Shown: one piece after another, positions 1 to 64,000 of the stretch
Position numbering within the stretch: position 1 is the stretch's first letter
Layout of the letters: each line of letters starts with the position of its first letter
NCBI RefSeq assembly: GCF_012933465.1
Contig: NZ_JABBND010000001.1
Span: forward strand, 620,001-684,000
DNA from: Actinomycetospora sp. TBRC 11914
GTDB lineage: Bacteria > Actinomycetota > Actinomycetes > Mycobacteriales > Pseudonocardiaceae
Direction of reading: 5' to 3'
Length of the DNA: 64,000 bases
Notes under the pieces: generated by a model
Seen by the model: only the letters and a program-made list of their open reading frames with translations
Told to the model about the DNA's origin: nothing
Databases searched by the model: none
Position numbers and translations under genes: made by a program

Positions 1-1
1 C

Positions 2-1471
2 GGGGCCACCGACGCCTGGCTCCTGCTGCTGCGTGACCACGGGACGTGGGAGGTCGGCGACGTCGTCGGCCCGGCGGTCTGCTACGCCCGGGACGGGTTC
101 CCGGCGGTGGCGCGGGTCGGCTCCACCATCGGCGCGGTCGCCGACCTCTTCCGGGAGCACTGGCCCTCGTCGGCGGCGCTGTGGCTGCCCGGGGGACGAC
201 TGCCGGGGCCGGGCGAGGTGCTGCGCAACCCGGCCTGGGCGGACACCCTCGGCCGGCTCGCCGACGCGGCCCGGGGCCCGACGCGCGAAGCCCGGGTCGA
301 CGCCGTGCGCACGGTCTGGGCCGAGGGGTTCGTCGCCGAGGCGGTCGAGGCCTTCTGCCGCAAGCCGCACCGGCACGCGTCGGGCACCGACCACGCCGGC
401 GTGCTGACCGTCGCCGACTCGGCGGGCTGGCGGGCGTCGGTGGTCGACGCGTTCGTCGGGACCTTCCGCGGGCACCGCGTCGCCAAGACGCCGTCGTGGG
501 GGCAGGGCCCGGCGCTGCTGCAGATGCTCGCGCTGCTCGAGCCGTACGACGATGCCGCGCTCGACCCCTCGACCGAGGCCGGCGCCCACCTCGTGCTCGA
601 GGTGATCAAGCTGGCGCAGGCCGACCGGGACGCGTGGTTCGGGGACGTGCCCGACGCGGTCGTGCTCGCCGACCTGCTCGACCCGGCCTACCTCGACGCG
701 CGGCGGTCGCTGATCACCGAGGACGCCTCGCCCGATCTCCGGCCCGGGCGGGTGGGCGGCCGGGAACCGCGGCTGGCCGAGCTGGCGGTGGCCGGGGCGG
801 CGCCGGGGGTCTCGGCGAGCTCGGCGGTCGGTGAGCCCACGGTGACCCTCGAGGGCGAGCCCGGGACCGACGGCGAGGTGCGCGGGGACACCTGCCACCT
901 CGACGTCGTCGACCGGTGGGGCGCGGTGGTGTCGGTGACGCCCTCCGGCGGCTGGCTGCAGTCCTCGCCCGTCATCCCGGAGCTCGGGTTCGCGCTGGGG
1001 ACACGGCTGCAGATGACGTGGCTGGAGGAGGGGCTGCCCTCGACGCTGACGCCCGGGCGGCGCCCGCGGACCACGCTGACCCCGACGCTCGTGCTCGACG
1101 ACGAGGGCCGCCCGGTCACCGCCGTCGGCTCCCCCGGCGGCGACCAGCAGGACCAGTGGCAGCTGCTCTACCTGCTGCGCACGCTCGTCGGGGGGTGGTC
1201 ACCGCAGGCGGCGATCGACGCGCCCGCGCTGCACTCGACGTCGGCGCCCGGCTCGTTCTGGCCGCGCGACCGGGAGCCCGGCGGGGCGGTCGTCGAGGAC
1301 CGGCTCGGCGACGCGGTGATCGCCGGGCTGGCGCGCCGGGGGCACCGGATCTCGCGGGCCGGCGACTGGGCGCTCGGGCGGCTGTCGGCCGTCGGGATCG
1401 ACCACGCGCGCGGGGTGCTGTGGGGGGCGGCGAACCCGCGGGGGATGCAGGGGTACGCGGTCGGCCGGTGA
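2..1471 (+). CDS. Gamma-glutamyltransferase, 5' end outside window
   Basis: The frame is open from the window edge, so the N-terminus is missing. Gamma-glutamyltransferases cleave gamma-glutamyl bonds (glutathione and related thiols) and are made as a proenzyme that cuts itself into two subunits. The motif GDTCHLDVVD is the expected self-cleavage site; its Thr (codon 890-892) would be the new N-terminal nucleophile of the small subunit. After it come a serine-containing TPSGGWLQSSP stretch, RTTLTPTLVL and GSPGGDQQDQW, all typical of the small subunit. The protein ends with the family-like tail GVLWGAANPRGMQGYAVGR. The gene is followed by a hairpin and then by a separate small membrane-protein gene. 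Assignment to the Ntn-hydrolase GGT family is secure; the physiological substrate is not known. Confidence 0.9.
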   Translation, partial: GATDAWLLLLRDHGTWEVGDVVGPAVCYARDGFPAVARVGSTIGAVADLFREHWPSSAALWLPGGRLPGPGEVLRNPAWADTLGRLADAARGPTREARVDAVRTVWAEGFVAEAVEAFCRKPHRHASGTDHAGVLTVADSAGWRASVVDAFVGTFRGHRVAKTPSWGQGPALLQMLALLEPYDDAALDPSTEAGAHLVLEVIKLAQADRDAWFGDVPDAVVLADLLDPAYLDARRSLITEDASPDLRPGRVGGREPRLAELAVAGAAPGVSASSAVGEPTVTLEGEPGTDGEVRGDTCHLDVVDRWGAVVSVTPSGGWLQSSPVIPELGFALGTRLQMTWLEEGLPSTLTPGRRPRTTLTPTLVLDDEGRPVTAVGSPGGDQQDQWQLLYLLRTLVGGWSPQAAIDAPALHSTSAPGSFWPRDREPGGAVVEDRLGDAVIAGLARRGHRISRAGDWALGRLSAVGIDHARGVLWGAANPRGMQGYAVGR

Positions 1472-1477
1472 CTACCG

Positions 1478-1510
1478 TGGATGCCAGCGGAGCGTCGTTG
1501 CTTGCATCCA
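1478..1510. terminator. Inverted repeat after gamma-glutamyltransferase gene
   Basis: Arms TGGATGCCAGC and GCTTGCATCCA pair over 11 bases with one mismatch around an 11-base loop. It begins 7 bases after the upstream stop and lies 40 bases before the next start. There is no T-run, as is usual for actinobacterial hairpin terminators, so a regulatory role cannot be excluded. Confidence 0.4.
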
Positions 1511-1550
1511 GTGGCAGGAAAGGCCCGTCGTCGTCTGGGAAGGTGATCAC

Positions 1551-1955
1551 ATGCGCCTCCCCTCGCTGCGCCGCCGTCGTCCCCGCCCCGACCCGGCCGC
1601 CCGACGCGCCGCCCTGCTCGCCGGCCCGCTCGTGGGCATGGGCGTGCTGCACTTCGCGGTGCCCGCCCCGTTCGACACGATCGTGCCGCCGTGGATCCCC
1701 GGCCCGGCCCGCTTCTGGACCTACGCGAGCGGGGTCGCCGAGCTCGCCGTCGGGACCGCGATCGCCCGGCCCGCCAGCCGCCGCCTCGGGGCGACGGCCG
1801 CCGTCGGGCTCTTCCTCGCCGTCTACCCGGCGAACCTGCAGATGGCGTGGGACTGGCGGCGCAAGCCGTGGCCGCTGCGCGCGGCCGCCGTCGGACGGCT
1901 ACCGCTGCAGTACCCGATGATCACGCACGCGCTGCGGGTGCGCGCCGAGGCCTGA
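1551..1955 (+). CDS. DoxX-like small membrane protein
   Basis: This 134-residue protein has a basic N-terminus followed by hydrophobic segments. The first (about residues 20-45) contains GVLHFAVPAPFDTIVPPWIP, and a later FWTYASGVAELAVGTAIA segment resembles the DoxX/DoxD-like family, whose members are small integral membrane proteins of mostly unknown role. A third segment, GATAAVGLFLAVYPANLQMAW, is consistent with a four-helix fold. The ATG is preceded by GGGAAGG at good spacing. It stands alone between the gamma-glutamyltransferase gene and a convergent FAD-protein gene, so context adds nothing about function. Confidence 0.65.
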   Translation: MRLPSLRRRRPRPDPAARRAALLAGPLVGMGVLHFAVPAPFDTIVPPWIPGPARFWTYASGVAELAVGTAIARPASRRLGATAAVGLFLAVYPANLQMAWDWRRKPWPLRAAAVGRLPLQYPMITHALRVRAEA

Positions 1956-1968
1956 GCTCCCGGGCGCC

Positions 1969-2682
1969 TCACAACGGGTGAGGGACGCCGAGCAGCCCGG
2001 CCGGGTCGTGCCGGCGGGAGAGCTGGACGAGGCGGAGCAGCTCGGCCGCCGCGGTGCGCTCCCGCGGCATCACCGCCGTGGTGTAGCGCGCGTCGAGGAC
2101 GACGGCGGTCACGACGCCGACCGCACCCGGGTGGGCGCGCAGGGCCCACCACAGCTCCGTCGCGCATCCCGGGCCCGGGAGGGTGTGCACCACGCCGTCG
2201 CCGGTGACGACGGTGGCCCCGCGCAGGGTGGTCGCGCCGAGCGCGGCCGCGACGGTGCCGGGCCGCGCGAACGCGGTGCTGGGCCGGGGTGCGGCGTCGA
2301 CCGCCACCCGGCGCACCGCCGCCCAGGCCGCGCCGACCCCGGCCCGGACGGTGCCCCGGGCGGGATCGGCGACGGTCCGGTCGGCGCGGGTGAGCGAGAG
2401 TGCGACGACCGGACGGTCCCCGGAGCGGGCCGCGTGCCCCCCGCCCACCCCGAGGACGACGACCTCGATGTCGTGCTCGGCCGCCCACGCGAGCACGCGG
2501 GCGACGTCGGCGGTGCCGGTGGCCCCGACGACGGCGACGACCCGACGCTGCGTCCGCACCGGCAGCGGCCGGGCGAGGGCGAGCTCGAGGGCCGCGTCGA
2601 CACTGAAGGGCGGGTGGACCGGACCGTCGACGAGCGCGTCGAGGGTGAGGAGCGCCTCGCTGGTCCAGCCGGGGCCGCGCAC
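1969..2682 (-). CDS. Stand-alone FAD-binding (PCMH-type) half protein
   Basis: This 237-residue protein looks like only the FAD-binding half of a vanillyl-alcohol-oxidase-type flavoenzyme. VVAVVGATGTADVARVLAWA and the following VVVLGVGGGHAA match the dinucleotide-fold start of that domain, and TVRAGVGAAWAAVRR matches its next strand. The C-terminal substrate domain and the BBE tail are absent. The GTG start is chosen because GGGAGG lies 8 bases before it, immediately after the stop of the complete paralogue upstream; the two are probably co-transcribed. No GGG-rich loop equivalent to GGGIGPIVSRFGYG of the neighbour is present, so flavin binding is doubtful. It may be a decayed duplicate or an accessory subunit. 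Confidence 0.55.
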   Translation of the reverse strand: MRGPGWTSEALLTLDALVDGPVHPPFSVDAALELALARPLPVRTQRRVVAVVGATGTADVARVLAWAAEHDIEVVVLGVGGGHAARSGDRPVVALSLTRADRTVADPARGTVRAGVGAAWAAVRRVAVDAAPRPSTAFARPGTVAAALGATTLRGATVVTGDGVVHTLPGPGCATELWWALRAHPGAVGVVTAVVLDARYTTAVMPRERTAAAELLRLVQLSRRHDPAGLLGVPHPL

Positions 2683-2696
2683 GGTGCCCGCCTCCC

Positions 2697-4082
2697 TCAG
2701 CGCAGCCCGAGGCGGCGGCCGCCGAGGACGCCGTCGGGGTCGACCCGCCGGGAGACCTCGACCAGCCGCGCCCGCGCCTCGTCGCTCCAGCACGCCCCGG
2801 GGCGCGCGGCGATCGTCTGCGGCGACGCGAAGTTGACCGGCACGGTGCCGTCCGACCACGGCGCGAGGGCGTCGAGGACACCGTGCGCGACCGCCGGCAC
2901 GACCTCGACCAGCGGCGGGACCATCGGCGCGATGATGCCGACGAGGAACGGCGACCGCGGGACGCAGCCGGCGGTCCCCCGCATGCCCTTCCCGCCGATC
3001 GCCCGCAGCTCCACCATGATCAGCGGCAGCTCGTGCTGCGGGCCGGCGGCCGCGAGCAGGGCGTCGACGGTGTCGTCGTCGACCGACTGCAGGAACTGAC
3101 CGGTGGCCCAGGCGGGCATCGGCTCGGTCGGGTCGCAGTGGACGGCGTCCATCGCGGCGGCCGGCCTCTCCTCGACCATGTCGAGGATCGGGGTGGCGAC
3201 CCGGCGCATCGGGCTCACGACCTCGAGGCCCTCGATCTCCGGGCCGAGGTGCGCGACGCGCAGCTGCACGACGGTGCGCCCCCGCAGCGGCGGCGGGACC
3301 GCCTCCATGTCGGGCATCCGCAGGATCGCGATCGAGGTCGTGGTGTTCTCCGTCAGCGTGGGCTGCCAGCGCCGCCACGCGTGCATGACCGCGGAGGCGT
3401 CCGCGGCGTCGAAGAAGATCGACCCGCCGTAGAAGCGCGTCATCTCGACGAGCTCCACGGTCATCTCGACGACGATGCCCGCGGCGTCCTTCCCGCCGAG
3501 CATCGCGTGGAAGAGCTCGGGGTCCTCGGTGGGCGAGACCTCGCGGACCGCGCCGTCGCCGGTGACGACCCGCATGCGACGGACGCGGTCGGCGCCGTAG
3601 CCGAAGCGGCTCACGATCGGGCCGATGCCGCCGCCGGTGGAGAAGCCGACGACCCCGACGTCCGACGACGACCCGGTCACCGCGGACAGGCCGTGCGGCA
3701 CCGCGGCCTCGAGGACCCGCGACCACTTCACGCCGGCGCCGACGGTGACGGTGCGCGCCTCCGGGTCGACGTCGCAGCGGTCGAGGCGCTTGGTGGAGAT
3801 CACCAGCACGCCGCGGTGGGAGAAGTCGGCGTGGCCGGTGGCGACGACGCCGACGCCGATGCCCCGGGCCCGCGCCCAGCGCACGGCCGCCGCGACGTCC
3901 TCGGCGCTCGTGGCCCCGAGGACGGCGACGGGCTGGTGGACGGGCGCGAGGTTGAAGCCGGCGAGCTCGGCGACGACGTCGACGTCCCCCGGATCCCACA
4001 CGGGTCCAGACACGGCTCTGCGGAGGTCGGCGATCTCCCGGGTCGCAGTGGTCTCGGCGAAGGGGCGGGCGAGCTCGGTCAT
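2697..4082 (-). CDS. FAD-binding oxidoreductase, berberine-bridge type
   Basis: A 461-residue flavoenzyme of the FAD-linked oxidase (PCMH) family. The N-terminal half carries PVAVLGATSAEDVAAAVRWA, then VATGHADFSH, where the His is the usual site for covalent flavin attachment, and GFSTGGGIGPIVSRFGYGAD, the phosphate-binding loop. The C-terminal end, SRRVDPDGVLGGRRLGLR, corresponds to a BBE-like tail. Enzymes of this kind oxidise alcohols, sugars or aromatic substrates; the substrate here cannot be told. The ATG at 4082 is preferred over an upstream in-frame ATG because GGAGGG precedes it. Gene order suggests a two-gene unit with the short paralogue downstream. Confidence 0.75.
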   Translation of the reverse strand: MTELARPFAETTATREIADLRRAVSGPVWDPGDVDVVAELAGFNLAPVHQPVAVLGATSAEDVAAAVRWARARGIGVGVVATGHADFSHRGVLVISTKRLDRCDVDPEARTVTVGAGVKWSRVLEAAVPHGLSAVTGSSSDVGVVGFSTGGGIGPIVSRFGYGADRVRRMRVVTGDGAVREVSPTEDPELFHAMLGGKDAAGIVVEMTVELVEMTRFYGGSIFFDAADASAVMHAWRRWQPTLTENTTTSIAILRMPDMEAVPPPLRGRTVVQLRVAHLGPEIEGLEVVSPMRRVATPILDMVEERPAAAMDAVHCDPTEPMPAWATGQFLQSVDDDTVDALLAAAGPQHELPLIMVELRAIGGKGMRGTAGCVPRSPFLVGIIAPMVPPLVEVVPAVAHGVLDALAPWSDGTVPVNFASPQTIAARPGACWSDEARARLVEVSRRVDPDGVLGGRRLGLR

Positions 4083-4224
4083 GGTGAAACCCTCCGTAGT
4101 CAACCTGTCGCGCTTTCGGGTGAAGCGCGTTGCAAGTGACCCTAGAGTTACCACTCTGAGTGACACAAGACCGAGAATCGTCGGCGATCGCTCACCGAGG
4201 GTGAGGGCAGGCGCTTACCCAGCG

Positions 4225-5232
4225 TCAGCCACGGGGGCGGATGCGGGCGTTCGGGAGCGCGGGGGCGTGGAGCCGGGCCGTGCTGCCGTCGGGGCCGACG
4301 TAGCCCTCGACGTGGCCGAAGCGGCTCTCGGGGTCGTCCTCCCAGGTCGCCCGGAACGCGACGATCTCGTCGTGGGTGCGGCCGACGAAGTTCCACCACA
4401 TCACGATCTGCTCGCCGAACGGCGCCCCGCCGAGCAGGAGCAGGCGGGCCGGGGTGGCGGCGTCGTTGATCAGCTCGAGCCGGCCCGATCCCGGGGCGAG
4501 GTAGGCGAGCTCGGCCGCCGCCACGTCGGCCGGGGTGACGCCGTCGCCGCCCACGCGGACGTCGCCGGTGTCGACGAGGACGCCGTGCTCGAAGGCCGGG
4601 TCGACGTCGAGGGCGACGGTGGTGCGGGGCTCGAGGACGATCTCCGCGCCGAGGAGGGGCGAGAACGTCGGGACGGGGCTGGTGTCGCCGGCGAGGGTGC
4701 CGAGGAAGACCCGGGCGATCCCGCCGTCGAGGTGGACGGGCGCCGGCGCGTGGTGGGCGAAGGCACGTGGGGTGTCGCGGTGGGCGTCGGGCAGGGCGAG
4801 CCACAGCTGGGCGCCGTGCAGCGTCGTCGTGTCCGGGGTGGAGACCTCGGAGTGGGCGACGCCGTGCCCGCCGGTCATGAGGTTGAGCTCGCCGGGGCGC
4901 ACGATCGCGTGGACGCCGTGGCTGTCGCGGTGCTCGACCTCCCCGGTGAAGAGCCAGCTCACGGTGGCCAGGCCGGTGTGCGGGTGCGGGGCGACGTCCA
5001 TGCCGCCGGTGGCCGCGACGTCGTCGGGGCCGTAGTGGTCGAGGAAGCACCACGCGCCGATCAGCGAACGCTGCCGCTGCGGGAGGGTGCGCCGCACGGT
5101 CATCGCGCGAGGCCCGCCCAGGGGGACCGCCCGCGGCGTCAGGATCTCGACCGCCGCGCGCTGCGGCCGCGTGTCCTCGCCGCACACCATCTCGTCCGGC
5201 GCCGTCTCGACGTTGCTCACGGCGTCCATCAT
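4225..5232 (-). CDS. Pirin family protein
   Basis: A 335-residue bicupin protein. The N-terminal cupin has VAPHPHTGLATVSWLF and then DSHGVHAIVRPGELNLMTGG, supplying the His/His/His/Glu metal-ligand pattern of pirins, followed by GHGVAHSE. A second, degenerate cupin follows, with LLLGGAPFGEQIVMWWNFVGR typical of pirin C-termini. Pirins bind Fe and some have quercetinase activity or act as redox-linked regulators; the role here is unknown. The start is one of two adjacent ATG codons after GGAAGGG; the second (5229) is equally possible. Its upstream side is the repeat-rich gene-free region. Confidence 0.85.
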   Translation of the reverse strand: MMDAVSNVETAPDEMVCGEDTRPQRAAVEILTPRAVPLGGPRAMTVRRTLPQRQRSLIGAWCFLDHYGPDDVAATGGMDVAPHPHTGLATVSWLFTGEVEHRDSHGVHAIVRPGELNLMTGGHGVAHSEVSTPDTTTLHGAQLWLALPDAHRDTPRAFAHHAPAPVHLDGGIARVFLGTLAGDTSPVPTFSPLLGAEIVLEPRTTVALDVDPAFEHGVLVDTGDVRVGGDGVTPADVAAAELAYLAPGSGRLELINDAATPARLLLLGGAPFGEQIVMWWNFVGRTHDEIVAFRATWEDDPESRFGHVEGYVGPDGSTARLHAPALPNARIRPRG

Positions 5233-5250
5233 CCGCCCTTCCGAGCCGCG

Positions 5251-5300
5251 CGAGGGGAACCCTCTTGCGGATAGAGCGGCCGGATCGTCCCCTCGCGGGG
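5251..5300 (+). repeat. 50-bp GAGGGG repeat element, copy 1
   Basis: A 50-base unit beginning CGAGGGGAACCCTC and ending CGGCCGGATCGTCCCCTCGC, so its ends (GAGGGG and CCCCTC) can pair. Two more copies, in opposite orientations to each other, lie between the flavoprotein and hrpB genes at 24.1 kb. The copy here is directly upstream of the pirin start, and like the 24-kb locus it is followed by GACGGTGCGG. Confidence 0.6.
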
Positions 5301-5309
5301 CGACGGTGC

Positions 5310-5375
5310 GGCGGCGGTGTGGCGGCGGTGTGGCGGCGGTGTGGCGGCGGTGTGGCGGCGGTGTGGCGGCGGTGT
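5310..5375. repeat. Minisatellite, six perfect 11-bp units
   Basis: Six uninterrupted copies of GGCGGCGGTGT. The unit is not a multiple of three and no gene crosses it, so this is non-coding tandem repetition, a likely site of length variation between strains. Confidence 0.9.
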
Positions 5376-5453
5376 CGAGCGATGGGCCCCTTCGCTCGGA
5401 TAGATGGGCCGTGGGCGCCCTTCGTCGGAACCCGGGTCGGCCTGGCACGGGCT

Positions 5454-5516
5454 TGATCAACAGCACACAGCGCACCCCGTGGCCGGGCGCGGGCCTGCGC
5501 CATGTGCCCCTCGCGT
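5454..5516 (+). repeat. TGATCA/CACGTGCCCC repeat, copy R1
   Basis: Starts TGATCAACAGCACACAGCG and ends GCCATGTGCCCCTCGCG. It is one of six copies of a unit of about 65 bases in this window; the ends are conserved and the middle is variable and GC-rich. Confidence 0.6.
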
Positions 5517-5545
5517 CGGGCCGGCCCCGCCACTGCGGCCCACCA

Positions 5546-5610
5546 TGATCACGGGCACGTCAGGCAGCCCAGACCCGCCGCAGGGCTGCGCGACGTGCCC
5601 CTCGGCGGGG
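5546..5610 (+). repeat. TGATCA/CACGTGCCCC repeat, copy R2
   Basis: Starts TGATCACGGGCACGTCAGG and ends GCGACGTGCCCCTCGGCG. It is the most divergent of the copies in its left half. Confidence 0.5.
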
Positions 5611-5628
5611 CCGGCCTGCCCCGGTACT

Positions 5629-5692
5629 TGATCAGGCGCACACAGCGCATCTCACGGCGGGGCTGCGCCTGCGCGATGTGCCCCTCGTCGAA
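5629..5692 (+). repeat. TGATCA/CACGTGCCCC repeat, copy R3
   Basis: Starts TGATCAGGCGCACACAGCG and ends GCGATGTGCCCCTCGTCG. The spacing between the conserved ends matches copies R1 and R4. Confidence 0.6.
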
Positions 5693-5877
5693 CCGACGCT
5701 GCGGTCAACCAGCCCACGGGCACGTCAGGCAGCGCCGAGTGGACTCAGATGGCTGGGCCAGCAGCCCTGAGGGTCCACTCGGTTGGGTGCCGGGCCGGGG
5801 CCGAGCGCCGAGTGGCCTGACCCGCCACGGCCCTGCGCCAAGCTGCCCCTCGGCAGGTGCCCGGCCTGGCACGGGCT

Positions 5878-5940
5878 TGATCGGGAGCACACAGCGCACC
5901 CCACCGCGGGCCCCACCTGCGCCACGTGCCCCTCGGCAGG
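5878..5940 (+). repeat. TGATCA/CACGTGCCCC repeat, copy R4
   Basis: Starts TGATCGGGAGCACACAGCG and ends GCCACGTGCCCCTCGGCAGG. A lone right end (TGCGCCAAGCTGCCCCTCGG) sits just before it at about 5834. It ends 33 bases from the adnB stop. Confidence 0.6.
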
Positions 5941-5972
5941 GGCCGAACACACCCAACTACGCGCGCGAGGGC

Positions 5973-8900
5973 TCAGCGAGGGTCGCGGTCGCCGTCGTCG
6001 AAGCCGGTGTGGTCGGGGTCGGCGTCGTCGTCGGACCACGGCGCCGCCGGACCGCGGTGCACCACGACGTCGTCCCCCTCGGGCTCGCGGACCTCGACCG
6101 GCACGGACGCGACCAGCGCCCGCAGCCCACCCGCGTCGAGGAGATCGGACGGGGTGACCGTGCGGTCGGCGCGGACGTAGTGCAGCGCCGCCCGCACGCG
6201 CTCGACCGGCGTCCTCGACAGTGCCGCCCACGCGAGCCGGTACGCCGCGAGCTGCACTGACAGCGCGGGCATGGCCTCGGGAGCGGGCGGCGCGCCGGTC
6301 TTCCAGTCGACGACGGTGGCCCCGCCGTCGGGGTCGGCGAACACCGCGTCGATCCGGCCCCGGACCAGGGTGCCCTCGACCTCGGTCTCGAACGGCACCT
6401 CGACGGCCACCGGGGTCCGCGTGGCCCAGCGGCTCGCCGTGAACCGCTCCTGCAGCTCGGTGAGGTCGGCGGACGCGGCGTCGTCGGTACCGGGGTCCTC
6501 GTCGGCCGCCCCGGGGAGCTCGTCGAACTCCAGCAGCTCGGTCTTGGCGAACCACCGCTCGACCCACGCGTGGAACTCCGTCCCGCGGCGGGCCCGCGGA
6601 TCGGGTGGGCGCGGGACCGGCCGGCGCAGCCGGCGGGCGAGCGCCGCGGGGTCGGCCGCGAGGTCGACCAGCTGGCTCACCGAGAGCTGCGGCGGCAGCA
6701 GCACGCGGGCGTGGCGCTCGCGGGCGGCGGCGCGCTCGGCGAGGAGCACGTCGACGTCGGCGGCCCACCCGTCGGGGTCGTCGGCGGCCGCCGCCGCGTC
6801 GTCGCCGGTCGCCACCCGCCCGCGCGCCGCCCGGACGAGCGCCGCCCCCTCCTCCACGGCGGTCCGGCGCACCCCGAGCGGGTCGACCGGCCACTCCTGT
6901 GCGCGCTCGACCTCGGCGAGCGGGTTGGCGGCGCCCTCCTGCGGCGGTTCGGCCCACGTGTCGACGGTGGCCGTGCCGCGCCGGGCGACCTCCCCGACCT
7001 CGGTGAGGAAGTCCGACGGCCCGCGGGGCTTGTCGCCGGTCTCGCCCCACCAGTGCCCGGAGACGAGCAGGGTCCGCTCGGCGCGGGTGAGCGCGACGTA
7101 GAACAGCCGGCGCTCCTCGACGAGCCGGCGGTCGTCGAACTCCTGCTCGTGGCGGTCCAACCGCTCGGTGAGCTCCTTGCGGTCGGTCACCCCGGTCACG
7201 TCGAGCTCGGGGAGGTCGGGCCGGTCGCCGCGCAGCTCGGCGGGGAGCGCGGCGATGCTGGTGAGCCACGAGCCGGAGAGCTTCGGGCCGGGGAAGGTCT
7301 TCGCGCAGACGTGCGGCACCGCGACGACCTCCCACTCCAGGCCCTTGGCCGCGTGCACGGTGAGGACCTGGACGCGGGCGCCGCCGAGTGCCGGGTCGGC
7401 GCCGGCGGTCGAGTCGACCTCGCCCGGGGTCAGCCCGTCCTCGGCCTCCTCGGCGGCGTCGAGGTAGGCGAGCAGGGCCGTCGGGGTGGCGGTGCCCCCG
7501 GACGCGGCCGCACCGCCGGCGAAGTCGGCCACGACGTCGGCGAACGCATCCAGGTGCGCCCGGCCGACCTCGCCGGGCCGCGACGCCGCCTCGACGTCGA
7601 GCAGCAGGGTGCGCTCGACGTCGGCGACCAGGTCGACCAGCGGCGCGGTCACCCGCCGGCGCAGCCCCACCAGCTCGCGCGCGAGCCGCCGCAGCCGGGC
7701 GTACCCGGCCGGGGAGTAGCGGTCGGGCGGCCCCGGGTCGTCGAGGGCGTCGACCAGCCCGGCCCGTTCGGCGTGCTCGCCGGGGAGGGCGTCGGCGACC
7801 GGGTCGGGCGCGCCCGCCGTCGGTGCCGTCTCGGGGACCGGCGGCGCCGCGAGCTCGCGGGCGCGCCGCCACAGCGCGGCGAGGTCCGCGCCCCCGATCC
7901 GCCACCGCGCCCCCGTCAGCAGCCGGACCGCCGCGCCCCCGGCCAGCGGGTCGACCACGAGACGCAGCGCCGAGACGAGGTCACGGACCTCGGGCTCGTC
8001 GAGCAGCCCGCCCAGGCCCACGACCTCGACCGGCAGGTCCCGGGCCCGCAGTGCGGCGGCGAGCTCGGTCATGTCGGCGCGCCGCCGCACCAGGACCGCG
8101 CTCGTGGGCGGCGCCTCGTCGCGGTCGAGCGCGGCCCGCCAGCGGTCGGCGACGGCGTCGGCGAGCCACGCCCGCTCGGCCACCACGTCCTCGTGCAGGG
8201 CCACGTGCACGTCGCCGGGCGGTGCGCCCGCGAACGCCCGCAGCTCGCCGACCGCGTCGAGGGCGCGGGGCTCGCGCAGCGGCTCGACCACGCCGTTGGC
8301 GAGGGCCAGCACCTCCGGCGGGTTGCGGAAGCTCGTGAGCAGCCCGAAGCGCCGGGCGGCCACCCACTCGCCGTCGGGGTCGGGGCGCGGGAAGTCGGTG
8401 ACGAACCGCGGCAGGTTCGCCGCGCTCGCCCCTCGCCAGCCGTAGATCGACTGGAAGGGATCCCCGACCGCCGTCACCGCGGTCTGCTCGTCGCCCCCGA
8501 ACAGCGCGCGCAGCATGATGCGCTGGGCGTGGCCGGTGTCCTGGTACTCGTCGAGCAGGATCGCCCGGAACGCGGACCGCTCGGCCTGCCCGACCTCGGG
8601 GTGCTCGTCGGCGAGGCGGGCGGCGGCGGCCATCTGGTCGGCGAAGTCCAGGCACCGCTCGCTCCGCTTGCGGGCGGCCAGCTCCTCGACCAGGGGCAGC
8701 AGCGCGACCCGGAACCGCTGCCGCTCGACGATCCGCGCGAGCGCCTGGGGCAGGCCGGGCCGCTGGCCCTTGGCCGGGGGCGCCGACTCGATCACCCGGG
8801 TCAGGGCCTCGGCGTGCCCACGCAGCGCCTCGGGCTCGGCGAGGTGCTCCCCCAGCTCGCCGGCCAGGGCGAGGACGTAGCCGGTGACGCTGGTCGGCAC

Positions 8901-9422
8901 CAGCGAGGTGTCGAGGTCGCGGGTCCAGGACGACACCACCCGGTGGGCGAGCTGCCAGGACGCCGTCGGCGAGAGCAGGCGCGCCCCGGGGTCGGTCGGC
9001 AGCCGGAGTCCGTGCTCGGTGAGCAGCCGGCCGGCGTAGGCGTGGTAGGTCGACACCGTCGGTTCGAGGGTGCGCACGAGGACCCGCCGCTCGCCGGTGG
9101 GGTCGAGCTCGTCGAGCAGCGGGTCGCCCGCGAGGCGCCGCAGCCGGCGGCGGATGCGGTCGGCGAGCTGCCCGGCGGCCTTGCGCGTGAACGTCAGCCC
9201 GAGCACCTGGTCGGGGGTGACGATGCCGTTGGCCACCAGCCACACGACCCGCGCGGCCATCGTCTCGGTCTTGCCCGACCCGGCGCCCGCGGTGACCAGG
9301 GCGGACGCGAACGGCGCCGCGATCACCTCGGCCTGCTCGTCGGTGGGCCGGCGCAGCCCGAGCCGTTCGGCGAGCTCCGCCGGGTCGATGAGCCCGGTGC
9401 GCGTCTCCACCAGCCCCGTCAC
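5973..9422 (-). CDS. adnB: AdnB-like helicase-nuclease subunit
   Basis: A 1149-residue UvrD-type helicase with a C-terminal nuclease domain, matching AdnB of the mycobacterial AdnAB complex that unwinds and resects DNA double-strand breaks. It opens with the Q-motif region (RRPTDEQAEVIAAP), Walker A GAGSGKT at residues 46-52, a LLDEYQDTGH Walker B, PFQSIYGWRGA motif III, VLTVHAAKGLEWEVVAVP and FYVALTRAERTLLV. Near the C-terminus ATVVDWKTGAPP is the PD-(D/E)XK nuclease core. The GTG start overlaps the adnA stop as GTGA and has GGGGAGG upstream, so translation is coupled and the subunits are probably made together. In mycobacteria AdnB supplies the main motor; here its motor motifs are intact. 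Confidence 0.9.
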   Translation of the reverse strand: MTGLVETRTGLIDPAELAERLGLRRPTDEQAEVIAAPFASALVTAGAGSGKTETMAARVVWLVANGIVTPDQVLGLTFTRKAAGQLADRIRRRLRRLAGDPLLDELDPTGERRVLVRTLEPTVSTYHAYAGRLLTEHGLRLPTDPGARLLSPTASWQLAHRVVSSWTRDLDTSLVPTSVTGYVLALAGELGEHLAEPEALRGHAEALTRVIESAPPAKGQRPGLPQALARIVERQRFRVALLPLVEELAARKRSERCLDFADQMAAAARLADEHPEVGQAERSAFRAILLDEYQDTGHAQRIMLRALFGGDEQTAVTAVGDPFQSIYGWRGASAANLPRFVTDFPRPDPDGEWVAARRFGLLTSFRNPPEVLALANGVVEPLREPRALDAVGELRAFAGAPPGDVHVALHEDVVAERAWLADAVADRWRAALDRDEAPPTSAVLVRRRADMTELAAALRARDLPVEVVGLGGLLDEPEVRDLVSALRLVVDPLAGGAAVRLLTGARWRIGGADLAALWRRARELAAPPVPETAPTAGAPDPVADALPGEHAERAGLVDALDDPGPPDRYSPAGYARLRRLARELVGLRRRVTAPLVDLVADVERTLLLDVEAASRPGEVGRAHLDAFADVVADFAGGAAASGGTATPTALLAYLDAAEEAEDGLTPGEVDSTAGADPALGGARVQVLTVHAAKGLEWEVVAVPHVCAKTFPGPKLSGSWLTSIAALPAELRGDRPDLPELDVTGVTDRKELTERLDRHEQEFDDRRLVEERRLFYVALTRAERTLLVSGHWWGETGDKPRGPSDFLTEVGEVARRGTATVDTWAEPPQEGAANPLAEVERAQEWPVDPLGVRRTAVEEGAALVRAARGRVATGDDAAAAADDPDGWAADVDVLLAERAAARERHARVLLPPQLSVSQLVDLAADPAALARRLRRPVPRPPDPRARRGTEFHAWVERWFAKTELLEFDELPGAADEDPGTDDAASADLTELQERFTASRWATRTPVAVEVPFETEVEGTLVRGRIDAVFADPDGGATVVDWKTGAPPAPEAMPALSVQLAAYRLAWAALSRTPVERVRAALHYVRADRTVTPSDLLDAGGLRALVASVPVEVREPEGDDVVVHRGPAAPWSDDDADPDHTGFDDGDRDPR

Positions 9423-12400
9423 GGCACCTGCCTCCCCGAGGAGTGCACGGGGCAGGCCGTGCGCACCGGACAGCGCGGGCACGCGTCGTTCTCCTGCCCG
9501 ACGAACACCGGCCCCTCGGTCATCCGGGCCGCCGCCGCGACCTGCTCGCGCCAGTGCTCGACGCCGTCGGCGTCGAGCGGGGTCTGCGCGCGCTCCTTGG
9601 CCTTCGCGCCGTCGCGCTGCAGGTAGACCAGCCGGGCGCCGCCGGGCACCGACGCGGCCGCCGAGCCCTCCGAGGCCGGGGGCGATGCGAGCCGCTCGGC
9701 GAACGCGCCGAGCGCGACCGCGAGCTGGTACACCGCGAGCTGGGGGTGCTCGGCCGCCTTCGCCGCCGACACCGGCGACTTGCCGGTCTTGACGTCGACG
9801 ATCACCGGGCGGCCCTGGGCGTCGACCTCGAGCCGGTCCACCCGCCCGCGGATCGCGACGTCAGCCCCGGGCGCCTCGAGCCGCGCCGTCACCTGCTCCT
9901 CGACGGCCTGCTCGGTGAGCTCGCGCCGGGAGCCGTCGCGCCACGCGAGGAACGACCGCAGCATCCGCCGGCAGTTCGCGAGCTCCCGCCGGGAGAACCA
10001 CGGCGCGCCCGCGTCGACCGAGGCCCAGGCGACGTCGAGGGCCTCGTCGAGCTCGTGCTCCCCCGCCCCCTCGGCGGCGCGCTGCACGAGGGCGTGCACG
10101 AGCGAGCCGGTGACCGAGGCCAGCGAGTCCGAGTCGTCCCCGCCGTGGGTCTGCAGCGCCCAGCGCAGCGGGCAGGTCAGGATCGTCTCCACCGCGCTCG
10201 GGCTCACCGTGGTCCGCGAGCCCGGCGGGCGCAGCGGCTCGGTGGTGGAGACCTCGAGCAGGCCGTACCAGTCGTCCGGGTCGGCGCCCGGCACGCCGGC
10301 CTCGGCCAGCCGCGCGAGCTGGGTCGCGGCGCGGGCGCGGCGCTCCGGGTCGGTGTCCGGCGCGGTGACGGCCCGCCGCAGGTCGCCCACCAGCTCGGCG
10401 AGCACGAGGGCGCGGCTGGGCCGCCGCCGGGCCCACCCGGCGTCGTCGGGGCCCGGGGCGTCGTCGCCGGTGGCCACGTCGTCGAGGAACCGCGACGGCG
10501 TGACGTCCTCGGACTCGACGGCGCCGACGTGGACGGCCTGCCGGGCCCGCGAGAGCGCGACCGCGAACAGCCGGCGCTCCTCGTCGAGCAGCGGCACGCG
10601 GGTGGAGAGCGCCGGGCCGTCCGGCACCCCACCGAGCACGTCGACCATCCGCTCGACGCCGAGCAGCGTCCCGCGGCGCCGCAGGTCGGGCCACACGCCC
10701 TCCTGCACGTCGGGGATGACCACGACGTCCCACTCCCGCCCCCGTGCGGCGTGCGCCGTGAGGAGGGCGACCGCCTCGCCGTCGGGGGTGCGGGGCGCCA
10801 GGCCGTCGCTGGCGAACCGCTGGTCGTCGACCTGCGCGACGAACCCCGCGACGGTCCCGCCGGGCAGGTCCTCGACGAACCGGCCGGCCCGCTCGACGAG
10901 GGCGACCACGGCGTCGAGGTCGCGGTCGGCCTGGGCGCCGGGCACCCCGCCGCGCTCGCTGGCGGCGACCCAGCGGGCCTGCAGGCCGCTCGCCGACCAC
11001 ACCGCCCAGACCACGTCGGGCACGCTCTCCCCCGCACGGATCGCTTCCACCGCGGCGCCGAGCAGCCCGGCGACCCGGCGCAGCGGCGCGGCGTCCGGCT
11101 CCGGGACGAGGGTCAGCCGGTCGGGGCGGCCGGCGAGGTGGTCGACCAGCACGTCGACGATCAGCTCGTCGCTGGAGCGCTCCGTGCCCCCGCCCCCCGC
11201 CTCGTGGAGCCGCAGCAGGCCGCGTCGCAACCGCCGGAGCCCGAGGGGCTCGGCCCCGCCGAGCGGGGAGGCGAGCAGGGCGAGCGCGGTGTCGGCGTCG
11301 ACCGCCTCGGCGGGCGGGGCGGTCGCGGCGGTCGCCGCGCAGCGCAGGAGGGTCAGCAGCGGCGCGACCGCGGGCAGCGCCGCGAGCGGGGTGTCGTCCG
11401 CCGGCACCGCCAGCGGCACCCCGGCCGCGAGCAGCGCGCGGCGCAGCGGCGGGAGCGAGAGCGGCACGGACCGCACGACGACCGCGAGCCGCGACCAGGG
11501 CACGCCGTCGACCAGGTGCGCCCGGCGCAGCGTGTCGGCCACCCAGGCCGCCTGGCGGCCCGGCGTCGGGAAGACCGAGACGGTGGCCGCGCCGCCCTCC
11601 GCGGGCGCGCCGGGGGGCCCGGTGCGCGCCCGCGCCGGGCCCGTGCCCCGCAGCGGCTCGACGGCCCGGGCGACGGCCGCGCGCACGGCCGGCGAGCCGC
11701 GGTGGTCGAGGGTGAGCACCGCGGTGGCGCGGCCGCCCGGGTCGGCGTCGCGCAGCAGCTCCGGTGCGGCCCCGCGGAAGCCGAGGACCGAGGAGTCCGG
11801 GTCGCCCGCGAGCACCCACGCGTCGGCGGTGGCCCCGAGCATGCGCACCAGCTCGAGCTGCTGGGGGTCCATGTCCTGCGCGTCGTCCACCACGAGGTGC
11901 CGGACGTGCTCCCGCTCGCTGGCGAGGAGATCGGGGTCCACCGCGAACGCGTCGAGCACCGCGGCGACGAGCTCGGCCGCGTCGAGCGGGGGCGCCGAGG
12001 CCAGGGGGTTCGCCGAGCCCGCCGCCGCGCGCAGCAGCGTGACCTCCTCGAACGTCTGGTAGAACCGCGCGGCCGCGACCCAGACCGCGACGTCGTGCTC
12101 CTTGCCCAGCGCCCGCAGCTCCCGCGGGCCGAGACCCCGCTCGGCGGCCCGCAGCAGCAGGTCACGCACCTCGGCGGCGAAGGCCGGGGCCTCCAGCGCG
12201 GGCACCAGGCGGGCCGGCCAGCCCGATCCGCGCCCGGCGCCGACGGCCTCGCCGGCCAGCAGCTCGCGGACCATCGCGTCCTGCTGGGCCCCCGGCAGCA
12301 GCCGTGGCGGGGCCTCCTCCCGGCGCGCGGCGTGCCGGCGCAGCACCGCGAACGCGTAGGAGTGCACGCTGCGCACCAGCGGCTCGCGCGCCGCGGTGAG

Positions 12401-12709
12401 GACACCGCCGGCCTCCCCCGCGAGCGCCCGACGCCGGGCCGAGATGCGCTCGCGCAGCGCGGCGGCCGACCGCCGGTCGCCCACCAGCACGAGGGAGCGC
12501 GCCTCGGGGTCGGCGTGCAGCAGCCGCGCGACCCGCTCGGCGAGCAGCGTCGTCTTCCCGGTGCCCGGACCGCCCAGGACCCGCAGGAACCCGTCGTCGT
12601 GCTCCAGCACCCGCCGGGCCACCGGGTCGAGCACGAGATCGGTGGGCAGCCGGGTGGCGGCGCGCAGCAGCCGCGGCGCGTCCCCCGCGGACCGAGCCCC
12701 CGTCGTCAT
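9419..12709 (-). CDS. adnA: AdnA-like helicase-nuclease subunit
   Basis: A 1096-residue partner of AdnB. Walker A GGPGTGKT lies at residues 46-53 and VVDDAQDMDPQQL is the Walker B, followed by SVLGFRGAAPELL and VALLTAHAARGREWDVVVIP. The C-terminal part has the nuclease motif VIVDVKTGKSP, and four cysteines (one in ETILTCPLRW, three in DACPRCPVRTACP) are spaced like the iron-sulfur cluster of AddB/AdnA-type nucleases. The ATG at 12709 is the first credible start; a larger open frame extends to 13126 but would run through the oppositely oriented alkyltransferase-like gene. First gene of a two-gene unit with adnB. Confidence 0.88.
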   Translation of the reverse strand: MTTGARSAGDAPRLLRAATRLPTDLVLDPVARRVLEHDDGFLRVLGGPGTGKTTLLAERVARLLHADPEARSLVLVGDRRSAAALRERISARRRALAGEAGGVLTAAREPLVRSVHSYAFAVLRRHAARREEAPPRLLPGAQQDAMVRELLAGEAVGAGRGSGWPARLVPALEAPAFAAEVRDLLLRAAERGLGPRELRALGKEHDVAVWVAAARFYQTFEEVTLLRAAAGSANPLASAPPLDAAELVAAVLDAFAVDPDLLASEREHVRHLVVDDAQDMDPQQLELVRMLGATADAWVLAGDPDSSVLGFRGAAPELLRDADPGGRATAVLTLDHRGSPAVRAAVARAVEPLRGTGPARARTGPPGAPAEGGAATVSVFPTPGRQAAWVADTLRRAHLVDGVPWSRLAVVVRSVPLSLPPLRRALLAAGVPLAVPADDTPLAALPAVAPLLTLLRCAATAATAPPAEAVDADTALALLASPLGGAEPLGLRRLRRGLLRLHEAGGGGTERSSDELIVDVLVDHLAGRPDRLTLVPEPDAAPLRRVAGLLGAAVEAIRAGESVPDVVWAVWSASGLQARWVAASERGGVPGAQADRDLDAVVALVERAGRFVEDLPGGTVAGFVAQVDDQRFASDGLAPRTPDGEAVALLTAHAARGREWDVVVIPDVQEGVWPDLRRRGTLLGVERMVDVLGGVPDGPALSTRVPLLDEERRLFAVALSRARQAVHVGAVESEDVTPSRFLDDVATGDDAPGPDDAGWARRRPSRALVLAELVGDLRRAVTAPDTDPERRARAATQLARLAEAGVPGADPDDWYGLLEVSTTEPLRPPGSRTTVSPSAVETILTCPLRWALQTHGGDDSDSLASVTGSLVHALVQRAAEGAGEHELDEALDVAWASVDAGAPWFSRRELANCRRMLRSFLAWRDGSRRELTEQAVEEQVTARLEAPGADVAIRGRVDRLEVDAQGRPVIVDVKTGKSPVSAAKAAEHPQLAVYQLAVALGAFAERLASPPASEGSAAASVPGGARLVYLQRDGAKAKERAQTPLDADGVEHWREQVAAAARMTEGPVFVGQENDACPRCPVRTACPVHSSGRQVP

Positions 12710-12778
12710 GGGAGCGACTGAACCACGACCCCCCGACAGCCACGCCCGACGGGGCCGCCGTGCTGGGAGGATGACCGT

Positions 12779-13075
12779 GTGGACGAGGCACGCCACGAGC
12801 GGATCCGGGAGATCGTCGCGTCGGTCCCCGAGGGCCACTGGGTGAGCTACGGCGACGTCGCCGCCGCCGCGGGCGAGCGCTCGGCCCGCGTCGTCGGGAC
12901 CGTGCTCTCCCAGGACGGGGCCGACCTGCCGTGGCACCGGGTGCTGCGCAGCACGGGCACGCCGGCGCCCCACATCGCCGTCGAGCAGATCCGCCGGCTC
13001 ACCGCGGAGGGGGTCCTCGTCGTGGACGCCCGGGCCGCGAAGGGCCAGCGGTACAGGTGGCCTCCGGCCCCGTGA
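12779..13075 (+). CDS. Alkyltransferase-like DNA-binding protein (no active Cys)
   Basis: A 98-residue single-domain member of the O6-alkylguanine-DNA alkyltransferase fold. GHWVSYGDVAAAAG is the winged-helix entry and LPWHRVLRSTG replaces the catalytic PCHRV of true alkyltransferases: the active Cys is Trp. Such alkyltransferase-like (ATL) proteins bind and flag alkylated guanine for nucleotide-excision repair instead of repairing it directly. The gene lies divergent from adnA, as does the Rv3204-type gene beside adnA in mycobacteria. The GTG start follows GGGAGG at 7 bases. Its TGA stop lies within the first bases of palindromic element A. Confidence 0.85.
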   Translation: MDEARHERIREIVASVPEGHWVSYGDVAAAAGERSARVVGTVLSQDGADLPWHRVLRSTGTPAPHIAVEQIRRLTAEGVLVVDARAAKGQRYRWPPAP

Positions 13076-13129
13076 GCAGAAAAGGTCGGTATACCGACAC
13101 TTTCTGCTCACGAGCGCGCAGCGCACCTA
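13072..13129. repeat. Three-hairpin palindromic element A
   Basis: A 40-base palindrome (13072-13111; outer arms GTGAGCAGAAA and TTTCTGCTCAC, inner GTCGGTATACCGAC) is followed by the mini-hairpin GCGC-GCA-GCGC and ACCTA. On its left, GGCC-TCC-GGCC can form another mini-hairpin. The plus-strand ATL stop TGA (13073-13075) and the minus-strand MFS stop TAG (13127-13129) both lie inside the element, so it exactly fills the gap between two convergent genes. A bidirectional terminator is the simplest role. Confidence 0.85.
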
Positions 13130-14329
13130 CACGGGGTCCGCCGGCGACGGCCGCCGGAGCTCCAGCGCCCACGTCGCGATCCCGACGAGGGCCATCGCGG
13201 CGCCGAGCGCGCACACCCCGGGCCACCCCACCAGCGCGTACAGCGCCGACGTCAGCGCCGACGCGATCGCCCCGCCGATGAACGCCGACACCAGGAAGGC
13301 GCTGGTCACGCGACTGCGCGCGGCCGGGCGCCGCCGGTAGATCGCGTGCTGGTGGGAGATCTGGAGCAGCTGCTGGGCGAGGTCGAGCACGACGATCCCG
13401 GCGATCAGCGCCACCAGCGACGACCCGCCCAGCGCGAGCAGACCCCAGCTCACCAGCAGCAGGCCCAGCCCCACGGTCACGGAGCGCCGCCCGTGGCCCC
13501 GGTCGGCGAACCGGCCCGCCCACACCGCCGTCAGCGCCCCGGCCAGCCCCGCCAGCCCGAAGAGCCCGATCACCCCGGAGCCGTACGAGTACGGCGGCGC
13601 CGCGAGCAGGAACGACAGGGAGGTCCAGAGGATCGTGAAGCAGCCGAACCCGACGCCGCCGAGCACCATGCGCCGCCGCACCAACGAGTCGTGCCGCACG
13701 ATCGTGCCCACCGACCGCAGCAGGGCCGGGTAGGACTCGTCCGACGACGTGGGCACGCGCGGCAGGGCCAGGCGCACCAGCCCGGCCAGCACCACCATGA
13801 CGACCGCCGCGAGGACGAACACCAGCCGCCAGCCGCCGATCTCCGCGACGAGCCCCGCCACGGTCCGGGCCAGCAGGATCCCGACGAGCAGCCCGCTCAT
13901 CACGGTCCCGACGACCGACCCGCGGTTCTCGTCGGAGGCCAGCGACGCCGCCATCGGCACCACGATCTGCGCGACCGCCGAGGTCACCGCCACGATCGCC
14001 ACCGCCGCGAGGAGCACCCCGAGCGACGGCGCGGCCGCCGCCCCGACGAGCAGCACCCCGGTGACCAGCAGCAACGTGCTCACCAGGCGGCGCCGCTCGA
14101 GGACGTCGCCGATCGGCACGAGGAACGCGAGCGCCAGCGCGTAGCCGATCTGCGAGGCGGTGACGAGCAGGCCCGCCTGCCCCTCGCCGACCGAGAACGC
14201 GCGCGCGACCACGGGCAGCAGCGGCTGGGCGTAGTAGATGTTCGCGACGGCGGCGCCGCACACCACCGCGAGGAGCAGGACGGTCGGGCGTCCGAGGTGG
14301 GTGGGGGCGGCCTGCGCCTGGGTGCTCAT
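13127..14329 (-). CDS. MFS transporter, 12-helix drug-efflux type
   Basis: A 400-residue integral membrane protein with about twelve hydrophobic segments. Helix 1 reads VLLLAVVCGAAVANIYYAQP, and the loop GDVLERRRLVSTLL is the motif-A region (G-D-x-L-x-R-R) between helices 2 and 3 of major facilitator exporters. The second half opens after a short charged loop near RVPTSSDESYPALL. A TetR gene lies 54 bases upstream on the same strand, the normal arrangement for a regulator-pump unit. The exported compound is unknown. The TAG stop is supplied by palindromic element A. Confidence 0.85.
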   Translation of the reverse strand: MSTQAQAAPTHLGRPTVLLLAVVCGAAVANIYYAQPLLPVVARAFSVGEGQAGLLVTASQIGYALALAFLVPIGDVLERRRLVSTLLLVTGVLLVGAAAAPSLGVLLAAVAIVAVTSAVAQIVVPMAASLASDENRGSVVGTVMSGLLVGILLARTVAGLVAEIGGWRLVFVLAAVVMVVLAGLVRLALPRVPTSSDESYPALLRSVGTIVRHDSLVRRRMVLGGVGFGCFTILWTSLSFLLAAPPYSYGSGVIGLFGLAGLAGALTAVWAGRFADRGHGRRSVTVGLGLLLVSWGLLALGGSSLVALIAGIVVLDLAQQLLQISHQHAIYRRRPAARSRVTSAFLVSAFIGGAIASALTSALYALVGWPGVCALGAAMALVGIATWALELRRPSPADPV

Positions 14330-14383
14330 CGTTGCCCGAGCAAACCAGATGCGGCGTCGGGTGGCGCGCGATCCGGTCGCCTG

Positions 14384-14992
14384 TCACACCCCGCCGGCGG
14401 CGTCCGCGAGCGCGGCGTCGAACAACCGGTGCGCCGCCCGCCGGGAGACCGCGCCCGCCTCGTCGGGACCGAGGCCGCGCACGTCGGTGAGCACGATGAA
14501 GGCCTCCCACCCCACGACGACGGCGAGGGCGGAGACCAGGTCGGCGAAGGCCTCGCGGCCCAGCCGGTCCCGCACCGGCTCGAGGGCGCTCTCGATCCAG
14601 GCGACCCGACGGTGCCCGCGCCGGGGTGCACCCTCCTCGCGCCCGGTCTCGGCCACGGTCAGTGCGATCAGCCGGCGCCCGAGGGCGAGCGAGGAGCCCA
14701 TCGTCGCGGTCACGCCGTCGACGAGGGCGGCGAGCCGGGCGTGGACGTCGTCGTCGGGGGCGGCGGCGAGTGCCTCGTCGACCGACGTCGACAGGGTGCC
14801 GACGACCGCGTCGAGCACCAGCTGGTCGAGGGTCGGGAAGTGCAGGTAGACGGTCCGCCGCGACACCTCGGCGGCGTCGGCGATCTCCCCGACCGACGGC
14901 GACGCGCCCTCGGCGAGCAGGCGCGCGGCCGCGTCGAGGATCGCGCGGCGGGTGCGACGACGTTGCGCGTCGCGGCCGGTGCCGGGTTCCAC
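14384..14992 (-). CDS. TetR-family regulator of the adjacent MFS gene
   Basis: A 202-residue one-component repressor. The N-terminal helix-turn-helix is SVGEIADAAEVSRRTVYLHF preceded by RRAILDAAARLLAEGA. The C-terminal ligand-binding part has a helical profile with no recognisable subfamily mark. The GTG at 14992 is chosen because AAGGAG sits 7 bases before it; earlier in-frame starts lack a ribosome-binding site and would overlap the operator-like sequence. It is followed by the MFS gene and is divergent from the small monooxygenase gene, so it probably represses both from the shared intergenic region. Confidence 0.82.
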   Translation of the reverse strand: MEPGTGRDAQRRRTRRAILDAAARLLAEGASPSVGEIADAAEVSRRTVYLHFPTLDQLVLDAVVGTLSTSVDEALAAAPDDDVHARLAALVDGVTATMGSSLALGRRLIALTVAETGREEGAPRRGHRRVAWIESALEPVRDRLGREAFADLVSALAVVVGWEAFIVLTDVRGLGPDEAGAVSRRAAHRLFDAALADAAGGV

Positions 14993-15039
14993 GAGACGAC
15001 TCCTTGACGGACGAGGACGGGAACGCTCACTATACCGCT

Positions 15040-15064
15040 GTGCACTCACTACACAGCAGTGCAC
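15040..15064. promoter_or_regulatory. Probable TetR operator
   Basis: GTGCACT and AGTGCAC form a 7-bp inverted repeat with an 11-base spacer; CTGTG and CACAG form a second, nested one. The TATACC just to the left could be a -10 box. It sits in the 95-bp gap between the divergent tetR and monooxygenase starts, where an autoregulatory operator is expected. Confidence 0.5.
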
Positions 15065-15087
15065 CGAACGAGTCGAGGAGCGCCGCC

Positions 15088-15390
15088 ATGTCCGTCACCT
15101 TCGTCAATTGCTTCGAGGTCCCCACCGGCCGCGAGGACGACTTCTTCGCCCGCTGGCAGGGCGTCAACGCCCACATGCGCAACCGGCCCGGGTACGAGGA
15201 GCACCACCTGTACCGGTCGCTCGCCCCCGACGCCCGCTTCCGGTTCGTCAACGTCGCGCGCTGGACCTCCCCCGCCGCCGTGGCCGCCGCCCACGACGAC
15301 GAGTTCCGGGCCCTGGTCTCGGGGCCGGACTGGGCGGAGGTGGTGTCGACGCCGGCGGTCTACGAGGAGATCCACCACGGCGCGGTGTGA
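15088..15390 (+). CDS. Antibiotic-biosynthesis-monooxygenase-fold protein
   Basis: A 100-residue dimeric alpha-beta barrel protein of the ABM family. It has FVNCFEVPTGREDDFFARW, NRPGYEEHHLYRSL and RFRFVNVARWTSP, the pattern seen in small cofactor-free monooxygenases and in haem-degrading relatives (the N in VTFVNCF is at the position of the haem-oxygenase Asn, but this alone does not prove haem degradation). The ATG has GAGGAG upstream. It is divergent from the TetR-MFS pair and probably belongs to the same regulon. Confidence 0.72.
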   Translation: MSVTFVNCFEVPTGREDDFFARWQGVNAHMRNRPGYEEHHLYRSLAPDARFRFVNVARWTSPAAVAAAHDDEFRALVSGPDWAEVVSTPAVYEEIHHGAV

Positions 15391-15403
15391 GCCACCGTCG
15401 GGC

Positions 15404-16135
15404 TCACCGGTGCTGGCGCCGGCTCCCGCCGTGCCAGTCCTCGGTGAGCCCGACCTCCCCCTGCCCCACGCCGTAGGCCGCCAGCTGCGGACGCTCCCGC
15501 AGGCTGCGCTTGAGCTCGACGAACCCCGGGAAGCGCGTCAGCCCGACGACGTGGTCCCACAGCTCTTCGGCCTCGTCGTCACCGACCTTGCGGCTGATCA
15601 CCGGACCGAAGAACGCGAGCCCGTCCGGCGCGTCGAGCTGGATGATCGGGGTCCCGACGTCCTTGCCGGTCAGCGCGAGCGCCTCGTCGGTCTCGGCCTG
15701 GATCACGGCGTCGTGGCGGGTGTCGTCCAGCGACTCGGCGAGCTCGCCCGGCAGCCCGACGCGCTCCAGGACGGGCAGGACGAAGGCCTGGGTCCCGCGG
15801 CGCTCGCGGCCGCCGGAGTGCTCGGGGACCTCCTCCTGCTCGAACACCGCCCTGCCGAGCTCCTCGTAGAACCGGGCCAGCGCCTCGGGCCCCTGCTGCT
15901 CCCGCACCGCGGCGCACACCCGCAGCAGGCGCAGTCCGGCGGTGTGCCCCGCCTCGTACTCCGGCGGGAACTGCGCGTCGTAGTCGACGTGCGCGTTCAG
16001 CAGCCGCAGGGCGATGAACCGCCACTCGACGCCGAACCCACGACGACGCGCCACGGTCCGTACCCAGATGCTCGTCAGCCAGCAGTAGGGGCAGACGGGG
16101 TCGAACCAGAAGCGGACGTCCGTCGTCTCGGCCAT
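15404..16135 (-). CDS. DsbA-family thiol oxidoreductase, Rv2466c-like
   Basis: A 243-residue cytosolic thioredoxin-fold protein with no signal peptide. The active site is FDPVCPYCWLTS near residue 10 (C-P-Y-C), and VGTPIIQL carries the cis-proline. The long helical insertion and the final KRSLRERPQLAAYGVGQGE resemble mycothiol-dependent nitroreductases of the Rv2466c type (CPWC there). Those proteins help in thiol redox balance and activate some nitro-drugs. The gene stops 13 bases after the ABM stop (convergent) and starts 10 bases before the stop of the Nit1C glycosyltransferase; whether it belongs to that transcript is unclear. Confidence 0.75.
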   Translation of the reverse strand: MAETTDVRFWFDPVCPYCWLTSIWVRTVARRRGFGVEWRFIALRLLNAHVDYDAQFPPEYEAGHTAGLRLLRVCAAVREQQGPEALARFYEELGRAVFEQEEVPEHSGGRERRGTQAFVLPVLERVGLPGELAESLDDTRHDAVIQAETDEALALTGKDVGTPIIQLDAPDGLAFFGPVISRKVGDDEAEELWDHVVGLTRFPGFVELKRSLRERPQLAAYGVGQGEVGLTEDWHGGSRRQHR

Positions 16136-16145
16136 GCGATCGAGC

Positions 16146-17285
16146 CTAGGGCCCTCGGCGCGTGCCCGACGGTGCGCGCAGTGCCCCGTAGGCGGCCAGG
16201 TGGGCCCGCGCCACCGCGTCCCACGAGTGCGACGCCGCGAGCGCGCGCCCGACGGCGGCCTGGGCCGGGCGGGCCGGGTCGCCGCCGGTGAGCACGTCCG
16301 CGAGCTCGGCCGCGTACGCCTCGGCGAAGTCGGCACCGTCGGCCGCGAACCGCACCGCCCCGGCGAACACCTCGCGCAGCACCGGGAGGTCGCGGGCGAC
16401 CACGGGCACCCCGGCCGCGAGTGCCTCCATCGCCGCGAGCCCGAAGCCCTCCTTGGTCGACGGGAACGCGAACACCGAGGCGCCGGCGACGATCCCCGGC
16501 AGGTCGGCCTGGGGCACCGGCCCGAGGACCACCGGCTCGACGCCGAGCGAGGCCGCGAGCGCGAAGACCTCCTCGCGGTAGGGCCGGTAGTCGAAGAGCG
16601 TGTCCCCGCCCGCGACGACCAGCGGGGCGTCCACCCCGCGGCGCGCCAGCGCGGCCATCGCCGCCACCAGGTCGCGGGTGCCCTTGCGCGGCTCGATCCC
16701 GCCGACCGCGAGCACGTAGCGACCGAAGCGCTCGCGCCAGGGCGCGCCCGCCCCCGACGAGGCCGCGGCCGCGAACCGCGCCGCGTCCACCCCGTTCCCG
16801 ACGACGGGCGCGGTGCGTCCCCACCCGGCCTTCACCTCCGCGGCGACCGCGTCCGAGACGCACAGCAGCGCCGCGGGCTCGACCAGCGCCCGCTCGTGGC
16901 AGGTGACCAGCGACGGCGTCGTGAACTCGTCGAGGTGGTGCACCGTCCGGACGAGGCCGGCGTACCCGTGGGCGCGGCCCTCGGCGTTGGCGGTCAGGCA
17001 GTCCTGGGCGTGGCGGACGTCGACCGGCCCGGCGTCGGCGAGCGCGTCGGCGAGCAGCGCGATCGAGCGCAGGATGCGGTCGCCGACGGACTCGCCCTCG
17101 ATCTCGGGGACGCCCACCAGCCGGATCGGCACCGACACGTCCCGGAAGAACGCCGTGTCGCCACCCCGCGCCAGCGCCCACACCTCGACGTCGTGCCCCG
17201 CGCGGGCCAGCGCCTCGCCCAGCGCGAGGGTGTGGACGACGCCGCCGCGCGGCTTCGTGGAGTAGGTGGAGAGCCGGATGCGCAC
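16146..17285 (-). CDS. Nit1C-cluster glycosyltransferase (MSMEG_0565 family)
   Basis: A 379-residue GT4-type glycosyltransferase. The N-terminus RLSTYSTKPRGGVVHTLALG holds the donor/acceptor loop characteristic of the MSMEG_0565 family, and VGNGVDAARF and KEGFGLAAMEALAAGVPVVA (the E-x7-E nucleotide-sugar site) mark the C-terminal Rossmann half. This family is found almost only next to the nitrilase, radical SAM, GNAT and AIR-synthase genes seen here. It follows the pseudo-nitrilase gene by 12 bases, so it ends the minus-strand operon. The acceptor is unknown; presence in the cluster suggests that the product is glycosylated. Confidence 0.85.
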   Translation of the reverse strand: MRIRLSTYSTKPRGGVVHTLALGEALARAGHDVEVWALARGGDTAFFRDVSVPIRLVGVPEIEGESVGDRILRSIALLADALADAGPVDVRHAQDCLTANAEGRAHGYAGLVRTVHHLDEFTTPSLVTCHERALVEPAALLCVSDAVAAEVKAGWGRTAPVVGNGVDAARFAAAASSGAGAPWRERFGRYVLAVGGIEPRKGTRDLVAAMAALARRGVDAPLVVAGGDTLFDYRPYREEVFALAASLGVEPVVLGPVPQADLPGIVAGASVFAFPSTKEGFGLAAMEALAAGVPVVARDLPVLREVFAGAVRFAADGADFAEAYAAELADVLTGGDPARPAQAAVGRALAASHSWDAVARAHLAAYGALRAPSGTRRGP

Positions 17286-17297
17286 GTCCGCTGCCGC

Positions 17298-18128
17298 TCA
17301 GGTGCGGTACGCCGACGGACGGCGCTCGTCGAGGTGGTGGAGCACCGCGCGGGCGGCGTCGACCATCGCGGCCGGGTCGACCTCGGTCACGGCGAGCCCG
17401 CCCTTCGACCAGGTCCGGGCGAGGATCTCCCCGCCCGGCCCGACGACCTTGGCCCGCCCCAGGAAGTGCAGGGCCCCGGACCGGCCGCTCTGGTTCGCCG
17501 AGAGCAGGAGCACCTGGTTCTCGGCGGCGCGCGCCTGGTCGTAGAGGTCGAAGAGCCGGGCCTGGCGGTCCTGGGCCATGCGCGGGGCCCGGTTGGTCAG
17601 CGAGGTCGGCCACGCCGAGAGGCACGCGATCACCTGGGCGCCGTCCATCGCGAGCGACCGCGCCGACTCCGGGAACGTCTTGTCGTGGTCGATGAGCATC
17701 CCGAGGCGGCCCACCGGGGTGTCGAAGGCGTGGAACCCGCAGCCGGCGGTGAACACCTTCGCGACGCCCGCCGGGTGGTGCACCTTCCGGTGGCGGCCCA
17801 GGATCCCGTCCCCGCAGAGCGCGACCGCGGAGTTGTAGAGCTCGCCGTCGGGACCCTTCTCGCAGTACCCGAGACAGACGACCATGTCGCCCGCGAGGTC
17901 GATCACCGACCGCACCTCGTCCCCGTTGGGCTCGAGGGCGGGCGGCAGGTCGAGGACCTCGTGGTCGCGGGGCCGCAGGTCGGTGATGTAGCCGCCCAGG
18001 GCACCGTCGGGCAGGGCCAGCAGCCCGACCCCGGCCTCGCGCGCGTGGGCGATGATGACGCCGATCCGCTCGAGGTCGAAGTCCAGGTCGCGGGTGAAGT
18101 GGGCCGCCGCCGCGGCGATGCGGAGCAC
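17298..18128 (-). CDS. Nitrilase-superfamily paralogue lacking catalytic Cys and Glu
   Basis: A 276-residue carbon-nitrogen hydrolase homologue, co-linear with the nitrilase encoded just upstream. Of the Glu-Lys-Cys triad only the Lys survives: LALPDGALGGY has Asp41 for Glu, GRHRKVHHP keeps Lys115, and GMLIDHDKTFPE has Asp147 where the catalytic Cys should be. The fold-defining motifs are otherwise intact and the frame is unbroken, so this looks like a maintained pseudo-enzyme. The GTG start lies 8 bases after the neighbour's stop; GGGGAG directly follows that TAG. A regulatory or structural partner of the active nitrilase is the simplest inference. Confidence 0.8.
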   Translation of the reverse strand: MLRIAAAAAHFTRDLDFDLERIGVIIAHAREAGVGLLALPDGALGGYITDLRPRDHEVLDLPPALEPNGDEVRSVIDLAGDMVVCLGYCEKGPDGELYNSAVALCGDGILGRHRKVHHPAGVAKVFTAGCGFHAFDTPVGRLGMLIDHDKTFPESARSLAMDGAQVIACLSAWPTSLTNRAPRMAQDRQARLFDLYDQARAAENQVLLLSANQSGRSGALHFLGRAKVVGPGGEILARTWSKGGLAVTEVDPAAMVDAARAVLHHLDERRPSAYRT

Positions 18129-18136
18129 GGACTCCC

Positions 18137-18985
18137 CTACGCGGAGGCGGGTACCGGTGCGTAGCTCCCGCGGCGCATGTCGCGCAGGTGCCCCATGAAG
18201 CGGCGCGCTCCCTCGACGGAGGAGTCGACGTCGATGGACGCGACCGCGAGACCGGCGTCGGTCCCGGTGGTCGCGAGCACCTCGCCGCCCGGGTCCACGA
18301 TCTTCGCGCTGGCCACGAGCCTCATGCTGCCGTACTCGCCGGCCTGGTTGGCCGACACCCAGACGATCTGGTTCTCCAGCGCGCGGGCGCGGTCGAAGAG
18401 GTCGAAGCGGCGGGTCCAGCGGTCGTCGGCGAGCACCGGCGCCTGGTTGGTCCGCGACGCGGGCCAGGCCGACATGCACACGACGACGCGGGCCCCGTCG
18501 ACGGCGAGCGCCCGCGCGGCCTCCGGGAAGGCCTTGTCGTAGCAGATCATCATGCCCATCCGCCCGACCGGCGAGTCGAACGCGGCGAAACGGTCGCCGG
18601 CGGCGTAGGAGTTGTTCTCGTTGAGCGGCTGGTGCACCTTGCGGTGCCGACCGAGCACCCCGTCCCCGGTGACCGCGACGCAGCTGTTGTAGGGCAGGCC
18701 GCCGGAGGCGTCGTCGCCGCGCTCGCAGTAGCCGGCGGTGATGACCATGTCGCCGGCGAGACCGATGAGCCGCTGGATCTCCGGGCCGTCGCCGTCGAGC
18801 TGCGGCGGCTCGTCCTCGTGGTCGCCGTGCAGCGAGGACAGGTAGCCCCCGAGGGCGGCCTCGGGCAGCGCGAGCAGGTGCGCGCCCGCCTCGCGGGCGC
18901 GGCCGACCAGTTTCTCGATGCGCCGGAAGTCCTCGTCCAGGTCCCGGACGAAGCCCTCGGCGGCGGCGGCGAAGGTGACGGTCAT
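18137..18985 (-). CDS. Nit1-type nitrilase of the Nit1C cluster
   Basis: A 282-residue nitrilase-superfamily enzyme with a complete triad: Glu42 in LALPEAALGGY, Lys116 in GRHRKVHQP and Cys148 in GMMICYDKAFPE. Nit1C nitrilases have been linked experimentally, in pseudomonads, to use of cyanide as nitrogen source; the direct substrate is uncertain. The ATG overlaps the stop of the GNAT-AIR synthase gene as ATGA, so the two are translationally coupled. The downstream gene is a catalytically dead copy. Expected to act in the cytosol as an oligomer. Confidence 0.88.
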   Translation of the reverse strand: MTVTFAAAAEGFVRDLDEDFRRIEKLVGRAREAGAHLLALPEAALGGYLSSLHGDHEDEPPQLDGDGPEIQRLIGLAGDMVITAGYCERGDDASGGLPYNSCVAVTGDGVLGRHRKVHQPLNENNSYAAGDRFAAFDSPVGRMGMMICYDKAFPEAARALAVDGARVVVCMSAWPASRTNQAPVLADDRWTRRFDLFDRARALENQIVWVSANQAGEYGSMRLVASAKIVDPGGEVLATTGTDAGLAVASIDVDSSVEGARRFMGHLRDMRRGSYAPVPASA

Positions 18986-20556
18986 GACGGCGTCCTCTCG
19001 GTTCCGGTGGTCGGCGACGGGAGACGTCGCGCGGCGGAGCTCGACCCGGCCGGTCCGAGCCCGGTGACGGGGCCGGCGACGGCGGTCGTCGTCTCCCCGT
19101 CGGGCCAGCGCAGGAGCACGCCGGCGGTGTCGGTGAGCTCGCCGCACGCCGCCCCGGTGGCGGGGCCCGCGTCGGGGAGCGGGGCGCCGGGCTCGTCGGT
19201 GGTGAGCAGCGCGAACCCGGGGAAGCAGGTGAACCAGTCGGCCACGTCGATCCCGGCGGGCCGGGGCACGGCGGCGACGTCGAGGACGGCGCCGGTCCCG
19301 CTCGCCTCGGCGAGCATCCCGAGGGTCCCGACGAGGCCCGCCATGGACACGTCCTTGGCGGCGGCCGGCCGGTGGGCGGCGTCGGGGCCGATCGCGTCGA
19401 CCATCGCGCGCAGATCCTCCGACCGGCGGCGCGAGGTCGTGTCGAACTGGCGGCCGGTGTAGCCGGGGCGCCAGGCGCCGGCGAGGTCGGCGGTGAGGCG
19501 GACCTCGTGGCCGACCCGCCCGCCGCCGGCGGGGACCGGCGTCGGCGTGCTGCCCAGGGCGGTCACCGCCAGCGAGGCCGGCACGTCGATGGTGGTGTGG
19601 CCCCCGAGGACCGGCACGCCGTAGGCCTGGGCGGCGGCGCGCAGCCCGTGCAGGACGCGGGCGGCGAAGGAGGCGTCGCGGGCGCCGACGGCGTCGAGCA
19701 GGCCCACCGGCCGCGCGCCCATGGCCGCGAGGTCGTTGACGTTGACCAGGACGCCGCACCAGCCGGCCCACTCCGGGTCGCGCTCGACCATCGCCGGCAG
19801 GATCGCGTCGCAGGCGGCGACGACGTCGCTGCCCGGCACCGGGGCGCCGTCGTCGCCGACGAAGCCGGGCGGCGCCAGGCCCGCGACCAGCTCGCCCAGC
19901 GGGCTCTTGGTGGCGTCGACCAGCCGCTGGATGCGGTCCATCGGGTGGCGCATCCGCAGGTGGGGCAGGTCGGGGGCGCCGGGCAGCGTCACCGGGCGCA
20001 CCGTCTCCCACCCGAGCCGGGTGAACAGCGGGCCGTTCGCGGCCTGGACGTCGGCCTCGAAGCGCAGCACCCCGGCCGCTTCGGCACGGGCGACGGCGGC
20101 CCGGACCAGGGCCGCGCCCACGCGCACCCCGGCCCGGCGCCGGCCGCCGACGCTCACCGCGAGGCGGCTGCCGGTCCACCACCCGAGGTCGGGCTCGCCG
20201 GGCCGGGCGGGACCGAGGCGGACGCCGCCGAGCGGGGTGCCGTCGCCGTCGCGGGCGAGCAGCACGACCGCGCGCGGGTCGGTGTCGGTGTCGTCGAGGT
20301 CGCTGCGGGACGTTCCGAAGAGGCCCTGCTCCTCGACGAACACGGCCCGGCGCAGGGCGCGGTGGGCGACGACGTCGGGATGGGTGGCGTCGGCGGCCGG
20401 CGCCTCGCCGATGGTGACGTCGCGGGGGGCGGGCCGGCGCGCGAGACCGCCGAGGATCTCCTCCGCGGCGGACAGCCGCCGTTCCAGCGCAGCGTCGTCA
20501 CGGGGCAGGACCACGTCATCGCGCCGCACCGGGGCGGGACCGTCGAGGATCGACAC
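18982..20556 (-). CDS. GNAT-AIR synthase fusion (MSMEG_0567/Sll0787 type)
   Basis: A 524-residue two-domain protein. Residues about 45-200 are a GNAT acyltransferase-like domain (HRALRRAVFVEEQGLF, GGVRLGPARPG, VGAALVRAAVARAEAAG). From about 205 on it is a PurM/AIR-synthase-like ATP-binding domain, with WCGVLVNVNDLAAMGARPVG and GVPVLGGHTTID. In some other organisms these two parts are separate genes of the Nit1C cluster. The GTG start is one base after the stop of the radical SAM gene, and the stop overlaps the nitrilase start. The likely role is to activate or modify an intermediate using ATP and an acyl donor, but the reaction is unknown. Confidence 0.87.
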   Translation of the reverse strand: MSILDGPAPVRRDDVVLPRDDAALERRLSAAEEILGGLARRPAPRDVTIGEAPAADATHPDVVAHRALRRAVFVEEQGLFGTSRSDLDDTDTDPRAVVLLARDGDGTPLGGVRLGPARPGEPDLGWWTGSRLAVSVGGRRRAGVRVGAALVRAAVARAEAAGVLRFEADVQAANGPLFTRLGWETVRPVTLPGAPDLPHLRMRHPMDRIQRLVDATKSPLGELVAGLAPPGFVGDDGAPVPGSDVVAACDAILPAMVERDPEWAGWCGVLVNVNDLAAMGARPVGLLDAVGARDASFAARVLHGLRAAAQAYGVPVLGGHTTIDVPASLAVTALGSTPTPVPAGGGRVGHEVRLTADLAGAWRPGYTGRQFDTTSRRRSEDLRAMVDAIGPDAAHRPAAAKDVSMAGLVGTLGMLAEASGTGAVLDVAAVPRPAGIDVADWFTCFPGFALLTTDEPGAPLPDAGPATGAACGELTDTAGVLLRWPDGETTTAVAGPVTGLGPAGSSSAARRLPSPTTGTERTPS

Positions 20557-20557
20557 G

Positions 20558-21682
20558 TCAGCCCCCCGCCGCGGAGAGCGCGCTGCAGGCCCCGCAGGCC
20601 GCGCAGCCGGCGGCCTGGTCGGCGCCCCGCATGCCGGCGGCGCGCAGGGCCGCGGCGACGCGGGCGGTGACGTCGGCGAGCAGCGCCGGGTCGGGCGCGG
20701 GATCGCCGTCGGCGAAGGCGAGCGTGCCCGGGATCGGGCGGTAGGGGACGACGAAGGGGTAGACCCCGGCCTCGATCAGCTCCGTGGCCCCGGCCACGAG
20801 CTCGTCCGGGTCCTCGCCGAGCCCGACGATGAGGTAGGTCGACACGGCGTTGCGGCCGAAGAGGCGCACGCTCTCCCGCCACGCCGCCCAGTACTGCTCG
20901 AGCGGCACGGAGGCCTTGCCGGGCATCCAGCGGCGCCGCACGGCGTCGTCGAGGGACTCGACGTGGATGCCGATCGCGTCGGCGCCGGCGTCCTTGAGCG
21001 CCGCGAGGGCGGCCAGGTCATCCGGCGCGGGCGGCTCGCACTGGACCTGGATCGGGAGGCCGGGGACGGCCTCGCGGACCGCGGCGGTGCAGCGGGCCAG
21101 GTGCCGGGCGCCGCGGTCGCGGCCGTTCGAGGTGCCGGTCGTCATCACCATCTGGCGCACGCCGTCGAGACGGACCGCGGCCTCGGCCACCTCGGCGAGC
21201 TGCGCCGGCGTCTTCACCGCGGTGGTGGCGCCGCTGCGCAGCGACTGCTCGATGGCGCAGAACCGGCAGCGGTCATCCTCGCCGTAGCGCACGCAGGTCT
21301 GCACGACCGTCGTCGCCAGCACGTCGTCGCCGTGCAGCCGCGCGATCTGCTCGTAGCGGACGCCGTCGGCCGTCGTGAGGTCGTAGAACGCGGGCCGGGC
21401 GACGGTGTCGACCGCGACGCCGAGATCGGTCACCCCGCCGTCGGGGCCGGTGCGCACGAGCCGGCCGTCGCGCAGCCGGAACGGGCTCGCCGGGTTGATG
21501 GGGATGGTGGTCTTGAGGCCGTCGACGAGCACGTGCCCGTCGTCGGACGGGCCGGCGCCGCCCGGGCGGCGCAGCGGAATGGTCGATCCGAGATCGACGG
21601 TGGTGGACGGAGGGTCGATCGCGACGCCGCGGACGGCCACTTCGGAACGGACGGCAACACCGGAATCGGTCGGTGCGGACAC
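20558..21682 (-). CDS. Radical SAM protein of the Nit1C cluster (MSMEG_0568 type)
   Basis: A 374-residue radical S-adenosylmethionine enzyme. The cluster-binding cysteines lie in QTCVRYGEDDRCRFC as C130-x8-C139-x2-C142, not the standard C-x3-C-x2-C; MMTTGTSNG resembles the following GGE-like strand. The C-terminal AAGCAACGACSAL has three further cysteines that could hold a second cluster. The GTG at 21682 is preferred (GGAGG 9 bases upstream); a longer version from 21730 would start inside palindromic element B. It follows element B and precedes the GNAT-AIR synthase gene by one base. The reaction is not known. Confidence 0.87.
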   Translation of the reverse strand: MSAPTDSGVAVRSEVAVRGVAIDPPSTTVDLGSTIPLRRPGGAGPSDDGHVLVDGLKTTIPINPASPFRLRDGRLVRTGPDGGVTDLGVAVDTVARPAFYDLTTADGVRYEQIARLHGDDVLATTVVQTCVRYGEDDRCRFCAIEQSLRSGATTAVKTPAQLAEVAEAAVRLDGVRQMVMTTGTSNGRDRGARHLARCTAAVREAVPGLPIQVQCEPPAPDDLAALAALKDAGADAIGIHVESLDDAVRRRWMPGKASVPLEQYWAAWRESVRLFGRNAVSTYLIVGLGEDPDELVAGATELIEAGVYPFVVPYRPIPGTLAFADGDPAPDPALLADVTARVAAALRAAGMRGADQAAGCAACGACSALSAAGG

Positions 21683-21722
21683 GCGAGCTGACCTCCAGGA
21701 CTGGGTGCGGACGGGGCCGCTC

Positions 21723-21780
21723 GTGAGCACTTTCTGGGGCTATAGCCCCAGAAAGTGCTCACGAGCGCGAAGCGCACCTA
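21723..21780. repeat. Three-hairpin palindromic element B
   Basis: This copy has a perfect 40-base palindrome (21723-21762): GTGAGCACTTTCTGGGGC, a TATA centre and the exact complement. The right mini-hairpin is GCGC-GAA-GCGC, one loop base different from element A with the stem kept. It ends in CTA, the minus-strand TAG of the nitrogen-starvation gene. It lies between two genes transcribed in the same direction inside the Nit1C operon, 40 bases before the radical SAM start, so it could limit read-through into the downstream genes. Confidence 0.85.
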
Positions 21781-22296
21781 CAACTGGTAGGTCGAGTTGA
21801 TGATCGCGCCCTTGCGCGCGTAGTAGATGAGCGCGTCCTGGACGTCGAGCGGGTGCGTCGGGATGACGCCCTCGATCAGGTCCTCCTCGCGGGCACCGTG
21901 CAGCGACAGCCCGAAGCGGCAGCAGTAGGCCTTGCCGCCCTCGGCCATGAAGGTCTTGAGCTGGTCGTTGATGTTGTGCTCGCCGGGGAACGCCGAGCTG
22001 CCCGTGGTGGGGAAGCCCCGGGTGGCCAGGCAGTTCAGGGAGCCCGGGCCGTAGAAGTAGATCGCGGTCTCGAAGCCCTTGCGCAGTGCGCGGGTGGCCT
22101 GGAGGACCGCGACGAAGCTGACCGACGACTCGTGCGCGATGCCGTGCACGAGGGTGAAGTAGGTCTCGCCGTTCTCGGCCTGCAGGTCGGGGAAGACCTT
22201 GGTCCCGCCGTAGATGCTCGAGCCCTCGGGCAGCGACGGGTGCGGGATCTCTTCGAGGCTCTTCTGCTCGACGTCGGACAGTTCGGCCGTGGTCAT
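21778..22296 (-). CDS. MSMEG_0572/Sll0783-type nitrogen-starvation protein
   Basis: A 172-residue protein of the Nit1C-associated family named for MSMEG_0572 and Sll0783, reported as induced by nitrogen starvation in cyanobacteria. HGIAHESSVSFVAVLQATRA and FETAIYFYGPGSLNCLATRG suggest a DsrE-like alpha/beta fold with one conserved Cys, and KAYCCRFGLSLHGAREEDL carries a Cys pair. The ATG at 22296 has AAGGAG upstream; the open frame continues another 69 residues without a better start. It heads the minus-strand Nit1C genes and is divergent from the flavoprotein gene across 415 bases. Confidence 0.8.
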   Translation of the reverse strand: MTTAELSDVEQKSLEEIPHPSLPEGSSIYGGTKVFPDLQAENGETYFTLVHGIAHESSVSFVAVLQATRALRKGFETAIYFYGPGSLNCLATRGFPTTGSSAFPGEHNINDQLKTFMAEGGKAYCCRFGLSLHGAREEDLIEGVIPTHPLDVQDALIYYARKGAIINSTYQL

Positions 22297-22711
22297 GCCG
22301 TTCTCCTTCGGTTCTGTCGGGGCGGTGGAGGGTGCGATCCCGGACGGCGCGGCGGCGGTGGCGGCCGTCCCGGGCTCGCCCCCGCGATCGCCGCTCACCA
22401 CCGCTTTCACCTTCTGCCAGATACCAGGCACGATGTCCCCCTGGTGTCCGTGTGGACGTGCGGTCGACGACCGGGGGTCCCGGCCTCGTGCTGCAAAAGC
22501 CAAACAACGACGCGTGACGCGCCGATGTCGACGTGACTACGAGCGCGTTTCTGAATCGCCGGAACATTTCCGAGACGTTTCGAAACAATCGGCAACAGGC
22601 CGGTAGTCAGACGGCAACCACTCGGAAACGGAATCTCCCGACGCTGATCCGCGGAATCGTTGAGGACGCAGCGACGCGTCCGCATCCTGAGGCTGAGAGG
22701 AACGACCGGCC
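22297..22711. other. 415-bp divergent regulatory region of the Nit1C genes
   Basis: This is the longest gene-free stretch in the accessory part. The first 220 bases are GC-rich; the part from 22530 to 22650 is clearly AT-richer than the surroundings, as expected for promoters. It holds the perfect palindrome GTTTCGAAAC (22577-22586) and several GAAAC/GCAAC half-sites. No small gene with a credible ribosome-binding site was seen. Confidence 0.5.
22592..22629 (+). promoter_or_regulatory. Phased GlnR-like half-sites upstream of flavoprotein gene
   Basis: GCAAC at 22592, GTAGT at 22603, GCAAC at 22614 and GAAAC at 22625 are all 11 bases apart, the phasing of actinobacterial GlnR boxes (gTnAC-n6-GaAAC repeated). 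Only the last half-site is a perfect match. The last pair (22614-22629) ends 82 bases before the flavoprotein ATG, a distance similar to that of the narK site. Confidence 0.4.
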
Positions 22712-24070
22712 ATGACCACGGCAACCGTCACGCCCCTGCGCGGCACCGGCGCCCGCACCCCTGCCGACCTCGACGGCACCCACCGCCCCGTCATCGTCAT
22801 CGGCGGCGGGCAGGCGGGACTGTCCATGAGCCGCTGCCTGTCCCGGGCGGGGATCGACCACCTCGTGCTCGAGCGCGACGAGGTCGGCCACTCCTGGAAG
22901 ACCTACCGGTGGGACACCTTCTGCCTGGTCACGCCGAACTGGCAGTGCAAGCTGCCCGACTACCCGTACGGGCCCGGCGGCCACGGCGGCACCGACCCGC
23001 ACGGCTTCATGGTCCGCTCGGAGATCATCGACTACCTGGAGGCGTACCGGGCGTTCATCGACCCGCCGCTGCACGAGGGCGTCGGGGTCGAGCGGGTCAC
23101 CCGCGACGACCACGGCACCTACGTGCTCGAGACAACGGCGGGCCGGCTCACCGCCGACCAGGTCGTCATCGCCACCGGCGGCTACCACACGCCGATCACC
23201 CCGCCGACCTCGCAGCCGCTGCCGCCGGAGATCACCCAGGTGCAGTCGCAGGACTACAAGAACGGCTCGCAGCTGCCGCCCGGCGAGGTGCTGGTGGTCG
23301 GGTCCGGCCAGTCCGGCGCGCAGATCGCCGAGGACCTGCACCTCGAGGGCCGCCAGGTCCACCTCGTCGTCGGGAACGCGCCCCGCGTCGCCCGCTTCTA
23401 CCGCGGGCGCGACGTCACCGACTGGCTCGACGACCTGGGCTACTACCGGATGCCGGTCACCGAGCACCCCCGCCGCGAGGCGGTGCGCGCGCAGGCCAAC
23501 CACTACGTCACCGGCCGCGACGGCGGCCGCGACATCGACCTGCGCGCCCACGCGGCCGACGGGATGAAGCTCTACGGCGTCATGACCGACCACCGCGACG
23601 GCGTCCTGCACTTCGCGCCGACGCTCACCGAGAGCCTCGACCACGCCGACGAGGTCTCCGAGTCGATCAAGGACACCATCGACAAGCACATCGCGGTGTC
23701 GGAGATCGACGCCCCGGTCGAGGAGCGGTACAACCCGGTGTGGTCGCCCGCGGACGACCCGACGGAGCTGCGCCTGGCCGACACCGGGATCACCTCGGTG
23801 GTGTGGTGCATCGGGTTCCGCCAGGACTTCTCGTGGATCGACGTCCCGGTGTTCTCCGGACGCGGCACCCCCGGCCACAGCCGCGGGGTCACCTCCTCCC
23901 CCGGCCTGTACTTCCTCGGGCTGCCCTGGCAGTGGACCTGGGGCTCGGGCCGGTTCTCGGGGGTCGGCGACGACGCCCGCTACCTCGCCGAGCGCATCCG
24001 CTCCCAGCGCGGGCTCACCTCGTCGGGCGGGCGCGGCGACGTCTGCAACGTCCTGGCGCTGGGCAGCTGA
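22712..24070 (+). CDS. Nit1C-cluster flavin-dependent oxidoreductase (MSMEG_0569 type)
   Basis: A 452-residue flavin monooxygenase-like enzyme. VIVIGGGQAGLSMSRCLS (near residue 30) is the FAD-binding GxGxxG, HSWKTYRWDTFCLVTPNWQ follows, and VLVVGSGQSGAQIAED is a second Rossmann motif for NAD(P)H. VVWCIGFRQDFSWIDVPVF and GLYFLGLPWQWTWGSGRFSGV fit the MSMEG_0569 family. GAGAGG precedes the ATG. Unlike the other cluster genes it is on the plus strand, sharing the upstream region with the nitrogen-starvation gene. It probably oxidises an intermediate of the Nit1C pathway. Confidence 0.87.
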   Translation: MTTATVTPLRGTGARTPADLDGTHRPVIVIGGGQAGLSMSRCLSRAGIDHLVLERDEVGHSWKTYRWDTFCLVTPNWQCKLPDYPYGPGGHGGTDPHGFMVRSEIIDYLEAYRAFIDPPLHEGVGVERVTRDDHGTYVLETTAGRLTADQVVIATGGYHTPITPPTSQPLPPEITQVQSQDYKNGSQLPPGEVLVVGSGQSGAQIAEDLHLEGRQVHLVVGNAPRVARFYRGRDVTDWLDDLGYYRMPVTEHPRREAVRAQANHYVTGRDGGRDIDLRAHAADGMKLYGVMTDHRDGVLHFAPTLTESLDHADEVSESIKDTIDKHIAVSEIDAPVEERYNPVWSPADDPTELRLADTGITSVVWCIGFRQDFSWIDVPVFSGRGTPGHSRGVTSSPGLYFLGLPWQWTWGSGRFSGVGDDARYLAERIRSQRGLTSSGGRGDVCNVLALGS

Positions 24071-24077
24071 CGCCGCT

Positions 24078-24200
24078 CCCCGCACGAGGGGACCCCTCGA
24101 CGTCGTAGAACGGCTGGATCGTCCCCTCGCGCGCGGAGCAGTGTGCCGCGAGGGGAGGATCCGGTCGCTCTACGCGGCCGAGGGGTCCCCTCGTGCGGGG
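24078..24200. repeat. 22-bp inverted repeat enclosing two head-to-head 50-bp elements
   Basis: Perfect 22-base arms (24078-24099 and 24179-24200) begin CCCCGCACGAGGGG and end CCCCTCGTGCGGGG. Within lie two copies of the 50-bp GAGGGG element: a plus-orientation copy at 24085-24134 and an inverted copy at 24145-24193, both related to the copy at 5251. The transcript could fold into one long hairpin between the flavoprotein stop and the hrpB start. Confidence 0.75.
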
Positions 24201-24225
24201 ACGGTGCGGTGGTAGACCGGCGGGC

Positions 24226-26655
24226 GTGATCGACCAGGTGACCGATCGGGCCGCGCTCGCGCTGCCGGTCCGCCCGGCGCTTCCCGACGTCGAGGCGGCC
24301 CTCGCCGCCCGCGGGGCGGCGGTGCTGGTGGCGCCGCCGGGGACCGGGAAGACGACGCTGGTCCCGCTCGCGCTGGCGGAAGCCGTCGAGGGGCGGGTGC
24401 TCGTGGCCGAGCCGCGGCGGGTCGCGGTGCGCGCCGCGGCGGCCCGGATGGCGTCGCTGCTCGAGGAGCCGGTGGGCGAGCGGGTCGGCTACGCGATCCG
24501 CGGCGAGCGGCGCACCGGGCCCCGGACGCGGGTCGAGGTGGTGACGACGGGGCTGCTCGTCGCCCGGCTCCAGCACGACCCGGAGCTCGTCGGCGTCGAC
24601 ACGGTGGTCCTCGACGAGTGCCACGAGCGAGCCCTCGACACCGACCTCGCGCTGGCGTTCGCCGTCGACGCCCGCGCCGCGCTGCGCCCCGACCTGCGCC
24701 TGCTCGCGACGTCGGCCACCGCAGCCGCCGACGAGCTGTCCGCGGCGCTGGACGGCCCCGTCGTCGTCGCACCCGACCCGCTGCACCCCGTCGAGGTCGT
24801 CTGGTCGCCGCCGCCGCGCCCGGTGCCGCCGCCGCGCGGGATGCGGGTGGAGCCGGAGCTGCTCGCCCACGTCGCCGCGGTGGTGCGCCGTGCCCTCGCG
24901 GAGGCCGACGGCGACGTCCTGGTGTTCCTGCCCGGCCGTCGCGAGATCGACGACGTGGCCCAGCGCCTGACGGGTCTCGACGTGGCCGTCGAGACCCTGC
25001 ACGGCGGCCAGGACGCCGCGCGGCAGGACGCGGTGCTGGCCCCGTCGGCCCGTCGTCGGGTGGTCCTCGCGACGGCGATCGCCGAGACGAGCCTGACGGT
25101 GCCGGGGGTGCGCGTCGTCGTCGACGCCGGCCTGTCCCGCCGGCCCTGGACCGACCACGCCCGCGGGCTGGACGCGCTGGTCACCGTGCTCGCGTCGCAG
25201 TCCTCGGCGACGCAGCGGGCCGGGCGCGCGGGCCGGGAGGCGCCCGGCGTGGTGCACCGCTGCTGGTCGGAGGCCGAGCACACCCATCGGGACCGCGCCG
25301 ACGACCCGGAGATCGCGCACGCCGACCTCACCGCCTTCGCGCTGCAGCTCGCGCGGTGGGGCACGCCCGGCGGCGCGGGGCTGGCGCTGCTCGACGCCCC
25401 ACCGACGACGGCGTTCGAGGCGGCCCGGACGGTGCTGCGCGGGCTCGGGCTCGTCGGGGAGGACGGCGCGATCACCGGGCGGGGCCGGGCGGTCGCGGGC
25501 ACCGGGGTGCACCCGCGGCTGGGCCGGGCGCTGCTCGACGGTGCCGCGGTCGCGGGATCGACGACGGCCACCGAGGTGGTGGCCCTCCTCGCGGCCGACG
25601 TCCGCGGCGACTCCGACGACCTCGACGAGCGGCTGCGCGGGGCGAGGAACGACCCGCGGTGGCGCGCGGAGGTGCGGAGGCTTCGCCATGTGAACGAATC
25701 TGGTCGCCAGGACGACCACATCCGTTCACGTGCGCGGAGCGCTGTGGTCGCCCTGGCGTACCCCGACCGGCTCGCCCGCGCCCGCGCCGCCGACTCCCGC
25801 GAGTACCTGACGACGGGTGGCACCGGCGTCGAGCTCGCCGCGTCGTCGCCGCTGCGCGGTCAGCCCTGGCTCGCGGTCGCCGACGCGGTCCGCGGGCCGG
25901 GCGACCGCGTCGCCCGGGTGCGGCTCGCGGCGCCGGTGGACGAGGACACCGCGCGGGAGGCCGCCGCCGGCTGGTGGCGCGACGACGAGGTGGTGGCCTG
26001 GGAGGACGGCGACGTCGTCGCCGAGCGCCGGGAGCGGCTGGGCGCGATCGTGCTGGCCCGCCGGCCCCTGGCCCACCCCGATCCCGCGGCGGTGGCGACG
26101 GCGGTGCGCGACGGCCTGGCCGCCGAGGGGCTCGCACTGCTGAACTGGACCGACGCCGCCCTCGACCTGCGACGACGGCTCGCGTTCCTCCACCACGCGC
26201 TCGGCGATCCGTGGCCCGCCGTCGACGACGCGTCCCTGCTCGCCCGGGCCGACGAGTGGCTCGACCTCACCCGGGTCCGCCGCCGGGCCGACCTCGGTCG
26301 GGTCCAGGTCGCAGCGACCCTGCGCCACCTGGTGCCGTGGTCGCAGGCCGGCCGGCTCGACGAGCTGGCCCCGACCCACGTGACCACGCCGGACGGGCGT
26401 CGGGTCCGCGTCGACTACTCCGACGCGACGGCGCCGGTGGTCGCCCTGCGGGTCCAGCAGGCGTTCGGCTGGCAGCAGGCCCCGGTCCTGGCGGGCGTGC
26501 CCGTCGTCGTGCACCTGCTCTCGCCGGCGGGCCGCCCGGCGGCGGTGACGGCGGACCTCGAGTCGTTCTGGGAGAACGGCTACCCGCAGGTCCGCGCGGA
26601 GCTGCGCGGCCGCTACCCGAAGCACGCCTGGCCGGAGGACCCGCGGCTCCCCTGA
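24226..26655 (+). CDS. hrpB: ATP-dependent helicase HrpB
   Basis: An 809-residue DEAH-type helicase. Motifs in order: Walker A APPGTGKTTLVPLAL, VAEPRRVAVRAAAARMA, DECHERALDTDLAL (DECH box), LLATSATAAAD, VFLPGRREIDDVAQRL, VVLATAIAETSLTVPGVRVVVD and QRAGRAGREAPGVVHR. The C-terminal HrpB domain ends with NGYPQVRAELRGRYPKHAWPED, the family signature. The GTG at 24226 is chosen because an earlier GTG (24193) lies in the repeat. The RNA role of HrpB in actinobacteria is not established. A copy of the palindromic element lies in frame at residues 489-502, in the region before VVALAYPDRLARARA. Confidence 0.9.
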   Translation: MIDQVTDRAALALPVRPALPDVEAALAARGAAVLVAPPGTGKTTLVPLALAEAVEGRVLVAEPRRVAVRAAAARMASLLEEPVGERVGYAIRGERRTGPRTRVEVVTTGLLVARLQHDPELVGVDTVVLDECHERALDTDLALAFAVDARAALRPDLRLLATSATAAADELSAALDGPVVVAPDPLHPVEVVWSPPPRPVPPPRGMRVEPELLAHVAAVVRRALAEADGDVLVFLPGRREIDDVAQRLTGLDVAVETLHGGQDAARQDAVLAPSARRRVVLATAIAETSLTVPGVRVVVDAGLSRRPWTDHARGLDALVTVLASQSSATQRAGRAGREAPGVVHRCWSEAEHTHRDRADDPEIAHADLTAFALQLARWGTPGGAGLALLDAPPTTAFEAARTVLRGLGLVGEDGAITGRGRAVAGTGVHPRLGRALLDGAAVAGSTTATEVVALLAADVRGDSDDLDERLRGARNDPRWRAEVRRLRHVNESGRQDDHIRSRARSAVVALAYPDRLARARAADSREYLTTGGTGVELAASSPLRGQPWLAVADAVRGPGDRVARVRLAAPVDEDTAREAAAGWWRDDEVVAWEDGDVVAERRERLGAIVLARRPLAHPDPAAVATAVRDGLAAEGLALLNWTDAALDLRRRLAFLHHALGDPWPAVDDASLLARADEWLDLTRVRRRADLGRVQVAATLRHLVPWSQAGRLDELAPTHVTTPDGRRVRVDYSDATAPVVALRVQQAFGWQQAPVLAGVPVVVHLLSPAGRPAAVTADLESFWENGYPQVRAELRGRYPKHAWPEDPRLP
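25690..25729. repeat. Palindromic element F, inside hrpB
   Basis: A 40-base near-palindrome with outer arms GTGAACG and CGTTCAC and inner arms TGGTCG and CGACCA (15 of 17 pairs), the same length as elements A-E. It is flanked on the left by GGC-TTC-GCC and on the right by GCGC-GGA-GCGC, giving the same three-hairpin layout with different bases. It is read in frame and adds residues like VNESGRQDDHIRSR to the helicase. Confidence 0.75.
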
Positions 26656-26656
26656 A

Positions 26657-27226
26657 TCAGTCCTTCGCCGCGACCTTCTCGAGCTTCTGCTCCACGGTCT
26701 TGCGGTCCTTGGTGTCCTTCTCGTGCTCGAGCGCCTTCTTCGCCTCGTCGGGCTCCATCGTCCTGGCCCGCTCGACGGCGTCGTCGGCGTTCATCTCCTC
26801 CAGGTGGGCGTCCTTGCGGGCCTGCTTCGCGCCTGCGGTGTTCGGCACGTCGCCCTGCCCCTTCTTCGAGCCCTCCTTCTTGGCCCGGCGGGTCTTCTCC
26901 TTCTCCTCGTCGGACAATTCCTCCCAGGCCTTCTTCGGGAGGTAGCGGTCGGTCGCGCCGTCACCGCGCGCCTGCGCCGAGCCGTCGGCGGTCTGCCAGT
27001 CCTCGTCGGTCCACTGCTCGAGGCTGCGCTGGGACTCGGTCGGCTGGTCCTTGTGCTCGAAGTCCCCGCCGTGGCGCTCGTACTCCTGGGTGAGCAGCTG
27101 GCTCTTGCGCGCCGACCACTTCCCCGGGGAACCGCCCTTGTCGGAGGCCTTGATCTCCTCCTTGAGGCGCTCGCGCAGCTCGGGGTGGGTGTAGTCCTGC
27201 TCGTAGTCCTTCGCGCCCTTGGCCAT
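26657..27226 (-). CDS. Charged DUF5872-like protein
   Basis: A 189-residue very hydrophilic, Lys/Glu-rich protein without membrane segments. The start TDPELR-like THPELRERLKEEIKASDKGG with GKWSARKSQLLTQEYERHGG, then YLPKKAWEELSDEEKEKTRRAKKEG and PNTAGAKQARKDA, match a family of small proteins of unknown function (DUF5872, named from memory). The C-terminal third is predicted helical and may be a coiled coil. It ends one base from the hrpB stop (convergent) and starts 8 bases after the cupin stop. No strong ribosome-binding site is seen, so expression may depend on the cupin gene. Confidence 0.7.
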   Translation of the reverse strand: MAKGAKDYEQDYTHPELRERLKEEIKASDKGGSPGKWSARKSQLLTQEYERHGGDFEHKDQPTESQRSLEQWTDEDWQTADGSAQARGDGATDRYLPKKAWEELSDEEKEKTRRAKKEGSKKGQGDVPNTAGAKQARKDAHLEEMNADDAVERARTMEPDEAKKALEHEKDTKDRKTVEQKLEKVAAKD

Positions 27227-27234
27227 CCGTGCGG

Positions 27235-27609
27235 CTACCCGCGACGACGTCCCTGGTCGCGTACCAGTTGGTCGAACTTCGCGGGACCGCAGATCGTCAG
27301 CATGCGCACCGTCTCGTCGCCGAGCACCCAGAGGGTGTGCTCGACGTCGCGCGGCAGGAAGATGAACCCACCGGTCTCGGCCGTGAACTCCTCGTCCCCG
27401 CAGCGGCCGCCCACCCGGCCCGCGAGCACGTGGAACATCTCGTCCTCGCCCTCGTGGGTGTGCGGGGCGACGACGAGCCCGACCGGCGCCTCCTGCTCCA
27501 TGACGGAGACCCGACCCTCGGTGTCGGCGCCCGTGGCCTTGACCGTGAAGACCGCGCCGTCGAACTCGTAGGTCTCTCCCGCCCCGGGCGCCCGGACGAA
27601 CCCGCTCAC
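27235..27609 (-). CDS. Cupin-domain protein
   Basis: A 124-residue single cupin. Cupin motif 1 reads VAPHTHEGEDEMFHVLAGR (G-x5-HxH-x3-4-E-x6-G pattern with His, His and Glu ligands), and motif 2 lies in GGFIFLPRDVEHTLWVLG. Metal binding is likely. Small cupins beside ring-opening or decarboxylating enzymes often act as dioxygenases or isomerases, but the substrate is unknown. The GTG immediately follows the TGA of the amidohydrolase gene, so the genes are coupled. Confidence 0.78.
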   Translation of the reverse strand: MSGFVRAPGAGETYEFDGAVFTVKATGADTEGRVSVMEQEAPVGLVVAPHTHEGEDEMFHVLAGRVGGRCGDEEFTAETGGFIFLPRDVEHTLWVLGDETVRMLTICGPAKFDQLVRDQGRRRG

Positions 27610-28830
27610 TCACACCTCCCCCAGCTCGAAGACCTTCCGCGCGGTCTCCCCGAGGATGTTCCGCTTGCCGTGCTCGGAGACGAACGGGAGGGCGGCGATC
27701 CGGCCCGGGACGTCGAAGTCCCAGTGCGGCCAGTCCGAGGAGTACATCAGCGAGTTCTCCGCGTCGATGGCCTCGAGGGTGGCCGCGAGCAGCTTGTCGT
27801 CGGTCCACTCCATGGGCTGGCTCGTGTAGTACATCTCGCGGATGTAGTGCGACGGCGGGCGCGTGAGCAGCGGGGCGTCGGAGGAGCGCATGTAGTACTC
27901 GTGGTCGAGGCGCTGCATCATGAACGGCAGCCACGCGAGACCGCTCTCGATCCAGATCGTCTTCAGGCCCGGGAAGCGCTCCGGGATGCCGTTGACGACC
28001 CAGTTGGTCATGTGGGTCATGTTGCAGGTCACGAAGCTCATCGAGTGGGCCGAGAGGAACCGGTTCATCGTCGAGGTCATCGAGTCGGCCTGGTTCGGCC
28101 CGGCGTGGAACCCGATCGGCAGGCCCCGGCGCTCCAGCTCGCGGTACACCGGCATGTAGGCGTTGCGGTGCACCCCGGCGTGACGCTGGCTGGTGACCAG
28201 GAAGCCGATGACGCCCGGCGTGTCCCCGAACTCCTCGATCGTCGCCAGACACGCGTCGGGGTTCTCGAACGGCAGGCCCAGCATGGTCCGGATGCGCGGC
28301 TCGCGGGGCAGCACCTCGGCGGTGAACCAGCGGTTGTAGGCCTGCAGCAGCGCGGTCGCGACCTCCGGCTGGGGGTGCAGCCCCGTCTCGAGCATCGGCT
28401 GCGGGAAGACCACCTGCAGGTCGATCGACATCGCGTCCATCGCCCGGCGCACGAGCGTCACGTCCCGGTCCGCGCCCGACGTCGTGCCGGGGGTCTCCTC
28501 CGCCAGCGAGGCCTGGTGCGGTATGCGCCCGGAGACGTCCTGCATCGTCAGGCCCGGCGGATGGTTGTGCAGCGCCAGGTGGGAGGCCTGCGGCCAGTTG
28601 CGCATCATCTGCTGGGCGGTGTCGCGCAGGACCGGGCTGTCGAGATAGGTGAGGATCTCCGGCCACGAGTCGAGCTCGACGTGGTGGGAGTCGACGTCGA
28701 CGATCAGGTAGTCGTCCAGCCCGTAGCGCTCGGTGTCGCGACGGGCGTTGGCGAGGATCTCGCGGGTGTCGGTGGCGGTCGTGATCTCCTGGGTGGGCAG
28801 CCGCCGCACCCCCGGGTCGGTCGCGGTCAC
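27610..28830 (-). CDS. Amidohydrolase-family (ACMSD-like) metalloenzyme
   Basis: A 406-residue TIM-barrel protein of the amidohydrolase_2 type. YLIVDVDSHHVE is the first metal site (a D-x-D-x-H variant), GFHAGPNQ supplies a barrel His, and LMYSSDWPHWDFD is the terminal Asp with the SSDWPH motif of aminocarboxymuconate-semialdehyde-decarboxylase relatives. Such enzymes decarboxylate or hydrolyse aromatic-degradation intermediates. The GTG start overlaps the stop of the 100-residue gene as GTGA. It sits in an operon with a Rieske ferredoxin and a cupin, which points to aromatic or heterocyclic catabolism. Confidence 0.8.
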   Translation of the reverse strand: MTATDPGVRRLPTQEITTATDTREILANARRDTERYGLDDYLIVDVDSHHVELDSWPEILTYLDSPVLRDTAQQMMRNWPQASHLALHNHPPGLTMQDVSGRIPHQASLAEETPGTTSGADRDVTLVRRAMDAMSIDLQVVFPQPMLETGLHPQPEVATALLQAYNRWFTAEVLPREPRIRTMLGLPFENPDACLATIEEFGDTPGVIGFLVTSQRHAGVHRNAYMPVYRELERRGLPIGFHAGPNQADSMTSTMNRFLSAHSMSFVTCNMTHMTNWVVNGIPERFPGLKTIWIESGLAWLPFMMQRLDHEYYMRSSDAPLLTRPPSHYIREMYYTSQPMEWTDDKLLAATLEAIDAENSLMYSSDWPHWDFDVPGRIAALPFVSEHGKRNILGETARKVFELGEV

Positions 28831-29129
28831 GGCGTACTCCTCGAGAACCAGAGGGCCAGGTCGAACGGGTTGAGGTCGTGGCTGCGCAGCGCCGCGGTGG
28901 CCAGCGCGACCGCGTCGGTCGGGGTGGTGTCGGCCGCGCCCGGCGGCTCGGCGCCATCCTCGGCGGCGACCGCCCAGCAGCGGGCGGTGGTGCTCACCAG
29001 CCGGCGGGCCGTGTCGGGATCCAGGGAGGCGATCGCGCCGTCGTCGAGACCCGCGTCGACCTCGGCGGCCAGCGCCGCCACGAGCTCGTCGATGCGGCGG
29101 GCGCGGTCGAGGTGCTCAGACGGCGACAC
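28827..29129 (-). CDS. Small operon protein of unknown function
   Basis: I do not recognise this 100-residue soluble protein. It is acidic and alanine-rich, probably all-helical, with LVAALAAEVDAGLDDGAIA, DTARRLVSTTARCWAVAA and a final SHDLNPFDLALWFSRS. GGAGGGCGG precedes the GTG, the start overlaps the Rieske gene by 14 bases and the stop overlaps the amidohydrolase start, so it is a genuine gene embedded in the operon. A partner or stabilising subunit of one of the neighbours is possible. Confidence 0.65.
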   Translation of the reverse strand: MSPSEHLDRARRIDELVAALAAEVDAGLDDGAIASLDPDTARRLVSTTARCWAVAAEDGAEPPGAADTTPTDAVALATAALRSHDLNPFDLALWFSRSTP

Positions 29130-29505
29130 GGATCCGCCCGCCCTCCTCGGAGACCTCGAACGCCCGCAGCGCGAGGTCGGGGCGCCCGGGGTGGCGCCCG
29201 GTCACCACGTCGTACTCGAAGCCGTGCCACGGGCACACGACGTGCATCGTGTCCTCGTCGAAGCGCAGGCCGAGGCTGCGCTGCTCGTCGTCGAGCCGCT
29301 CGGTCACCCGGTGCACGATCCGGCCCTGGCAGGCCGGGCCGCCCTGGTGGGCGCAACGGTTCTCCCAGGCGTACAGCCGACCGCCGAACCGGAACACCCC
29401 GAGCGTGACGGCCCCGGTCCCGGTGGTGATCTCGACGACGAGCCGGCCGCGTTCGGGCACGTCCTGCGACGCCCCGACGTCGACGAGGCGCTCCGTGGTG
29501 GTCAT
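29116..29505 (-). CDS. Rieske [2Fe-2S] ferredoxin-type protein
   Basis: A 129-residue protein with both Rieske boxes: C-x-H in NRCAHQGGPACQG and C-x2-H in VVCPWHGFEYDVVTG. No signal peptide or membrane anchor is seen, so it is cytosolic. The spacing between boxes is about 45 residues, longer than in typical small ferredoxins, because of an inserted RVTERLDDEQRSLGLR segment. It heads the cupin/amidohydrolase operon and may deliver electrons to an oxygenase, though none is encoded next to it. Confidence 0.82.
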   Translation of the reverse strand: MTTTERLVDVGASQDVPERGRLVVEITTGTGAVTLGVFRFGGRLYAWENRCAHQGGPACQGRIVHRVTERLDDEQRSLGLRFDEDTMHVVCPWHGFEYDVVTGRHPGRPDLALRAFEVSEEGGRIRVAV

Positions 29506-29557
29506 GCCGGACAGCGTGCGCGTCGGGTCCGGCTCCTGGGAAGGTCCCGACGACGGG

Positions 29558-30028
29558 TCAGGCGCCGACTCCGGCGGCCGGCTCGGTGGTGGCGGCGGCG
29601 ATGACGGCGGTGAGGTCGCCGTGCAGGCGCATCAGCTCCTCGACCGGCATCCCGAGGCGCTCGACGATGGCCGGCGGGATGCGCTCGGCCTCGGTCCGCA
29701 GCGCGCGGCCCGCGTCGGTGAGCGTGACGGCGAGGGTGCGCTCGTTGCCGGGGACGCGGCGACGCTCGACGTAGCCCTGCGCCTCGAGACGCTTGAGCAG
29801 CGGCGACAGGGTGCCGGGATCGAGCGCGAGCATCCCGGAGAGCTCGGTGACCGACAGCGGCGAGCGACCCCAGAGCGCCAGCATCACCAGGTACTGCGGG
29901 TGGGTCAGGCCCATCGGCTCGAGCAGCGGCCGGTAGAGCGCGATCACCGAGCGGGCGGCGACGGCCAGGGCGAAGCAGACCTGGTTCTCCAGCGCGAGGG
30001 GGTCGATCTCGTCTGTGGTGGCCGTCAT
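29558..30028 (-). CDS. OhrR-like MarR-family regulator
   Basis: A 156-residue winged-helix protein. The N-terminal LENQVCFALAVAARSVIALY has the Cys that senses organic peroxide in OhrR proteins (Cys18), and LSVTELSGMLALDPGTLSPLLKRLEAQGYVERRR is the DNA-binding helix-turn-helix. No ohr peroxidase gene is adjacent; the downstream gene, 52 bases on, is the Rieske protein, and the divergent gene is a DUF5313 protein. It may control either. The name OhrR rests on the Cys and sequence resemblance only. Confidence 0.8.
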   Translation of the reverse strand: MTATTDEIDPLALENQVCFALAVAARSVIALYRPLLEPMGLTHPQYLVMLALWGRSPLSVTELSGMLALDPGTLSPLLKRLEAQGYVERRRVPGNERTLAVTLTDAGRALRTEAERIPPAIVERLGMPVEELMRLHGDLTAVIAAATTEPAAGVGA

Positions 30029-30059
30029 GACGCCCCACTCTACCCTTGGGGCGCATACT

Positions 30060-30073
30060 GTTGGTGCACAAAC
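30060..30073. promoter_or_regulatory. Possible MarR/OhrR operator
   Basis: GTTGGTGCACAAAC is a 14-base inverted repeat with one mismatched pair, in the 65-bp gap between the divergent MarR-family and DUF5313 starts. GCATACTG just before it could be a -10 box. The location fits an autoregulatory site. Confidence 0.4.
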
Positions 30074-30093
30074 TTTCCGAGGAGGTGGCCCCG

Positions 30094-30492
30094 GTGGTCT
30101 CGACGCCGCGACCCGGCCCGCTGTGGTGGCTCTGGTACGCCCACGGGGGTGGGCTGCCCGCGCGGTTCGCGCCGTGGGTCCTGCACGACACCACCTGCCG
30201 CACCTGGTGGGTCCGCCACCTCGTGCGCCTCGTCGTGCAGCTCGCCCCGTTCGTGGCGGCGATCATCGTCTTCGTGCCGGGTCCGCTGTGGCTGCGCGTG
30301 ATGAGCGCGGTGGGCGGCGCCATCATGGGGATGATCTTCTCGGTGGCCTACCTGCACGAGACCGCCGAGCACCGCCTGGTCAAGGCGGGCTACCCGGTCG
30401 GGACCGGGGTCGAGGCCCGGGCCGAGCGCACGCGGGAGAAGGACGAGGCCGCCGCGGCCCGCTACGCCGCCCGGTGGCGCTCCGCCCCCTGA
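30094..30492 (+). CDS. DUF5313-type small membrane protein
   Basis: A 132-residue protein with RPGPLWWLWYAHGGGLPARF at the N-terminus, a cytosolic CRTWWVRHLVR stretch, and two adjacent hydrophobic segments (LVVQLAPFVAAIIVFVPG and VGGAIMGMIFSVAYL). The C-terminal tail is charged and helical. This matches actinobacterial DUF5313 proteins, whose function is unknown. GAGGAGG precedes the GTG chosen. It is divergent from the MarR-family gene and convergent with the SIR2-type gene (23 bases between stops). Confidence 0.7.
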   Translation: MVSTPRPGPLWWLWYAHGGGLPARFAPWVLHDTTCRTWWVRHLVRLVVQLAPFVAAIIVFVPGPLWLRVMSAVGGAIMGMIFSVAYLHETAEHRLVKAGYPVGTGVEARAERTREKDEAAAARYAARWRSAP

Positions 30493-30515
30493 CCGCCCCC
30501 TGACCGCGCGCCCCC

Positions 30516-31961
30516 TCAGGGGCGCATCCCGAGTTCGTGGAGCAGGGCCTCCACGCGGCGGCCGGCGAGGCTCCCGGGCGGGACGTCGCGCAGCTGCGTG
30601 ACGGCGCCGGTGAACGCCCGCTCGGCGGGGGTGAGCAGGTGCTGGTAGCGCTCGTCGAGGAGGAACGAGGCGTCGTCGGTGGCGTGGTGCGCGACGAGGT
30701 CGAGGAAGATCTCCATCCGCCGGGCGGCGCCCGCGACCACCTCGTCGGTGCGGGCCCGGTCGGCGGGACGCTCGGCGAAGGCCTGGTAGCGCAGCTCGCC
30801 GTCCCACATCCGCCGGCGCAGCGGCTCGTCGACCAGGGCCAGCGCCGTGCCCACCACCCGGTCGTCCTCCCGCACGCGGCGGACCTCGTCGGCGAGGTGG
30901 AGGAAGTTCTCGTCGGCCAGCGAGAACCCGGCGAACAGCACGTGGCGGGTCATGAGCAGGCCCTGCACCACCCCCGCCAGGGCGCCCTGTGCGCCCTGGA
31001 ACCGCAGGTAGTGGTCGCGGGTCAGGACGACGTTGCGGCGGCGCGCGAGATCACCGTGCAGCTTGAGCAGGTAGGGCCGGTCGGCGCGCGCCGGCTCGAA
31101 CGGCAGGACGGCGGGCGCCCGCCCGACGGCGCCCAGGGCGCGCTCGAACAGGTCGTCGTAGTTCGTCGTCGCCGCCTCCCACATCGGCAGTGCCGCCAGC
31201 AGGGCGTGGGACAGGCCGTGCCGGTGGGTTGACAGCACCGCGGCCAGGGCGTCCTCGAGCGGCTCGTCGAGGGTGCGCTCGATGAGCGTCGCCGCGTCCT
31301 GGGCCGGCAGCGTGCGGAGCTCCGCGGCCTCCGCCGCCGGGATCGCGGCGCGTCGGGCGAGCTCGTCGAGCAGCATCGCCCACGACGGGAGGCCGGCGCT
31401 CACGCTCACCCCGGCGCCCAGGAACAGCGCGAGCTCGTTGACCCTGGCCCTCGCCGCGAGGTCCTCGGCCGTCGCCTCCTCGGCCGGTGAGAGCCCGTGG
31501 CGCGTCCGTCCGCGCCGCACGTGCTGGGCCGCGGCGTGGTCGCGTCCCGAGCGCAGCACCAGCGCGACGTCGTGCCCCTCGTCGGCGTGGGTCTCGAGGA
31601 CCTCGAGGACGGCTGCGATGACGTCGCCCCGACGCGATCCCGCCGCCCCCCGGCCCGCGCCCACCAACGGCAGGGCGGTGAGGTGCCGCGAGCGGCCTCG
31701 CCGGGGTGGCCGAGCCTGCTGGTCCGCCGCGACGGCGTCCAGGACGTCGTGGACCGTCGTGGCGTACCACGACGCCGCCTGCGGTGACCCGGACCCGGTG
31801 TCGACCGGCCAGATCCCCTCACCCCACGGCGCCCGGCCCGGCGGGACGAGACGGTGCCAGCTCGCGCTGACCTCCCCGCGGGCGTCCGTCGGCACGACGA
31901 CGTCGTCGCACGCCAGCTGCGTCAGGTCGCCGTGCACCACGAAGACGTGCCCTCGCGTCAT
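30516..31961 (-). CDS. Macro-like domain fused to SIR2-type NADase-like domain
   Basis: A 481-residue two-domain protein. Residues 1-150 resemble a macro-like nucleotide-binding domain: HGDLTQLACDDVVVPTDA at the start and LPLVGAGRGAAGSRRGDVIA near residue 100. Residues about 172-430 are a SIR2-like domain with LFLGAGVSVSAGLPSW (GAG at 182-184), ATTNYDDLFE (265-271), LLKLHGDLA with the expected catalytic His302, and FAGFSLADENFL. This motif set is that of SIR2 proteins used as NAD-depleting effectors in bacterial immunity rather than of histone-type deacylases. No obvious partner gene lies beside it. A self-contained NAD-linked defence or stress protein is an inference. Confidence 0.75.
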   Translation of the reverse strand: MTRGHVFVVHGDLTQLACDDVVVPTDARGEVSASWHRLVPPGRAPWGEGIWPVDTGSGSPQAASWYATTVHDVLDAVAADQQARPPRRGRSRHLTALPLVGAGRGAAGSRRGDVIAAVLEVLETHADEGHDVALVLRSGRDHAAAQHVRRGRTRHGLSPAEEATAEDLAARARVNELALFLGAGVSVSAGLPSWAMLLDELARRAAIPAAEAAELRTLPAQDAATLIERTLDEPLEDALAAVLSTHRHGLSHALLAALPMWEAATTNYDDLFERALGAVGRAPAVLPFEPARADRPYLLKLHGDLARRRNVVLTRDHYLRFQGAQGALAGVVQGLLMTRHVLFAGFSLADENFLHLADEVRRVREDDRVVGTALALVDEPLRRRMWDGELRYQAFAERPADRARTDEVVAGAARRMEIFLDLVAHHATDDASFLLDERYQHLLTPAERAFTGAVTQLRDVPPGSLAGRRVEALLHELGMRP

Positions 31962-32156
31962 CCGACGGGCTCCAGGGGTTCGGGCACCGGGCCCGGCTCC
32001 ACACCCGGCCCAGCGGTTCGGCTGTGACGACGGGTGCGGCGTCGTGGACGCGCCCGGCACCACCTTGCTGGGGAGGGCGGCCGGGCACGAGGGTCATCCG
32101 GAGGAACTCGGCCCGCCGGCCCGGGCCGGGCGTCCGGTTCGGCCCCGTCCGTCCGG

Positions 32157-32849
32157 TCAGCGGTCGCCGGGAGCGTCGTGGCTGCTCACGGGCGCGCAGC
32201 GCGCGTACCGGTCCCGCACCGCCGCGACGACGCCGTCGTGGTCGCCCAGCGGCTCGGCCACCACGGCCGCGCCCGCGTCGCCCAGCCACCGGTGGAACGC
32301 CCCCGGCGCGAGCAGCCACGTCGCCAGCGCGACCGGCCCGTCCTGCGCCGCCACGACGTCGGCCACCCGCGGATCACCGCCCGCGATGTAGCCGACCGGC
32401 ACCTCGCTCCCGAGCCGCGCGGCGAAGAGCCCCGCGGCCGTGCGCAGGTCCTCCTGGGCGACCGCGTCCGTCGAGCCCGCCGCCGCCAGGACGACCCGCT
32501 CGCCGTGCCACCCGGCCTCGCGCAGCCGCTCCAGCGCCACGTCCACCAGCCCCGAGTCGGGCCCCAGCGGCTCCGCCAGGCGCACGTCGTCCCGCCCGAC
32601 CGCGGCCAACTGGCCGGGGACGTCGACCCGCACGTGGAAGCCCGCCGCCAGGAACGCCGGGACCACCACGACCGGCCCGGGGAGCTCCGGCAGCACGTCG
32701 GCGAGCTGCGGCCGCGCCACCCCGGCGTACGCCAGCCGGACCTCGACCCCGGGCAGCGCCGCCCGCAGCCGCAGCAGCAGCCGTCCCCAGGTACCCCGGC
32801 CGGCGGCGTCACCGGTGCCGTGGGCGAGGACGACGAGCGCGGGGGTCAC
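32157..32849 (-). CDS. Sirohydrochlorin chelatase CbiX-like
   Basis: A 230-residue two-repeat chelatase. VVLAHGTGDAAGRGTW carries the first-half His motif, VVVVPAFLAAGFHVRVDVP the second His-containing strand, and VVLAAAGSTDAVAQED starts the second repeat. It would insert iron into sirohydrochlorin to make sirohaem, the cofactor of the nitrite reductases encoded nearby. The GTG overlaps the hemD stop as GTGA; it ends the narK-nirB-nirD-hemD-cbiX series. Its last codons contain a half copy of the palindromic element, so the C-terminal CAPVSSHDAPGDR may be element-derived. Confidence 0.82.
   Translation of the reverse strand: MTPALVVLAHGTGDAAGRGTWGRLLLRLRAALPGVEVRLAYAGVARPQLADVLPELPGPVVVVPAFLAAGFHVRVDVPGQLAAVGRDDVRLAEPLGPDSGLVDVALERLREAGWHGERVVLAAAGSTDAVAQEDLRTAAGLFAARLGSEVPVGYIAGGDPRVADVVAAQDGPVALATWLLAPGAFHRWLGDAGAAVVAEPLGDHDGVVAAVRDRYARCAPVSSHDAPGDR
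32183..32202 (+). repeat. Half element G, right end of palindromic family
   Basis: TGCTCACGGGCGCGCAGCGC matches the right end of elements A-E at 19 of 20 positions, but the left palindrome arm is missing. It lies within the 3' coding end of the chelatase gene, not at its stop. Confidence 0.5.
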
Positions 32850-33697
32850 GGTCGCGGGGTACCCGCCACGTGCTCCTCCAGCCGCCGCACCATCGCCCCC
32901 AGACGGAAGCGGTCGGGCGCGATCGAGGGCACGTCGCGGCGGTCCAGCGGCGCTGCGGTCACCGGCCCCACCGCGCAGGCCAGCACCCCCGATCCGCCCG
33001 GACCGCCGCGCAGCGCCGCCACCAGGTCCTCGTCCCGCCCGAGGGTCTCGGCCCGCTGCAGCAGCCCTTCCACGGCGGGCGCGCTGGTGAAGGTCACGAC
33101 GTCGACGTCGCGCCCGACGATCGCGTCGATCAGCGCGTCGACGGCGGGCAGGTCGGGCGGCGGCTCCCACCGGTAGACGTGCACCTCGACGACGTCCGCG
33201 CCCGCCTCGCGCAGCGCCGCCAGGAACCCCGTCATCGGGTCGCCGTGCAGCTGGACCGCGATCCGGCGACCCGCGAGCGGACCCTCACCTCCGGCCAGGA
33301 GGTGCTCGAGCACCTCGGGCGACGACTCGGTGGCCTCCGCCGCCCACACCTCGCGCAGCCCCGCGCCGCGGATCGCGCCGCGCGCCTTCGGGCCCCGGGC
33401 GAGCAGTGCCGCGTCACCGAGCACCGCCCGCAGCCGCTCGCCGAGCCCCCACTCGTCGGCCACCTCCAGCCAGCCGCGGAAGCCCTGACCGGTCGTCGCG
33501 ACGACGACTGCGGGCGGCGCGTCCAGCAGGGCGCGGGTGGTCGCGGCCAGCTCGGCGTCGTCGGCGAGCGGGACGATGCGCATGGTCGGGCCGTGCAGCG
33601 TCGTCGCCCCGCGCCGGTGCAGCAGGTCGATCTGGTCGTCGGCGCGCCGGTCGGCCGTCACGCCGACCCGCACGCCCTCGAGCGGCCCTGGTGTCAT
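32846..33697 (-). CDS. Uroporphyrinogen-III synthase-like protein
   Basis: A 283-residue HemD-family protein. VRVGVTADRRADDQIDLLHRRGA is the N-terminal strand, VVVATTGQGFRGWLEVADEWG and RIAVQLHGDPMTGFLAALRE follow, and VDVVTFTSAPAVEGLLQRAE is the family motif near the active cleft. It would close uroporphyrinogen III for sirohaem synthesis. In the comparable mycobacterial locus (Rv0260c) the HemD part carries an extra C-terminal winged-helix domain; here the protein ends at GTPRP without one. Start and stop overlap both neighbours by 4 bases. Confidence 0.82.
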   Translation of the reverse strand: MTPGPLEGVRVGVTADRRADDQIDLLHRRGATTLHGPTMRIVPLADDAELAATTRALLDAPPAVVVATTGQGFRGWLEVADEWGLGERLRAVLGDAALLARGPKARGAIRGAGLREVWAAEATESSPEVLEHLLAGGEGPLAGRRIAVQLHGDPMTGFLAALREAGADVVEVHVYRWEPPPDLPAVDALIDAIVGRDVDVVTFTSAPAVEGLLQRAETLGRDEDLVAALRGGPGGSGVLACAVGPVTAAPLDRRDVPSIAPDRFRLGAMVRRLEEHVAGTPRP

Positions 33698-34125
33698 GCG
33701 CTCCCGATCTCGACCACCCCGTCCACCACCCGCACAGGATAGGTGGCGACGGCGACCGAGTCGTCCTCGAGTGCGACGCCGGAGTCGAGCGCGAAGTGCT
33801 GCTTGTACAGCGGCGACGCGACGACGGGCGTGCCCCCGAGGTCGCCGACGATGCCCCGCGAGAGCACCGACGCGCCGGAGAACGGGTCGAGGTTGTGCAG
33901 GGCGTAGAGCTCGTCGTCACGGGTCCGGAACACCGCCACCGGTTCCCCGCCGACGAGCGCGCACACGCCCCGTTCCGGGGTGAGGCGCTCGAGCGGGCAG
34001 ATCCGCGTCCAGCCGTCGGTCGCGGGCGGGGTGACGGGCGCGGTGGGTTCCGGACGCGGGTCCTTGGCCTCGGCGCCGTCGGTGGAGCCGTCGGGGTGGT
34101 GGCGGACATCGGCGTACGTGGTCAT
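33694..34125 (-). CDS. nirD: Nitrite reductase small subunit
   Basis: A 143-residue NirD protein with a Rieske-like fold: WTRICPLERLTPERGVCALV, VAVFRTRDDELYALHNLDPF and GTPVVASPLYKQHFALDSG. As in other NirD proteins the Rieske Cys and His ligands are absent. It carries an N-terminal extension of about 35 residues rich in Pro, Asp and Glu. It is the partner of NirB in NADH-dependent reduction of nitrite to ammonium in the cytosol. The ATG overlaps the nirB stop. Confidence 0.9.
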   Translation of the reverse strand: MTTYADVRHHPDGSTDGAEAKDPRPEPTAPVTPPATDGWTRICPLERLTPERGVCALVGGEPVAVFRTRDDELYALHNLDPFSGASVLSRGIVGDLGGTPVVASPLYKQHFALDSGVALEDDSVAVATYPVRVVDGVVEIGSA

Positions 34126-36737
34126 GCGGGGGCCCCCACGGGGATCGTCGGGCCGGCGATGCGGGTGGGCGCCGGCGTGGTGTCGAAGCCGAGCGACCCC
34201 AGGTCGGTCGGCTGGCCCTCCTTCATCCCGGCGGGCACCCGGCGGCCGAGGTGGTCGACGAACTCGATCGTCGGGTCCGGGGTGCCGGGGGCGTTGACGA
34301 ACGAGGTGAAGCGGGCGAGCTTGTCCGGGTCGTCGAGGACGGCCGCCCACTCGTCGGCGTAGCTGCGCACGTGGCGGGCCATCTGCTCGTCGAGCGAGGC
34401 GCAGATGCCGAGCGAGTCCTCGATGACCACCTCGCGCAGGTGGTCGATCCCGCCCTCGAGCGACTCGATCCACGGCGCCGTGCGCTGCAGCCGGTCGGCG
34501 GTGCGCACGTAGAACATGAGGTACCGGTCGATGGTGCGCACGAGCGTCCCGGTGTCGAGGTCGGAGGCGAGCAGCTCGGCGTGGCGGGGCGTGAACCCGC
34601 CGTTGCCGCCGACGTAGAGGTTCCAGCCGTGCTCGGTGGCGATGATCCCGAAGTCCTTCGAGCGGGCCTCGGCGCACTCGCGGGCGCAGCCGCTGACCCC
34701 GGACTTGAGCTTGTGGGGCGACCGCAGCCCGCGGTAGCGCAGCTCGAGCGCGACGGCCAGGCCGACCGAGTCCTGCACGCCGTAGCGGCACCAGTCGGTG
34801 CCCACGCACGACTTCACCGTGCGCAGCGCCTTGCCGTACGCGTGCCCGGACTCGAACCCGGCGTCGACCAGGCGCTTCCAGATCCGCGGCAGGTCGTCGA
34901 GCCGTGCCCCGAACATGTCGATCCGCTGCCCGCCGGTGATCTTGGTGTACAGCCCGAAGTCGCGGGCGACCTCGCCGATCGCGATGAGGCCCTCCCCGGT
35001 GACCTCGCCGCCCGGCAGGCGCGGCACCACCGAGTAGGTGCCGTTGCGCTGCATGTTCGCGAGCGCGTGGTCGTTGGTGTCCTGCAGCGTGGCGGACTCG
35101 CCGTCGAGGACGTGGCCGCCGGCGAGCGTGGCGAGCATGGACGCGACGGCGGGCTTGCAGACGTCGCAGCCGTGCCCGGTGCCGTACGCCGCGAGGATCT
35201 CCGAGAAGGTCGCCAGCCCGGTGGCCAGGACGATCTCGTACAGCTCGGCCCGCGACTGCGCGAAGTGCTCGCAGAGGGCCTTCGACACCTCGACGCCGCA
35301 GCTCGCGAGGACCTTGCCGAGCGTCGGCACGCACGAGCCGCAGGTCGTGCCCGCCCGCGTGCACGCCTTGAGCTGCGGCACCGTCGTCGCCTCGCCGGAG
35401 GCGATGGCGTCGACGAGCGCGCCCTTGGTGACCGCGTTGCAGGAGCAGATCTGGGCCCCGTCGGGCAGCGCGTCGATCCCGACGCCGACAGCGCCCTCCC
35501 CCGCCGGCGCGATCAGCGACATCGGGTCGCCGGGCAGCTCCGCGCCGAGGAACCCGCGCAGCGTCTCGTAGTTCGACGCGTCCCCGACGAGGACCCCGCC
35601 GAGCAGGGTGCGGGCGTCGTCGCTCACCACGAGCTTGGAGTAGGTGCCGGTCACCGGGTCGTCGAGGCGGACCTCGAGGGCGCCCGCCGTCGTCGCGTGG
35701 GCGTCGCCGAAGCTCGCGACGTCGACGCCGAGCAGCTTGAGCTTGGTGGACAGGTCGGCCTCGGTGAACCGGGCCTCGGCGTCGTCGCCGGCCAGCCGCC
35801 CGGCCACCACCTCGGCCATCGCGTAGCCGGGGGCGACCAGGCCGTAGGTGCGCCCGCGGACGGCCGCCACCTCGCCGATCGCCCAGACGTGCTCGTCGGT
35901 CGTGCGGCAGCGCTCGTCCACCAGCACCCCGCCGCGCTCCCCGACGTCGAGCCCGATCTCCCGCGCCAGCGCGTCGGCGGGCCGGATGCCCGCGGAGAAG
36001 ACGACGACGGACGCGTCGAGCTCGGTGCCGTCGGAGAGCGTCACGGTGAGCCCGCCGCGGTGGTCGCGGGCGATCGACGACGTCGAGACGCCGGTGTGCA
36101 CCCGCAGTCCCAGGTCGGACACCAGCCGGTACAGCAGCGCTCCCCCGGCGTCGTCGACCTGGACCGGCATCAGCCGCGGCGCCATCTCCACGACGTGCGG
36201 GGACAGGCCGAGCTGTCGCAGCGCGTTCGCCGCCTCCAGCCCGAGCAGCCCGCCGCCGACGACGACGCCGGACCGACGGCCCGCGCCGGCGTCGGCCGTG
36301 GCGGTCTCGGCGGCGGCACGGAGCCCGTCGAGGTCGTCGAGGGTGCGGTAGACGAACACGCCGTCGAGGTCGTGGCCGGGCACCGGCGGCACGAAAGGCA
36401 CCGACCCGGTCGCGAGCACGAGCTCGTCGTAGTCGACGGCGCGGCCGCGGCGGGTGGTGACCCGGCGGGCCGACCGGTCCACCGCGACGGCCGGGTCGTC
36501 GAGGTGCAGCTCGACGAGCCCGTCGGCGTGGAACTCGTCGTCGGCGAGCGCCAGGTCGTCCTCGGTGGCCTCGCCGACGTAGGAGGACAGGGCCACCCGG
36601 TCGTAGGCCGGCCGCGACTCCTCGGCGAGCACGACGACGCGCCAGGCGCCCTCGGTGTCGCGGCGGCGCAGGCTCTCGACGAACCGGTGGCCGACCATGC
36701 CGTGGCCGACGACGACGACGGTGCGGGGTTCCAACAT
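34122..36737 (-). CDS. nirB: NADH-dependent nitrite reductase large subunit
   Basis: An 871-residue NirB with all expected parts: N-terminal FAD site VVVVGHGMVGHRFVESL, NAD site SGVVVGGGLLGLEAANAL, a BFD-like [2Fe-2S] segment (ICSCNAVTKG, then CTRAGTTCGSC), the ferredoxin-like domain (ITGGQRIDMFGA), and the sirohaem/[4Fe-4S] ligands C-x5-C in CVGTDWC and C-x3-C in SGCARECAEA. It reduces nitrite to ammonium with NirD. It follows narK, separated by palindromic element C, and is overlapped by nirD. Confidence 0.95.
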   Translation of the reverse strand: MLEPRTVVVVGHGMVGHRFVESLRRRDTEGAWRVVVLAEESRPAYDRVALSSYVGEATEDDLALADDEFHADGLVELHLDDPAVAVDRSARRVTTRRGRAVDYDELVLATGSVPFVPPVPGHDLDGVFVYRTLDDLDGLRAAAETATADAGAGRRSGVVVGGGLLGLEAANALRQLGLSPHVVEMAPRLMPVQVDDAGGALLYRLVSDLGLRVHTGVSTSSIARDHRGGLTVTLSDGTELDASVVVFSAGIRPADALAREIGLDVGERGGVLVDERCRTTDEHVWAIGEVAAVRGRTYGLVAPGYAMAEVVAGRLAGDDAEARFTEADLSTKLKLLGVDVASFGDAHATTAGALEVRLDDPVTGTYSKLVVSDDARTLLGGVLVGDASNYETLRGFLGAELPGDPMSLIAPAGEGAVGVGIDALPDGAQICSCNAVTKGALVDAIASGEATTVPQLKACTRAGTTCGSCVPTLGKVLASCGVEVSKALCEHFAQSRAELYEIVLATGLATFSEILAAYGTGHGCDVCKPAVASMLATLAGGHVLDGESATLQDTNDHALANMQRNGTYSVVPRLPGGEVTGEGLIAIGEVARDFGLYTKITGGQRIDMFGARLDDLPRIWKRLVDAGFESGHAYGKALRTVKSCVGTDWCRYGVQDSVGLAVALELRYRGLRSPHKLKSGVSGCARECAEARSKDFGIIATEHGWNLYVGGNGGFTPRHAELLASDLDTGTLVRTIDRYLMFYVRTADRLQRTAPWIESLEGGIDHLREVVIEDSLGICASLDEQMARHVRSYADEWAAVLDDPDKLARFTSFVNAPGTPDPTIEFVDHLGRRVPAGMKEGQPTDLGSLGFDTTPAPTRIAGPTIPVGAPA

Positions 36738-36756
36738 GTGCTCCCTTCGGTCGCCC

Positions 36757-36814
36757 GTGAGCAGAAAAGGTCGCTATACCGACACTTTCTGCTCACGAGC
36801 GCGCAGCGCACCTA
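36757..36814. repeat. Three-hairpin palindromic element C
   Basis: A 40-base palindrome (36757-36796) almost identical to element A, with one substitution that breaks the inner GTCGG/CCGAC stem by a C-C mismatch. It ends GCGC-GCA-GCGC-ACCTA, whose CTA is the minus-strand TAG stop of narK. It lies between two same-strand genes and begins 19 bases before (upstream of) the nirB start codon, so it could attenuate or process the narK-nirB transcript. Confidence 0.85.
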
Positions 36815-38194
36815 GGCGGACGCGTAGCTGACCGTCGAGCCCGTGGCCGGGTCGGTCGCGGCCTTCGAGCGGCGCAGGTAGACGACGTAGGTGACGACGA
36901 AGCAGACCGCGTAGAAGGCGACGAACGCCCAGAACGCGGGGGTGCCGGACTTCGTCGACTGGAACGAGGCGCGGAACGCGAGGTTGATGAGCAGCCCGCC
37001 GAAGGCGCCGATCGCACCGGCGATCCCGATGACCGCGCCCGACGTGCGGCGCGCCCACAACAGCGCGCCCTGCTGGTCCCAGCCGCGCGATTCCGACGAT
37101 GCCAGCGCCTTCGTCCGGAAGATCGCCGGGATCATCTTGTAGACCGAGCCGTTGCCGATGCCGGAGGTGATGAACAGCAGCACGAAGCCGACGACGAACA
37201 ACGGCAGCGACTTGATCCCCGACGCCCAGATGCAGATCAGCGCGCTGACCGCCATCGCGACGAAGTTCCAGAACGTGACCCGCGTGCCGCCGATCCGGTC
37301 GGAGAGCATCCCGCCCACCGGCCGGATCAGGGATCCGAGCAGCGGGCCGATGAACGTGATCGAGGCGGCCTGCAGCGGGGTGCGGCCGAACTGGTTCTGC
37401 AGCACCAGGCCGAAGGCGAAGCTGTAGCCGATGAACGACCCGAAGGTGCCGATGTAGAGGAAGGAGAGGATCCAGGTCTGCGCGTCCTTCGCCGCCTCCG
37501 CGAGCGCACCGGTGTCGTTGCGCACCGTCGACAGGTTGTCCATGAACAGCGCCGCGCCGACCAGCGCGATGACGATCAGCGGGATGTAGACCGCCAGCAG
37601 GATCCGCGGGGAGCCGGTGCCGGCCGTCGCGATGATCAGCAGCCCGACCAGCTGGATGACCGCGACGCCGAGGTTCCCGCCGCCGGCGTTGAGCCCGAGC
37701 GCCTTGCCCTTCTCGCTCTCGCGGAAGAAGGCGTTGATGTTCGTCATCGACGAGGCGAAGTTGCCGCCGCCGACGCCGGCGATCGCCGCCACCACCATGA
37801 ACGTCGTGTACGACGTGCCGGGGTGCATGACGATCGCGGCGAGGATCGCCGGCACCAGCAGGAGCGCGGCCGAGATGATGGTCCAGTTGCGGCCGCCGAA
37901 CACCGCGACCGCCATCGAGTAGGGCAGCCGGAGCACCGAACCGACGAGGGTGGGCATCGAGACCAGGAAGAACTTGCCGGCGGTGTCGATGTGGTACGCG
38001 TCGCCCATGAACAGCGTGAGCACCGCGAAGAGCGACCAGATCGAGAAGCCGATGTGCTCGGAGAACACCGAGAACCACAGGTTCCGGTTCGCGATCTTCT
38101 TCCCGGTGCTCTCCCAGAAGCCCGGATCCTCCGGACGCCAGTCGTCGATCCACCGGCCCCCGCGGGTCCCGGCGGCCTCGGCGGCCACGCTCAT
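36812..38194 (-). CDS. narK: Nitrate/nitrite MFS transporter
   Basis: A 460-residue protein with about twelve membrane segments. The NarK signature appears as GVGGGNFASSMTNINAFF and again as GIGNGSVYKMIPAIF (two nitrate-signature G-rich helices), and LPYSMAVAVFGGRNW follows the first conserved Arg helix, VGSVLRLPYS. The N-terminal WRPEDPGFWESTGKKIANRNL is typical of actinobacterial NarK. It imports nitrate or exchanges nitrate for nitrite, feeding NirBD. The narK start is preceded, 84 bases upstream, by a GlnR-like box. Confidence 0.92.
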   Translation of the reverse strand: MSVAAEAAGTRGGRWIDDWRPEDPGFWESTGKKIANRNLWFSVFSEHIGFSIWSLFAVLTLFMGDAYHIDTAGKFFLVSMPTLVGSVLRLPYSMAVAVFGGRNWTIISAALLLVPAILAAIVMHPGTSYTTFMVVAAIAGVGGGNFASSMTNINAFFRESEKGKALGLNAGGGNLGVAVIQLVGLLIIATAGTGSPRILLAVYIPLIVIALVGAALFMDNLSTVRNDTGALAEAAKDAQTWILSFLYIGTFGSFIGYSFAFGLVLQNQFGRTPLQAASITFIGPLLGSLIRPVGGMLSDRIGGTRVTFWNFVAMAVSALICIWASGIKSLPLFVVGFVLLFITSGIGNGSVYKMIPAIFRTKALASSESRGWDQQGALLWARRTSGAVIGIAGAIGAFGGLLINLAFRASFQSTKSGTPAFWAFVAFYAVCFVVTYVVYLRRSKAATDPATGSTVSYASA

Positions 38195-38277
38195 CTCGCC
38201 ACGCCCTCTCGATCACCGGGCGCGGTGACGTGCCGCGCCCTCGGTCCCGACTCGAGGGGCGACGCTAGGCACGCGTC

Positions 38278-38293
38278 GTTACGGCGGCGTGAC
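38278..38293 (-). promoter_or_regulatory. GlnR-like box upstream of narK
   Basis: On the minus strand this reads GTCAC-GCCGCC-GTAAC, fitting gTnAC-n6-GaAAC with one mismatch in the second half-site. GlnR activates nitrite and nitrate assimilation genes in actinobacteria, so the position before narK-nirBD is meaningful. A GAAAC lies 10 bases further upstream. Confidence 0.5.
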
Positions 38294-38339
38294 GCTGCGT
38301 TTCACGGCGACGACGGACCGAGGGCCCGTCATCACATCG

Positions 38340-39236
38340 TCAGAGCAGTTCGGTGACCACGCGGGCGGCGTGCTCGAGCCCGCGCAGCGACTCCTTGGTG
38401 CAGGCCGGGTGCTGGGCGTGGACCGCGAGCCGGAAGAGCAGCCCGTGCAGCAGCATCTGGGGCCACGCCACCAGGTGCGACCAGCGCCCGACGATGCCCG
38501 AGTCGGCCCCGCCCCAGGCCAGGGCGTCCACGACGACGACGGCGGCCGCCCACTCGACCGGCCGCCAGAACGGCACGACGTCGAGCACCGCGGGCGGCGC
38601 CTGCTCGGTGCCGGGGCCCTCGGGGGTGTCCGGCCCGTCGAAGAGCACGGTGCCGAACAGGTCGCCGTGCACCAGCTGGGACGGCACCGTCACGGGGACG
38701 CGCCGGCGGACCAGCTCGGCGAACAGGTCACCGCCGGTCTCGGCGTCGAGCGACACGGAGCGCTCGCCGAAGGCCATGCGGTCGGCCCGGGCGAGGATGT
38801 CGTCGCGGTCGTCGACGAGGCGGGGGCGGGCGAGCTTGGCGGTGGCGCGGTGCAGCCGCAGCGAGACCGCGACGACGTCGTCGTGCCGGGGGCGGACCTG
38901 CCCGGCCACGTCGTGGCACGCCGCCCAGCCCGAGACCACGCGCCGCCCGTCCGAGGCACGCACCGGACGGGCGACGCGCACGCCGTCGACCCCGGAGGCG
39001 GCCAGCTCCTCGGTGGTGGCCGCGGACCACGCCGCGAGCACCGTGTCCGACACCGGCCGCAGCAGGATGCCGTCGCACGTCCAGGCGGGCCCGGGCAGGT
39101 GCGGGCGTGGCCGTGGTTCCGCCTCACGGACCCCGAACGCGGTGCGCACGTGCAGGGGCGGACCCTCGGGCTCGCCGGCCGCGGCCGGCGGCTGCGCCCG
39201 GGTGTCCTGGGGCGGGGCGGCGGTCACGCTCCGCAC
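38340..39236 (-). CDS. TIGR02569-family protein (Rv3205c-like)
   Basis: A 298-residue actinobacterial protein with remote resemblance to aminoglycoside phosphotransferases. VPSQLVHGDLFGTVLFDG has the H-G-D of the kinase-like catalytic loop, and VLDVVPFWRPVEWAAAVVVVDAL resembles the metal-binding D-x-x-P-x-W segment. Substrate and activity are unknown. The family is conserved beside adnA and moeZ in mycobacteria. The start is a GTG at 39236; another GTG 9 bases later (39227) is equally possible. It lies after cynS on the same strand. Confidence 0.72.
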   Translation of the reverse strand: MRSVTAAPPQDTRAQPPAAAGEPEGPPLHVRTAFGVREAEPRPRPHLPGPAWTCDGILLRPVSDTVLAAWSAATTEELAASGVDGVRVARPVRASDGRRVVSGWAACHDVAGQVRPRHDDVVAVSLRLHRATAKLARPRLVDDRDDILARADRMAFGERSVSLDAETGGDLFAELVRRRVPVTVPSQLVHGDLFGTVLFDGPDTPEGPGTEQAPPAVLDVVPFWRPVEWAAAVVVVDALAWGGADSGIVGRWSHLVAWPQMLLHGLLFRLAVHAQHPACTKESLRGLEHAARVVTELL

Positions 39237-39304
39237 GCTACATCCGCACGGGTCGAGTCAGGCCGACGCGCGGCGGCGTGTCGAGGGGTCGGTCCCCGCG
39301 ACGG

Positions 39305-39745
39305 TCACCAGACCTTGTACGGCAGGAACTTGCCGCTCCAGATCAGCTTGACGCGGTCGCCCTTCGGGTCGGGCTCGCGCTCGAACTCCAGCGAGAAGTC
39401 GATGGCGCTCATGATGCCGTCGCCGAACTCCTCGCGGATGAGCTCGTGCAGCGCCGAGCCGTAGACCTGCAGCGCCTCCTGCAGCCGGTAGGTCACCGGC
39501 TCGGTGGGGTCGAGCGCCGCCTCACCGCGCACCGGCGGGAGGGCGAGCGCGGCGACGGCGGCGTCGTCGAGACCGAGCACCCCACCGACCTGCTGGGCCT
39601 GCTCGGCGTCGAGGGGCTGCTGGCCCAGCAGCGCCGAGGTCGTCCAGACCAGGGAGCGGCCGAGGGTGTCGGCGAGCTGCTGCCAGCTCATGCCCTTCGC
39701 GTCCTTGGCGGCGACCACCGCGCGGCCCGCCTCGAGCCTGTCCAT
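39305..39745 (-). CDS. cynS: Cyanate hydratase (cyanase)
   Basis: A 146-residue cyanase. The N-terminal helix-turn-helix-like domain (MSWQQLADTLGRSLVWTTSALL) is followed by the catalytic domain YRLQEALQVYGSALHELIRE and FGDGIMSAIDF, placing the catalytic residues at Arg87, Glu90 and Ser113. It ends with GKFLPYKVW, like other cyanases. The enzyme converts cyanate and bicarbonate to ammonium and CO2. AGGAGGAACCG precedes the ATG. It follows menC by 18 bases; functionally it fits the Nit1C and nitrite genes nearby, not menaquinone synthesis. Confidence 0.93.
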   Translation of the reverse strand: MDRLEAGRAVVAAKDAKGMSWQQLADTLGRSLVWTTSALLGQQPLDAEQAQQVGGVLGLDDAAVAALALPPVRGEAALDPTEPVTYRLQEALQVYGSALHELIREEFGDGIMSAIDFSLEFEREPDPKGDRVKLIWSGKFLPYKVW

Positions 39746-39763
39746 CGGTTCCTCCTGAGTGCG

Positions 39764-40849
39764 TCAGCGGACGGCGTCGACGGCGCCCGGGTCGGTCGGG
39801 ACCCCATCGTCCACGCGGCGTAGTACCCGTCTCAACCGGTCGAGCCACCACGACGCCCGGTCCGGGGACGCGGCGTGCTCCGCGAGCGCGGCCACGGGGA
39901 CGGGGGGCGGCGCGGTCGGCACCGCGATCGCCCCGCCGACGGGGACGACGGCGTCGCCCGGGGCCACCGTGTCGGCCGCCAGCAGGCTCGTCGTCGCGAG
40001 CCCGCAGGCGTGCGGCAGCTCGGGCAGCGCGCCCGCCAGCGCCAGACCGGCGGCGAGCCCGACCGAGCTCTCCACCGCCGAGGACACCACGCACGGCAGC
40101 CCGATGGCCTCGGCGATCCGCAGCGACGCCGCGATCCCGCCCAGCGGCGCGACCTTGACGACGGCGACGTCCGCGGCCTGCGCGGCCACCACCCGCATCG
40201 GGTCCCCGGCGCGGCGGATCGACTCGTCGGCGGCGACCGGGACGTCCACCCGGCGCCGGACCGCCGCGAGCTCCTCCACCGTCGGGCACGGCTGCTCGAC
40301 GTACTCCAGCCCGCCCGCGGCCCGGTCGAGCGTGGTGATCGCGGCCACGGCGGCGTCGACGTCCCAGCCGGCGTTCGCGTCGACCCTCACCCGGCCGGCC
40401 GGCCCCAGGGCGTCGCGGACCGCCTCGACGCGGGCGAGGTCCTCGGCGGGGTCCTGGCCCCGCTCGGCGACCTTCACCTTGGCCGTGCCCGCGCCCGAGG
40501 CGACGACGATGCGGTGCGCCTGCGCGGGCCCGACGGCGGGCACGGTCGCGTTCACCGGGACGCTCGCCCGCCGGGGCGCCGGCCACGGTGCGCCGAGCAG
40601 GCCCGCCGACTCCAGCGCACAGCGCAGCCAGGGCACGGCCTCGTCGTCGTCGTACTCGGTGAAGGGGCAGAACTCGCCCCAGGGCGCGGCGGTGTCCCCG
40701 AGGTCGTCGGCCCGGCGCAGCAGCAGCGTCTCCCGCACGGTGATCCCGCGGAACCGGGTCCGCATCGGCAGCGCGACGACGGCCACGGCCAGCTCGGACC
40801 CGGCCGGTCCGGGGACGACGGTCACGGGGTCGGGTCGGGCGTCGCTCAC
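39764..40849 (-). CDS. menC: o-Succinylbenzoate synthase
   Basis: A 361-residue enolase-superfamily enzyme for menaquinone synthesis. VVALPMRTRFRGITVRE opens the family, TAKVKVAE has the K-x-K acid/base pair, VRVDANAGWD and YVEQP and VAADES are the metal ligands in order, and VKVAPLGGIAASL carries the second catalytic Lys. The GTG start used lies only 19 bases from the divergent menE start with no clear ribosome-binding site, so the true start of one or both may be further in. The next gene downstream is cynS. Confidence 0.88.
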   Translation of the reverse strand: MSDARPDPVTVVPGPAGSELAVAVVALPMRTRFRGITVRETLLLRRADDLGDTAAPWGEFCPFTEYDDDEAVPWLRCALESAGLLGAPWPAPRRASVPVNATVPAVGPAQAHRIVVASGAGTAKVKVAERGQDPAEDLARVEAVRDALGPAGRVRVDANAGWDVDAAVAAITTLDRAAGGLEYVEQPCPTVEELAAVRRRVDVPVAADESIRRAGDPMRVVAAQAADVAVVKVAPLGGIAASLRIAEAIGLPCVVSSAVESSVGLAAGLALAGALPELPHACGLATTSLLAADTVAPGDAVVPVGGAIAVPTAPPPVPVAALAEHAASPDRASWWLDRLRRVLRRVDDGVPTDPGAVDAVR

Positions 40850-40868
40850 CGTGCCTACGGTAGAGACC

Positions 40869-42047
40869 GTGATCGCCGACCGTCGTGCCGTGGAGATCGT
40901 CCCGACCGACGGGTCCGCCGCCGCGGCGCGGGCGCTGGCCGCCCGCCTCGTCACCGCCGCCGCCGGGGAGGGCCCGGCGGTGCTGCCGACCGGGCCGGGC
41001 GAGCCGGCGCCCCGGGCGGCGCTCACCGGGCCGGTGCCGCCGGGGGTCGCGGCCGTGGTGACGACGTCGGGCTCGACCGGCGTGCCCAAGGCGGTGCTGC
41101 TGTCCGGCACGGCGCTGGCGGCGTCGGCGGCGGCGACGGCGGCCCGGCTCGGCGGGGACGGGCGCTGGCTGCTCGCGCTGCCGGCCCACCACGTCGCGGG
41201 GGTGCAGGTCCTGCTGCGCTCGGCGCGCTCCGGGTCGCCGGCCGCGGTGATGGAGCTGCGCGACGGTTTCCGGCCCGACGGGTTCGCCGCCGCGCTCGAG
41301 GCCGCCGCGCGCGACGGGGGCGGCCCGGTCAGCCGCACCTCGCTGGTGCCGACCCAGGTCCGGCGCCTGCTCGACGACGCCGGGGCCGGGCTCGACGCGC
41401 TGCGCGCGCTCGACGCGGTGCTCGTCGGCGGCGCGGCCGCCGACCCCGGCCTGCTGGCCCGCGCCCGCGAGGCCGGGGTGCGGGTGTTGACCACCTACGG
41501 GATGAGCGAGACCTGCGGCGGCTGCGTCTACGACGGCGTGCCGCTCGACCGCGTCACGGTGGAGTTCGAGGGTCAGGACGAGACGGGGGCGGGCCGGGTC
41601 GTGCTCGGCGGCGCCACCGTCGCCGAGGGGTACCGCGGCGCCGACGACGCGGCCGCCGCGGACTTCCTGCCCGGCCGGCGGTTCCGCACGTCCGACCTCG
41701 GGCGGATCGACCGCGACGGCCGGCTGGAGATCCTCGGGCGGGCCGACGACGTCATCGTCACCGGCGGCGAGAAGGTGGCCCCGGCCGCCGTCGAACGCGC
41801 CCTGCTGGCGGTGGCGGGGGTGCGGGAGGCGTGTGTGGTGGGGGTGCCCGACGCCGAGTGGGGCGCGCGGGTCGTGGCCGTGGTCGCCGGGGAGCGGGGG
41901 GCGTCGCTGGACGCCGAGGCGGTGCGCGCCGAGGTCGCGCTCATGGGCCGGGCCGCGCCGCGCGAGGTGCGGGTGCTGGAGGCGGTGCCCGTGCACGGCA
42001 TCGGCAAGCCGGACCGCGCCGCCGTCCGGGAGCTCTTCGCCCGGTGA
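40869..42047 (+). CDS. menE: o-Succinylbenzoate-CoA ligase
   Basis: A 392-residue adenylate-forming enzyme, short as MenE proteins are. VVTTSGSTGVPKAVLL is the P-loop, LLALPAHHVAGVQVLLRS the following strand, LTTYGMSETCGGCVYDG the A5 motif, FRTSDLGRID the A7, and GRADDVIVTGGEKVAPAAVE with GKPDRAAV the hinge and catalytic Lys. It activates o-succinylbenzoate for MenB. GTG starts at 40869 or 40890 are possible. Divergent from menC and followed, after 200 bases, by the winged-helix/reductase fusion rather than by menB. Confidence 0.88.
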   Translation: MIADRRAVEIVPTDGSAAAARALAARLVTAAAGEGPAVLPTGPGEPAPRAALTGPVPPGVAAVVTTSGSTGVPKAVLLSGTALAASAAATAARLGGDGRWLLALPAHHVAGVQVLLRSARSGSPAAVMELRDGFRPDGFAAALEAAARDGGGPVSRTSLVPTQVRRLLDDAGAGLDALRALDAVLVGGAAADPGLLARAREAGVRVLTTYGMSETCGGCVYDGVPLDRVTVEFEGQDETGAGRVVLGGATVAEGYRGADDAAAADFLPGRRFRTSDLGRIDRDGRLEILGRADDVIVTGGEKVAPAAVERALLAVAGVREACVVGVPDAEWGARVVAVVAGERGASLDAEAVRAEVALMGRAAPREVRVLEAVPVHGIGKPDRAAVRELFAR

Positions 42048-42079
42048 CGACCACGCCCGTGACGATCACCACCGGCGTG

Positions 42080-42095
42080 GCAACGTCGGCGTAAC
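42080..42095 (+). promoter_or_regulatory. Weak GlnR-like box upstream of the fusion gene
   Basis: GCAAC-GTCGGC-GTAAC has the 11-base phase of GlnR half-sites, with a GTAGC continuing the phase at 42102. Each half-site carries one mismatch. It lies about 150 bases before the GTG of the winged-helix/reductase gene. Apart from this the 200-bp gap shows nothing. Confidence 0.3.
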
Positions 42096-42247
42096 CAGGT
42101 CGTAGCCGGTACGCGCCGGTTCCGTGGTCCGATGTCCCATCCGCCGTCGGTTCGGCCACCAGACCCCGCGGCGTCCCGTGCACCCTCACACCCGACGGGC
42201 GCGCGTGGCAGCGGTCCCACCACCCGATCCGGCGGGAGGTCTCGCGC

Positions 42248-44704
42248 GTGCACCTGCTCCTCGTCAGCGCGGCGGAGTCCGTGGAGGGCGTCCTGCCCGC
42301 CCTCGGGCTGCTCTCGGCCCACCGGACGACGCTGACCCCGGTGGCGTCGGCCGGTGTCCTCGCCGCGCCCGACGACGTCGACGTCGTGCTGCTCGACGGC
42401 CGCGAGCGCCCCCGCGCCGCGTCCGAGCTCGCCGCCGCCGCCACCCGCGCCCGCCCGGACGTCCCCCGGGTCCTCGTGCTCGGCCCCGACGCCGACCTGC
42501 CGCCCGACGCCGAGGACCACCTCGACGGGCTGGTGCTCGCCGACGCCGGGCCGGCCGAGATCGACCTGCGCCTCCGGCTCGCCATCGGGCGCGCCGGGCC
42601 CCGCCGCCCCCGTCCGGAGCCGGGGAACGGCCTGCCCGCGCTCGGCGAGGGCGCGCTGGCCGTCGGGGACCTCGTCGTGGACGCCGCGTCGTTCCACGCG
42701 CGGGTGGCCGGGCGACCGCTCGTGCTCGCCCGCCGCGAGTTCGAGCTGCTCACCGAGCTCGTCGAGCACGCCGGGCGGCCGCTGTCGCGCCGCCAGCTGC
42801 TCGCGAGCGTCTGGGGCCGGGACTACGAGGGCAGCGCCCGCACCGTCGACGTGCACGTCCGCCAGCTCCGCCGCGTCCTCGGCCCGCGGCACCGCGACAT
42901 GATCCGGACGGTGCGCGGCGTCGGGTACGTGCTGGTCTCGGGGCCCGCGACCGTCGCCGCACCGGTCGGCGTCGTGTCCCCCCTGCTCGCCCGGCCGCTG
43001 GCCGGGCACCGTCCCGGTCACCGCCCCGCGCGCCCCGGCGGGCGGGACACGCCGGGCGACGTCGTCGCGAGCAAGCGGGCCGGGCTCCCCCTCGACCCCG
43101 CCGCGCTCGGCGCGGGCCGCCTCGGCGCGCTGGAGCGCTACAGCCTCAAGACCCTCGGGGTCTGCTCGCAGGCCGCCGACACCCACTTCCTCGTCCGCGC
43201 CCGGACGAGGGCGACGCTGCCGGCCGACGCCGCCCGGACGCTCGCCGCCCTCGCGCGGCGCCACAGCGACGGCCGGGTGCACCTCACGACCCGCCAGCAG
43301 GTCGAGCTGCACGACGTCGCCGCGGCCGACGTCGACGACGTCCTCGACCACCTGGGCGCCGCCGGCCTCGACACCTCCTCGACGTGTGGACACACCGTCC
43401 GCGGCGTGACCAGCTGCCCCGACGCGGGGGTGTCGGCCGACGAGCCCTTCGACTGCACCCCCGACGCGACGGCGCTCACCGACTCGCTGCTGGCGCTCGG
43501 CCCGGACCTCAACGCCCGGCTGCCCCAGCGGCTGACGATCGGTATGGGCGGCTGCGGGCCGTGCCGGGACCAGGCGAAGGTCTCGGACGTCGGGCTCGTC
43601 TCCACCCTCGACGACGACGGCCGGCCGGGCTACGAGCTGTGGGCCGGGGGCAGCCTCGGCCGCTCCTCCCCCACGCTCGCCAGCCGGATCGTCGAGTTCG
43701 TCCCGCGCGAGCGGCTGCTGCCCGCGGTGCACGCGGTGCTCGAGGTCTTCCTCGCCCACGGCGCCTTCGACACCCCGAACCGGGCTCGGCTGAAGTTCCT
43801 CGTCGGGCGCCTGGGCGTCACGCGGTTCACCGCGCTGGTCGCCGAGGCCGACCGCGCCGCCCGACGCCGGCCGTGGCCCGAGCCCGCGCCGCTGCCCGCG
43901 CGCCCGGCCGTCGTCGGGGGGCCGTCGCCCGCCGGCGGCCCGGTTCCCGACGGCGGGTGGGGTACCGACGTCCGCGCCCAGACCGCTCCGGGCCTCGTCA
44001 CGGTCACCGTGACGGTGCCGCTCGGGGAGCTCGCCGCCGACGCGCTCGAGGCCCTCGCCGCGGCGTGCGAGGTCGACGGCGACGGCATCCTGCGCCCGAC
44101 GCGCGAGCAGAACGTCGTGCTGCGCGACGTCGCGGTGGCGCGGGTCGGGGTGCTGCGGCGCACGCTCGCGGAGCACGGGCTCGTCGTAGGCGCCGACCAT
44201 CCCGCGCACGACGTGCGCGCGTGCGTGGGTGCGCCGGTCTGCGCGCTCGCGATCACGTCGACCCACGACCTCGCCCGGGCCCTCTGGGAGCTCCCGGCGC
44301 TGCGCCGCAACAGCGGGCTGCGGGTGAGCGTGTCGGGGTGCCCGGCCAGCTGCACCCGTCACCAGACCGCCGACCTGGGCTTCGCGGGCAACCTGGTCTC
44401 GATCGGGGGCCGGCGGGTGCCCGGCTACCGGGTGCACCTCGGCGGCGACCTGCGCCGCGACCGGCTCGGCCGTGTCCTCGGGCGCGTCGCCGCCGACCAC
44501 GTGCCCGCGCTGGTCGAGGCGGTCGTCGCGGTCTGGGAGGAGCACCGCATGGGGCACGAGTCGCTCGCCGGGACCGTCGATCGCCTCGGCCCGCGGATCG
44601 TGGTCGACGCGCTGCGCGGGCTGCCCGCCCTGGCCTGGGCGGCGGGCGCGGAGGACGCCGACGGCACGGGCGACCGGGACCTCCCGCTGGCCGCGGCCAC
44701 GTGA
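42248..44704 (+). CDS. Winged-helix regulator fused to sirohaem nitrite/sulfite reductase
   Basis: An unbroken 818-residue frame. Residues 1-115 resemble a degenerate receiver domain (LLLVSAAESVEGVLPALGLL, DVDVVLLDGRERP). Residues 135-230 are an OmpR/GlnR-type winged helix: LVLARREFELLTELVEHAG, LSRRQLLASVWG, TVDVHVRQLRRVLG and IRTVRGVGYVLV. After a Pro/Arg-rich linker, residues 275-790 are a ferredoxin-type nitrite/sulfite reductase with both halves: VHLTTRQQVELHDV, TVRGVTSCPDAGVS, PRLKFLV-like RARLKFLVGRLG, and the cluster ligands Cys659, Cys665 (ACVGAPVC) and Cys698, Cys702 (SGCPASC). GGGAGG precedes the GTG. A haem-sensing regulator or a self-regulating reductase are both possible; the domain assignments are firm, the function inferred. 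Confidence 0.82.
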   Translation: MHLLLVSAAESVEGVLPALGLLSAHRTTLTPVASAGVLAAPDDVDVVLLDGRERPRAASELAAAATRARPDVPRVLVLGPDADLPPDAEDHLDGLVLADAGPAEIDLRLRLAIGRAGPRRPRPEPGNGLPALGEGALAVGDLVVDAASFHARVAGRPLVLARREFELLTELVEHAGRPLSRRQLLASVWGRDYEGSARTVDVHVRQLRRVLGPRHRDMIRTVRGVGYVLVSGPATVAAPVGVVSPLLARPLAGHRPGHRPARPGGRDTPGDVVASKRAGLPLDPAALGAGRLGALERYSLKTLGVCSQAADTHFLVRARTRATLPADAARTLAALARRHSDGRVHLTTRQQVELHDVAAADVDDVLDHLGAAGLDTSSTCGHTVRGVTSCPDAGVSADEPFDCTPDATALTDSLLALGPDLNARLPQRLTIGMGGCGPCRDQAKVSDVGLVSTLDDDGRPGYELWAGGSLGRSSPTLASRIVEFVPRERLLPAVHAVLEVFLAHGAFDTPNRARLKFLVGRLGVTRFTALVAEADRAARRRPWPEPAPLPARPAVVGGPSPAGGPVPDGGWGTDVRAQTAPGLVTVTVTVPLGELAADALEALAAACEVDGDGILRPTREQNVVLRDVAVARVGVLRRTLAEHGLVVGADHPAHDVRACVGAPVCALAITSTHDLARALWELPALRRNSGLRVSVSGCPASCTRHQTADLGFAGNLVSIGGRRVPGYRVHLGGDLRRDRLGRVLGRVAADHVPALVEAVVAVWEEHRMGHESLAGTVDRLGPRIVVDALRGLPALAWAAGAEDADGTGDRDLPLAAAT

Positions 44705-44743
44705 GTCCGGCGGGGAGGCGGTCCACCTCCTAGAGTCCGCCGC

Positions 44744-45652
44744 GTGAGCGCCGACGACTCGATCTTCGACCCGTCCGCCTGGCGTGCGGTGGAGGGCTTC
44801 GCCTTCACCGACATCACCTACCACCGGTCCGTCGACCTGGGGTGCGTTCGGATCGCGTTCGACCGTCCCGAGGTGCGCAACGCATTCCGGCCGCACACCG
44901 TCGACGAGCTCGCGACGGCCCTGGAGCACGCGCGCACCAGCGCCGACGTCGGCGTGGTGCTGCTGACCGGCAACGGCCCGTCCCCGCGCGACGGCGGCCA
45001 CGCCTTCTGCTCCGGCGGCGACCAACGCATCCGCGGCCGCACGGGCTACCAGTACGCGTCGTCGGAGACCGCGGTGAGCGCGCAGGAGCAGGGCCGGGCC
45101 GGCCGGCTGCACATCCTCGAGTGCCAGCGGCTCATCCGCTTCATGCCGAAGGTGTGCATCGCCGTCGTCAACGGGTGGGCCGCGGGCGGCGGGCACTCGC
45201 TGCACGCGGTCTGCGACCTCACCCTCGCGTCGGCCGAGCACGCCCGGTTCAAGCAGACCGACGCCGACGTCGGGTCCTTCGACGGCGGGTACGGCTCGGC
45301 CTACCTCGCGCGGCAGGTCGGGCAGAAGTTCGCCCGTGAGATCTTCTTCCTCGGCCGGACCTACGACGCCGAGGCCATGCACCGGATGGGCGCGGTGAAC
45401 GAGGTCGTCCCGCACGCCGAGCTGGAGTCGACGGCGCTGCAGTGGGCGCGGGAGATCCTCGGCAAGTCCCCGCAGGCGCAGCGGATGCTCAAGTACTCGT
45501 TCAACCTGATCGACGACGGGCTCGTCGGCCAGCAGCTCTTCGCCGGCGAGACGACCCGGCTGGCCTACATGACCGACGAGGCCGTCGAGGGCAAGGAGTC
45601 GTTCCTGCAGAAGCGGGAGCCCGACTGGGCCCCGTTCCCCTGGTACTACTGA
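44744..45652 (+). CDS. menB: 1,4-Dihydroxy-2-naphthoyl-CoA synthase
   Basis: A 302-residue crotonase-fold enzyme. AFCSGGDQRIRGRTGYQ is the oxyanion-hole region specific to MenB, VNGWAAGGGHSLHAVCDLTLAS the second oxyanion strand, and QTDADVGSFDGGYGSAYLAR the MenB signature; the C-terminus WAPFPWYY is usual. It cyclises o-succinylbenzoyl-CoA. It starts at GTG 39 bases after the fusion gene and overlaps the convergent oxidoreductase gene by 7 bases. The last 13 bases recur as a direct repeat downstream of that gene. Confidence 0.93.
   Translation: MSADDSIFDPSAWRAVEGFAFTDITYHRSVDLGCVRIAFDRPEVRNAFRPHTVDELATALEHARTSADVGVVLLTGNGPSPRDGGHAFCSGGDQRIRGRTGYQYASSETAVSAQEQGRAGRLHILECQRLIRFMPKVCIAVVNGWAAGGGHSLHAVCDLTLASAEHARFKQTDADVGSFDGGYGSAYLARQVGQKFAREIFFLGRTYDAEAMHRMGAVNEVVPHAELESTALQWAREILGKSPQAQRMLKYSFNLIDDGLVGQQLFAGETTRLAYMTDEAVEGKESFLQKREPDWAPFPWYY
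45640..45652 (+). repeat. 13-bp direct repeat, left copy (menB 3' end)
   Basis: CTGGTACTACTGA forms the last codons and stop of menB. The same 13 bases recur at 46725, flanking the oxidoreductase gene. Confidence 0.7.
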
Positions 45653-46587
45653 GCCGCGACGGTCGCGAACGTGTCGACGACCTCCAGCGCCGCGCGTGGA
45701 CCGAGGGGCGGCATGAGGATGGGGAGGTCAACGCCCGCCGATCGGTACCGGGCGATCCGTTCACGGCATCGGGACGGCGGCCCGATGAGACAGAAGGAGT
45801 CCAGGAGGGCGTCGCTCAACCCGCGGGCGCCTGCGCCGCGGGCCATGGCTTCCGCCTCCTCGACGAAACCGCTCTCGTGCCACATCCGGCGGAAGAACGG
45901 GAAGCCGGTGTAGAGGGCGAGATTCTCCCTGGCGATCTCCCGCAGTCGGTCGAGGTCCTCACCCATGAACGTCGGGATGCCCAACGTCAGGTCGACGTCT
46001 CCCGTCAGCTGGGCGCGGCGACGGCCCCGCGCGATGTGCTCCACGCTCTCGGCCACCCTCTCCGGCGACCACATGGTCGGCATCAGGCCGTCCGCGACCT
46101 CGGCGGCCCGTTCGACCGCGGCGAAGCTCAGGGCGGCGACGTAGATCGGCACCGGCCGCGGCGCCGGGCGCTGCGGCAGGTGCGTCGTCGGGCCGCCTCC
46201 CTCCAGCCACCCTCGGACCGCGCGAGCGTAGGAGCCCAGGTCGTTCCCGGCGTCCGACATGTCGATCTGCAGGGCGGCGTTGACGGGCTGGTGGCTGACG
46301 CCGAGGCCGAGCAGGAAACGCCCGTCGGTCGCATCGGCGATCAGTTCGGCGCCCTTCGCGCACAGGTACGGATGGCGCAGGTAGATGTTCGCGACCCACG
46401 TGCCGACGCCGATCCGCTCCGTCGACCCGCCCATCAGGAGGGCCGTGCTCATCGTGTCGCTGTTGACCTCGGTCGAGAAGATCGCATCGAATCCGGCGTG
46501 TTCGGCTTCCCGGGCGACGCGGCGCACGTCCTCCGCACGCCAGCCCGCGCCGGGAATGACGGTGAGCCCGAGCCGTTCCGTGCCCAT
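45646..46587 (-). CDS. LLM-class (F420-type) oxidoreductase
   Basis: A 313-residue luciferase-like TIM-barrel flavoprotein, probably F420- or FMN-dependent. LGLTVIPGAGWRAEDVRRVA starts the barrel, HAGFDAIFSTEVNSDTMS and LGLGVSHQPVNAALQIDMSD carry cofactor-site strands, and FCLIGPPSRCRERIARYRSAGVD is the typical C-terminal segment. The substrate is unknown. AGGAGG precedes the ATG. It is inserted between menB and a glyoxalase-fold gene, with a 13-bp direct repeat on both sides, and a 60-base sample of its 5' part (46441-46500) is only about 62 percent G+C, hinting at later acquisition. Confidence 0.83.
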   Translation of the reverse strand: MGTERLGLTVIPGAGWRAEDVRRVAREAEHAGFDAIFSTEVNSDTMSTALLMGGSTERIGVGTWVANIYLRHPYLCAKGAELIADATDGRFLLGLGVSHQPVNAALQIDMSDAGNDLGSYARAVRGWLEGGGPTTHLPQRPAPRPVPIYVAALSFAAVERAAEVADGLMPTMWSPERVAESVEHIARGRRRAQLTGDVDLTLGIPTFMGEDLDRLREIARENLALYTGFPFFRRMWHESGFVEEAEAMARGAGARGLSDALLDSFCLIGPPSRCRERIARYRSAGVDLPILMPPLGPRAALEVVDTFATVAAQ

Positions 46588-46724
46588 CTCGATCCTCCTC
46601 GCCTGACGTCGTCCTCCTCGTGGGGCGCCGAGTGTCACGGGGACCGGTCGCGCCCCGGTAGCGGCGCGGTTGCGACACGAAGGCCCGGAAAGGCAGTTCG
46701 CTCCGGCGCTCACCCCGTGGCTCG

Positions 46725-46737
46725 CTGGTACTACTGA
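46725..46737 (+). repeat. 13-bp direct repeat, right copy
   Basis: CTGGTACTACTGA, identical to the menB 3' end, lies four bases before the GTG of the glyoxalase-fold gene. If the segment between the repeats is removed, menB would be followed directly by that gene. Confidence 0.7.
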
Positions 46738-46740
46738 CCG

Positions 46741-47094
46741 GTGCGCGTCACCACGGTCTACGTCGACCTGCCCGTCCCCGACATCGCGTCGGCCCGGGAC
46801 TTCTACGCGGGCTACCTCGGCATGACCGACGAGAGCATCAACATGGACTGGGTCACCCGCTTCACCGCGACGGGCTCCGGGGCGAGCGTGCAGGTCGTGA
46901 CCCAGGACGCGACCGCGCCGGAGAGCCCGATCGCGACGATCCGGGTCGACGACGTCGAGGAGGCGTTCGCCGAGGCGCGGCGGCGCGGGTACGAGATCGT
47001 GCACCCGCTGACGACCGAGCCGTGGGGCGTGCGTCGGTTCTTCGTCCGGGCGCCCGACGGGAACGTCCTCAACATCGCCCAGCACCGGGACTGA
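46741..47094 (+). CDS. Glyoxalase/VOC-fold protein
   Basis: A 117-residue vicinal-oxygen-chelate protein with two beta-alpha-beta-beta-beta modules: VYVDLPVPDIASARDFYAGYLG at the start and FFVRAPDGNVLNIAQHRD at the end. The conserved metal Glu of the last strand is not obvious (NVLNIAQ), so metal use is uncertain. It could act in resistance or as a small dioxygenase or epimerase. GTG start, no strong ribosome-binding site. It probably followed menB before the oxidoreductase gene was interposed. Confidence 0.72.
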   Translation: MRVTTVYVDLPVPDIASARDFYAGYLGMTDESINMDWVTRFTATGSGASVQVVTQDATAPESPIATIRVDDVEEAFAEARRRGYEIVHPLTTEPWGVRRFFVRAPDGNVLNIAQHRD

Positions 47095-47103
47095 AGCACT
47101 GCC

Positions 47104-47134
47104 GCGCGACCGAGTCGTGGAGACTCGGTCGCGC
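47104..47134. terminator. Hairpin terminator after VOC gene
   Basis: GCGCGACCGAGTC and GACTCGGTCGCGC form a perfect 13-bp stem with the loop GTGGA, starting 9 bases after the stop. No T-run follows. The rest of the 297-bp gap to the next gene shows no further structure. Confidence 0.7.
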
Positions 47135-47391
47135 CGCAGCCCTTCCGGTCGGCCCCCGGGACCGCCGCTCGCCGTGATCATCGGGACGTCCTGGCCCGGC
47201 GGCGGTACCGTTCTCCGCCTCCCACTCGCCGATGACAGGTCAGGGAAGACCTACGGGGAGGCCGCCGTGTTCGCGTCCGTCCCCCGCCTCGGAGACCGTC
47301 TACCGCGTGCTCCGCCACGGGTAGCGGCACGGAGCAGGACCGCGCCGCCGGGCAGTGCCGCACACTCGTCCGCGCTGCCACGATCGGCGGC

Positions 47392-48447
47392 ATGTGCACC
47401 GACACCGGCGCCGACCCGGCCGCCGTCGCCTTCGCCGCACCTCGCGCCGCGGAAGGGACAGCCGTCGACCCGGTGGCGCTGGAGCCGGTCGACGCCGTGG
47501 TGATCACCGTGCTCGTCGACAACTCCTTCGACGCCCTCCTGGCGGACACCGAGGTCGCGACGCGGGCCCGGCTCGGCACGGGCCCGCCGGTGGAGGCCCC
47601 GCAGTACGTGGGGGGTGAGACCCGCGTCGGGCTGCTCGCCGAGCACGGGTTCTCGGCCCTGGTCACGGTCACCAAGGGCGGGCACGACCACACGCTGCTC
47701 TTCGACACCGGCGTCTCCCCCGAGGGCATGGCCACCAACGGCCGGCGTCTCGGGATCGACCCGGGGGACATCGGCGCGGTCGTCCTCTCCCACGGCCACG
47801 GCGACCACTCCGGCGGCTTCCCGGGGCTGGAGCGCTGGCTGGGCCGGGCGGCGAGCCCGCTCGTGCTGCACCCGGCCGCGTTCACCCGGCGCCGGCTCGT
47901 CCCGCCCGGCGGCCGGCCGTTCGTCATGCCCCTGCTCGACCGGGCCGGGCTCGCCGGCGACGGCATCGAGCTCGTCGAGCGCCGCGAGCCGTCGTTCCTT
48001 CTCGACGGCAGCGTGCTCGTGACCGGCGAGGTCGACCGCACGACGGAGTTCGAGCGCGGCATGGCCTTCCACGAGGCCCTCGTCGACGACACGTGGCGTC
48101 CCGACCCGTGGATCGTCGACGACCAGGCGCTCGTCGTGCACGTCCGCGGGCGCGGCCTCGTCGTCCTCACCGGCTGCGGGCACGCCGGCGCGGTCAACAT
48201 CGCCCGCCACGCCCTGCGGCTCACCGGCCACGACCACCTGCACGCCCTGCTCGGCGGCCTGCACCTCACGGGGCCGGGGTTCGAGCCGGTCATCGAGCCG
48301 ACGGTGGCGGCCCTCGTCGGGATGGCGCCCGACGTCGTCGTCCCCGCCCACTGCACCGGCTGGCGCGCGCAGATGCGCCTCGCCCAGGAGCTCGGCGAGG
48401 CGTTCGTCCCCGGCGCGGTGGGCAGCCGCTACACCTTCGCGGCCTGA
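47392..48447 (+). CDS. MBL-fold metallo-hydrolase
   Basis: A 351-residue metallo-beta-lactamase-fold protein. VVLSHGHGDHSGGFPGL is the H-x-H-x-D-H metal motif, LTGCGHAGAVNIARHAL supplies a further His, and GGLHLTGPGFEPVIEPTVAAL with VVPAHCTGWRAQMRL the last ligands. The CGHAG and HCTG pattern resembles the family annotated as dihydropterin-ribofuranosylaminobenzene-phosphate synthase-like hydrolases. Substrate unknown; cytosolic. The ATG has only a weak ribosome-binding site. Confidence 0.8.
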   Translation: MCTDTGADPAAVAFAAPRAAEGTAVDPVALEPVDAVVITVLVDNSFDALLADTEVATRARLGTGPPVEAPQYVGGETRVGLLAEHGFSALVTVTKGGHDHTLLFDTGVSPEGMATNGRRLGIDPGDIGAVVLSHGHGDHSGGFPGLERWLGRAASPLVLHPAAFTRRRLVPPGGRPFVMPLLDRAGLAGDGIELVERREPSFLLDGSVLVTGEVDRTTEFERGMAFHEALVDDTWRPDPWIVDDQALVVHVRGRGLVVLTGCGHAGAVNIARHALRLTGHDHLHALLGGLHLTGPGFEPVIEPTVAALVGMAPDVVVPAHCTGWRAQMRLAQELGEAFVPGAVGSRYTFAA

Positions 48448-48461
48448 CGCGGACACGACGA

Positions 48462-48491
48462 TGCCCCGGGAGGAGCAGTCCTCCCGGGGCA
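48462..48491. terminator. Bidirectional hairpin terminator
   Basis: TGCCCCGGGAGGA and TCCTCCCGGGGCA form a perfect 13-bp stem with the loop GCAG in the gap between the convergent MBL-fold and FNT genes, suited to stop transcription from both sides. Confidence 0.75.
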
Positions 48492-48507
48492 CCGTCTCGG
48501 AGGTGGC

Positions 48508-49374
48508 TCAGGCCTGGGCGACCTCACGGTCGCGCGGCACGGCGGAGTCGGGGGTCGTGGTGGCCTCGGACGACGACGGCCGTTCCCCGCGGGCGACGTA
48601 GCCGTACGCGGCGCCGAGCAGCGCGCCGCCGACGAGGTTGCCGAGACCGACCCAGAGCATGTTCCAGGCGAAGACCCCGACGGTGACGCCCGGCGCCCCG
48701 GAGAACAGGCCCAGCGCGAGGATCGTCATGTTGGCGACGACGTGGTCGAAGCCGGTGGTGATGAACGCGAGCAGCGCCCAGAAGAGCACGACGAGCTTGG
48801 CGCCGTCGGAGCGGGTGCGGGCGGCCATCCAGACGCCGAGGCAGACGAGCAGGTTGCACAGCACACCGCGGAAGAACATGGTGCCGGCGCCCTCGGTCGC
48901 CTTCGACTTCGCCGTCGAGAACAGGAAGTTCAGCATGGCCGGCTGCTGGCCCGGGTTCGCGATCTTGAGGACGCCGGACGCCTCGACGAGCAGCGAGAAG
49001 AGCAGCCCGCCGACGAGGTTGCCGACGAACGAGAACACGATCACCGCGACGACGGCGCCGACCCCGGTGCGCTTGGCCCGGTCGAACAGGCCGATGACCA
49101 TCGTCATCATGTTGCCGGTGGTCAGCTCGCCGCCGGCGAACACCACGAGGGTCAGCGCGATCCCGAAGACGAGGCCCTGCACGAGCTTCGTGAAGGGACT
49201 GTTGGCGGCGTTGAGCGGGCCCGCGGCGGCCAGCATCAGGCAGACCGCGACCCCGATGTAGGCCCCGGCGAGCGCGGCGCTCACCAGGTAGGAGCCGGGC
49301 GAGCGACTGGCGCGGGTCTTGGTGACGGCGACCTCGGCCTGCTCGTCGATGGCTTCGGGGACGGGGATGGGCAT
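48508..49374 (-). CDS. Formate/nitrite channel (FNT family)
   Basis: A 288-residue membrane protein with six hydrophobic segments. SAALAGAYIGVAVCLMLAAA is helix 1, FAGGELTTGNMMTMVIGL the family signature after helix 2, RGVLCNLLVCLGVWMAARTR the C-N-x-L-V-C-L motif of helix 4, and FDHVVANMTILALGLFSG contains the pore His. FNT channels carry formate, nitrite or hydrosulfide. Given the nitrite genes in this window, nitrite is likely but not proven. GGAGAGG precedes the ATG. The C-terminal tail is hydrophilic and Ser/Thr-rich. Confidence 0.9.
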   Translation of the reverse strand: MPIPVPEAIDEQAEVAVTKTRASRSPGSYLVSAALAGAYIGVAVCLMLAAAGPLNAANSPFTKLVQGLVFGIALTLVVFAGGELTTGNMMTMVIGLFDRAKRTGVGAVVAVIVFSFVGNLVGGLLFSLLVEASGVLKIANPGQQPAMLNFLFSTAKSKATEGAGTMFFRGVLCNLLVCLGVWMAARTRSDGAKLVVLFWALLAFITTGFDHVVANMTILALGLFSGAPGVTVGVFAWNMLWVGLGNLVGGALLGAAYGYVARGERPSSSEATTTPDSAVPRDREVAQA

Positions 49375-49578
49375 GGGGACCTCTCCGGAGGGGGCAACGG
49401 CTGCGTCCGAACGAACGCTTCTGTGCGCATACCAACAGCCCATCCGACGGCGCTGGTGTGCTCGCCGTGAACGCTGCGTGAGCGCGCTGTCACCGTGAGC
49501 GCCCAACTGGGCATCGGCGGACGAACCGGACGATCTCCTTCGCTGCTAGCGTCCGTCCACCGGTGGGAGGAGGACCTC

Positions 49579-50109
49579 GTGGCGCGCCTGATCTACTCCG
49601 CCGCCGCCTCGCTGGACGGTTACCTCGCCGGCCCGGGCGGCGACATGTCCTGGCTCTCCGAGTACGCCGGCGACCCGAACCCGGCCGCCGACCGGCTCCT
49701 CGCCGACGTCGGCGCGCTGCTCGTCGGGCGACGCACCCACGACGGTGACGACCCGAACCGCGGCACCGACGCCGAGGGGGCCTTCGGCGGGCGCTACGAC
49801 GGCCCGGCGGTCGTCCTCACCCACCGCCCGCCGCCGACGGCACCGCCGGGCGTGGTGTTCGCGACCGACCTGCACGACGCGGTCGCGCTCGCCCGGGACG
49901 CCGCGGGCGAGCGCGCCGTGACGGTCCTCGGCGCCGACGTCGCGGCGCAGTGCCTCGAGGCCGGCCTGCTCGACGAGGTGCTGGTCTTCGTGGTGCCGGT
50001 GCTCCTCGGCGACGGGACTCCGCTCTTCCCGCGCCGGCCCGGCGCGGCCCGGGTCCGGTTGGAGCCGATCGCCGACGACACGCCGCACTGGTACCGCGTC
50101 GTGCGCTGA
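49579..50109 (+). CDS. DHFR/RibD C-terminal-like reductase
   Basis: A 176-residue protein of the RibD C-terminal/dihydrofolate-reductase fold. RLIYSAAASLDGYLAGPGGD is the N-terminal signature, VGALLVGRRTHDG the second strand, and LLDEVLVFVVPVLLGDGTPLFP the C-terminal signature shared by these NADPH-dependent reductases. Such stand-alone proteins are common in actinobacteria, with unknown substrate. GGGAGGAGG precedes the GTG. It is divergent from the FNT gene. Confidence 0.85.
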   Translation: MARLIYSAAASLDGYLAGPGGDMSWLSEYAGDPNPAADRLLADVGALLVGRRTHDGDDPNRGTDAEGAFGGRYDGPAVVLTHRPPPTAPPGVVFATDLHDAVALARDAAGERAVTVLGADVAAQCLEAGLLDEVLVFVVPVLLGDGTPLFPRRPGAARVRLEPIADDTPHWYRVVR

Positions 50110-50122
50110 GGACCGAGCCCTC

Positions 50123-50190
50123 TGATCAGGAGCACAGCAGACAGCCTGGTCGGCCCGAGTTCCTGCCCCACGTGCCCCTCGCGGACGAGC
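50123..50190 (+). repeat. TGATCA/CACGTGCCCC repeat, copy R5
   Basis: Starts TGATCAGGAGCACA and contains CACGTGCCCCTCGCGG. It is in direct tandem with R6 and related to the four copies at 5.4-5.9 kb. Confidence 0.65.
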
Positions 50191-50205
50191 CGGCCCCGGT
50201 CGTGT

Positions 50206-50270
50206 TGATCAGGAGCACACCAGGCAGCCGGGTCGGCCCGAGCTCCTGCCCCATGTGCCCCTCGCGGCCG
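50206..50270 (+). repeat. TGATCA/CACGTGCCCC repeat, copy R6
   Basis: Starts TGATCAGGAGCACACCAGG and contains CATGTGCCCCTCGCGG. The middle shares GGTCGGCCCGAG and TCCTGCCCCA with R5. It ends 21 bases from the stop of the large fusion gene. Confidence 0.65.
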
Positions 50271-50290
50271 AGCCCGCACGCCGGGCGGGG

Positions 50291-53200
50291 TCAGCGCCGG
50301 TGGCGGCTCGGGGTGCCGGGATCGTGCGCGACGGGACCGGCGCCGTCCCCCCGGTGGGAGCCGCGCCGATCGGGCCGGACGGCCGGGGTGGCCGGGTCGG
50401 GCTGCGAGGCGTGGCGCCCCGCCGTCGGGCCGGTCTCGGCCCCGTCGTCCTGGCCGAAGGACAGCAGCCGGTCCCGGCCGGTGGGCGCCCGCCCGACGAC
50501 GCCGGTGACCGGCTCGTCGTCGTGACGCCGCGGGGGCCGGGTGGGGGCCGGAGCGGCCGCGGCGCGCACCGCGGTGCCGGGCTGGGAGGCCGGGCCGGCG
50601 CGGCGCGCGTCGGGCACGCGGGTCGGTGGCCCCGACGGCGCGGCGCGGAACGGCGCCGACGGCACCGGACGGGCCGGCGACACCCGGCCGGGCGGCAGGG
50701 ACGGGGCGCCGGTCCGCCGCGGGGCCGGGCCCCGCCGCAACGACCGCGACGCGGCCGGGACCGGGGTGGCGCCGGCGAAGCGCGGGTCGTGCCGGAACTC
50801 CGAGGCCGGCCGCTGGGCGTTGGCCGCCGCGAGCGTGCTCTCCCGCGTCTCGGCCGGCAGCGCGAGCCCGCCGTCGCCGATGACCGGCGGCGCGGGCGCG
50901 ACACGGCGCGGGGCCCGGCGCCGCAGCGCGGGCTGGTGCGGGCCGGGGATCAGCGCCGGGCGTCGTCCGGCGGCGAGGTCCTCGACCCACCCGAGGCCGA
51001 GCGCGAGCACCGCGGTGAGCACCACCGAGGTCCCGATCAGCGCCCCGATCGAGGGCCAGCCGAGCCGGGCGTCGATCGGCTCGGCCAGCGCGATCGCGAC
51101 GTTGTGCCAGAGGTAGATGGTGACGGCGCGGGCGTTGATCACCGTGACCAGCCGGCCGAGCCCGGGGATGCGCTCGAGCCACGCCAGGCGCGGGGAGTAG
51201 CGCAGCACGAGCAGCACCGCGCCGAGCGAGACCAGCGCCTGGCCGAGCGGGATGTCGTTGAGGTCGATCCCGTCGTCGCCCGCCGGGTACGCGAACGCCC
51301 AGGCGACGCCGGCCGCGATCGCGACGGTCGCCAGCAGCACCGCCCGGCCCGCGGCGAGGCGGCGCAGGCTGCCGTCGCGGTGGGCGAACCCGAGCATCCA
51401 GCAGCCCGCGAAGACCGAGGCGTCGACCAGCGCCGTGCCGACGTCGCCGAAGTCCCGGAGCCCGCCGCCGAGCAGGGCGTCGACCCCGACGATCGCCAGC
51501 GGCACCGCCATCGCGACCACCGGCCGGCGACGCCAGGCCGCGAGCAGCAGCGGCGTGAGCAGCACCAGCCACAGATAGGTGCGGATGTACCAGAGCACGA
51601 CGGTCGCGTCGGTGGCCCAGGCGCTGCCCGGCGGGTCGAGGATCGGCAGAGCCCAGAACAGCCACTGCGGGGCGCCGGGCACCGGGTCCTCGCCGAACCC
51701 GTGCCAGACCATCACGGGGACGACGACCAGCCCGAACAGCCAGAACGGCGGCAGCAGGCGCTTGAGCCGCCGCCCGATGACGTCGACCGCCTCGGCGCGC
51801 CGCAGCGAGGCCAGCATCAGCGAGCCGCCGAGCGCGAACATCACGCCCATCGAGGGGAAGACGAAGGACAGCCAGCCCCAGCCCAGGACGTGATAGCCGA
51901 TCACGCGGACCAGCGCGATCGCCCGCAGCACGTCCAGCCAGCGGCTGCGTGACGCCGGCTCCGCGGGTTCCGGCGCGGGGGTCGGCGCCGACGACGGGGC
52001 TTTCCTGCCACTGGTTGCGGTATGAGGGGAGCACGCCGATAGGGACGCTTCGCTGGCACGGGGGGCGGCGGAAACGACGGGCGCAGGGGCAGCGGGAACG
52101 ACGGGGGCCGCCGGCTGCCCCGGCATCAGCGCCCGCAGCGCGCCGAGCCGCTGGATGCGCTGCCAGCGCACCCGGCCCCCGGTGACCGCGGACAGCAGCG
52201 AGCGCACGAGCACCGCGTACATCAGCGGCCGGTAGAGCAACTGCTGCACCGGGGCCACCCAGAGCGGCGCCAGCGGCTCGCCGTCGAGCCGGAACGCGTA
52301 GGCCGCGGCCCCGGTCTGCACGAGCAGCATCGAGCCCCAGAGCACGAGCGTCGTCGCCGGGTCGCCGAACACCAGCCCGTAGACGAAGAAGATGTCGACC
52401 AGCGGTGCGGCCAGCGGGAACAGGACCTGGAAGATCCCGATGTGGCCGAGCCCGAGCCACCCGACCCGCCGGGACGCGCCGCGCTCGCGCAGCGACCGGC
52501 GGTGCTTCCAGACCGCCTGCATCGTCCCGTAGGTCCACCGGTAGCGCTGCCGCCACAGCTGCGTGAGCGTCGTCGGGGCCTCGGTCCAGGCCAGCGCCCG
52601 CTCCTCGTAGACCACCCGCCAGCCCTCGCGGCCCAGCGCGATCGTGAGGTCGGTGTCCTCGGCGAGGGTGTCCAGCGACAGCCCGCCGACGTCGAGGACG
52701 GCCTGCTTGCGGAACGCGCCCGCCGCGCCGGGGATCGTCGTGATCGCGCCCAGCGTGTCCTGCACGCGGCGGTCGATGCCGAACCCGACGACGTACTCGA
52801 TGTGCTGCAGCCGCGGGATGAGCTCGGTGCGGTTGGCGACCTTGACGTTGCCCGCCACGGCCCCGATCTCCGGGTCCGCGAACGGCGCGACCAGCCGGGC
52901 GACGGTGTCGGGCTGGAAGACGGTGTCGCCGTCCATCATCACCACGAGGTCGTGCTTCGCCCGGGCCACGCCGGTGTTGAGCGCGATCGGCTTGCCGCTG
53001 TTGGGCTGGCGGATGACGCGGACGGCGGGCAGCCCCAGCGACTCGACGAGCTCCGCGGTCCCGTCGGTGGACCCGTCGTCGACCACCAGGATCTCCAGCG
53101 GGTGGTCGTTCGCGAGGATCGAGCGCAGCGTGGCCTCGATGTTCTCGGTCTCGTTGTAGGCCGGGACGATCACCGACACCGGCTCGCGGTGGTCGGGCCC

Positions 53201-54235
53201 CCAGCGGAACGAGGGGTCCCGACGACGGCGGGCGTGGCGGCGGGCGACGACGAGCGTCAGCACCAGGCGCAGCACGACCACGAGGCCGACGCCGACGAGC
53301 AGTCCCTCGAGGAGCCGCACGCCGCCGGTGGCGAGGTCGACCGCCGTGACCAGGCCGCCGCCGACCACCCGGTCGCGTTGCGGGGCGGGCGCGGCCGCCG
53401 GGGGCGCCCCGACCGCGGCGGTCGCCGTGGTGAAGCGGTAGCCCCGGGCCTGCAGCTCGGGGATGAGGCGGTCGAGCGCCGCGACGGTCTCGGAGCGGTC
53501 CCCGCCGGCGTCGTGGAGCAGCACCGTCGCCCCGGCGCCGTCCTTCGGGGTGGCGTTGCGGACGATCGCGTCGACACCCGGGCGCTGCCAGTCCTCGCCG
53601 TCGACGTCGGTGAACACGTTGACGTAGCCGTCGCGGCCCGAGGCGAGGATCGCGGCGTAGGCGCGGTCGTCGATCGCGTCGACGGTCGAGGAGAACGGCG
53701 GCCGGACGAGGTAGGTCGTCTCCCCCGTGGCGCCGGCGACGGCGAGCTGGGTCTCGCCGAGCTCCCGCTCGAGGCGCCAGTCGGGCACCTCGGAGAGGTC
53801 GACGTGGGTGAACGTGTGGATGCCGATCTCGCTGCCCGAGGCGCGGATCTGGCGCAGCAGCTCGGGATGGCGCACGGCGAGCGAGCCGACGACGAAGAAC
53901 GTGCCGGGGACCCGGTGCCGCGCGAGCACGGCGAGGACCTGAGGGGTCCAGGTGGGGTCGGGACCGTCGTCGAAGGTGAGCGCGACGGTGCGCGGCGGCA
54001 TCGCGGCCGAGTGCGCCGGGTCGGTGCGGCCGTCGACGAAGGTCCCGCCGTGGGCGACGTCGGGCGGGACCTGGGAGCTGTCACCCTGCTCGTGGGGGAT
54101 CGCGTCGTTGCCGATCGACGCGTTCACCAGGCCGGTGACGGCGAGGACCGTCGCGATCAGCAGCGCGAGGACCGCGGTGAGGATCCACGTGCCCCAGGAC
54201 CGCCGCGGGCGTGCCGCGTCGCGCCGTCGTGCCAC
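50291..54235 (-). CDS. Deacetylase-glycosyltransferase-acyltransferase fusion
   Basis: A 1314-residue membrane protein joining three enzymes. After a basic N-terminus and one membrane helix (17-37), residues 80-275 are a NodB polysaccharide deacetylase (LTFDDGPDP with Asp89/Asp90; HTFTH with His140 and His144). A second membrane helix (310-330) leads to a processive family-2 glycosyltransferase (VVDDGST 384-390, MMDGDT, AEDTDL, QRYRW 563-567) with further helices. From about 770 an acyltransferase-3 domain follows (RSRWLDVLRAIALVRVIGYH, ten or so helices, IYLWHNVAIAL). The last 200 residues are Pro/Arg/Ala-rich and probably disordered. It would make, N-deacetylate and acylate a surface beta-linked glycan. 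GTG start after GAGGGGGG. Confidence 0.88.
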   Translation of the reverse strand: MARRRDAARPRRSWGTWILTAVLALLIATVLAVTGLVNASIGNDAIPHEQGDSSQVPPDVAHGGTFVDGRTDPAHSAAMPPRTVALTFDDGPDPTWTPQVLAVLARHRVPGTFFVVGSLAVRHPELLRQIRASGSEIGIHTFTHVDLSEVPDWRLERELGETQLAVAGATGETTYLVRPPFSSTVDAIDDRAYAAILASGRDGYVNVFTDVDGEDWQRPGVDAIVRNATPKDGAGATVLLHDAGGDRSETVAALDRLIPELQARGYRFTTATAAVGAPPAAAPAPQRDRVVGGGLVTAVDLATGGVRLLEGLLVGVGLVVVLRLVLTLVVARRHARRRRDPSFRWGPDHREPVSVIVPAYNETENIEATLRSILANDHPLEILVVDDGSTDGTAELVESLGLPAVRVIRQPNSGKPIALNTGVARAKHDLVVMMDGDTVFQPDTVARLVAPFADPEIGAVAGNVKVANRTELIPRLQHIEYVVGFGIDRRVQDTLGAITTIPGAAGAFRKQAVLDVGGLSLDTLAEDTDLTIALGREGWRVVYEERALAWTEAPTTLTQLWRQRYRWTYGTMQAVWKHRRSLRERGASRRVGWLGLGHIGIFQVLFPLAAPLVDIFFVYGLVFGDPATTLVLWGSMLLVQTGAAAYAFRLDGEPLAPLWVAPVQQLLYRPLMYAVLVRSLLSAVTGGRVRWQRIQRLGALRALMPGQPAAPVVPAAPAPVVSAAPRASEASLSACSPHTATSGRKAPSSAPTPAPEPAEPASRSRWLDVLRAIALVRVIGYHVLGWGWLSFVFPSMGVMFALGGSLMLASLRRAEAVDVIGRRLKRLLPPFWLFGLVVVPVMVWHGFGEDPVPGAPQWLFWALPILDPPGSAWATDATVVLWYIRTYLWLVLLTPLLLAAWRRRPVVAMAVPLAIVGVDALLGGGLRDFGDVGTALVDASVFAGCWMLGFAHRDGSLRRLAAGRAVLLATVAIAAGVAWAFAYPAGDDGIDLNDIPLGQALVSLGAVLLVLRYSPRLAWLERIPGLGRLVTVINARAVTIYLWHNVAIALAEPIDARLGWPSIGALIGTSVVLTAVLALGLGWVEDLAAGRRPALIPGPHQPALRRRAPRRVAPAPPVIGDGGLALPAETRESTLAAANAQRPASEFRHDPRFAGATPVPAASRSLRRGPAPRRTGAPSLPPGRVSPARPVPSAPFRAAPSGPPTRVPDARRAGPASQPGTAVRAAAAPAPTRPPRRHDDEPVTGVVGRAPTGRDRLLSFGQDDGAETGPTAGRHASQPDPATPAVRPDRRGSHRGDGAGPVAHDPGTPSRHRR

Positions 54236-54371
54236 CAGCCCCCCTCACGGTCGTGACCGCCGCGATGGGCGATCGTGTCCTCAGTGTGACATCGGAGTCC
54301 TGAGGATCATCCGTTGGAGGGTCGTGCTTCGTTACTGTGCGTCGCGTCTCAGCGAGGTGGCCTCCGGCCTC

Positions 54372-54429
54372 GTGAGCACTAAATGCCGGTATAGCGGCAT
54401 TTAGTGCTCACGAGCGCGCAGCGCACCTA
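54372..54429. repeat. Three-hairpin palindromic element D
   Basis: A 40-base palindrome (54372-54411): GTGAGCACTAAATGCCG pairs completely with its right arm, leaving the loop GTATAG. The stem bases differ from element A at several positions, with matching changes in both arms. It is flanked by GGCC-TCC-GGCC and GCGC-GCA-GCGC and ends in the minus-strand TAG of moeZ. Its 24-base left flank and start differ from those of element A by one base. Confidence 0.85.
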
Positions 54430-55602
54430 GTACGTCGGCAGGGAGGTGTCCACCTGCTGGGCCCAGCCGGTCACGCCGCCGCCGACGTGCACGGCGTTGG
54501 AGAACCCGGCGTGCTGCAGGGCCGACAGCGCCTCGGCGGAGCGGACGCCGGACTTGCAGTACAGGATCGTCTGGCGGTCCTGCGGGATCTCCGCGAACGC
54601 CTCGCCCGAGAGGATCTTGTCCTTGGGGATGAGCTTCGCGCCCGGGATGCGGACGATCTCCCACTCGTGCGGCTCGCGGACGTCGATCAGCTCGAACTTG
54701 TCGCCCGCGTCGATCTTCTCCTTGAGCTCGGCCGGGGTGATGGTGTGCCCGGCCGCCGCGGACTGCGCCTCGTCGGAGACGGTGCCGCAGAACGCGTCGT
54801 AGTCGATGAGCTCGGTGACCTCGGTGGCGTTCGGGTCACGACGGATCCTGACCTGGCGGTACTCCATGTCCAGGGCGTCGTAGACCATGAGCCGGCCGAG
54901 CAGGGTGTCGCCGATGCCGGTGATCAGCTTGATCGCCTCGGTGACCATGATCGAGCCGATCGAGGCGCAGAGCACGCCCAGCACGCCGCCCTCGGCGCAC
55001 GACGGGACCATGCCCGGCGGCGGGGGCTCGGGGTAGAGGTGCCGGTAGTTGAGGCCCTGCCCGTTCGGGGCGTCCTCCCAGAACACCGAGACCTGGCCCT
55101 CGAAGCGGAAGATCGAGCCCCAGACGTAGGGCTTCCCGAGCAGCACCGCCGCGTCGTTCACCAGGTAGCGCGTGGCGAAGTTGTCGGTGCCGTCGAGGAT
55201 CAGGTCGTAGTCGCGGAAGATGTCCAGCGCGTTCGACGAGTCCAGCGGCGTCTCGTGGAGGTTCACGGTGACGAACGGGTTCGTCTCGGCGATCGACTCC
55301 TTGGCCGACTGCGCCTTGGACTTCCCGATGTCGGACTGCCCGTGGATGACCTGGCGCTGCAGGTTCGACTCGTCGACCACGTCGAAGTCGACGACGCCCA
55401 GGGTGCCCACGCCGGCCGCGGCCAGGTAGAGCAGGGCGGGGCTGCCGAGACCGCCGGCGCCCACCACCAGGACCTTCGCGTTCTTGAGCCGCTTCTGACC
55501 CTCCACCCCGACGTCCGGGATGATGAGGTGCCGCGAGTAGCGGGCGACCTCCTCCTTGGTCAGCTCGGCGGCTGGTTCCACCAGGGGCGGCAGGGATGCC
55601 AT
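54427..55602 (-). CDS. moeZ: MoeZ/MoeB-type adenylyltransferase with rhodanese domain
   Basis: A 391-residue E1-like enzyme fused to a rhodanese domain. LVVGAGGLGSPALLYLAAAG is the ATP-binding loop, DGTDNFATRYLVNDAAVL the adenylation motif, SCAEGGVLGVLCASIGSI the catalytic-Cys loop, and ILYCKSGVRSAEAL (from about residue 340) the rhodanese active-site loop. It activates ubiquitin-like sulfur carriers (molybdopterin, CysO) and transfers sulfur. Equivalent to Rv3206c of mycobacteria by position. The ATG at 55602 is the common family start (ASLPPLVEPAAELT); GAAGGAG lies 11 bases before it. Confidence 0.9.
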   Translation of the reverse strand: MASLPPLVEPAAELTKEEVARYSRHLIIPDVGVEGQKRLKNAKVLVVGAGGLGSPALLYLAAAGVGTLGVVDFDVVDESNLQRQVIHGQSDIGKSKAQSAKESIAETNPFVTVNLHETPLDSSNALDIFRDYDLILDGTDNFATRYLVNDAAVLLGKPYVWGSIFRFEGQVSVFWEDAPNGQGLNYRHLYPEPPPPGMVPSCAEGGVLGVLCASIGSIMVTEAIKLITGIGDTLLGRLMVYDALDMEYRQVRIRRDPNATEVTELIDYDAFCGTVSDEAQSAAAGHTITPAELKEKIDAGDKFELIDVREPHEWEIVRIPGAKLIPKDKILSGEAFAEIPQDRQTILYCKSGVRSAEALSALQHAGFSNAVHVGGGVTGWAQQVDTSLPTY

Positions 55603-55686
55603 CGCGCGTTCAGCTCCTTCGACAGACTGCTGGGGATTCAACCCCATGACGGCGACGCGTGTTCCCGTGCGCGCGGTCACGCCGGG

Positions 55687-56646
55687 TCAGCGGCGGGCCG
55701 GACCCCCGGCCGGGAAGGGCCAGGCGTTGGGCCGGCACACCTTGCCGTCGCGGGGGATCTCCACGCCCTGCGGGCTCGAGTCGGTGAGCTGGGCGAGGTA
55801 GTCGTCGGACACACCGAAGCTCTGCTGCATCATCACGGGCGCCAGGTCGCCGTTCCCGCCGCAGGGCACGTGGGGGTTCCGGAAGACGTGGCCGACCTCG
55901 TGGTTGATCGCGTACTGGCGGTAGAGGCCCAGCTGCCCCTCGAACGCGCCCGCGCCGCGGACCCACCGCGCCCCGTTGATGAGGACCCGGCCGACGTCGG
56001 ACTTCCAGCACGACGCCTCGTAGCGGATCTGGTAGCCGCACTGCGCCCGCGTCGTCAGCTGCGAGGTGAGGCTGACGCGGAAGTCCGGCACCACACCCGA
56101 CGTCGCGTCGACGCGGCGCAGCGCGATCTGCCCCGACCCCACCCAGCTGCGCGGGTCGTCGAGCGTGGCGTCGACGGCGGTCGCGAACGCCTGGTCGCCC
56201 TCGGCGAGGGTGGCGCCGTCCTCGATCTCGACGGTGTAGGTGAAGGCGCGGCCGGCGCCGACCGGCGGCGTCGTGCCGGGGACCACCCGCCAGGTGCCGC
56301 GCCCGGCGACCGGGAAGTCGCCGCCCCCCGGGAGCTCGGCGGTCGGGACGGCGGGCAGGACGGCGTCGGTCACGTCGCCGCCCGTCGGTGCCTCCCCGAC
56401 GACGGGTCCGTCCGCGGCCGGCGGCGCCTCGGCCGGGTCGTCCCCGGCCAGCACGGTGCGGGCGAGCACGAAGCCGGTGAGCACCAGCAGGACGACGGCG
56501 AGGGCCGCGAGCGGGAGGCGCCGGTCGCGGCGGCGGGCGGGCCCGGCGTCGTCGTCGGGCGGGCGCGGGTCCCACGAGGCCACGAGCGGCTCACCCCGGT
56601 GGCGCGCTCCCGCGCGGGGGCGGCGCGATCCGCCCGAATCGGTCAC
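55687..56646 (-). CDS. DUF3152 exported protein with zinc-protease motif
   Basis: A 319-residue protein with an Arg-rich cytosolic N-terminus, one membrane anchor (LPLAALAVVLLVLTGFVLAR, near residues 44-63), a Pro-rich linker and a folded extracellular part. The latter contains NHEVGHVFRNPHVPC, an exact H-E-x2-H-x5-H metzincin-type zinc-binding motif, followed by PVMMQQ, where a Met-turn would be expected. Several cysteines could form disulfides. DUF3152 proteins have no established function; a secreted metallopeptidase is a reasonable inference. The GTG overlaps the stop of the upstream hydrolase gene; it lies 84 bases before moeZ. Confidence 0.8.
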   Translation of the reverse strand: MTDSGGSRRPRAGARHRGEPLVASWDPRPPDDDAGPARRRDRRLPLAALAVVLLVLTGFVLARTVLAGDDPAEAPPAADGPVVGEAPTGGDVTDAVLPAVPTAELPGGGDFPVAGRGTWRVVPGTTPPVGAGRAFTYTVEIEDGATLAEGDQAFATAVDATLDDPRSWVGSGQIALRRVDATSGVVPDFRVSLTSQLTTRAQCGYQIRYEASCWKSDVGRVLINGARWVRGAGAFEGQLGLYRQYAINHEVGHVFRNPHVPCGGNGDLAPVMMQQSFGVSDDYLAQLTDSSPQGVEIPRDGKVCRPNAWPFPAGGPARR

Positions 56647-57746
56647 CCGCGGACGGTCTCACACACCTCGGGCAGCGGCGTGCCGGAGTCGGTGTCCCAG
56701 TGACCGGCCGTGACCGCGTCGTCCATGCCGAGGACGGCGCGGGCCACGAGCTCCGGGGTCTCCATCTGGGCCACGTGGCCGACGTCGGGCAGGCGCAGCA
56801 GCCGCGCCCGCGGCACCGTCGCCACCGTCCGCCGGCCCTTGCGCACCGAGATGAGCCGGTCGCGCTCGCCCCAGACGACCAGCGTCGGGCAGGCGACGCG
56901 GGCCGCGGTCGCCCACAGCGACCCCGCGCCCCGCGCGAACCAGGTCCCGACGAGGCCGCCGAAGGAGCGCTGCATCGCCTCGGCCACCCAGGGCAGGTCG
57001 AGCCGCTCGGCCGCCTCGGCCGCCGCCTGCGCGAACGCCGCCTCGCTGACGCAGCCCGGGTCGGCGTAGCAGAGGCGCATGGTCCGGCGCAGCCGCGTGC
57101 CGGCGTCCTCCGCGGCCAGCTCGCGACGGGTCCGCGCGCCGAGCAGCGGGATCGCCGCGAGCGCCATCTTGCCGTCGCCGAGCCGGGCGGGAGCGGGCCG
57201 CAGGTCGGGGACGGCCGGGCTGACCAGGGTCAGCGTGCGGACCAGGTCGGGGTGGTCCGCGGTGACCGACAGCGCCACCGCGCCGCCGAGCGAGTTGCCC
57301 ACCAGGTGCACCGGGCCGTCGAGGGAGCGCAGGAACGCCGTGACGGTGTCGGCGTGGGCGCGCAGCGAGTAGTCGCGGGTGGGCAGCGGCTCGGTGCGGC
57401 CGAAGCCGGGCAGGTCGACCGCGAGGCCGTGCCAGCGCGACGACAGCGCGGCCGCCAGGTCGGTCCAGTTGGTCGAGGAGCCCCCGAGGCCGTGGACGTA
57501 GACGACGGTGCCCCCGGCCCCCGTGTTCCCGCGGTGCGGCGTCTCGCGGACGTGCAGGCGGGTCCCGCCGACGGTGACGTGGCGTCCCGGCCAGTGCGGC
57601 GTCGGGTCGCCGAGCGCGCCGAGGGCCTCGACGGGGGCGAGCGGGGCCTCGCGCGCCGGCTCCGCGACGGCGGGGGCCGAGCGGCGCGCGGGTCGCGAGC
57701 ACCCGCCGGCCGACCGACGGCCACCGCGGGTCACCGTGATCGTCAC
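56643..57746 (-). CDS. Alpha/beta-fold hydrolase
   Basis: A 367-residue hydrolase with a poorly conserved Arg/Ala-rich N-terminal extension of about 50 residues. VVYVHGLGGSSTNW is the oxyanion-hole HG, HLVGNSLGGAVAL holds the nucleophile Ser in G-N-S-L-G-G, LVVWGERDRLIS the acid Asp, and LPDVGHVAQMETPE the catalytic His. The substrate is unknown; related enzymes hydrolyse esters or epoxides. The stop overlaps the DUF3152 start, forming a hydrolase-DUF3152 pair, divergent from the tetR gene. Confidence 0.85.
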   Translation of the reverse strand: MTITVTRGGRRSAGGCSRPARRSAPAVAEPAREAPLAPVEALGALGDPTPHWPGRHVTVGGTRLHVRETPHRGNTGAGGTVVYVHGLGGSSTNWTDLAAALSSRWHGLAVDLPGFGRTEPLPTRDYSLRAHADTVTAFLRSLDGPVHLVGNSLGGAVALSVTADHPDLVRTLTLVSPAVPDLRPAPARLGDGKMALAAIPLLGARTRRELAAEDAGTRLRRTMRLCYADPGCVSEAAFAQAAAEAAERLDLPWVAEAMQRSFGGLVGTWFARGAGSLWATAARVACPTLVVWGERDRLISVRKGRRTVATVPRARLLRLPDVGHVAQMETPELVARAVLGMDDAVTAGHWDTDSGTPLPEVCETVRG

Positions 57747-57940
57747 CGGACCAGCATGCAGGTGTCCGGCAGGTGAAGCGAGCCCGACCCCGGCGTGTCC
57801 GGCGGGCGACCGGACGCCGACAGCGTGTGACCGGCGCGCGCTCCGCCGGCGGTGGGTAGGGTCGGACGATCGGGAATCGCGCGCCGGGCGGTGGGGCCCG
57901 GCGGCCGGTGTCCGGGCGGCGAGGAGCGGGAGGCGGACCG

Positions 57941-58579
57941 ATGAGCGAGACCGGCGCGGTGGCGCCCGCGGCGGGGGGCCGACCGCGGATGTCGCGCTCC
58001 CAGCGGCGGGCGCAGCTGCTGGCGGCGGCCCGGGCCGTCTTCGGCGCCCAGGGCTACCACGCGGCGGCGATGGACGAGATCGCCGAGCGGGCGGGGGTCA
58101 GCAAGCCCGTCCTCTACCAGCACTTCCCGGGCAAGCTCGACCTCTACCGCGCGCTGGTGGAGTCGGCGGCCAACGAGATGGTGCGCACCGTCCGGGCCGC
58201 CATGCGCTCGACCACCGACAACAAGGCCCGCGTGCACGCCGCCGTCCAGGCCTACTTCGACGTCGTCTCCTCGCGGGACGGCGCCATGCGGCTGGTCTTC
58301 GAGACCGACACCCGCGCGACGCCGGAGATCGCCGAGATCGTCGACCGGGCCACGTCCGACTGCATCGACGCGGTGACCGAGGTCGTCACCGCGGACGCCG
58401 GGCTGGAGCCGGAGCGGGCCCGCCTGCTGGCGGTGGGCCTCGTCGGGCTCTCCACCACCGCGGCGCGCTACTGGCTCGACGCGGGACTGCAGCCGCCGCG
58501 TGAGGACGCGATCGCGCTCATGTCGACGCTGGCCTGGCGCGGCATCGGCGGGTTCCCCCTGGGTGGCTACGCCACGTGA
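57941..58579 (+). CDS. TetR-family regulator (Rv3208-like)
   Basis: A 212-residue TetR protein. RRAQLLAAARAVFGAQGYHA leads into MDEIAERAGVSKPVLYQHFPGKLDLYRALVE, the helix-turn-helix. The C-terminal domain (DGAMRLVFETDTRATPEIAEIVDRA) is close to the Rv3208 group, which lies in the same place relative to DUF3107 and the DEAD-box gene in mycobacteria. The ATG at 57941 follows GGGAGG at 7 bases. Its TGA stop is inside palindromic element E. Divergent from the hydrolase gene. Confidence 0.85.
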   Translation: MSETGAVAPAAGGRPRMSRSQRRAQLLAAARAVFGAQGYHAAAMDEIAERAGVSKPVLYQHFPGKLDLYRALVESAANEMVRTVRAAMRSTTDNKARVHAAVQAYFDVVSSRDGAMRLVFETDTRATPEIAEIVDRATSDCIDAVTEVVTADAGLEPERARLLAVGLVGLSTTAARYWLDAGLQPPREDAIALMSTLAWRGIGGFPLGGYAT

Positions 58580-58634
58580 GCACTTTCTGTCGCTATGACG
58601 ACAGAAAGTGCTCACGAGCGCGCCAGCGCACCTA
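58576..58634. repeat. Three-hairpin palindromic element E
   Basis: A 40-base palindrome (58576-58615) with a 17-bp perfect stem GTGAGCACTTTCTGTCG and the loop CTATGA. The left mini-hairpin is GTGGC-TAC-GCCAC and the right one GCGC-GCCA-GCGC (one base longer). As in element A, the plus-strand stop TGA (tetR) and the minus-strand stop TAG (DUF3107) are both inside it. Confidence 0.85.
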
Positions 58635-58862
58635 GGTACCTACGCCGAACCCCACCCGGCGCACCTCGGCCGGTGCGATCTCCACGTAGGCGATCCGGGT
58701 CGACGGGATCAGGTAGCGCCGTCCCTTGTCGTCGACGAGCGACAGGGTGCCGCTCGACCCCGACAGCGCGCCGTCCACGAGCTCCGCCACCTCGTCGGGC
58801 GTCTGCCCGCTCGAGACCACCAGCTCACGCGGGCTGTCCGCGACGCCGATCTTGACCTCCAC
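58632..58862 (-). CDS. DUF3107 protein
   Basis: A 76-residue conserved actinobacterial protein (TB9.4/Rv3208A type). VKIGVADSPRELVVSSGQTPDEVAELVDGAL is followed by SLVDDKGRRYLIPSTRIAYVEI, giving a small beta-sheet domain of the sort that could bind nucleic acid or protein. No catalytic residues are evident and the function is unknown. GGAGGG precedes the GTG. Convergent with tetR across element E. Confidence 0.88.
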   Translation of the reverse strand: MEVKIGVADSPRELVVSSGQTPDEVAELVDGALSGSSGTLSLVDDKGRRYLIPSTRIAYVEIAPAEVRRVGFGVGT

Positions 58863-58990
58863 GCGACCCTCCGGTCTGCTCCGACTCCCCGGCCGTCACC
58901 CTCTCGACGACCGGTGCGCCCGCGCAGGCTAGTCCAGAACGTGCAGCGGGGCGGGTCGCCCACCGGCTCGTCCGCGCAGGGCGAACGCCG

Positions 58991-59656
58991 TCAGAGCCCG
59001 AGCGCGGCGACCCGCTTGTTGTGCTGCGACTTCAGGCGCTTGAGGACCGCGGCCCGCGACGCGGCGGCCCCGCCGTCGTCACCGCCGTCGGACGGCCCCT
59101 CCACCACCGCCGCCAGCCCCGGGTGCGCGTCGAAGGCGGCGACGACGGCGGCGAGCGCCTCGCCCAGCAGGCGGCGCGCCCACATCGCGAGCCGCGCGTG
59201 GACCTGGGGGTCGGCGCACGCCTCCCGGATGCGGGCCTCGACGAAGGCCCCGTGCCCGGCGTCGTCGATCACGTCGCGGACCAGCGCCGCCTCGTCGCCG
59301 GAGAGCCCCTCGAGCGCCTCGGCCTGCAGGTCGGTGACGAGGCCGCGTCCGAGCGCGGTGGCGACGAGCGCCTCGGGCCAGTCCCGTGCCCCGACCGAGC
59401 GCAGCAGCGCGTCGACGCGGGCGACGAACGGGGCCATGGCGTCGAGCACGTCGACGCCGCGGGCGGCGAGGTGGTCGCGCACCCGCACGTAGTGGTCCAT
59501 CTCCACCGCGGCGAGGGTGGCGAGCTCGGCGCGGCCGCCCAGGTCGGGGGCGCGCTGGGCGTCGGCGGCGAGCTGGGAGAACGCCGAGAGCTCGCCGTAG
59601 GCCACGAGCCCCAGCAGGGCCGTCGACCCGTCGTCGGAGGACAGCGCACCCGTCAC
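58991..59656 (-). CDS. Ferritin-like fold protein (Rv3210c-like)
   Basis: A 221-residue all-helical protein. ELATLAAVEMDHYVRVRDHL has the E-x-x-H of a ferritin-type helix and LVRDVIDDAGHGAFVEARIRE could be the second metal helix (D-D-x-x-H). An earlier Glu lies in LLGLVAYGELSAFSQLAADA. This matches the actinobacterial ferritin-like proteins distantly related to the tRNA hydroxylase MiaE, but enzymatic activity is unproven. The GTG at 59656 is chosen because the open frame upstream carries no better start. It is divergent from the DEAD-box gene. Confidence 0.8.
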   Translation of the reverse strand: MTGALSSDDGSTALLGLVAYGELSAFSQLAADAQRAPDLGGRAELATLAAVEMDHYVRVRDHLAARGVDVLDAMAPFVARVDALLRSVGARDWPEALVATALGRGLVTDLQAEALEGLSGDEAALVRDVIDDAGHGAFVEARIREACADPQVHARLAMWARRLLGEALAAVVAAFDAHPGLAAVVEGPSDGGDDGGAAASRAAVLKRLKSQHNKRVAALGL

Positions 59657-60020
59657 GACGGTGCACCCTAGGCGCCACACCCCCCGCGGTGCTGCCGTCA
59701 CCGCCCCGGTGCGGGTATCATCACCACTGGTCCGAGCCGGTGACACCCCCACTCGACCGATGTGGCCCCGACCGGGGCCGCTCCCCCACGCACCGTCCGT
59801 CGCCGGCTCCGGCCTCTCACGGACGCGTCGCCGGTGGGCAGACGGTCCATCCGACGCCCGTGGGACGCATCCAGCGCGCGGGCGCCTCGTCGGCTCTCCC
59901 GCCCAGGGTGACGTCGCGACGACGTCCCCGTCCCCGCCCGGCCACCGAGGCCCGGGCCCGGGGTGGCGGTCGAGCCAGCCGGCTCACCTCGCGTGCACGA
60001 GCCGCGAGGAAGGCAGACCG
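59657..60020 (+). other. 364-bp leader of the DEAD-box gene
   Basis: No gene is supported here. GGTATCAT (about 59715) could be a -10 box for a transcript with a leader of about 300 bases. Long leaders are common for DEAD-box helicase genes controlled by cold shock, but no specific fold was identified. CGCCGGTGGGCAG and similar GC-rich runs fill the rest. Confidence 0.35.
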
Positions 60021-61676
60021 CTGACTACCGACACCACCACCGAGACCACCCCGGATCCCCGGCAGGAGGATCCCCAGCCGGCCGACGAGGTCGCCACCCA
60101 GGCCGTGGCGACCACCACGTCGTCCGAGACCGCGCCCACGTTCGCCGAGCTGGGCGTCGCCCCCGAGATCGTCGAGGCGCTCGCCGCGAACGGCATCGAG
60201 CGCACCTTCGCCATCCAGGAGCTGACGCTGCCGCTGGCCCTCGCCGGCGAGGACGTCATCGGCCAGGCCCGCACCGGCACCGGCAAGACGCTGGGCTTCG
60301 GCATCCCGCTGCTGCAGCGCCTCGGCACCCCGACCGAGGACGGCACCCCCCGCGCCCTGGTCGTCGTGCCCACCCGCGAGCTGTGCCTGCAGGTCGCGAA
60401 GGACCTCGAGGGCGCCTCGAAGGGCCTCGGCACCCGCGTCGTCTCCATCTACGGCGGCCGGCCCTACGAGCAGCAGATCGCGGCGCTGCAGTCCGGCGTC
60501 GAGCTCGTCGTCGGCACGCCGGGCCGCCTGCTCGACCTCGCCCAGCAGGGCCACCTGGTGCTCGCCAAGATCGGCGGCCTGGTCCTCGACGAGGCCGACG
60601 AGATGCTCGACCTGGGCTTCCTGCCCGACGTCGAGCGCATCCTCGGGATGCTCCCGGACAAGCGCCAGACGATGCTGTTCTCGGCCACCATGCCCGGCCC
60701 GATCATCACGCTGGCGCGGACGTTCCTCACCCAGCCCACGCACATCCGCGCGGAGCAGGTCGACGCCAGCGCCATCGGCGAGCGCACCGCGCAGTTCGTC
60801 TTCCGCGCCCACGCGCTGGACAAGGTCGAGATCCTCGCCCGCACGCTCCAGGCCACCGACCGCGGCCCGACGATGGTGTTCACCCGCACCAAGCGCACCG
60901 CGAGCAAGGTCTCCGAGGAGCTCGCCGAGCGCGGCTTCAAGGTCGGCGCGGTCCACGGCGACCTCGGCCAGGGTGCTCGCGAGCACGCGCTGAAGGCCTT
61001 CCGCACCGGGCGCATCGACGTCCTGGTGTGCACCGACGTCGCGGCCCGCGGCATCGACGTCTCCGGGGTCACGCACGTGATCAACTACCAGTGCCCGGAC
61101 GACGCGAAGACCTACATCCACCGCATCGGCCGCACCGGCCGCGCGGGAAAGACCGGCATCGCGATCACGCTGGTCGACTGGGACGACCTCCCGAAGTGGA
61201 AGCTCATCTCCGACGACCTCGGCCTCGGCGCGCCGGAGCCCCCGGAGACCTACTCCAACTCCCCGCACCTCTACCGCGACCTCGGCATCCCCGAGGACGC
61301 GACGGGGCGGGTGGCGCGCCGTCGCCGCCCCGCCGAGGAGGAGGACGAGGACGGCGAGGCCCCCGCCACCCCGAGCGGGGACGAGGCCGAGGCTGCCGGC
61401 CGGAACCGCAAGCGGCGCGCGCGCTCGCGCACCCGCCGTCGGGCCGGCGAGGTCGTCTCCGGGCCGGCCGGCGAGTCCGGTGACGGCACGACGGGCGACT
61501 CCGACGAGGCCTCGGCGGACGAGACCGGTGGCGCCGCCGAGGGCGCGGACGACGACGGCCGCTCGCGGCCGCGCCGGCGGCGCCGGCGGGGGCGCGGTGG
61601 CCGGGCCTCCGGGAGCGGCGAGTCCGCCGCCCCCGAGTCCGCCACCGTCGCGGCGAACGGCGCGGGCGAGGACTGA
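60021..61676 (+). CDS. DEAD-box RNA helicase (RhlE/Rv3211 type)
   Basis: A 551-residue RNA helicase. Motifs in order: Q-motif FAELGVAPEIVEALAANGIE, ARTGTGKTLGFGIPLL, VVPTRELCLQVAKDL, GTPGRLLDL, LVLDEADEMLDLGF, MLFSATMPGPI, MVFTRTKRTASKV, VLVCTDVAARGIDVSGVTHV and HRIGRTGRAG. The last 130 residues are acidic, then Arg-rich (RPRRRRRRGRGG), a likely RNA-binding tail. No ATG, GTG or TTG is suitably placed; CTG at 60021 lies 7 bases after GAGGAAGG and gives a start like the TTDTTTETT of relatives, so a CTG start is proposed. Eight bases before the next gene. Confidence 0.85.
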   Translation: MTTDTTTETTPDPRQEDPQPADEVATQAVATTTSSETAPTFAELGVAPEIVEALAANGIERTFAIQELTLPLALAGEDVIGQARTGTGKTLGFGIPLLQRLGTPTEDGTPRALVVVPTRELCLQVAKDLEGASKGLGTRVVSIYGGRPYEQQIAALQSGVELVVGTPGRLLDLAQQGHLVLAKIGGLVLDEADEMLDLGFLPDVERILGMLPDKRQTMLFSATMPGPIITLARTFLTQPTHIRAEQVDASAIGERTAQFVFRAHALDKVEILARTLQATDRGPTMVFTRTKRTASKVSEELAERGFKVGAVHGDLGQGAREHALKAFRTGRIDVLVCTDVAARGIDVSGVTHVINYQCPDDAKTYIHRIGRTGRAGKTGIAITLVDWDDLPKWKLISDDLGLGAPEPPETYSNSPHLYRDLGIPEDATGRVARRRRPAEEEDEDGEAPATPSGDEAEAAGRNRKRRARSRTRRRAGEVVSGPAGESGDGTTGDSDEASADETGGAAEGADDDGRSRPRRRRRRGRGGRASGSGESAAPESATVAANGAGED

Positions 61677-61683
61677 GCACGCG

Positions 61684-63087
61684 GTGACGGCCCCGAGCCG
61701 CAGCCCGGGCGGCCCGGCCGGGGACGACGTCGAGGATCCCGACGAGGGCCGTGGTCCCGACCGTCGCGCGGTCTGGTGGCCGCGCGCGGAACGACGGCGA
61801 CGCGCCGACCTGGTGGCCATCGCGCTGCTGGTCGTCGCGGCCGTCGTCGGGACCGTCCTCGTGCTGCGCGCCGGCGACGAGTCGGCGACTTCGCTGCGAC
61901 CCGCGACACCGCCGCTCGCGCCGGTGAGCCCGGGGCCGGTGCCGACGGCGCTGGTCCCGGCCTGGCGGGCGGCCGACCCCGCGGGGGCCCCGCCCGGCGC
62001 GGATCTGCTCGGCGGCCCGGTCGTCGAGGGTCCCGCCGTGGCCGTCGGCCGGACCGACCCGGACGGCAGCGGCGTCGTCACCGGACTGGACGCGGCCACC
62101 GGCGCGCCGGCCTGGGAGTACCGGCGGCCCGAGCCGCTCTGCACGCTGGGCAGCGGGTTCGGCGAGGTCATCGCGCTCTACCGCACGACGTCGCCGGTGG
62201 GCACCTTCTGCAGCGACGTCGCCACCATCGACCCGTCCACCGGGCAGCGTGGTCCGACGCGCAACGCCGACGTCCGGCCGGGCACGCGCCTGCTCGCCGA
62301 CGGCTCCCACGTCACCGCCACCGGGCGCGACTACCTCGAGGTCTGGCGCGACGACCTCGTCGCCACCCTCGAGTACGGCGCCCTGCCGACGCCGGTCCAG
62401 TCGACCCCGCAGCCCCGCGCGGCCTGCCCGCACTCGTCGATCGCGGCGGGCGCCGACGCGGTCGCGGTCCTGGAGCGCTGCCCCGGCGAGACCTCGGACC
62501 GGCTCTCGGTGGTGTCCGACAGCCCCGCCGAGTACGACAAGCCCGAGGACCGGTTCAGCGTGCTCTCGGGCGTCACGGGCGGCCGCCTGGTCGCGGTCGC
62601 GGACGACCGCGTCGCCCTCGAGGCCCCGGACGGGACGCTGCGGCTCTACGACGGTGCCGGCACCCCGATCGGCACCGTCGGGCTCGGCCCGGCCGCGGGC
62701 CCCGTCGGGCGGGCGGCGCAGGAGACCGCCACCGACCCGCCGGGCCAGACCACCGGTGTGCGGCTCGCGGGCCCGGTCCTGCTGTGGTGGACCGGGACGG
62801 CGACGATCGGGCTCGACCCGTCGACGCTGCTGCCGCGCTGGACGCTGCCGGGCACGCTCGGGTCCGGCGCCGCGGTGACCTCCGACGTGCTCGGGGCCCC
62901 GACGACGGTGCTCGTGCCCGTCCCGGGTGGCCTCGCGGTCGTCGACGCCGCCACCGGCGCGGCCCGCTCGACGATCCCGGTCGACCGCGGCGCCGAACCC
63001 CCCGGCCCGGTCGGGGTCGAGGTGGTCGGCAGCACCGTCGTCGAGCAGCGCGGCGCCACCGTCGTGGGCCTGCGACCCCCGCGCTGA
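61684..63087 (+). CDS. Membrane-anchored PQQ-like beta-propeller protein (Rv3212-like)
   Basis: A 467-residue protein with a basic cytosolic N-terminus, one membrane helix (DLVAIALLVVAAVVGTVLVL), then an extracellular repeat domain. Repeats such as VVTGLDAATGAPAWEYRRPE, VATIDPSTGQRGPTR, TIGLDPSTLLPRWTLPG and LAVVDAATGAARSTIPVD are blades of a PQQ-type propeller. No enzyme signature is seen; a scaffold or sensor role is possible. Its place after the DEAD-box gene is as in mycobacteria. GTG start 8 bases downstream of the helicase stop, so the two are probably co-transcribed. Confidence 0.8.
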   Translation: MTAPSRSPGGPAGDDVEDPDEGRGPDRRAVWWPRAERRRRADLVAIALLVVAAVVGTVLVLRAGDESATSLRPATPPLAPVSPGPVPTALVPAWRAADPAGAPPGADLLGGPVVEGPAVAVGRTDPDGSGVVTGLDAATGAPAWEYRRPEPLCTLGSGFGEVIALYRTTSPVGTFCSDVATIDPSTGQRGPTRNADVRPGTRLLADGSHVTATGRDYLEVWRDDLVATLEYGALPTPVQSTPQPRAACPHSSIAAGADAVAVLERCPGETSDRLSVVSDSPAEYDKPEDRFSVLSGVTGGRLVAVADDRVALEAPDGTLRLYDGAGTPIGTVGLGPAAGPVGRAAQETATDPPGQTTGVRLAGPVLLWWTGTATIGLDPSTLLPRWTLPGTLGSGAAVTSDVLGAPTTVLVPVPGGLAVVDAATGAARSTIPVDRGAEPPGPVGVEVVGSTVVEQRGATVVGLRPPR

Positions 63088-63150
63088 GGCGACCCCACCG
63101 GCGACCGCTGCCACACCGCGGACCGGCCCCGATGCGGCACACTGTCGCGG

Positions 63151-64000
63151 GTGGCCCCGGCGCGTGAACCCCTCCCGGTCCGCGTCGACGAGGCGCCCCC
63201 GACCGGGCCCGGCACCGGCCAGCTGACCCCGCACCACGCCGCCCGCATCGACCTCCCCACCCCGACCGGCCCGCTCGCCGCGCTGCGCGCCGAGGCCCGC
63301 CCACGGGCCGACGACGAGCCCTGGGACGCGGTGGCGGTGCTGGTCCCGGGCTACTCCGGGTCGAAGGAGGACTTCGCGCCGCTGATCGACCCGATCGCCC
63401 ACGCCGGGATCGGGGTCCTCGCGCTCGACCTGCCCGGCCAGTACGAGTCGCCGCCGCTGCCCGGGGAGCTCGACCACCGGCCCGGCCCGCTCGGGCTGCT
63501 CGTCGCCGACGTCGTGCGGACCGAGGCCGCGGCGGGACGGACGGTCCTGTTGCTCGGGCACTCCTTCGGCGGTCTCGTGGCACGGGCCGCCGTCCTGTCC
63601 GGCGCCCCGGCCCGCGGCCTCACGCTCATGGACTCCGGGCCGGGCGAGCTGCCGATGGGACCGCGTCGCAGCCGTCTCGACATCCTCGAGCCGGTGCTGC
63701 GCCGCCGCGGGCTCGACGCCGTCGTCGCGCTGCGCGAGGAGGCGGGTGACTGGGAGGCCGCGGACCCCGCCGTCGCCGCGTTCCTGCGCCACCGGCTGGC
63801 CAGGTCGTCGCCCGCGGCGCTGCTCGGGATGGGCGACGCGCTGCGCGGCGAGCCCGACCGGGTGCCCGAGCTCGTCGCCGCGCTGCGCGGCCGCCGGCTC
63901 GCCACGCTCGTCGTCTGCGGGATGAACGACGACGCCTGGCCGGTCACCACCCAGCGCACCATGGCCGACCGCCTGGAGGCCGAGTTCGCGGCCGTGCCCC
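63151..64000 (+). CDS. Alpha/beta-fold hydrolase, 3' end outside window
   Basis: An open frame of 283 codons running off the right edge. VAVLVPGYSGSKEDFAPLID replaces the usual HG oxyanion motif with PGY-SG, VLLLGHSFGGLVARAAVL is the nucleophile elbow with Ser in G-H-S-F-G-G, and LVVCGMNDDAWP should hold the acid Asp; the catalytic His is beyond the window. The substrate is unknown. GTG start, weak ribosome-binding site, 63 bases after the propeller gene. Confidence 0.8.
   Translation, partial: MAPAREPLPVRVDEAPPTGPGTGQLTPHHAARIDLPTPTGPLAALRAEARPRADDEPWDAVAVLVPGYSGSKEDFAPLIDPIAHAGIGVLALDLPGQYESPPLPGELDHRPGPLGLLVADVVRTEAAAGRTVLLLGHSFGGLVARAAVLSGAPARGLTLMDSGPGELPMGPRRSRLDILEPVLRRRGLDAVVALREEAGDWEAADPAVAAFLRHRLARSSPAALLGMGDALRGEPDRVPELVAALRGRRLATLVVCGMNDDAWPVTTQRTMADRLEAEFAAVP

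Follow-up and report, generated by a model that had tools for sequence, protein, structure and literature searches.

The window analyzed here, a stretch of 64,000 nucleotides from Actinomycetospora sp. TBRC 11914, contains a gene that couples a DNA-binding regulator to a sirohaem nitrite/sulfite reductase fold, and the question it raises is whether the product is an enzyme that also regulates, a regulator that uses an enzyme fold as a sensor, or two genes joined by error. The original prediction had described an 818-codon, stop-free frame joining the two parts, had placed it between menE and menB at about 4 kb from narK-nirBD, and had suggested either a transcription factor using a catalytic domain to sense nitrite, sulfite, or sirohaem or a reductase controlling its own supply. 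The frame and both placings were borne out, and of the readings we considered, the transcription factor, with a formerly catalytic domain as its sensor, is the best supported.

A GlnR-type regulator and a sirohaem reductase fold in one frame

The gene starts with GTG, runs through 818 codons without an internal stop, and has the GC pattern of a real gene (GC3-GC2 of 0.42). Its features are as follows.

42234..42239, forward strand: GGGAGG resembling a Shine-Dalgarno sequence (by eye), 8 nt upstream of the GTG
42248..44704, forward strand: fusion gene, GlnR-type regulator plus NirA-type sirohaem reductase fold, 818 aa (open reading frame and Pfam)
42248..42586, forward strand: GlnR-type pseudo-receiver, residues 1-113, with D50 and R52 invariant in 7/7 fusions (Pfam GlnR_1st, GlnR alignment)
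42650..42937, forward strand: OmpR/GlnR winged helix, residues 135-230, with RTVDVHV as in GlnR (Pfam, structure match, alignment)
42938..43171, forward strand: linker and connector RPGGRDxPGDVVASKRAGLPLD...ERYSLKTLG, residues 231-308, with Y298 (conservation, alignment)
43172..43882, forward strand: N-half NIR/SIR fold, residues 309-545, with R317, C380, R385, C390, C436, and C439 invariant in 7/7 (Pfam, alignment)
43526..43537, forward strand: Q427-R428-L429-T430, in place of the anion-binding R-K-x-K motif (alignment)
43949..44632, forward strand: C-half NIR/SIR fold, residues 568-795 (Pfam)
44222..44353, forward strand: [4Fe-4S]-sirohaem ligands C659-x5-C665 ... C698-x3-C702 (residue positions, alignment)

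Pfam matches give the domain order GlnR_1st (residues 1 to 113, 3e-16), Trans_reg_C (residues 155 to 229, 2.7e-25), and then two NIR_SIR_ferr (3.6e-26) and two NIR_SIR (5.5e-36) stretches. Among solved structures, residues 3 to 240 match the OmpR-family regulators 8hig (2.7e-41) and 8hih, which we take to be GlnR, and the best relative of residues 312 to 777 is M. tuberculosis NirA, 1zj8 (8.9e-38). An AlphaFold2 model built on a three-sequence alignment was too poor for use (mean pLDDT 41.7, pTM 0.28). The predicted OmpR/GlnR-type winged helix and the four cluster cysteines at 659, 665, 698, and 702 are thus where they had been placed, while the region earlier called receiver-like is, more exactly, a GlnR pseudo-receiver. 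A literature search restricted to open-licence papers found no description of a GlnR-NirA-type architecture, in keeping with the earlier statement that no characterized protein of this kind was known.

The search for further chains with both Trans_reg_C and NIR_SIR, proposed with the original prediction together with a comparison of their neighborhoods, returned full-length matches (residues 1 to at least 803) in 7 of 18 Actinomycetospora genomes, with the locus conserved in each. These proteins are 63 to 78% identical, and every one of them contains all four Pfam families. A scan of one genome per species with six short peptide patterns, an approach that would miss distant relatives, gave 75 loci, two of them full-length (A. 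chiangmaiensis and A. endophytica) and 73 with the regulator part only. In a family sample, 26 of 120 genomes matched at 1e-45; five matches were full-length, all from Actinomycetospora, and the other 21 began at residue 308 or later. In the class sample, where 87 of 148 genomes gave a match at 1e-60, only that in the window's own genome was full-length, all others beginning at profile position 310 or later. In these three surveys, the fusion was not seen outside Actinomycetospora. The fusion genomes form one clade in the NirA tree, together with a 59% complete genome (G010) in which the fusion was not found.

Both halves of the fusion are under purifying selection. For the 5 of 21 pairs computed, dN/dS was 0.06 to 0.40 across the receiver, the winged helix (0.19 to 0.31), and the two NIR blocks and only 0 to 0.09 in the connector (residues 262 to 308), a segment very conserved among the fusion proteins; in the short linker (residues 114 to 134), it rose to 1.18 in one pair. 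We found no point in support of an assembly or frameshift artifact joining two genes, and we rejected this explanation as having practically no chance of being correct, since the same junction recurs in seven full-length genes of this divergence and the block behind it is the most conserved part. The suggested internal start near residue 245, which would yield a free reductase, is not a general feature: a GTG lies at residue 240 to 245 in five of the seven genes, with no clear Shine-Dalgarno sequence by eye, and the other two have no ATG, GTG, or TTG between residues 216 and 289 (L013) or 216 and 286 (L014).

The regulator half combines a GlnR_1st receiver with a Trans_reg_C winged helix, as GlnR does, and shares about 44% identity with eight Actinomycetospora GlnR-like proteins, two of which come from genomes that also carry the fusion. 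Its receiver is more divergent than genus GlnR, and its recognition-helix core, RTVDVHV, is identical to that of GlnR. According to excerpts of one study (PMC10704036), the Asp50-Arg52 pair holds the GlnR homodimer together without phosphorylation. This pair is invariant in all seven fusions, and the Thr9 position holds Thr in four and Ser in three, so that the residues of the pocket predicted to support unphosphorylated homodimers are present. At 818 aa and with a C-terminal reductase fold, the fusion is not the two-domain GlnR ortholog of its genome. A separate GlnR-like gene, closer to GlnR than the fusion is, occurs in all seven fusion genomes, which makes the fusion an extra regulator.

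The narK-nirBD locus and its NnaR-like gene

The neighborhood of the fusion in the window comprises the following genes and candidate regulatory sites.

32157..33170, reverse strand: CbiX/SirB-like chelatase frame, domain at residues 117-212; the true start lies inside the frame, which overlaps the end region of the NnaR-like gene
32846..33697, reverse strand: NnaR ortholog without winged helix, 283 aa, covering 8-276 of the 381-position PRK07239 profile
33694..34119 (start approximate), reverse strand: nirD, nitrite reductase small subunit (TIGR02378)
34122..36737, reverse strand: nirB, nitrite reductase large subunit (TIGR02374)
36812..38194, reverse strand: narK, nitrate/nitrite transporter, a likely regulated neighbor (TIGR00886, 301.1 bits, just under the cutoff of 311.7)
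38278..38293, reverse strand: GlnR-type box GTCAC-n6-GTAAC, narK promoter
40869..42047 (start approximate), forward strand: menE-like gene, upstream neighbor (PRK07824, 340.7 bits, just under the cutoff of 345)
42080..42106, forward strand: GlnR-type box array GCAAC-n6-GTAAC-n6-GTAGC with 11-bp spacing, upstream of the fusion (first box 42080-42095)
44744..45652, forward strand: menB, downstream neighbor
48508..49506, reverse strand: formate/nitrite family transporter, about 4 kb downstream

In the window and six fetched regions, the gene order is the same in all seven cases: NnaR-like/nirD/nirB/narK/TIGR02569-like/menC, followed by menE/fusion/menB, with 1.7 to 4.2 kb of other genes between the fusion and menB in three of them. 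Like NnaR, the fusion therefore lies in or beside a narK-nirBD locus in 7/7 genomes, and the NIR_SIR domains of nirB and the fusion are always 8.3 to 9.1 kb apart. This linkage was inherited within one clade and does not amount to seven independent events. When genomes were grouped by score, the fusion was present in 7 of 10 with this nirB and in none of 8 without it, an association that does not count as independent evidence, given that all the fusion genomes belong to one clade and that completeness is below 85% for three of the eight. The fusion is conserved and linked to nitrite assimilation. In three further genomes (G008, G012, and G016), the locus is present up to menE, with an NnaR lacking the winged helix and a similar narK box, and the fusion is absent.

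NnaR normally co-activates narK-nirBD. At the nnaR position, the window has a HemD-like gene, missed as an NnaR ortholog in the original prediction, that passes the PRK07239 profile (354.9 bits against a cutoff of 273) and lacks the winged helix. Judged by length and by eye, this gene has no winged helix in any of the nine fetched regions either, of which six contain the fusion and three do not. Among 27 NnaR orthologs examined from other genera of the family, 23 carry a tail of 98 to 123 residues, called a winged helix by eye from this length and a shared HAVE..RLR...KRGYRL pattern, and four do not; these loci are the best 30 of 75 matching genomes among 80 (three from Actinomycetospora), which biases the count toward close orthologs. 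A phmmer comparison of the fusion winged helix with these tails gave no match at E up to 1, and so there is no sign that it came from NnaR. Nor does Pfam find a HEM4 match in the fusion, which does not have the HemD-then-winged-helix order of NnaR. That the fusion stands in for the lost NnaR function is only suggestive, since in the three genomes mentioned above neither the NnaR winged helix nor the fusion is present. Published excerpts describe activation of narK and nirB by NnaR (PMC10704036) and, for M. abscessus, the gene order narK3-nirBD-nnaR-sirB (PMC11162112). The window shows this same order, its NnaR-like gene being followed by a chelatase frame with a CbiX domain.

The GlnR-like box that had been noted beside the fusion was found at 42080 to 42095. 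All seven genomes have, upstream of the fusion, the pattern GHHAY-n6-GHHAY, a widened form of the boxes given in excerpts of PMC10704036 that was chosen over a looser one after the sequences had been viewed; five have it at -38/-39 and two at -164/-168. When each region was dinucleotide-shuffled 500 times, 1 to 33 shuffles contained this pattern and 45 to 100 the looser one. The pattern GMAAC-n6-GTMAY occurs once in the window, at 42080, against 0.16 expected, and at least once in 15 of 100 shuffles. In a half-site scan, the window had 18 matches and five shuffles had 7 to 14, and weak matches therefore mean little. By eye, all 10 syntenic loci, with or without the fusion, have a TAnnnT element and a box in the narK promoter; in one of these boxes, GTAGC forms the second half. 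As they also occur in loci that lack the fusion, these narK-type boxes may be GlnR's own sites and, taken alone, do not demonstrate binding by the fusion. In five genomes, the fusion starts close behind menE, and a TGnnAT element (by eye) precedes the start by six or seven bases, suggesting that the gene may be leaderless there; the window's gene, unlike these, has GGGAGG before its GTG.

Residues and relatives of the reductase half

We aligned the fusions with 66 rows of NirA, chosen as each genome's best NIR match in the genus, family, and class samples and many of them from one genus, and with 11 CobG rows, seven over the TIGR02435 cutoff and four below it. The four cluster cysteines, in the C-x5-C / C-x3-C arrangement of the [4Fe-4S]-sirohaem center, are kept in all seven fusions, as are R317, R385, Y298, and C380. 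We take the latter four to correspond to R97, R166, Tyr69, and Cys161 of M. tuberculosis NirA; the 1zj8 alignment supplied the offset, except for Tyr69, which was placed by its spacing. Not all of C380, C390, C436, and C439 are special to the fusion: Cys occupies the C380 column in 66/66 NirA rows and the C390 and C436 columns in 20/66 each.

The description of the reductase as complete proved too strong. While the cluster cysteines, the two arginines, and the Tyr-Cys pair stand, the anion-binding R-K-x-K motif, found in 66 of 66 sampled actinobacterial NirA rows, is replaced by Q-R-[LF]-[TS] in all seven fusions; the corresponding motif in the CobG rows is G-R-x-L/W/Q (11/11). With respect to the R-R-K-K active site of M. 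tuberculosis NirA, presumably R97, R166, K207, and K209, both arginines are kept, the first lysine is replaced by Arg, and the second is replaced by Thr (5/7) or Ser (2/7). The fusion scores 164.9 bits against the NCBIfam NirA model PRK09567, whose cutoff is 523. In a tree of the seven fusions, the 11 CobG rows, and 30 of the 66 NirA rows, the fusion half forms a clade outside both groups, a position made uncertain by long branches. It is 29 to 32% identical to four actinobacterial NirA proteins, and among the free-standing proteins seen, a nitrite/sulfite reductase from a Thermus plasmid comes nearest (36% identical); no closer one was seen in the relative search, which covered the family sample, the class sample, and plasmids rather than all bacteria. 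As the Thermus relative retains RKFK, the R-K-x-K change was probably derived within the fusion lineage.

Sensor, enzyme, or both

We prefer to read the fusion as a GlnR-derived regulator of nitrate/nitrite assimilation in which the NirA-type domain would serve, in an NnaR-like manner, entirely or mainly for sensing, with no or much less of an enzymatic role; judging from the sequences, we consider this about as likely to be right as wrong. In such a regulator, the pseudo-receiver, with its retained residues, would dimerize without phosphorylation, and the GlnR-like winged helix would bind GnnAc-type boxes with 11-bp spacing, present at both narK-nirBD and the fusion's own promoter, either alone or together with GlnR. 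The C-terminal domain would load a [4Fe-4S]-sirohaem center through its four kept cysteines, and DNA binding would change when nitrite, some related anion, or sirohaem itself is present at this center. The role of the fusion would then parallel that of NnaR, a narK-nirBD co-activator made of a HemD-like domain and a winged helix; the local NnaR ortholog has no DNA-binding domain. In G008, G012, and G016, the fusion is evidently not required. That it represents a new class of transcription factor with a sensory sirohaem-[4Fe-4S] cofactor, its NIR fold having lost the anion-reducing lysines after capture by a GlnR-type regulator, is possible, and we propose it more tentatively.

The main rival of this sensor reading is an active, self-regulating reductase, that is, a trigger enzyme that works on nitrite or sulfite and also binds DNA, controlling its own supply and the narK-nirBD locus. 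Retention of the cluster cysteines, the two arginines, and the Tyr-Cys pair would suit such an enzyme, and with R428 keeping the positive charge, a conservative exchange, catalysis may persist. The solved nitrite reductases of the 3b0h/3b0l set, presumably from tobacco, read RKWN, and Asn at the second-Lys position indicates that this position tolerates change. The loss of R-K-x-K in 7/7 fusions, together with the two NirB genes and the NirA-type protein that the genome already has, argues against a trigger enzyme and makes it a doubtful, if serious, competitor. We think it unlikely that the protein is an enzyme with a vestigial GlnR front end, its N-terminal part only dimerizing or positioning the reductase without regulating DNA: the receiver's divergence from genus GlnR would fit, and siroheme decarboxylases, which carry a helix-turn-helix-like part, offer a precedent, but the winged helix is under purifying selection in the five pairs and retains the GlnR recognition core.

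Two alternatives involve tetrapyrroles, the substrates of CobG. In the first, a GlnR-like regulator would use its NIR domain to sense not nitrite but a tetrapyrrole (sirohydrochlorin, precorrin, or sirohaem supply), which would account for the Arg at the first Lys position, as in 11/11 CobG rows, and for the loss of the second Lys in both; we consider it very unlikely, as the domain falls outside the CobG clade and keeps the NirA-like Tyr-Cys pair and the full four-Cys set. NnaR, too, uses a tetrapyrrole-enzyme domain, and excerpts of a 2024 study propose its HemD domain as a sensor, perhaps of a tetrapyrrole precursor (PMC11162112). We rejected, and give next to no weight to, a CobG identity, in which a precorrin-3B synthase would carry the regulatory part at its front: the fusion's TIGR02435 match of 129.8 bits lies below the cutoff of 234.8 and is weaker than that of the genome's own NirA-type protein (193.1 bits), and Tyr298 and Cys380 are absent from the CobG rows.

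If the sensor reading is true, the fusion would mark a recurrent route by which a pathway enzyme is captured by an OmpR winged helix and would provide a direct switch, responsive to nitrite or sirohaem status, for narK-nirBD in a lineage whose NnaR lacks a DNA-binding domain. We know of no characterized sirohaem-based transcription factor, and none was found in our literature search of open-licence papers. How NnaR senses nitrate or nitrite was called a mystery in the excerpts of the 2024 study (PMC11162112). The fusion ties the narK-nirBD locus to a different sirohaem-pathway fold with a well-known ligand pocket, which makes the sensing question directly testable.

Set against known systems, the fusion shares with CobG the Arg at the first Lys position and the loss of the second Lys, but it lies outside that clade, keeps the NirA-type Tyr and Cys, and falls under the family cutoff. 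With NirA (M. tuberculosis 1zj8 and the Thermus and actinobacterial forms), it has in common two NIR_SIR_ferr and two NIR_SIR stretches, the four cluster cysteines, and the equivalents of R97/R166 and Tyr69/Cys161; it differs in reading Q-R-x-T/S in place of R-K-x-K and in having a regulator attached. GlnR, the actinobacterial orphan OmpR/PhoB regulator, resembles it in the GlnR_1st domain with D50/R52, the recognition-helix core, and GlnR-type boxes, but has no reductase domain and is about 44% identical, and a separate GlnR-like gene is present in every fusion genome. NnaR (S. coelicolor SCO2958, MSMEG_0432, and MAB_3520c), like the fusion, combines a sirohaem-pathway enzyme fold with an OmpR winged helix and is encoded with narK-nirBD in a locus under GlnR-type control; in NnaR, HemD comes first, with the winged helix behind it and no receiver, whereas in the fusion a GlnR receiver and winged helix precede the NirA-type fold.

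NnaR orthologs lacking the winged helix

The NnaR ortholog of the window lacks a DNA-binding domain but has kept its position, with nirBD on one side and a CbiX/SirB-like chelatase frame on the other.
32846-33697 (-), NnaR ortholog without DNA-binding domain

This domain was likewise missing from the NnaR end in all nine fetched Actinomycetospora regions (six with the regulator-reductase fusion, three without). Further NnaR orthologs without a winged helix at their end were seen in L229, L233, L234 and L235, regions from two genera of the same family that belong to the best 30 of 75 matching genomes (80 sampled).

Other genes around narK-nirBD and a second nirB

Four further genes were noted around the locus.
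30516-32063 (-), SIR2_2-domain protein
38340-39236 (-), uncharacterised protein of the TIGR02569 family, encoded in the narK-menC interval
39305-39745 (-), cyanase gene, within the locus
48508-49506 (-), formate/nitrite transporter, some 4 kb away from the fusion gene

The SIR2_2-domain protein is possibly a defence or stress protein. A TIGR02569-family match was present in 10 of 10 syntenic loci, including the window. The cyanase gene was seen in five of these ten and was not found at the locus in the five fusion genomes of the other clade. The formate/nitrite transporter also lies near the fusion in three syntenic regions (L169, L170 and L171).

The genome of the window (G000) carries a second nirB (G000:C5:74577-74990; L178:8400-11009; TIGR02374, 771.6 bits), and similar matches, grouped by score, occur in 14 of the 18 genus genomes.

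A candidate GlnR target outside the locus

GlnR-type half-sites on both strands lie upstream of a flavin oxidoreductase gene, which, judging from this array, is a candidate GlnR target.
22514-22581 (-), further GlnR-type half-sites
22592-22629 (+), four GlnR-type half-sites (GCAAC, GTAGT, GCAAC, GAAAC) with 11-bp spacing
22712-24070, MSMEG_0569-family flavin oxidoreductase
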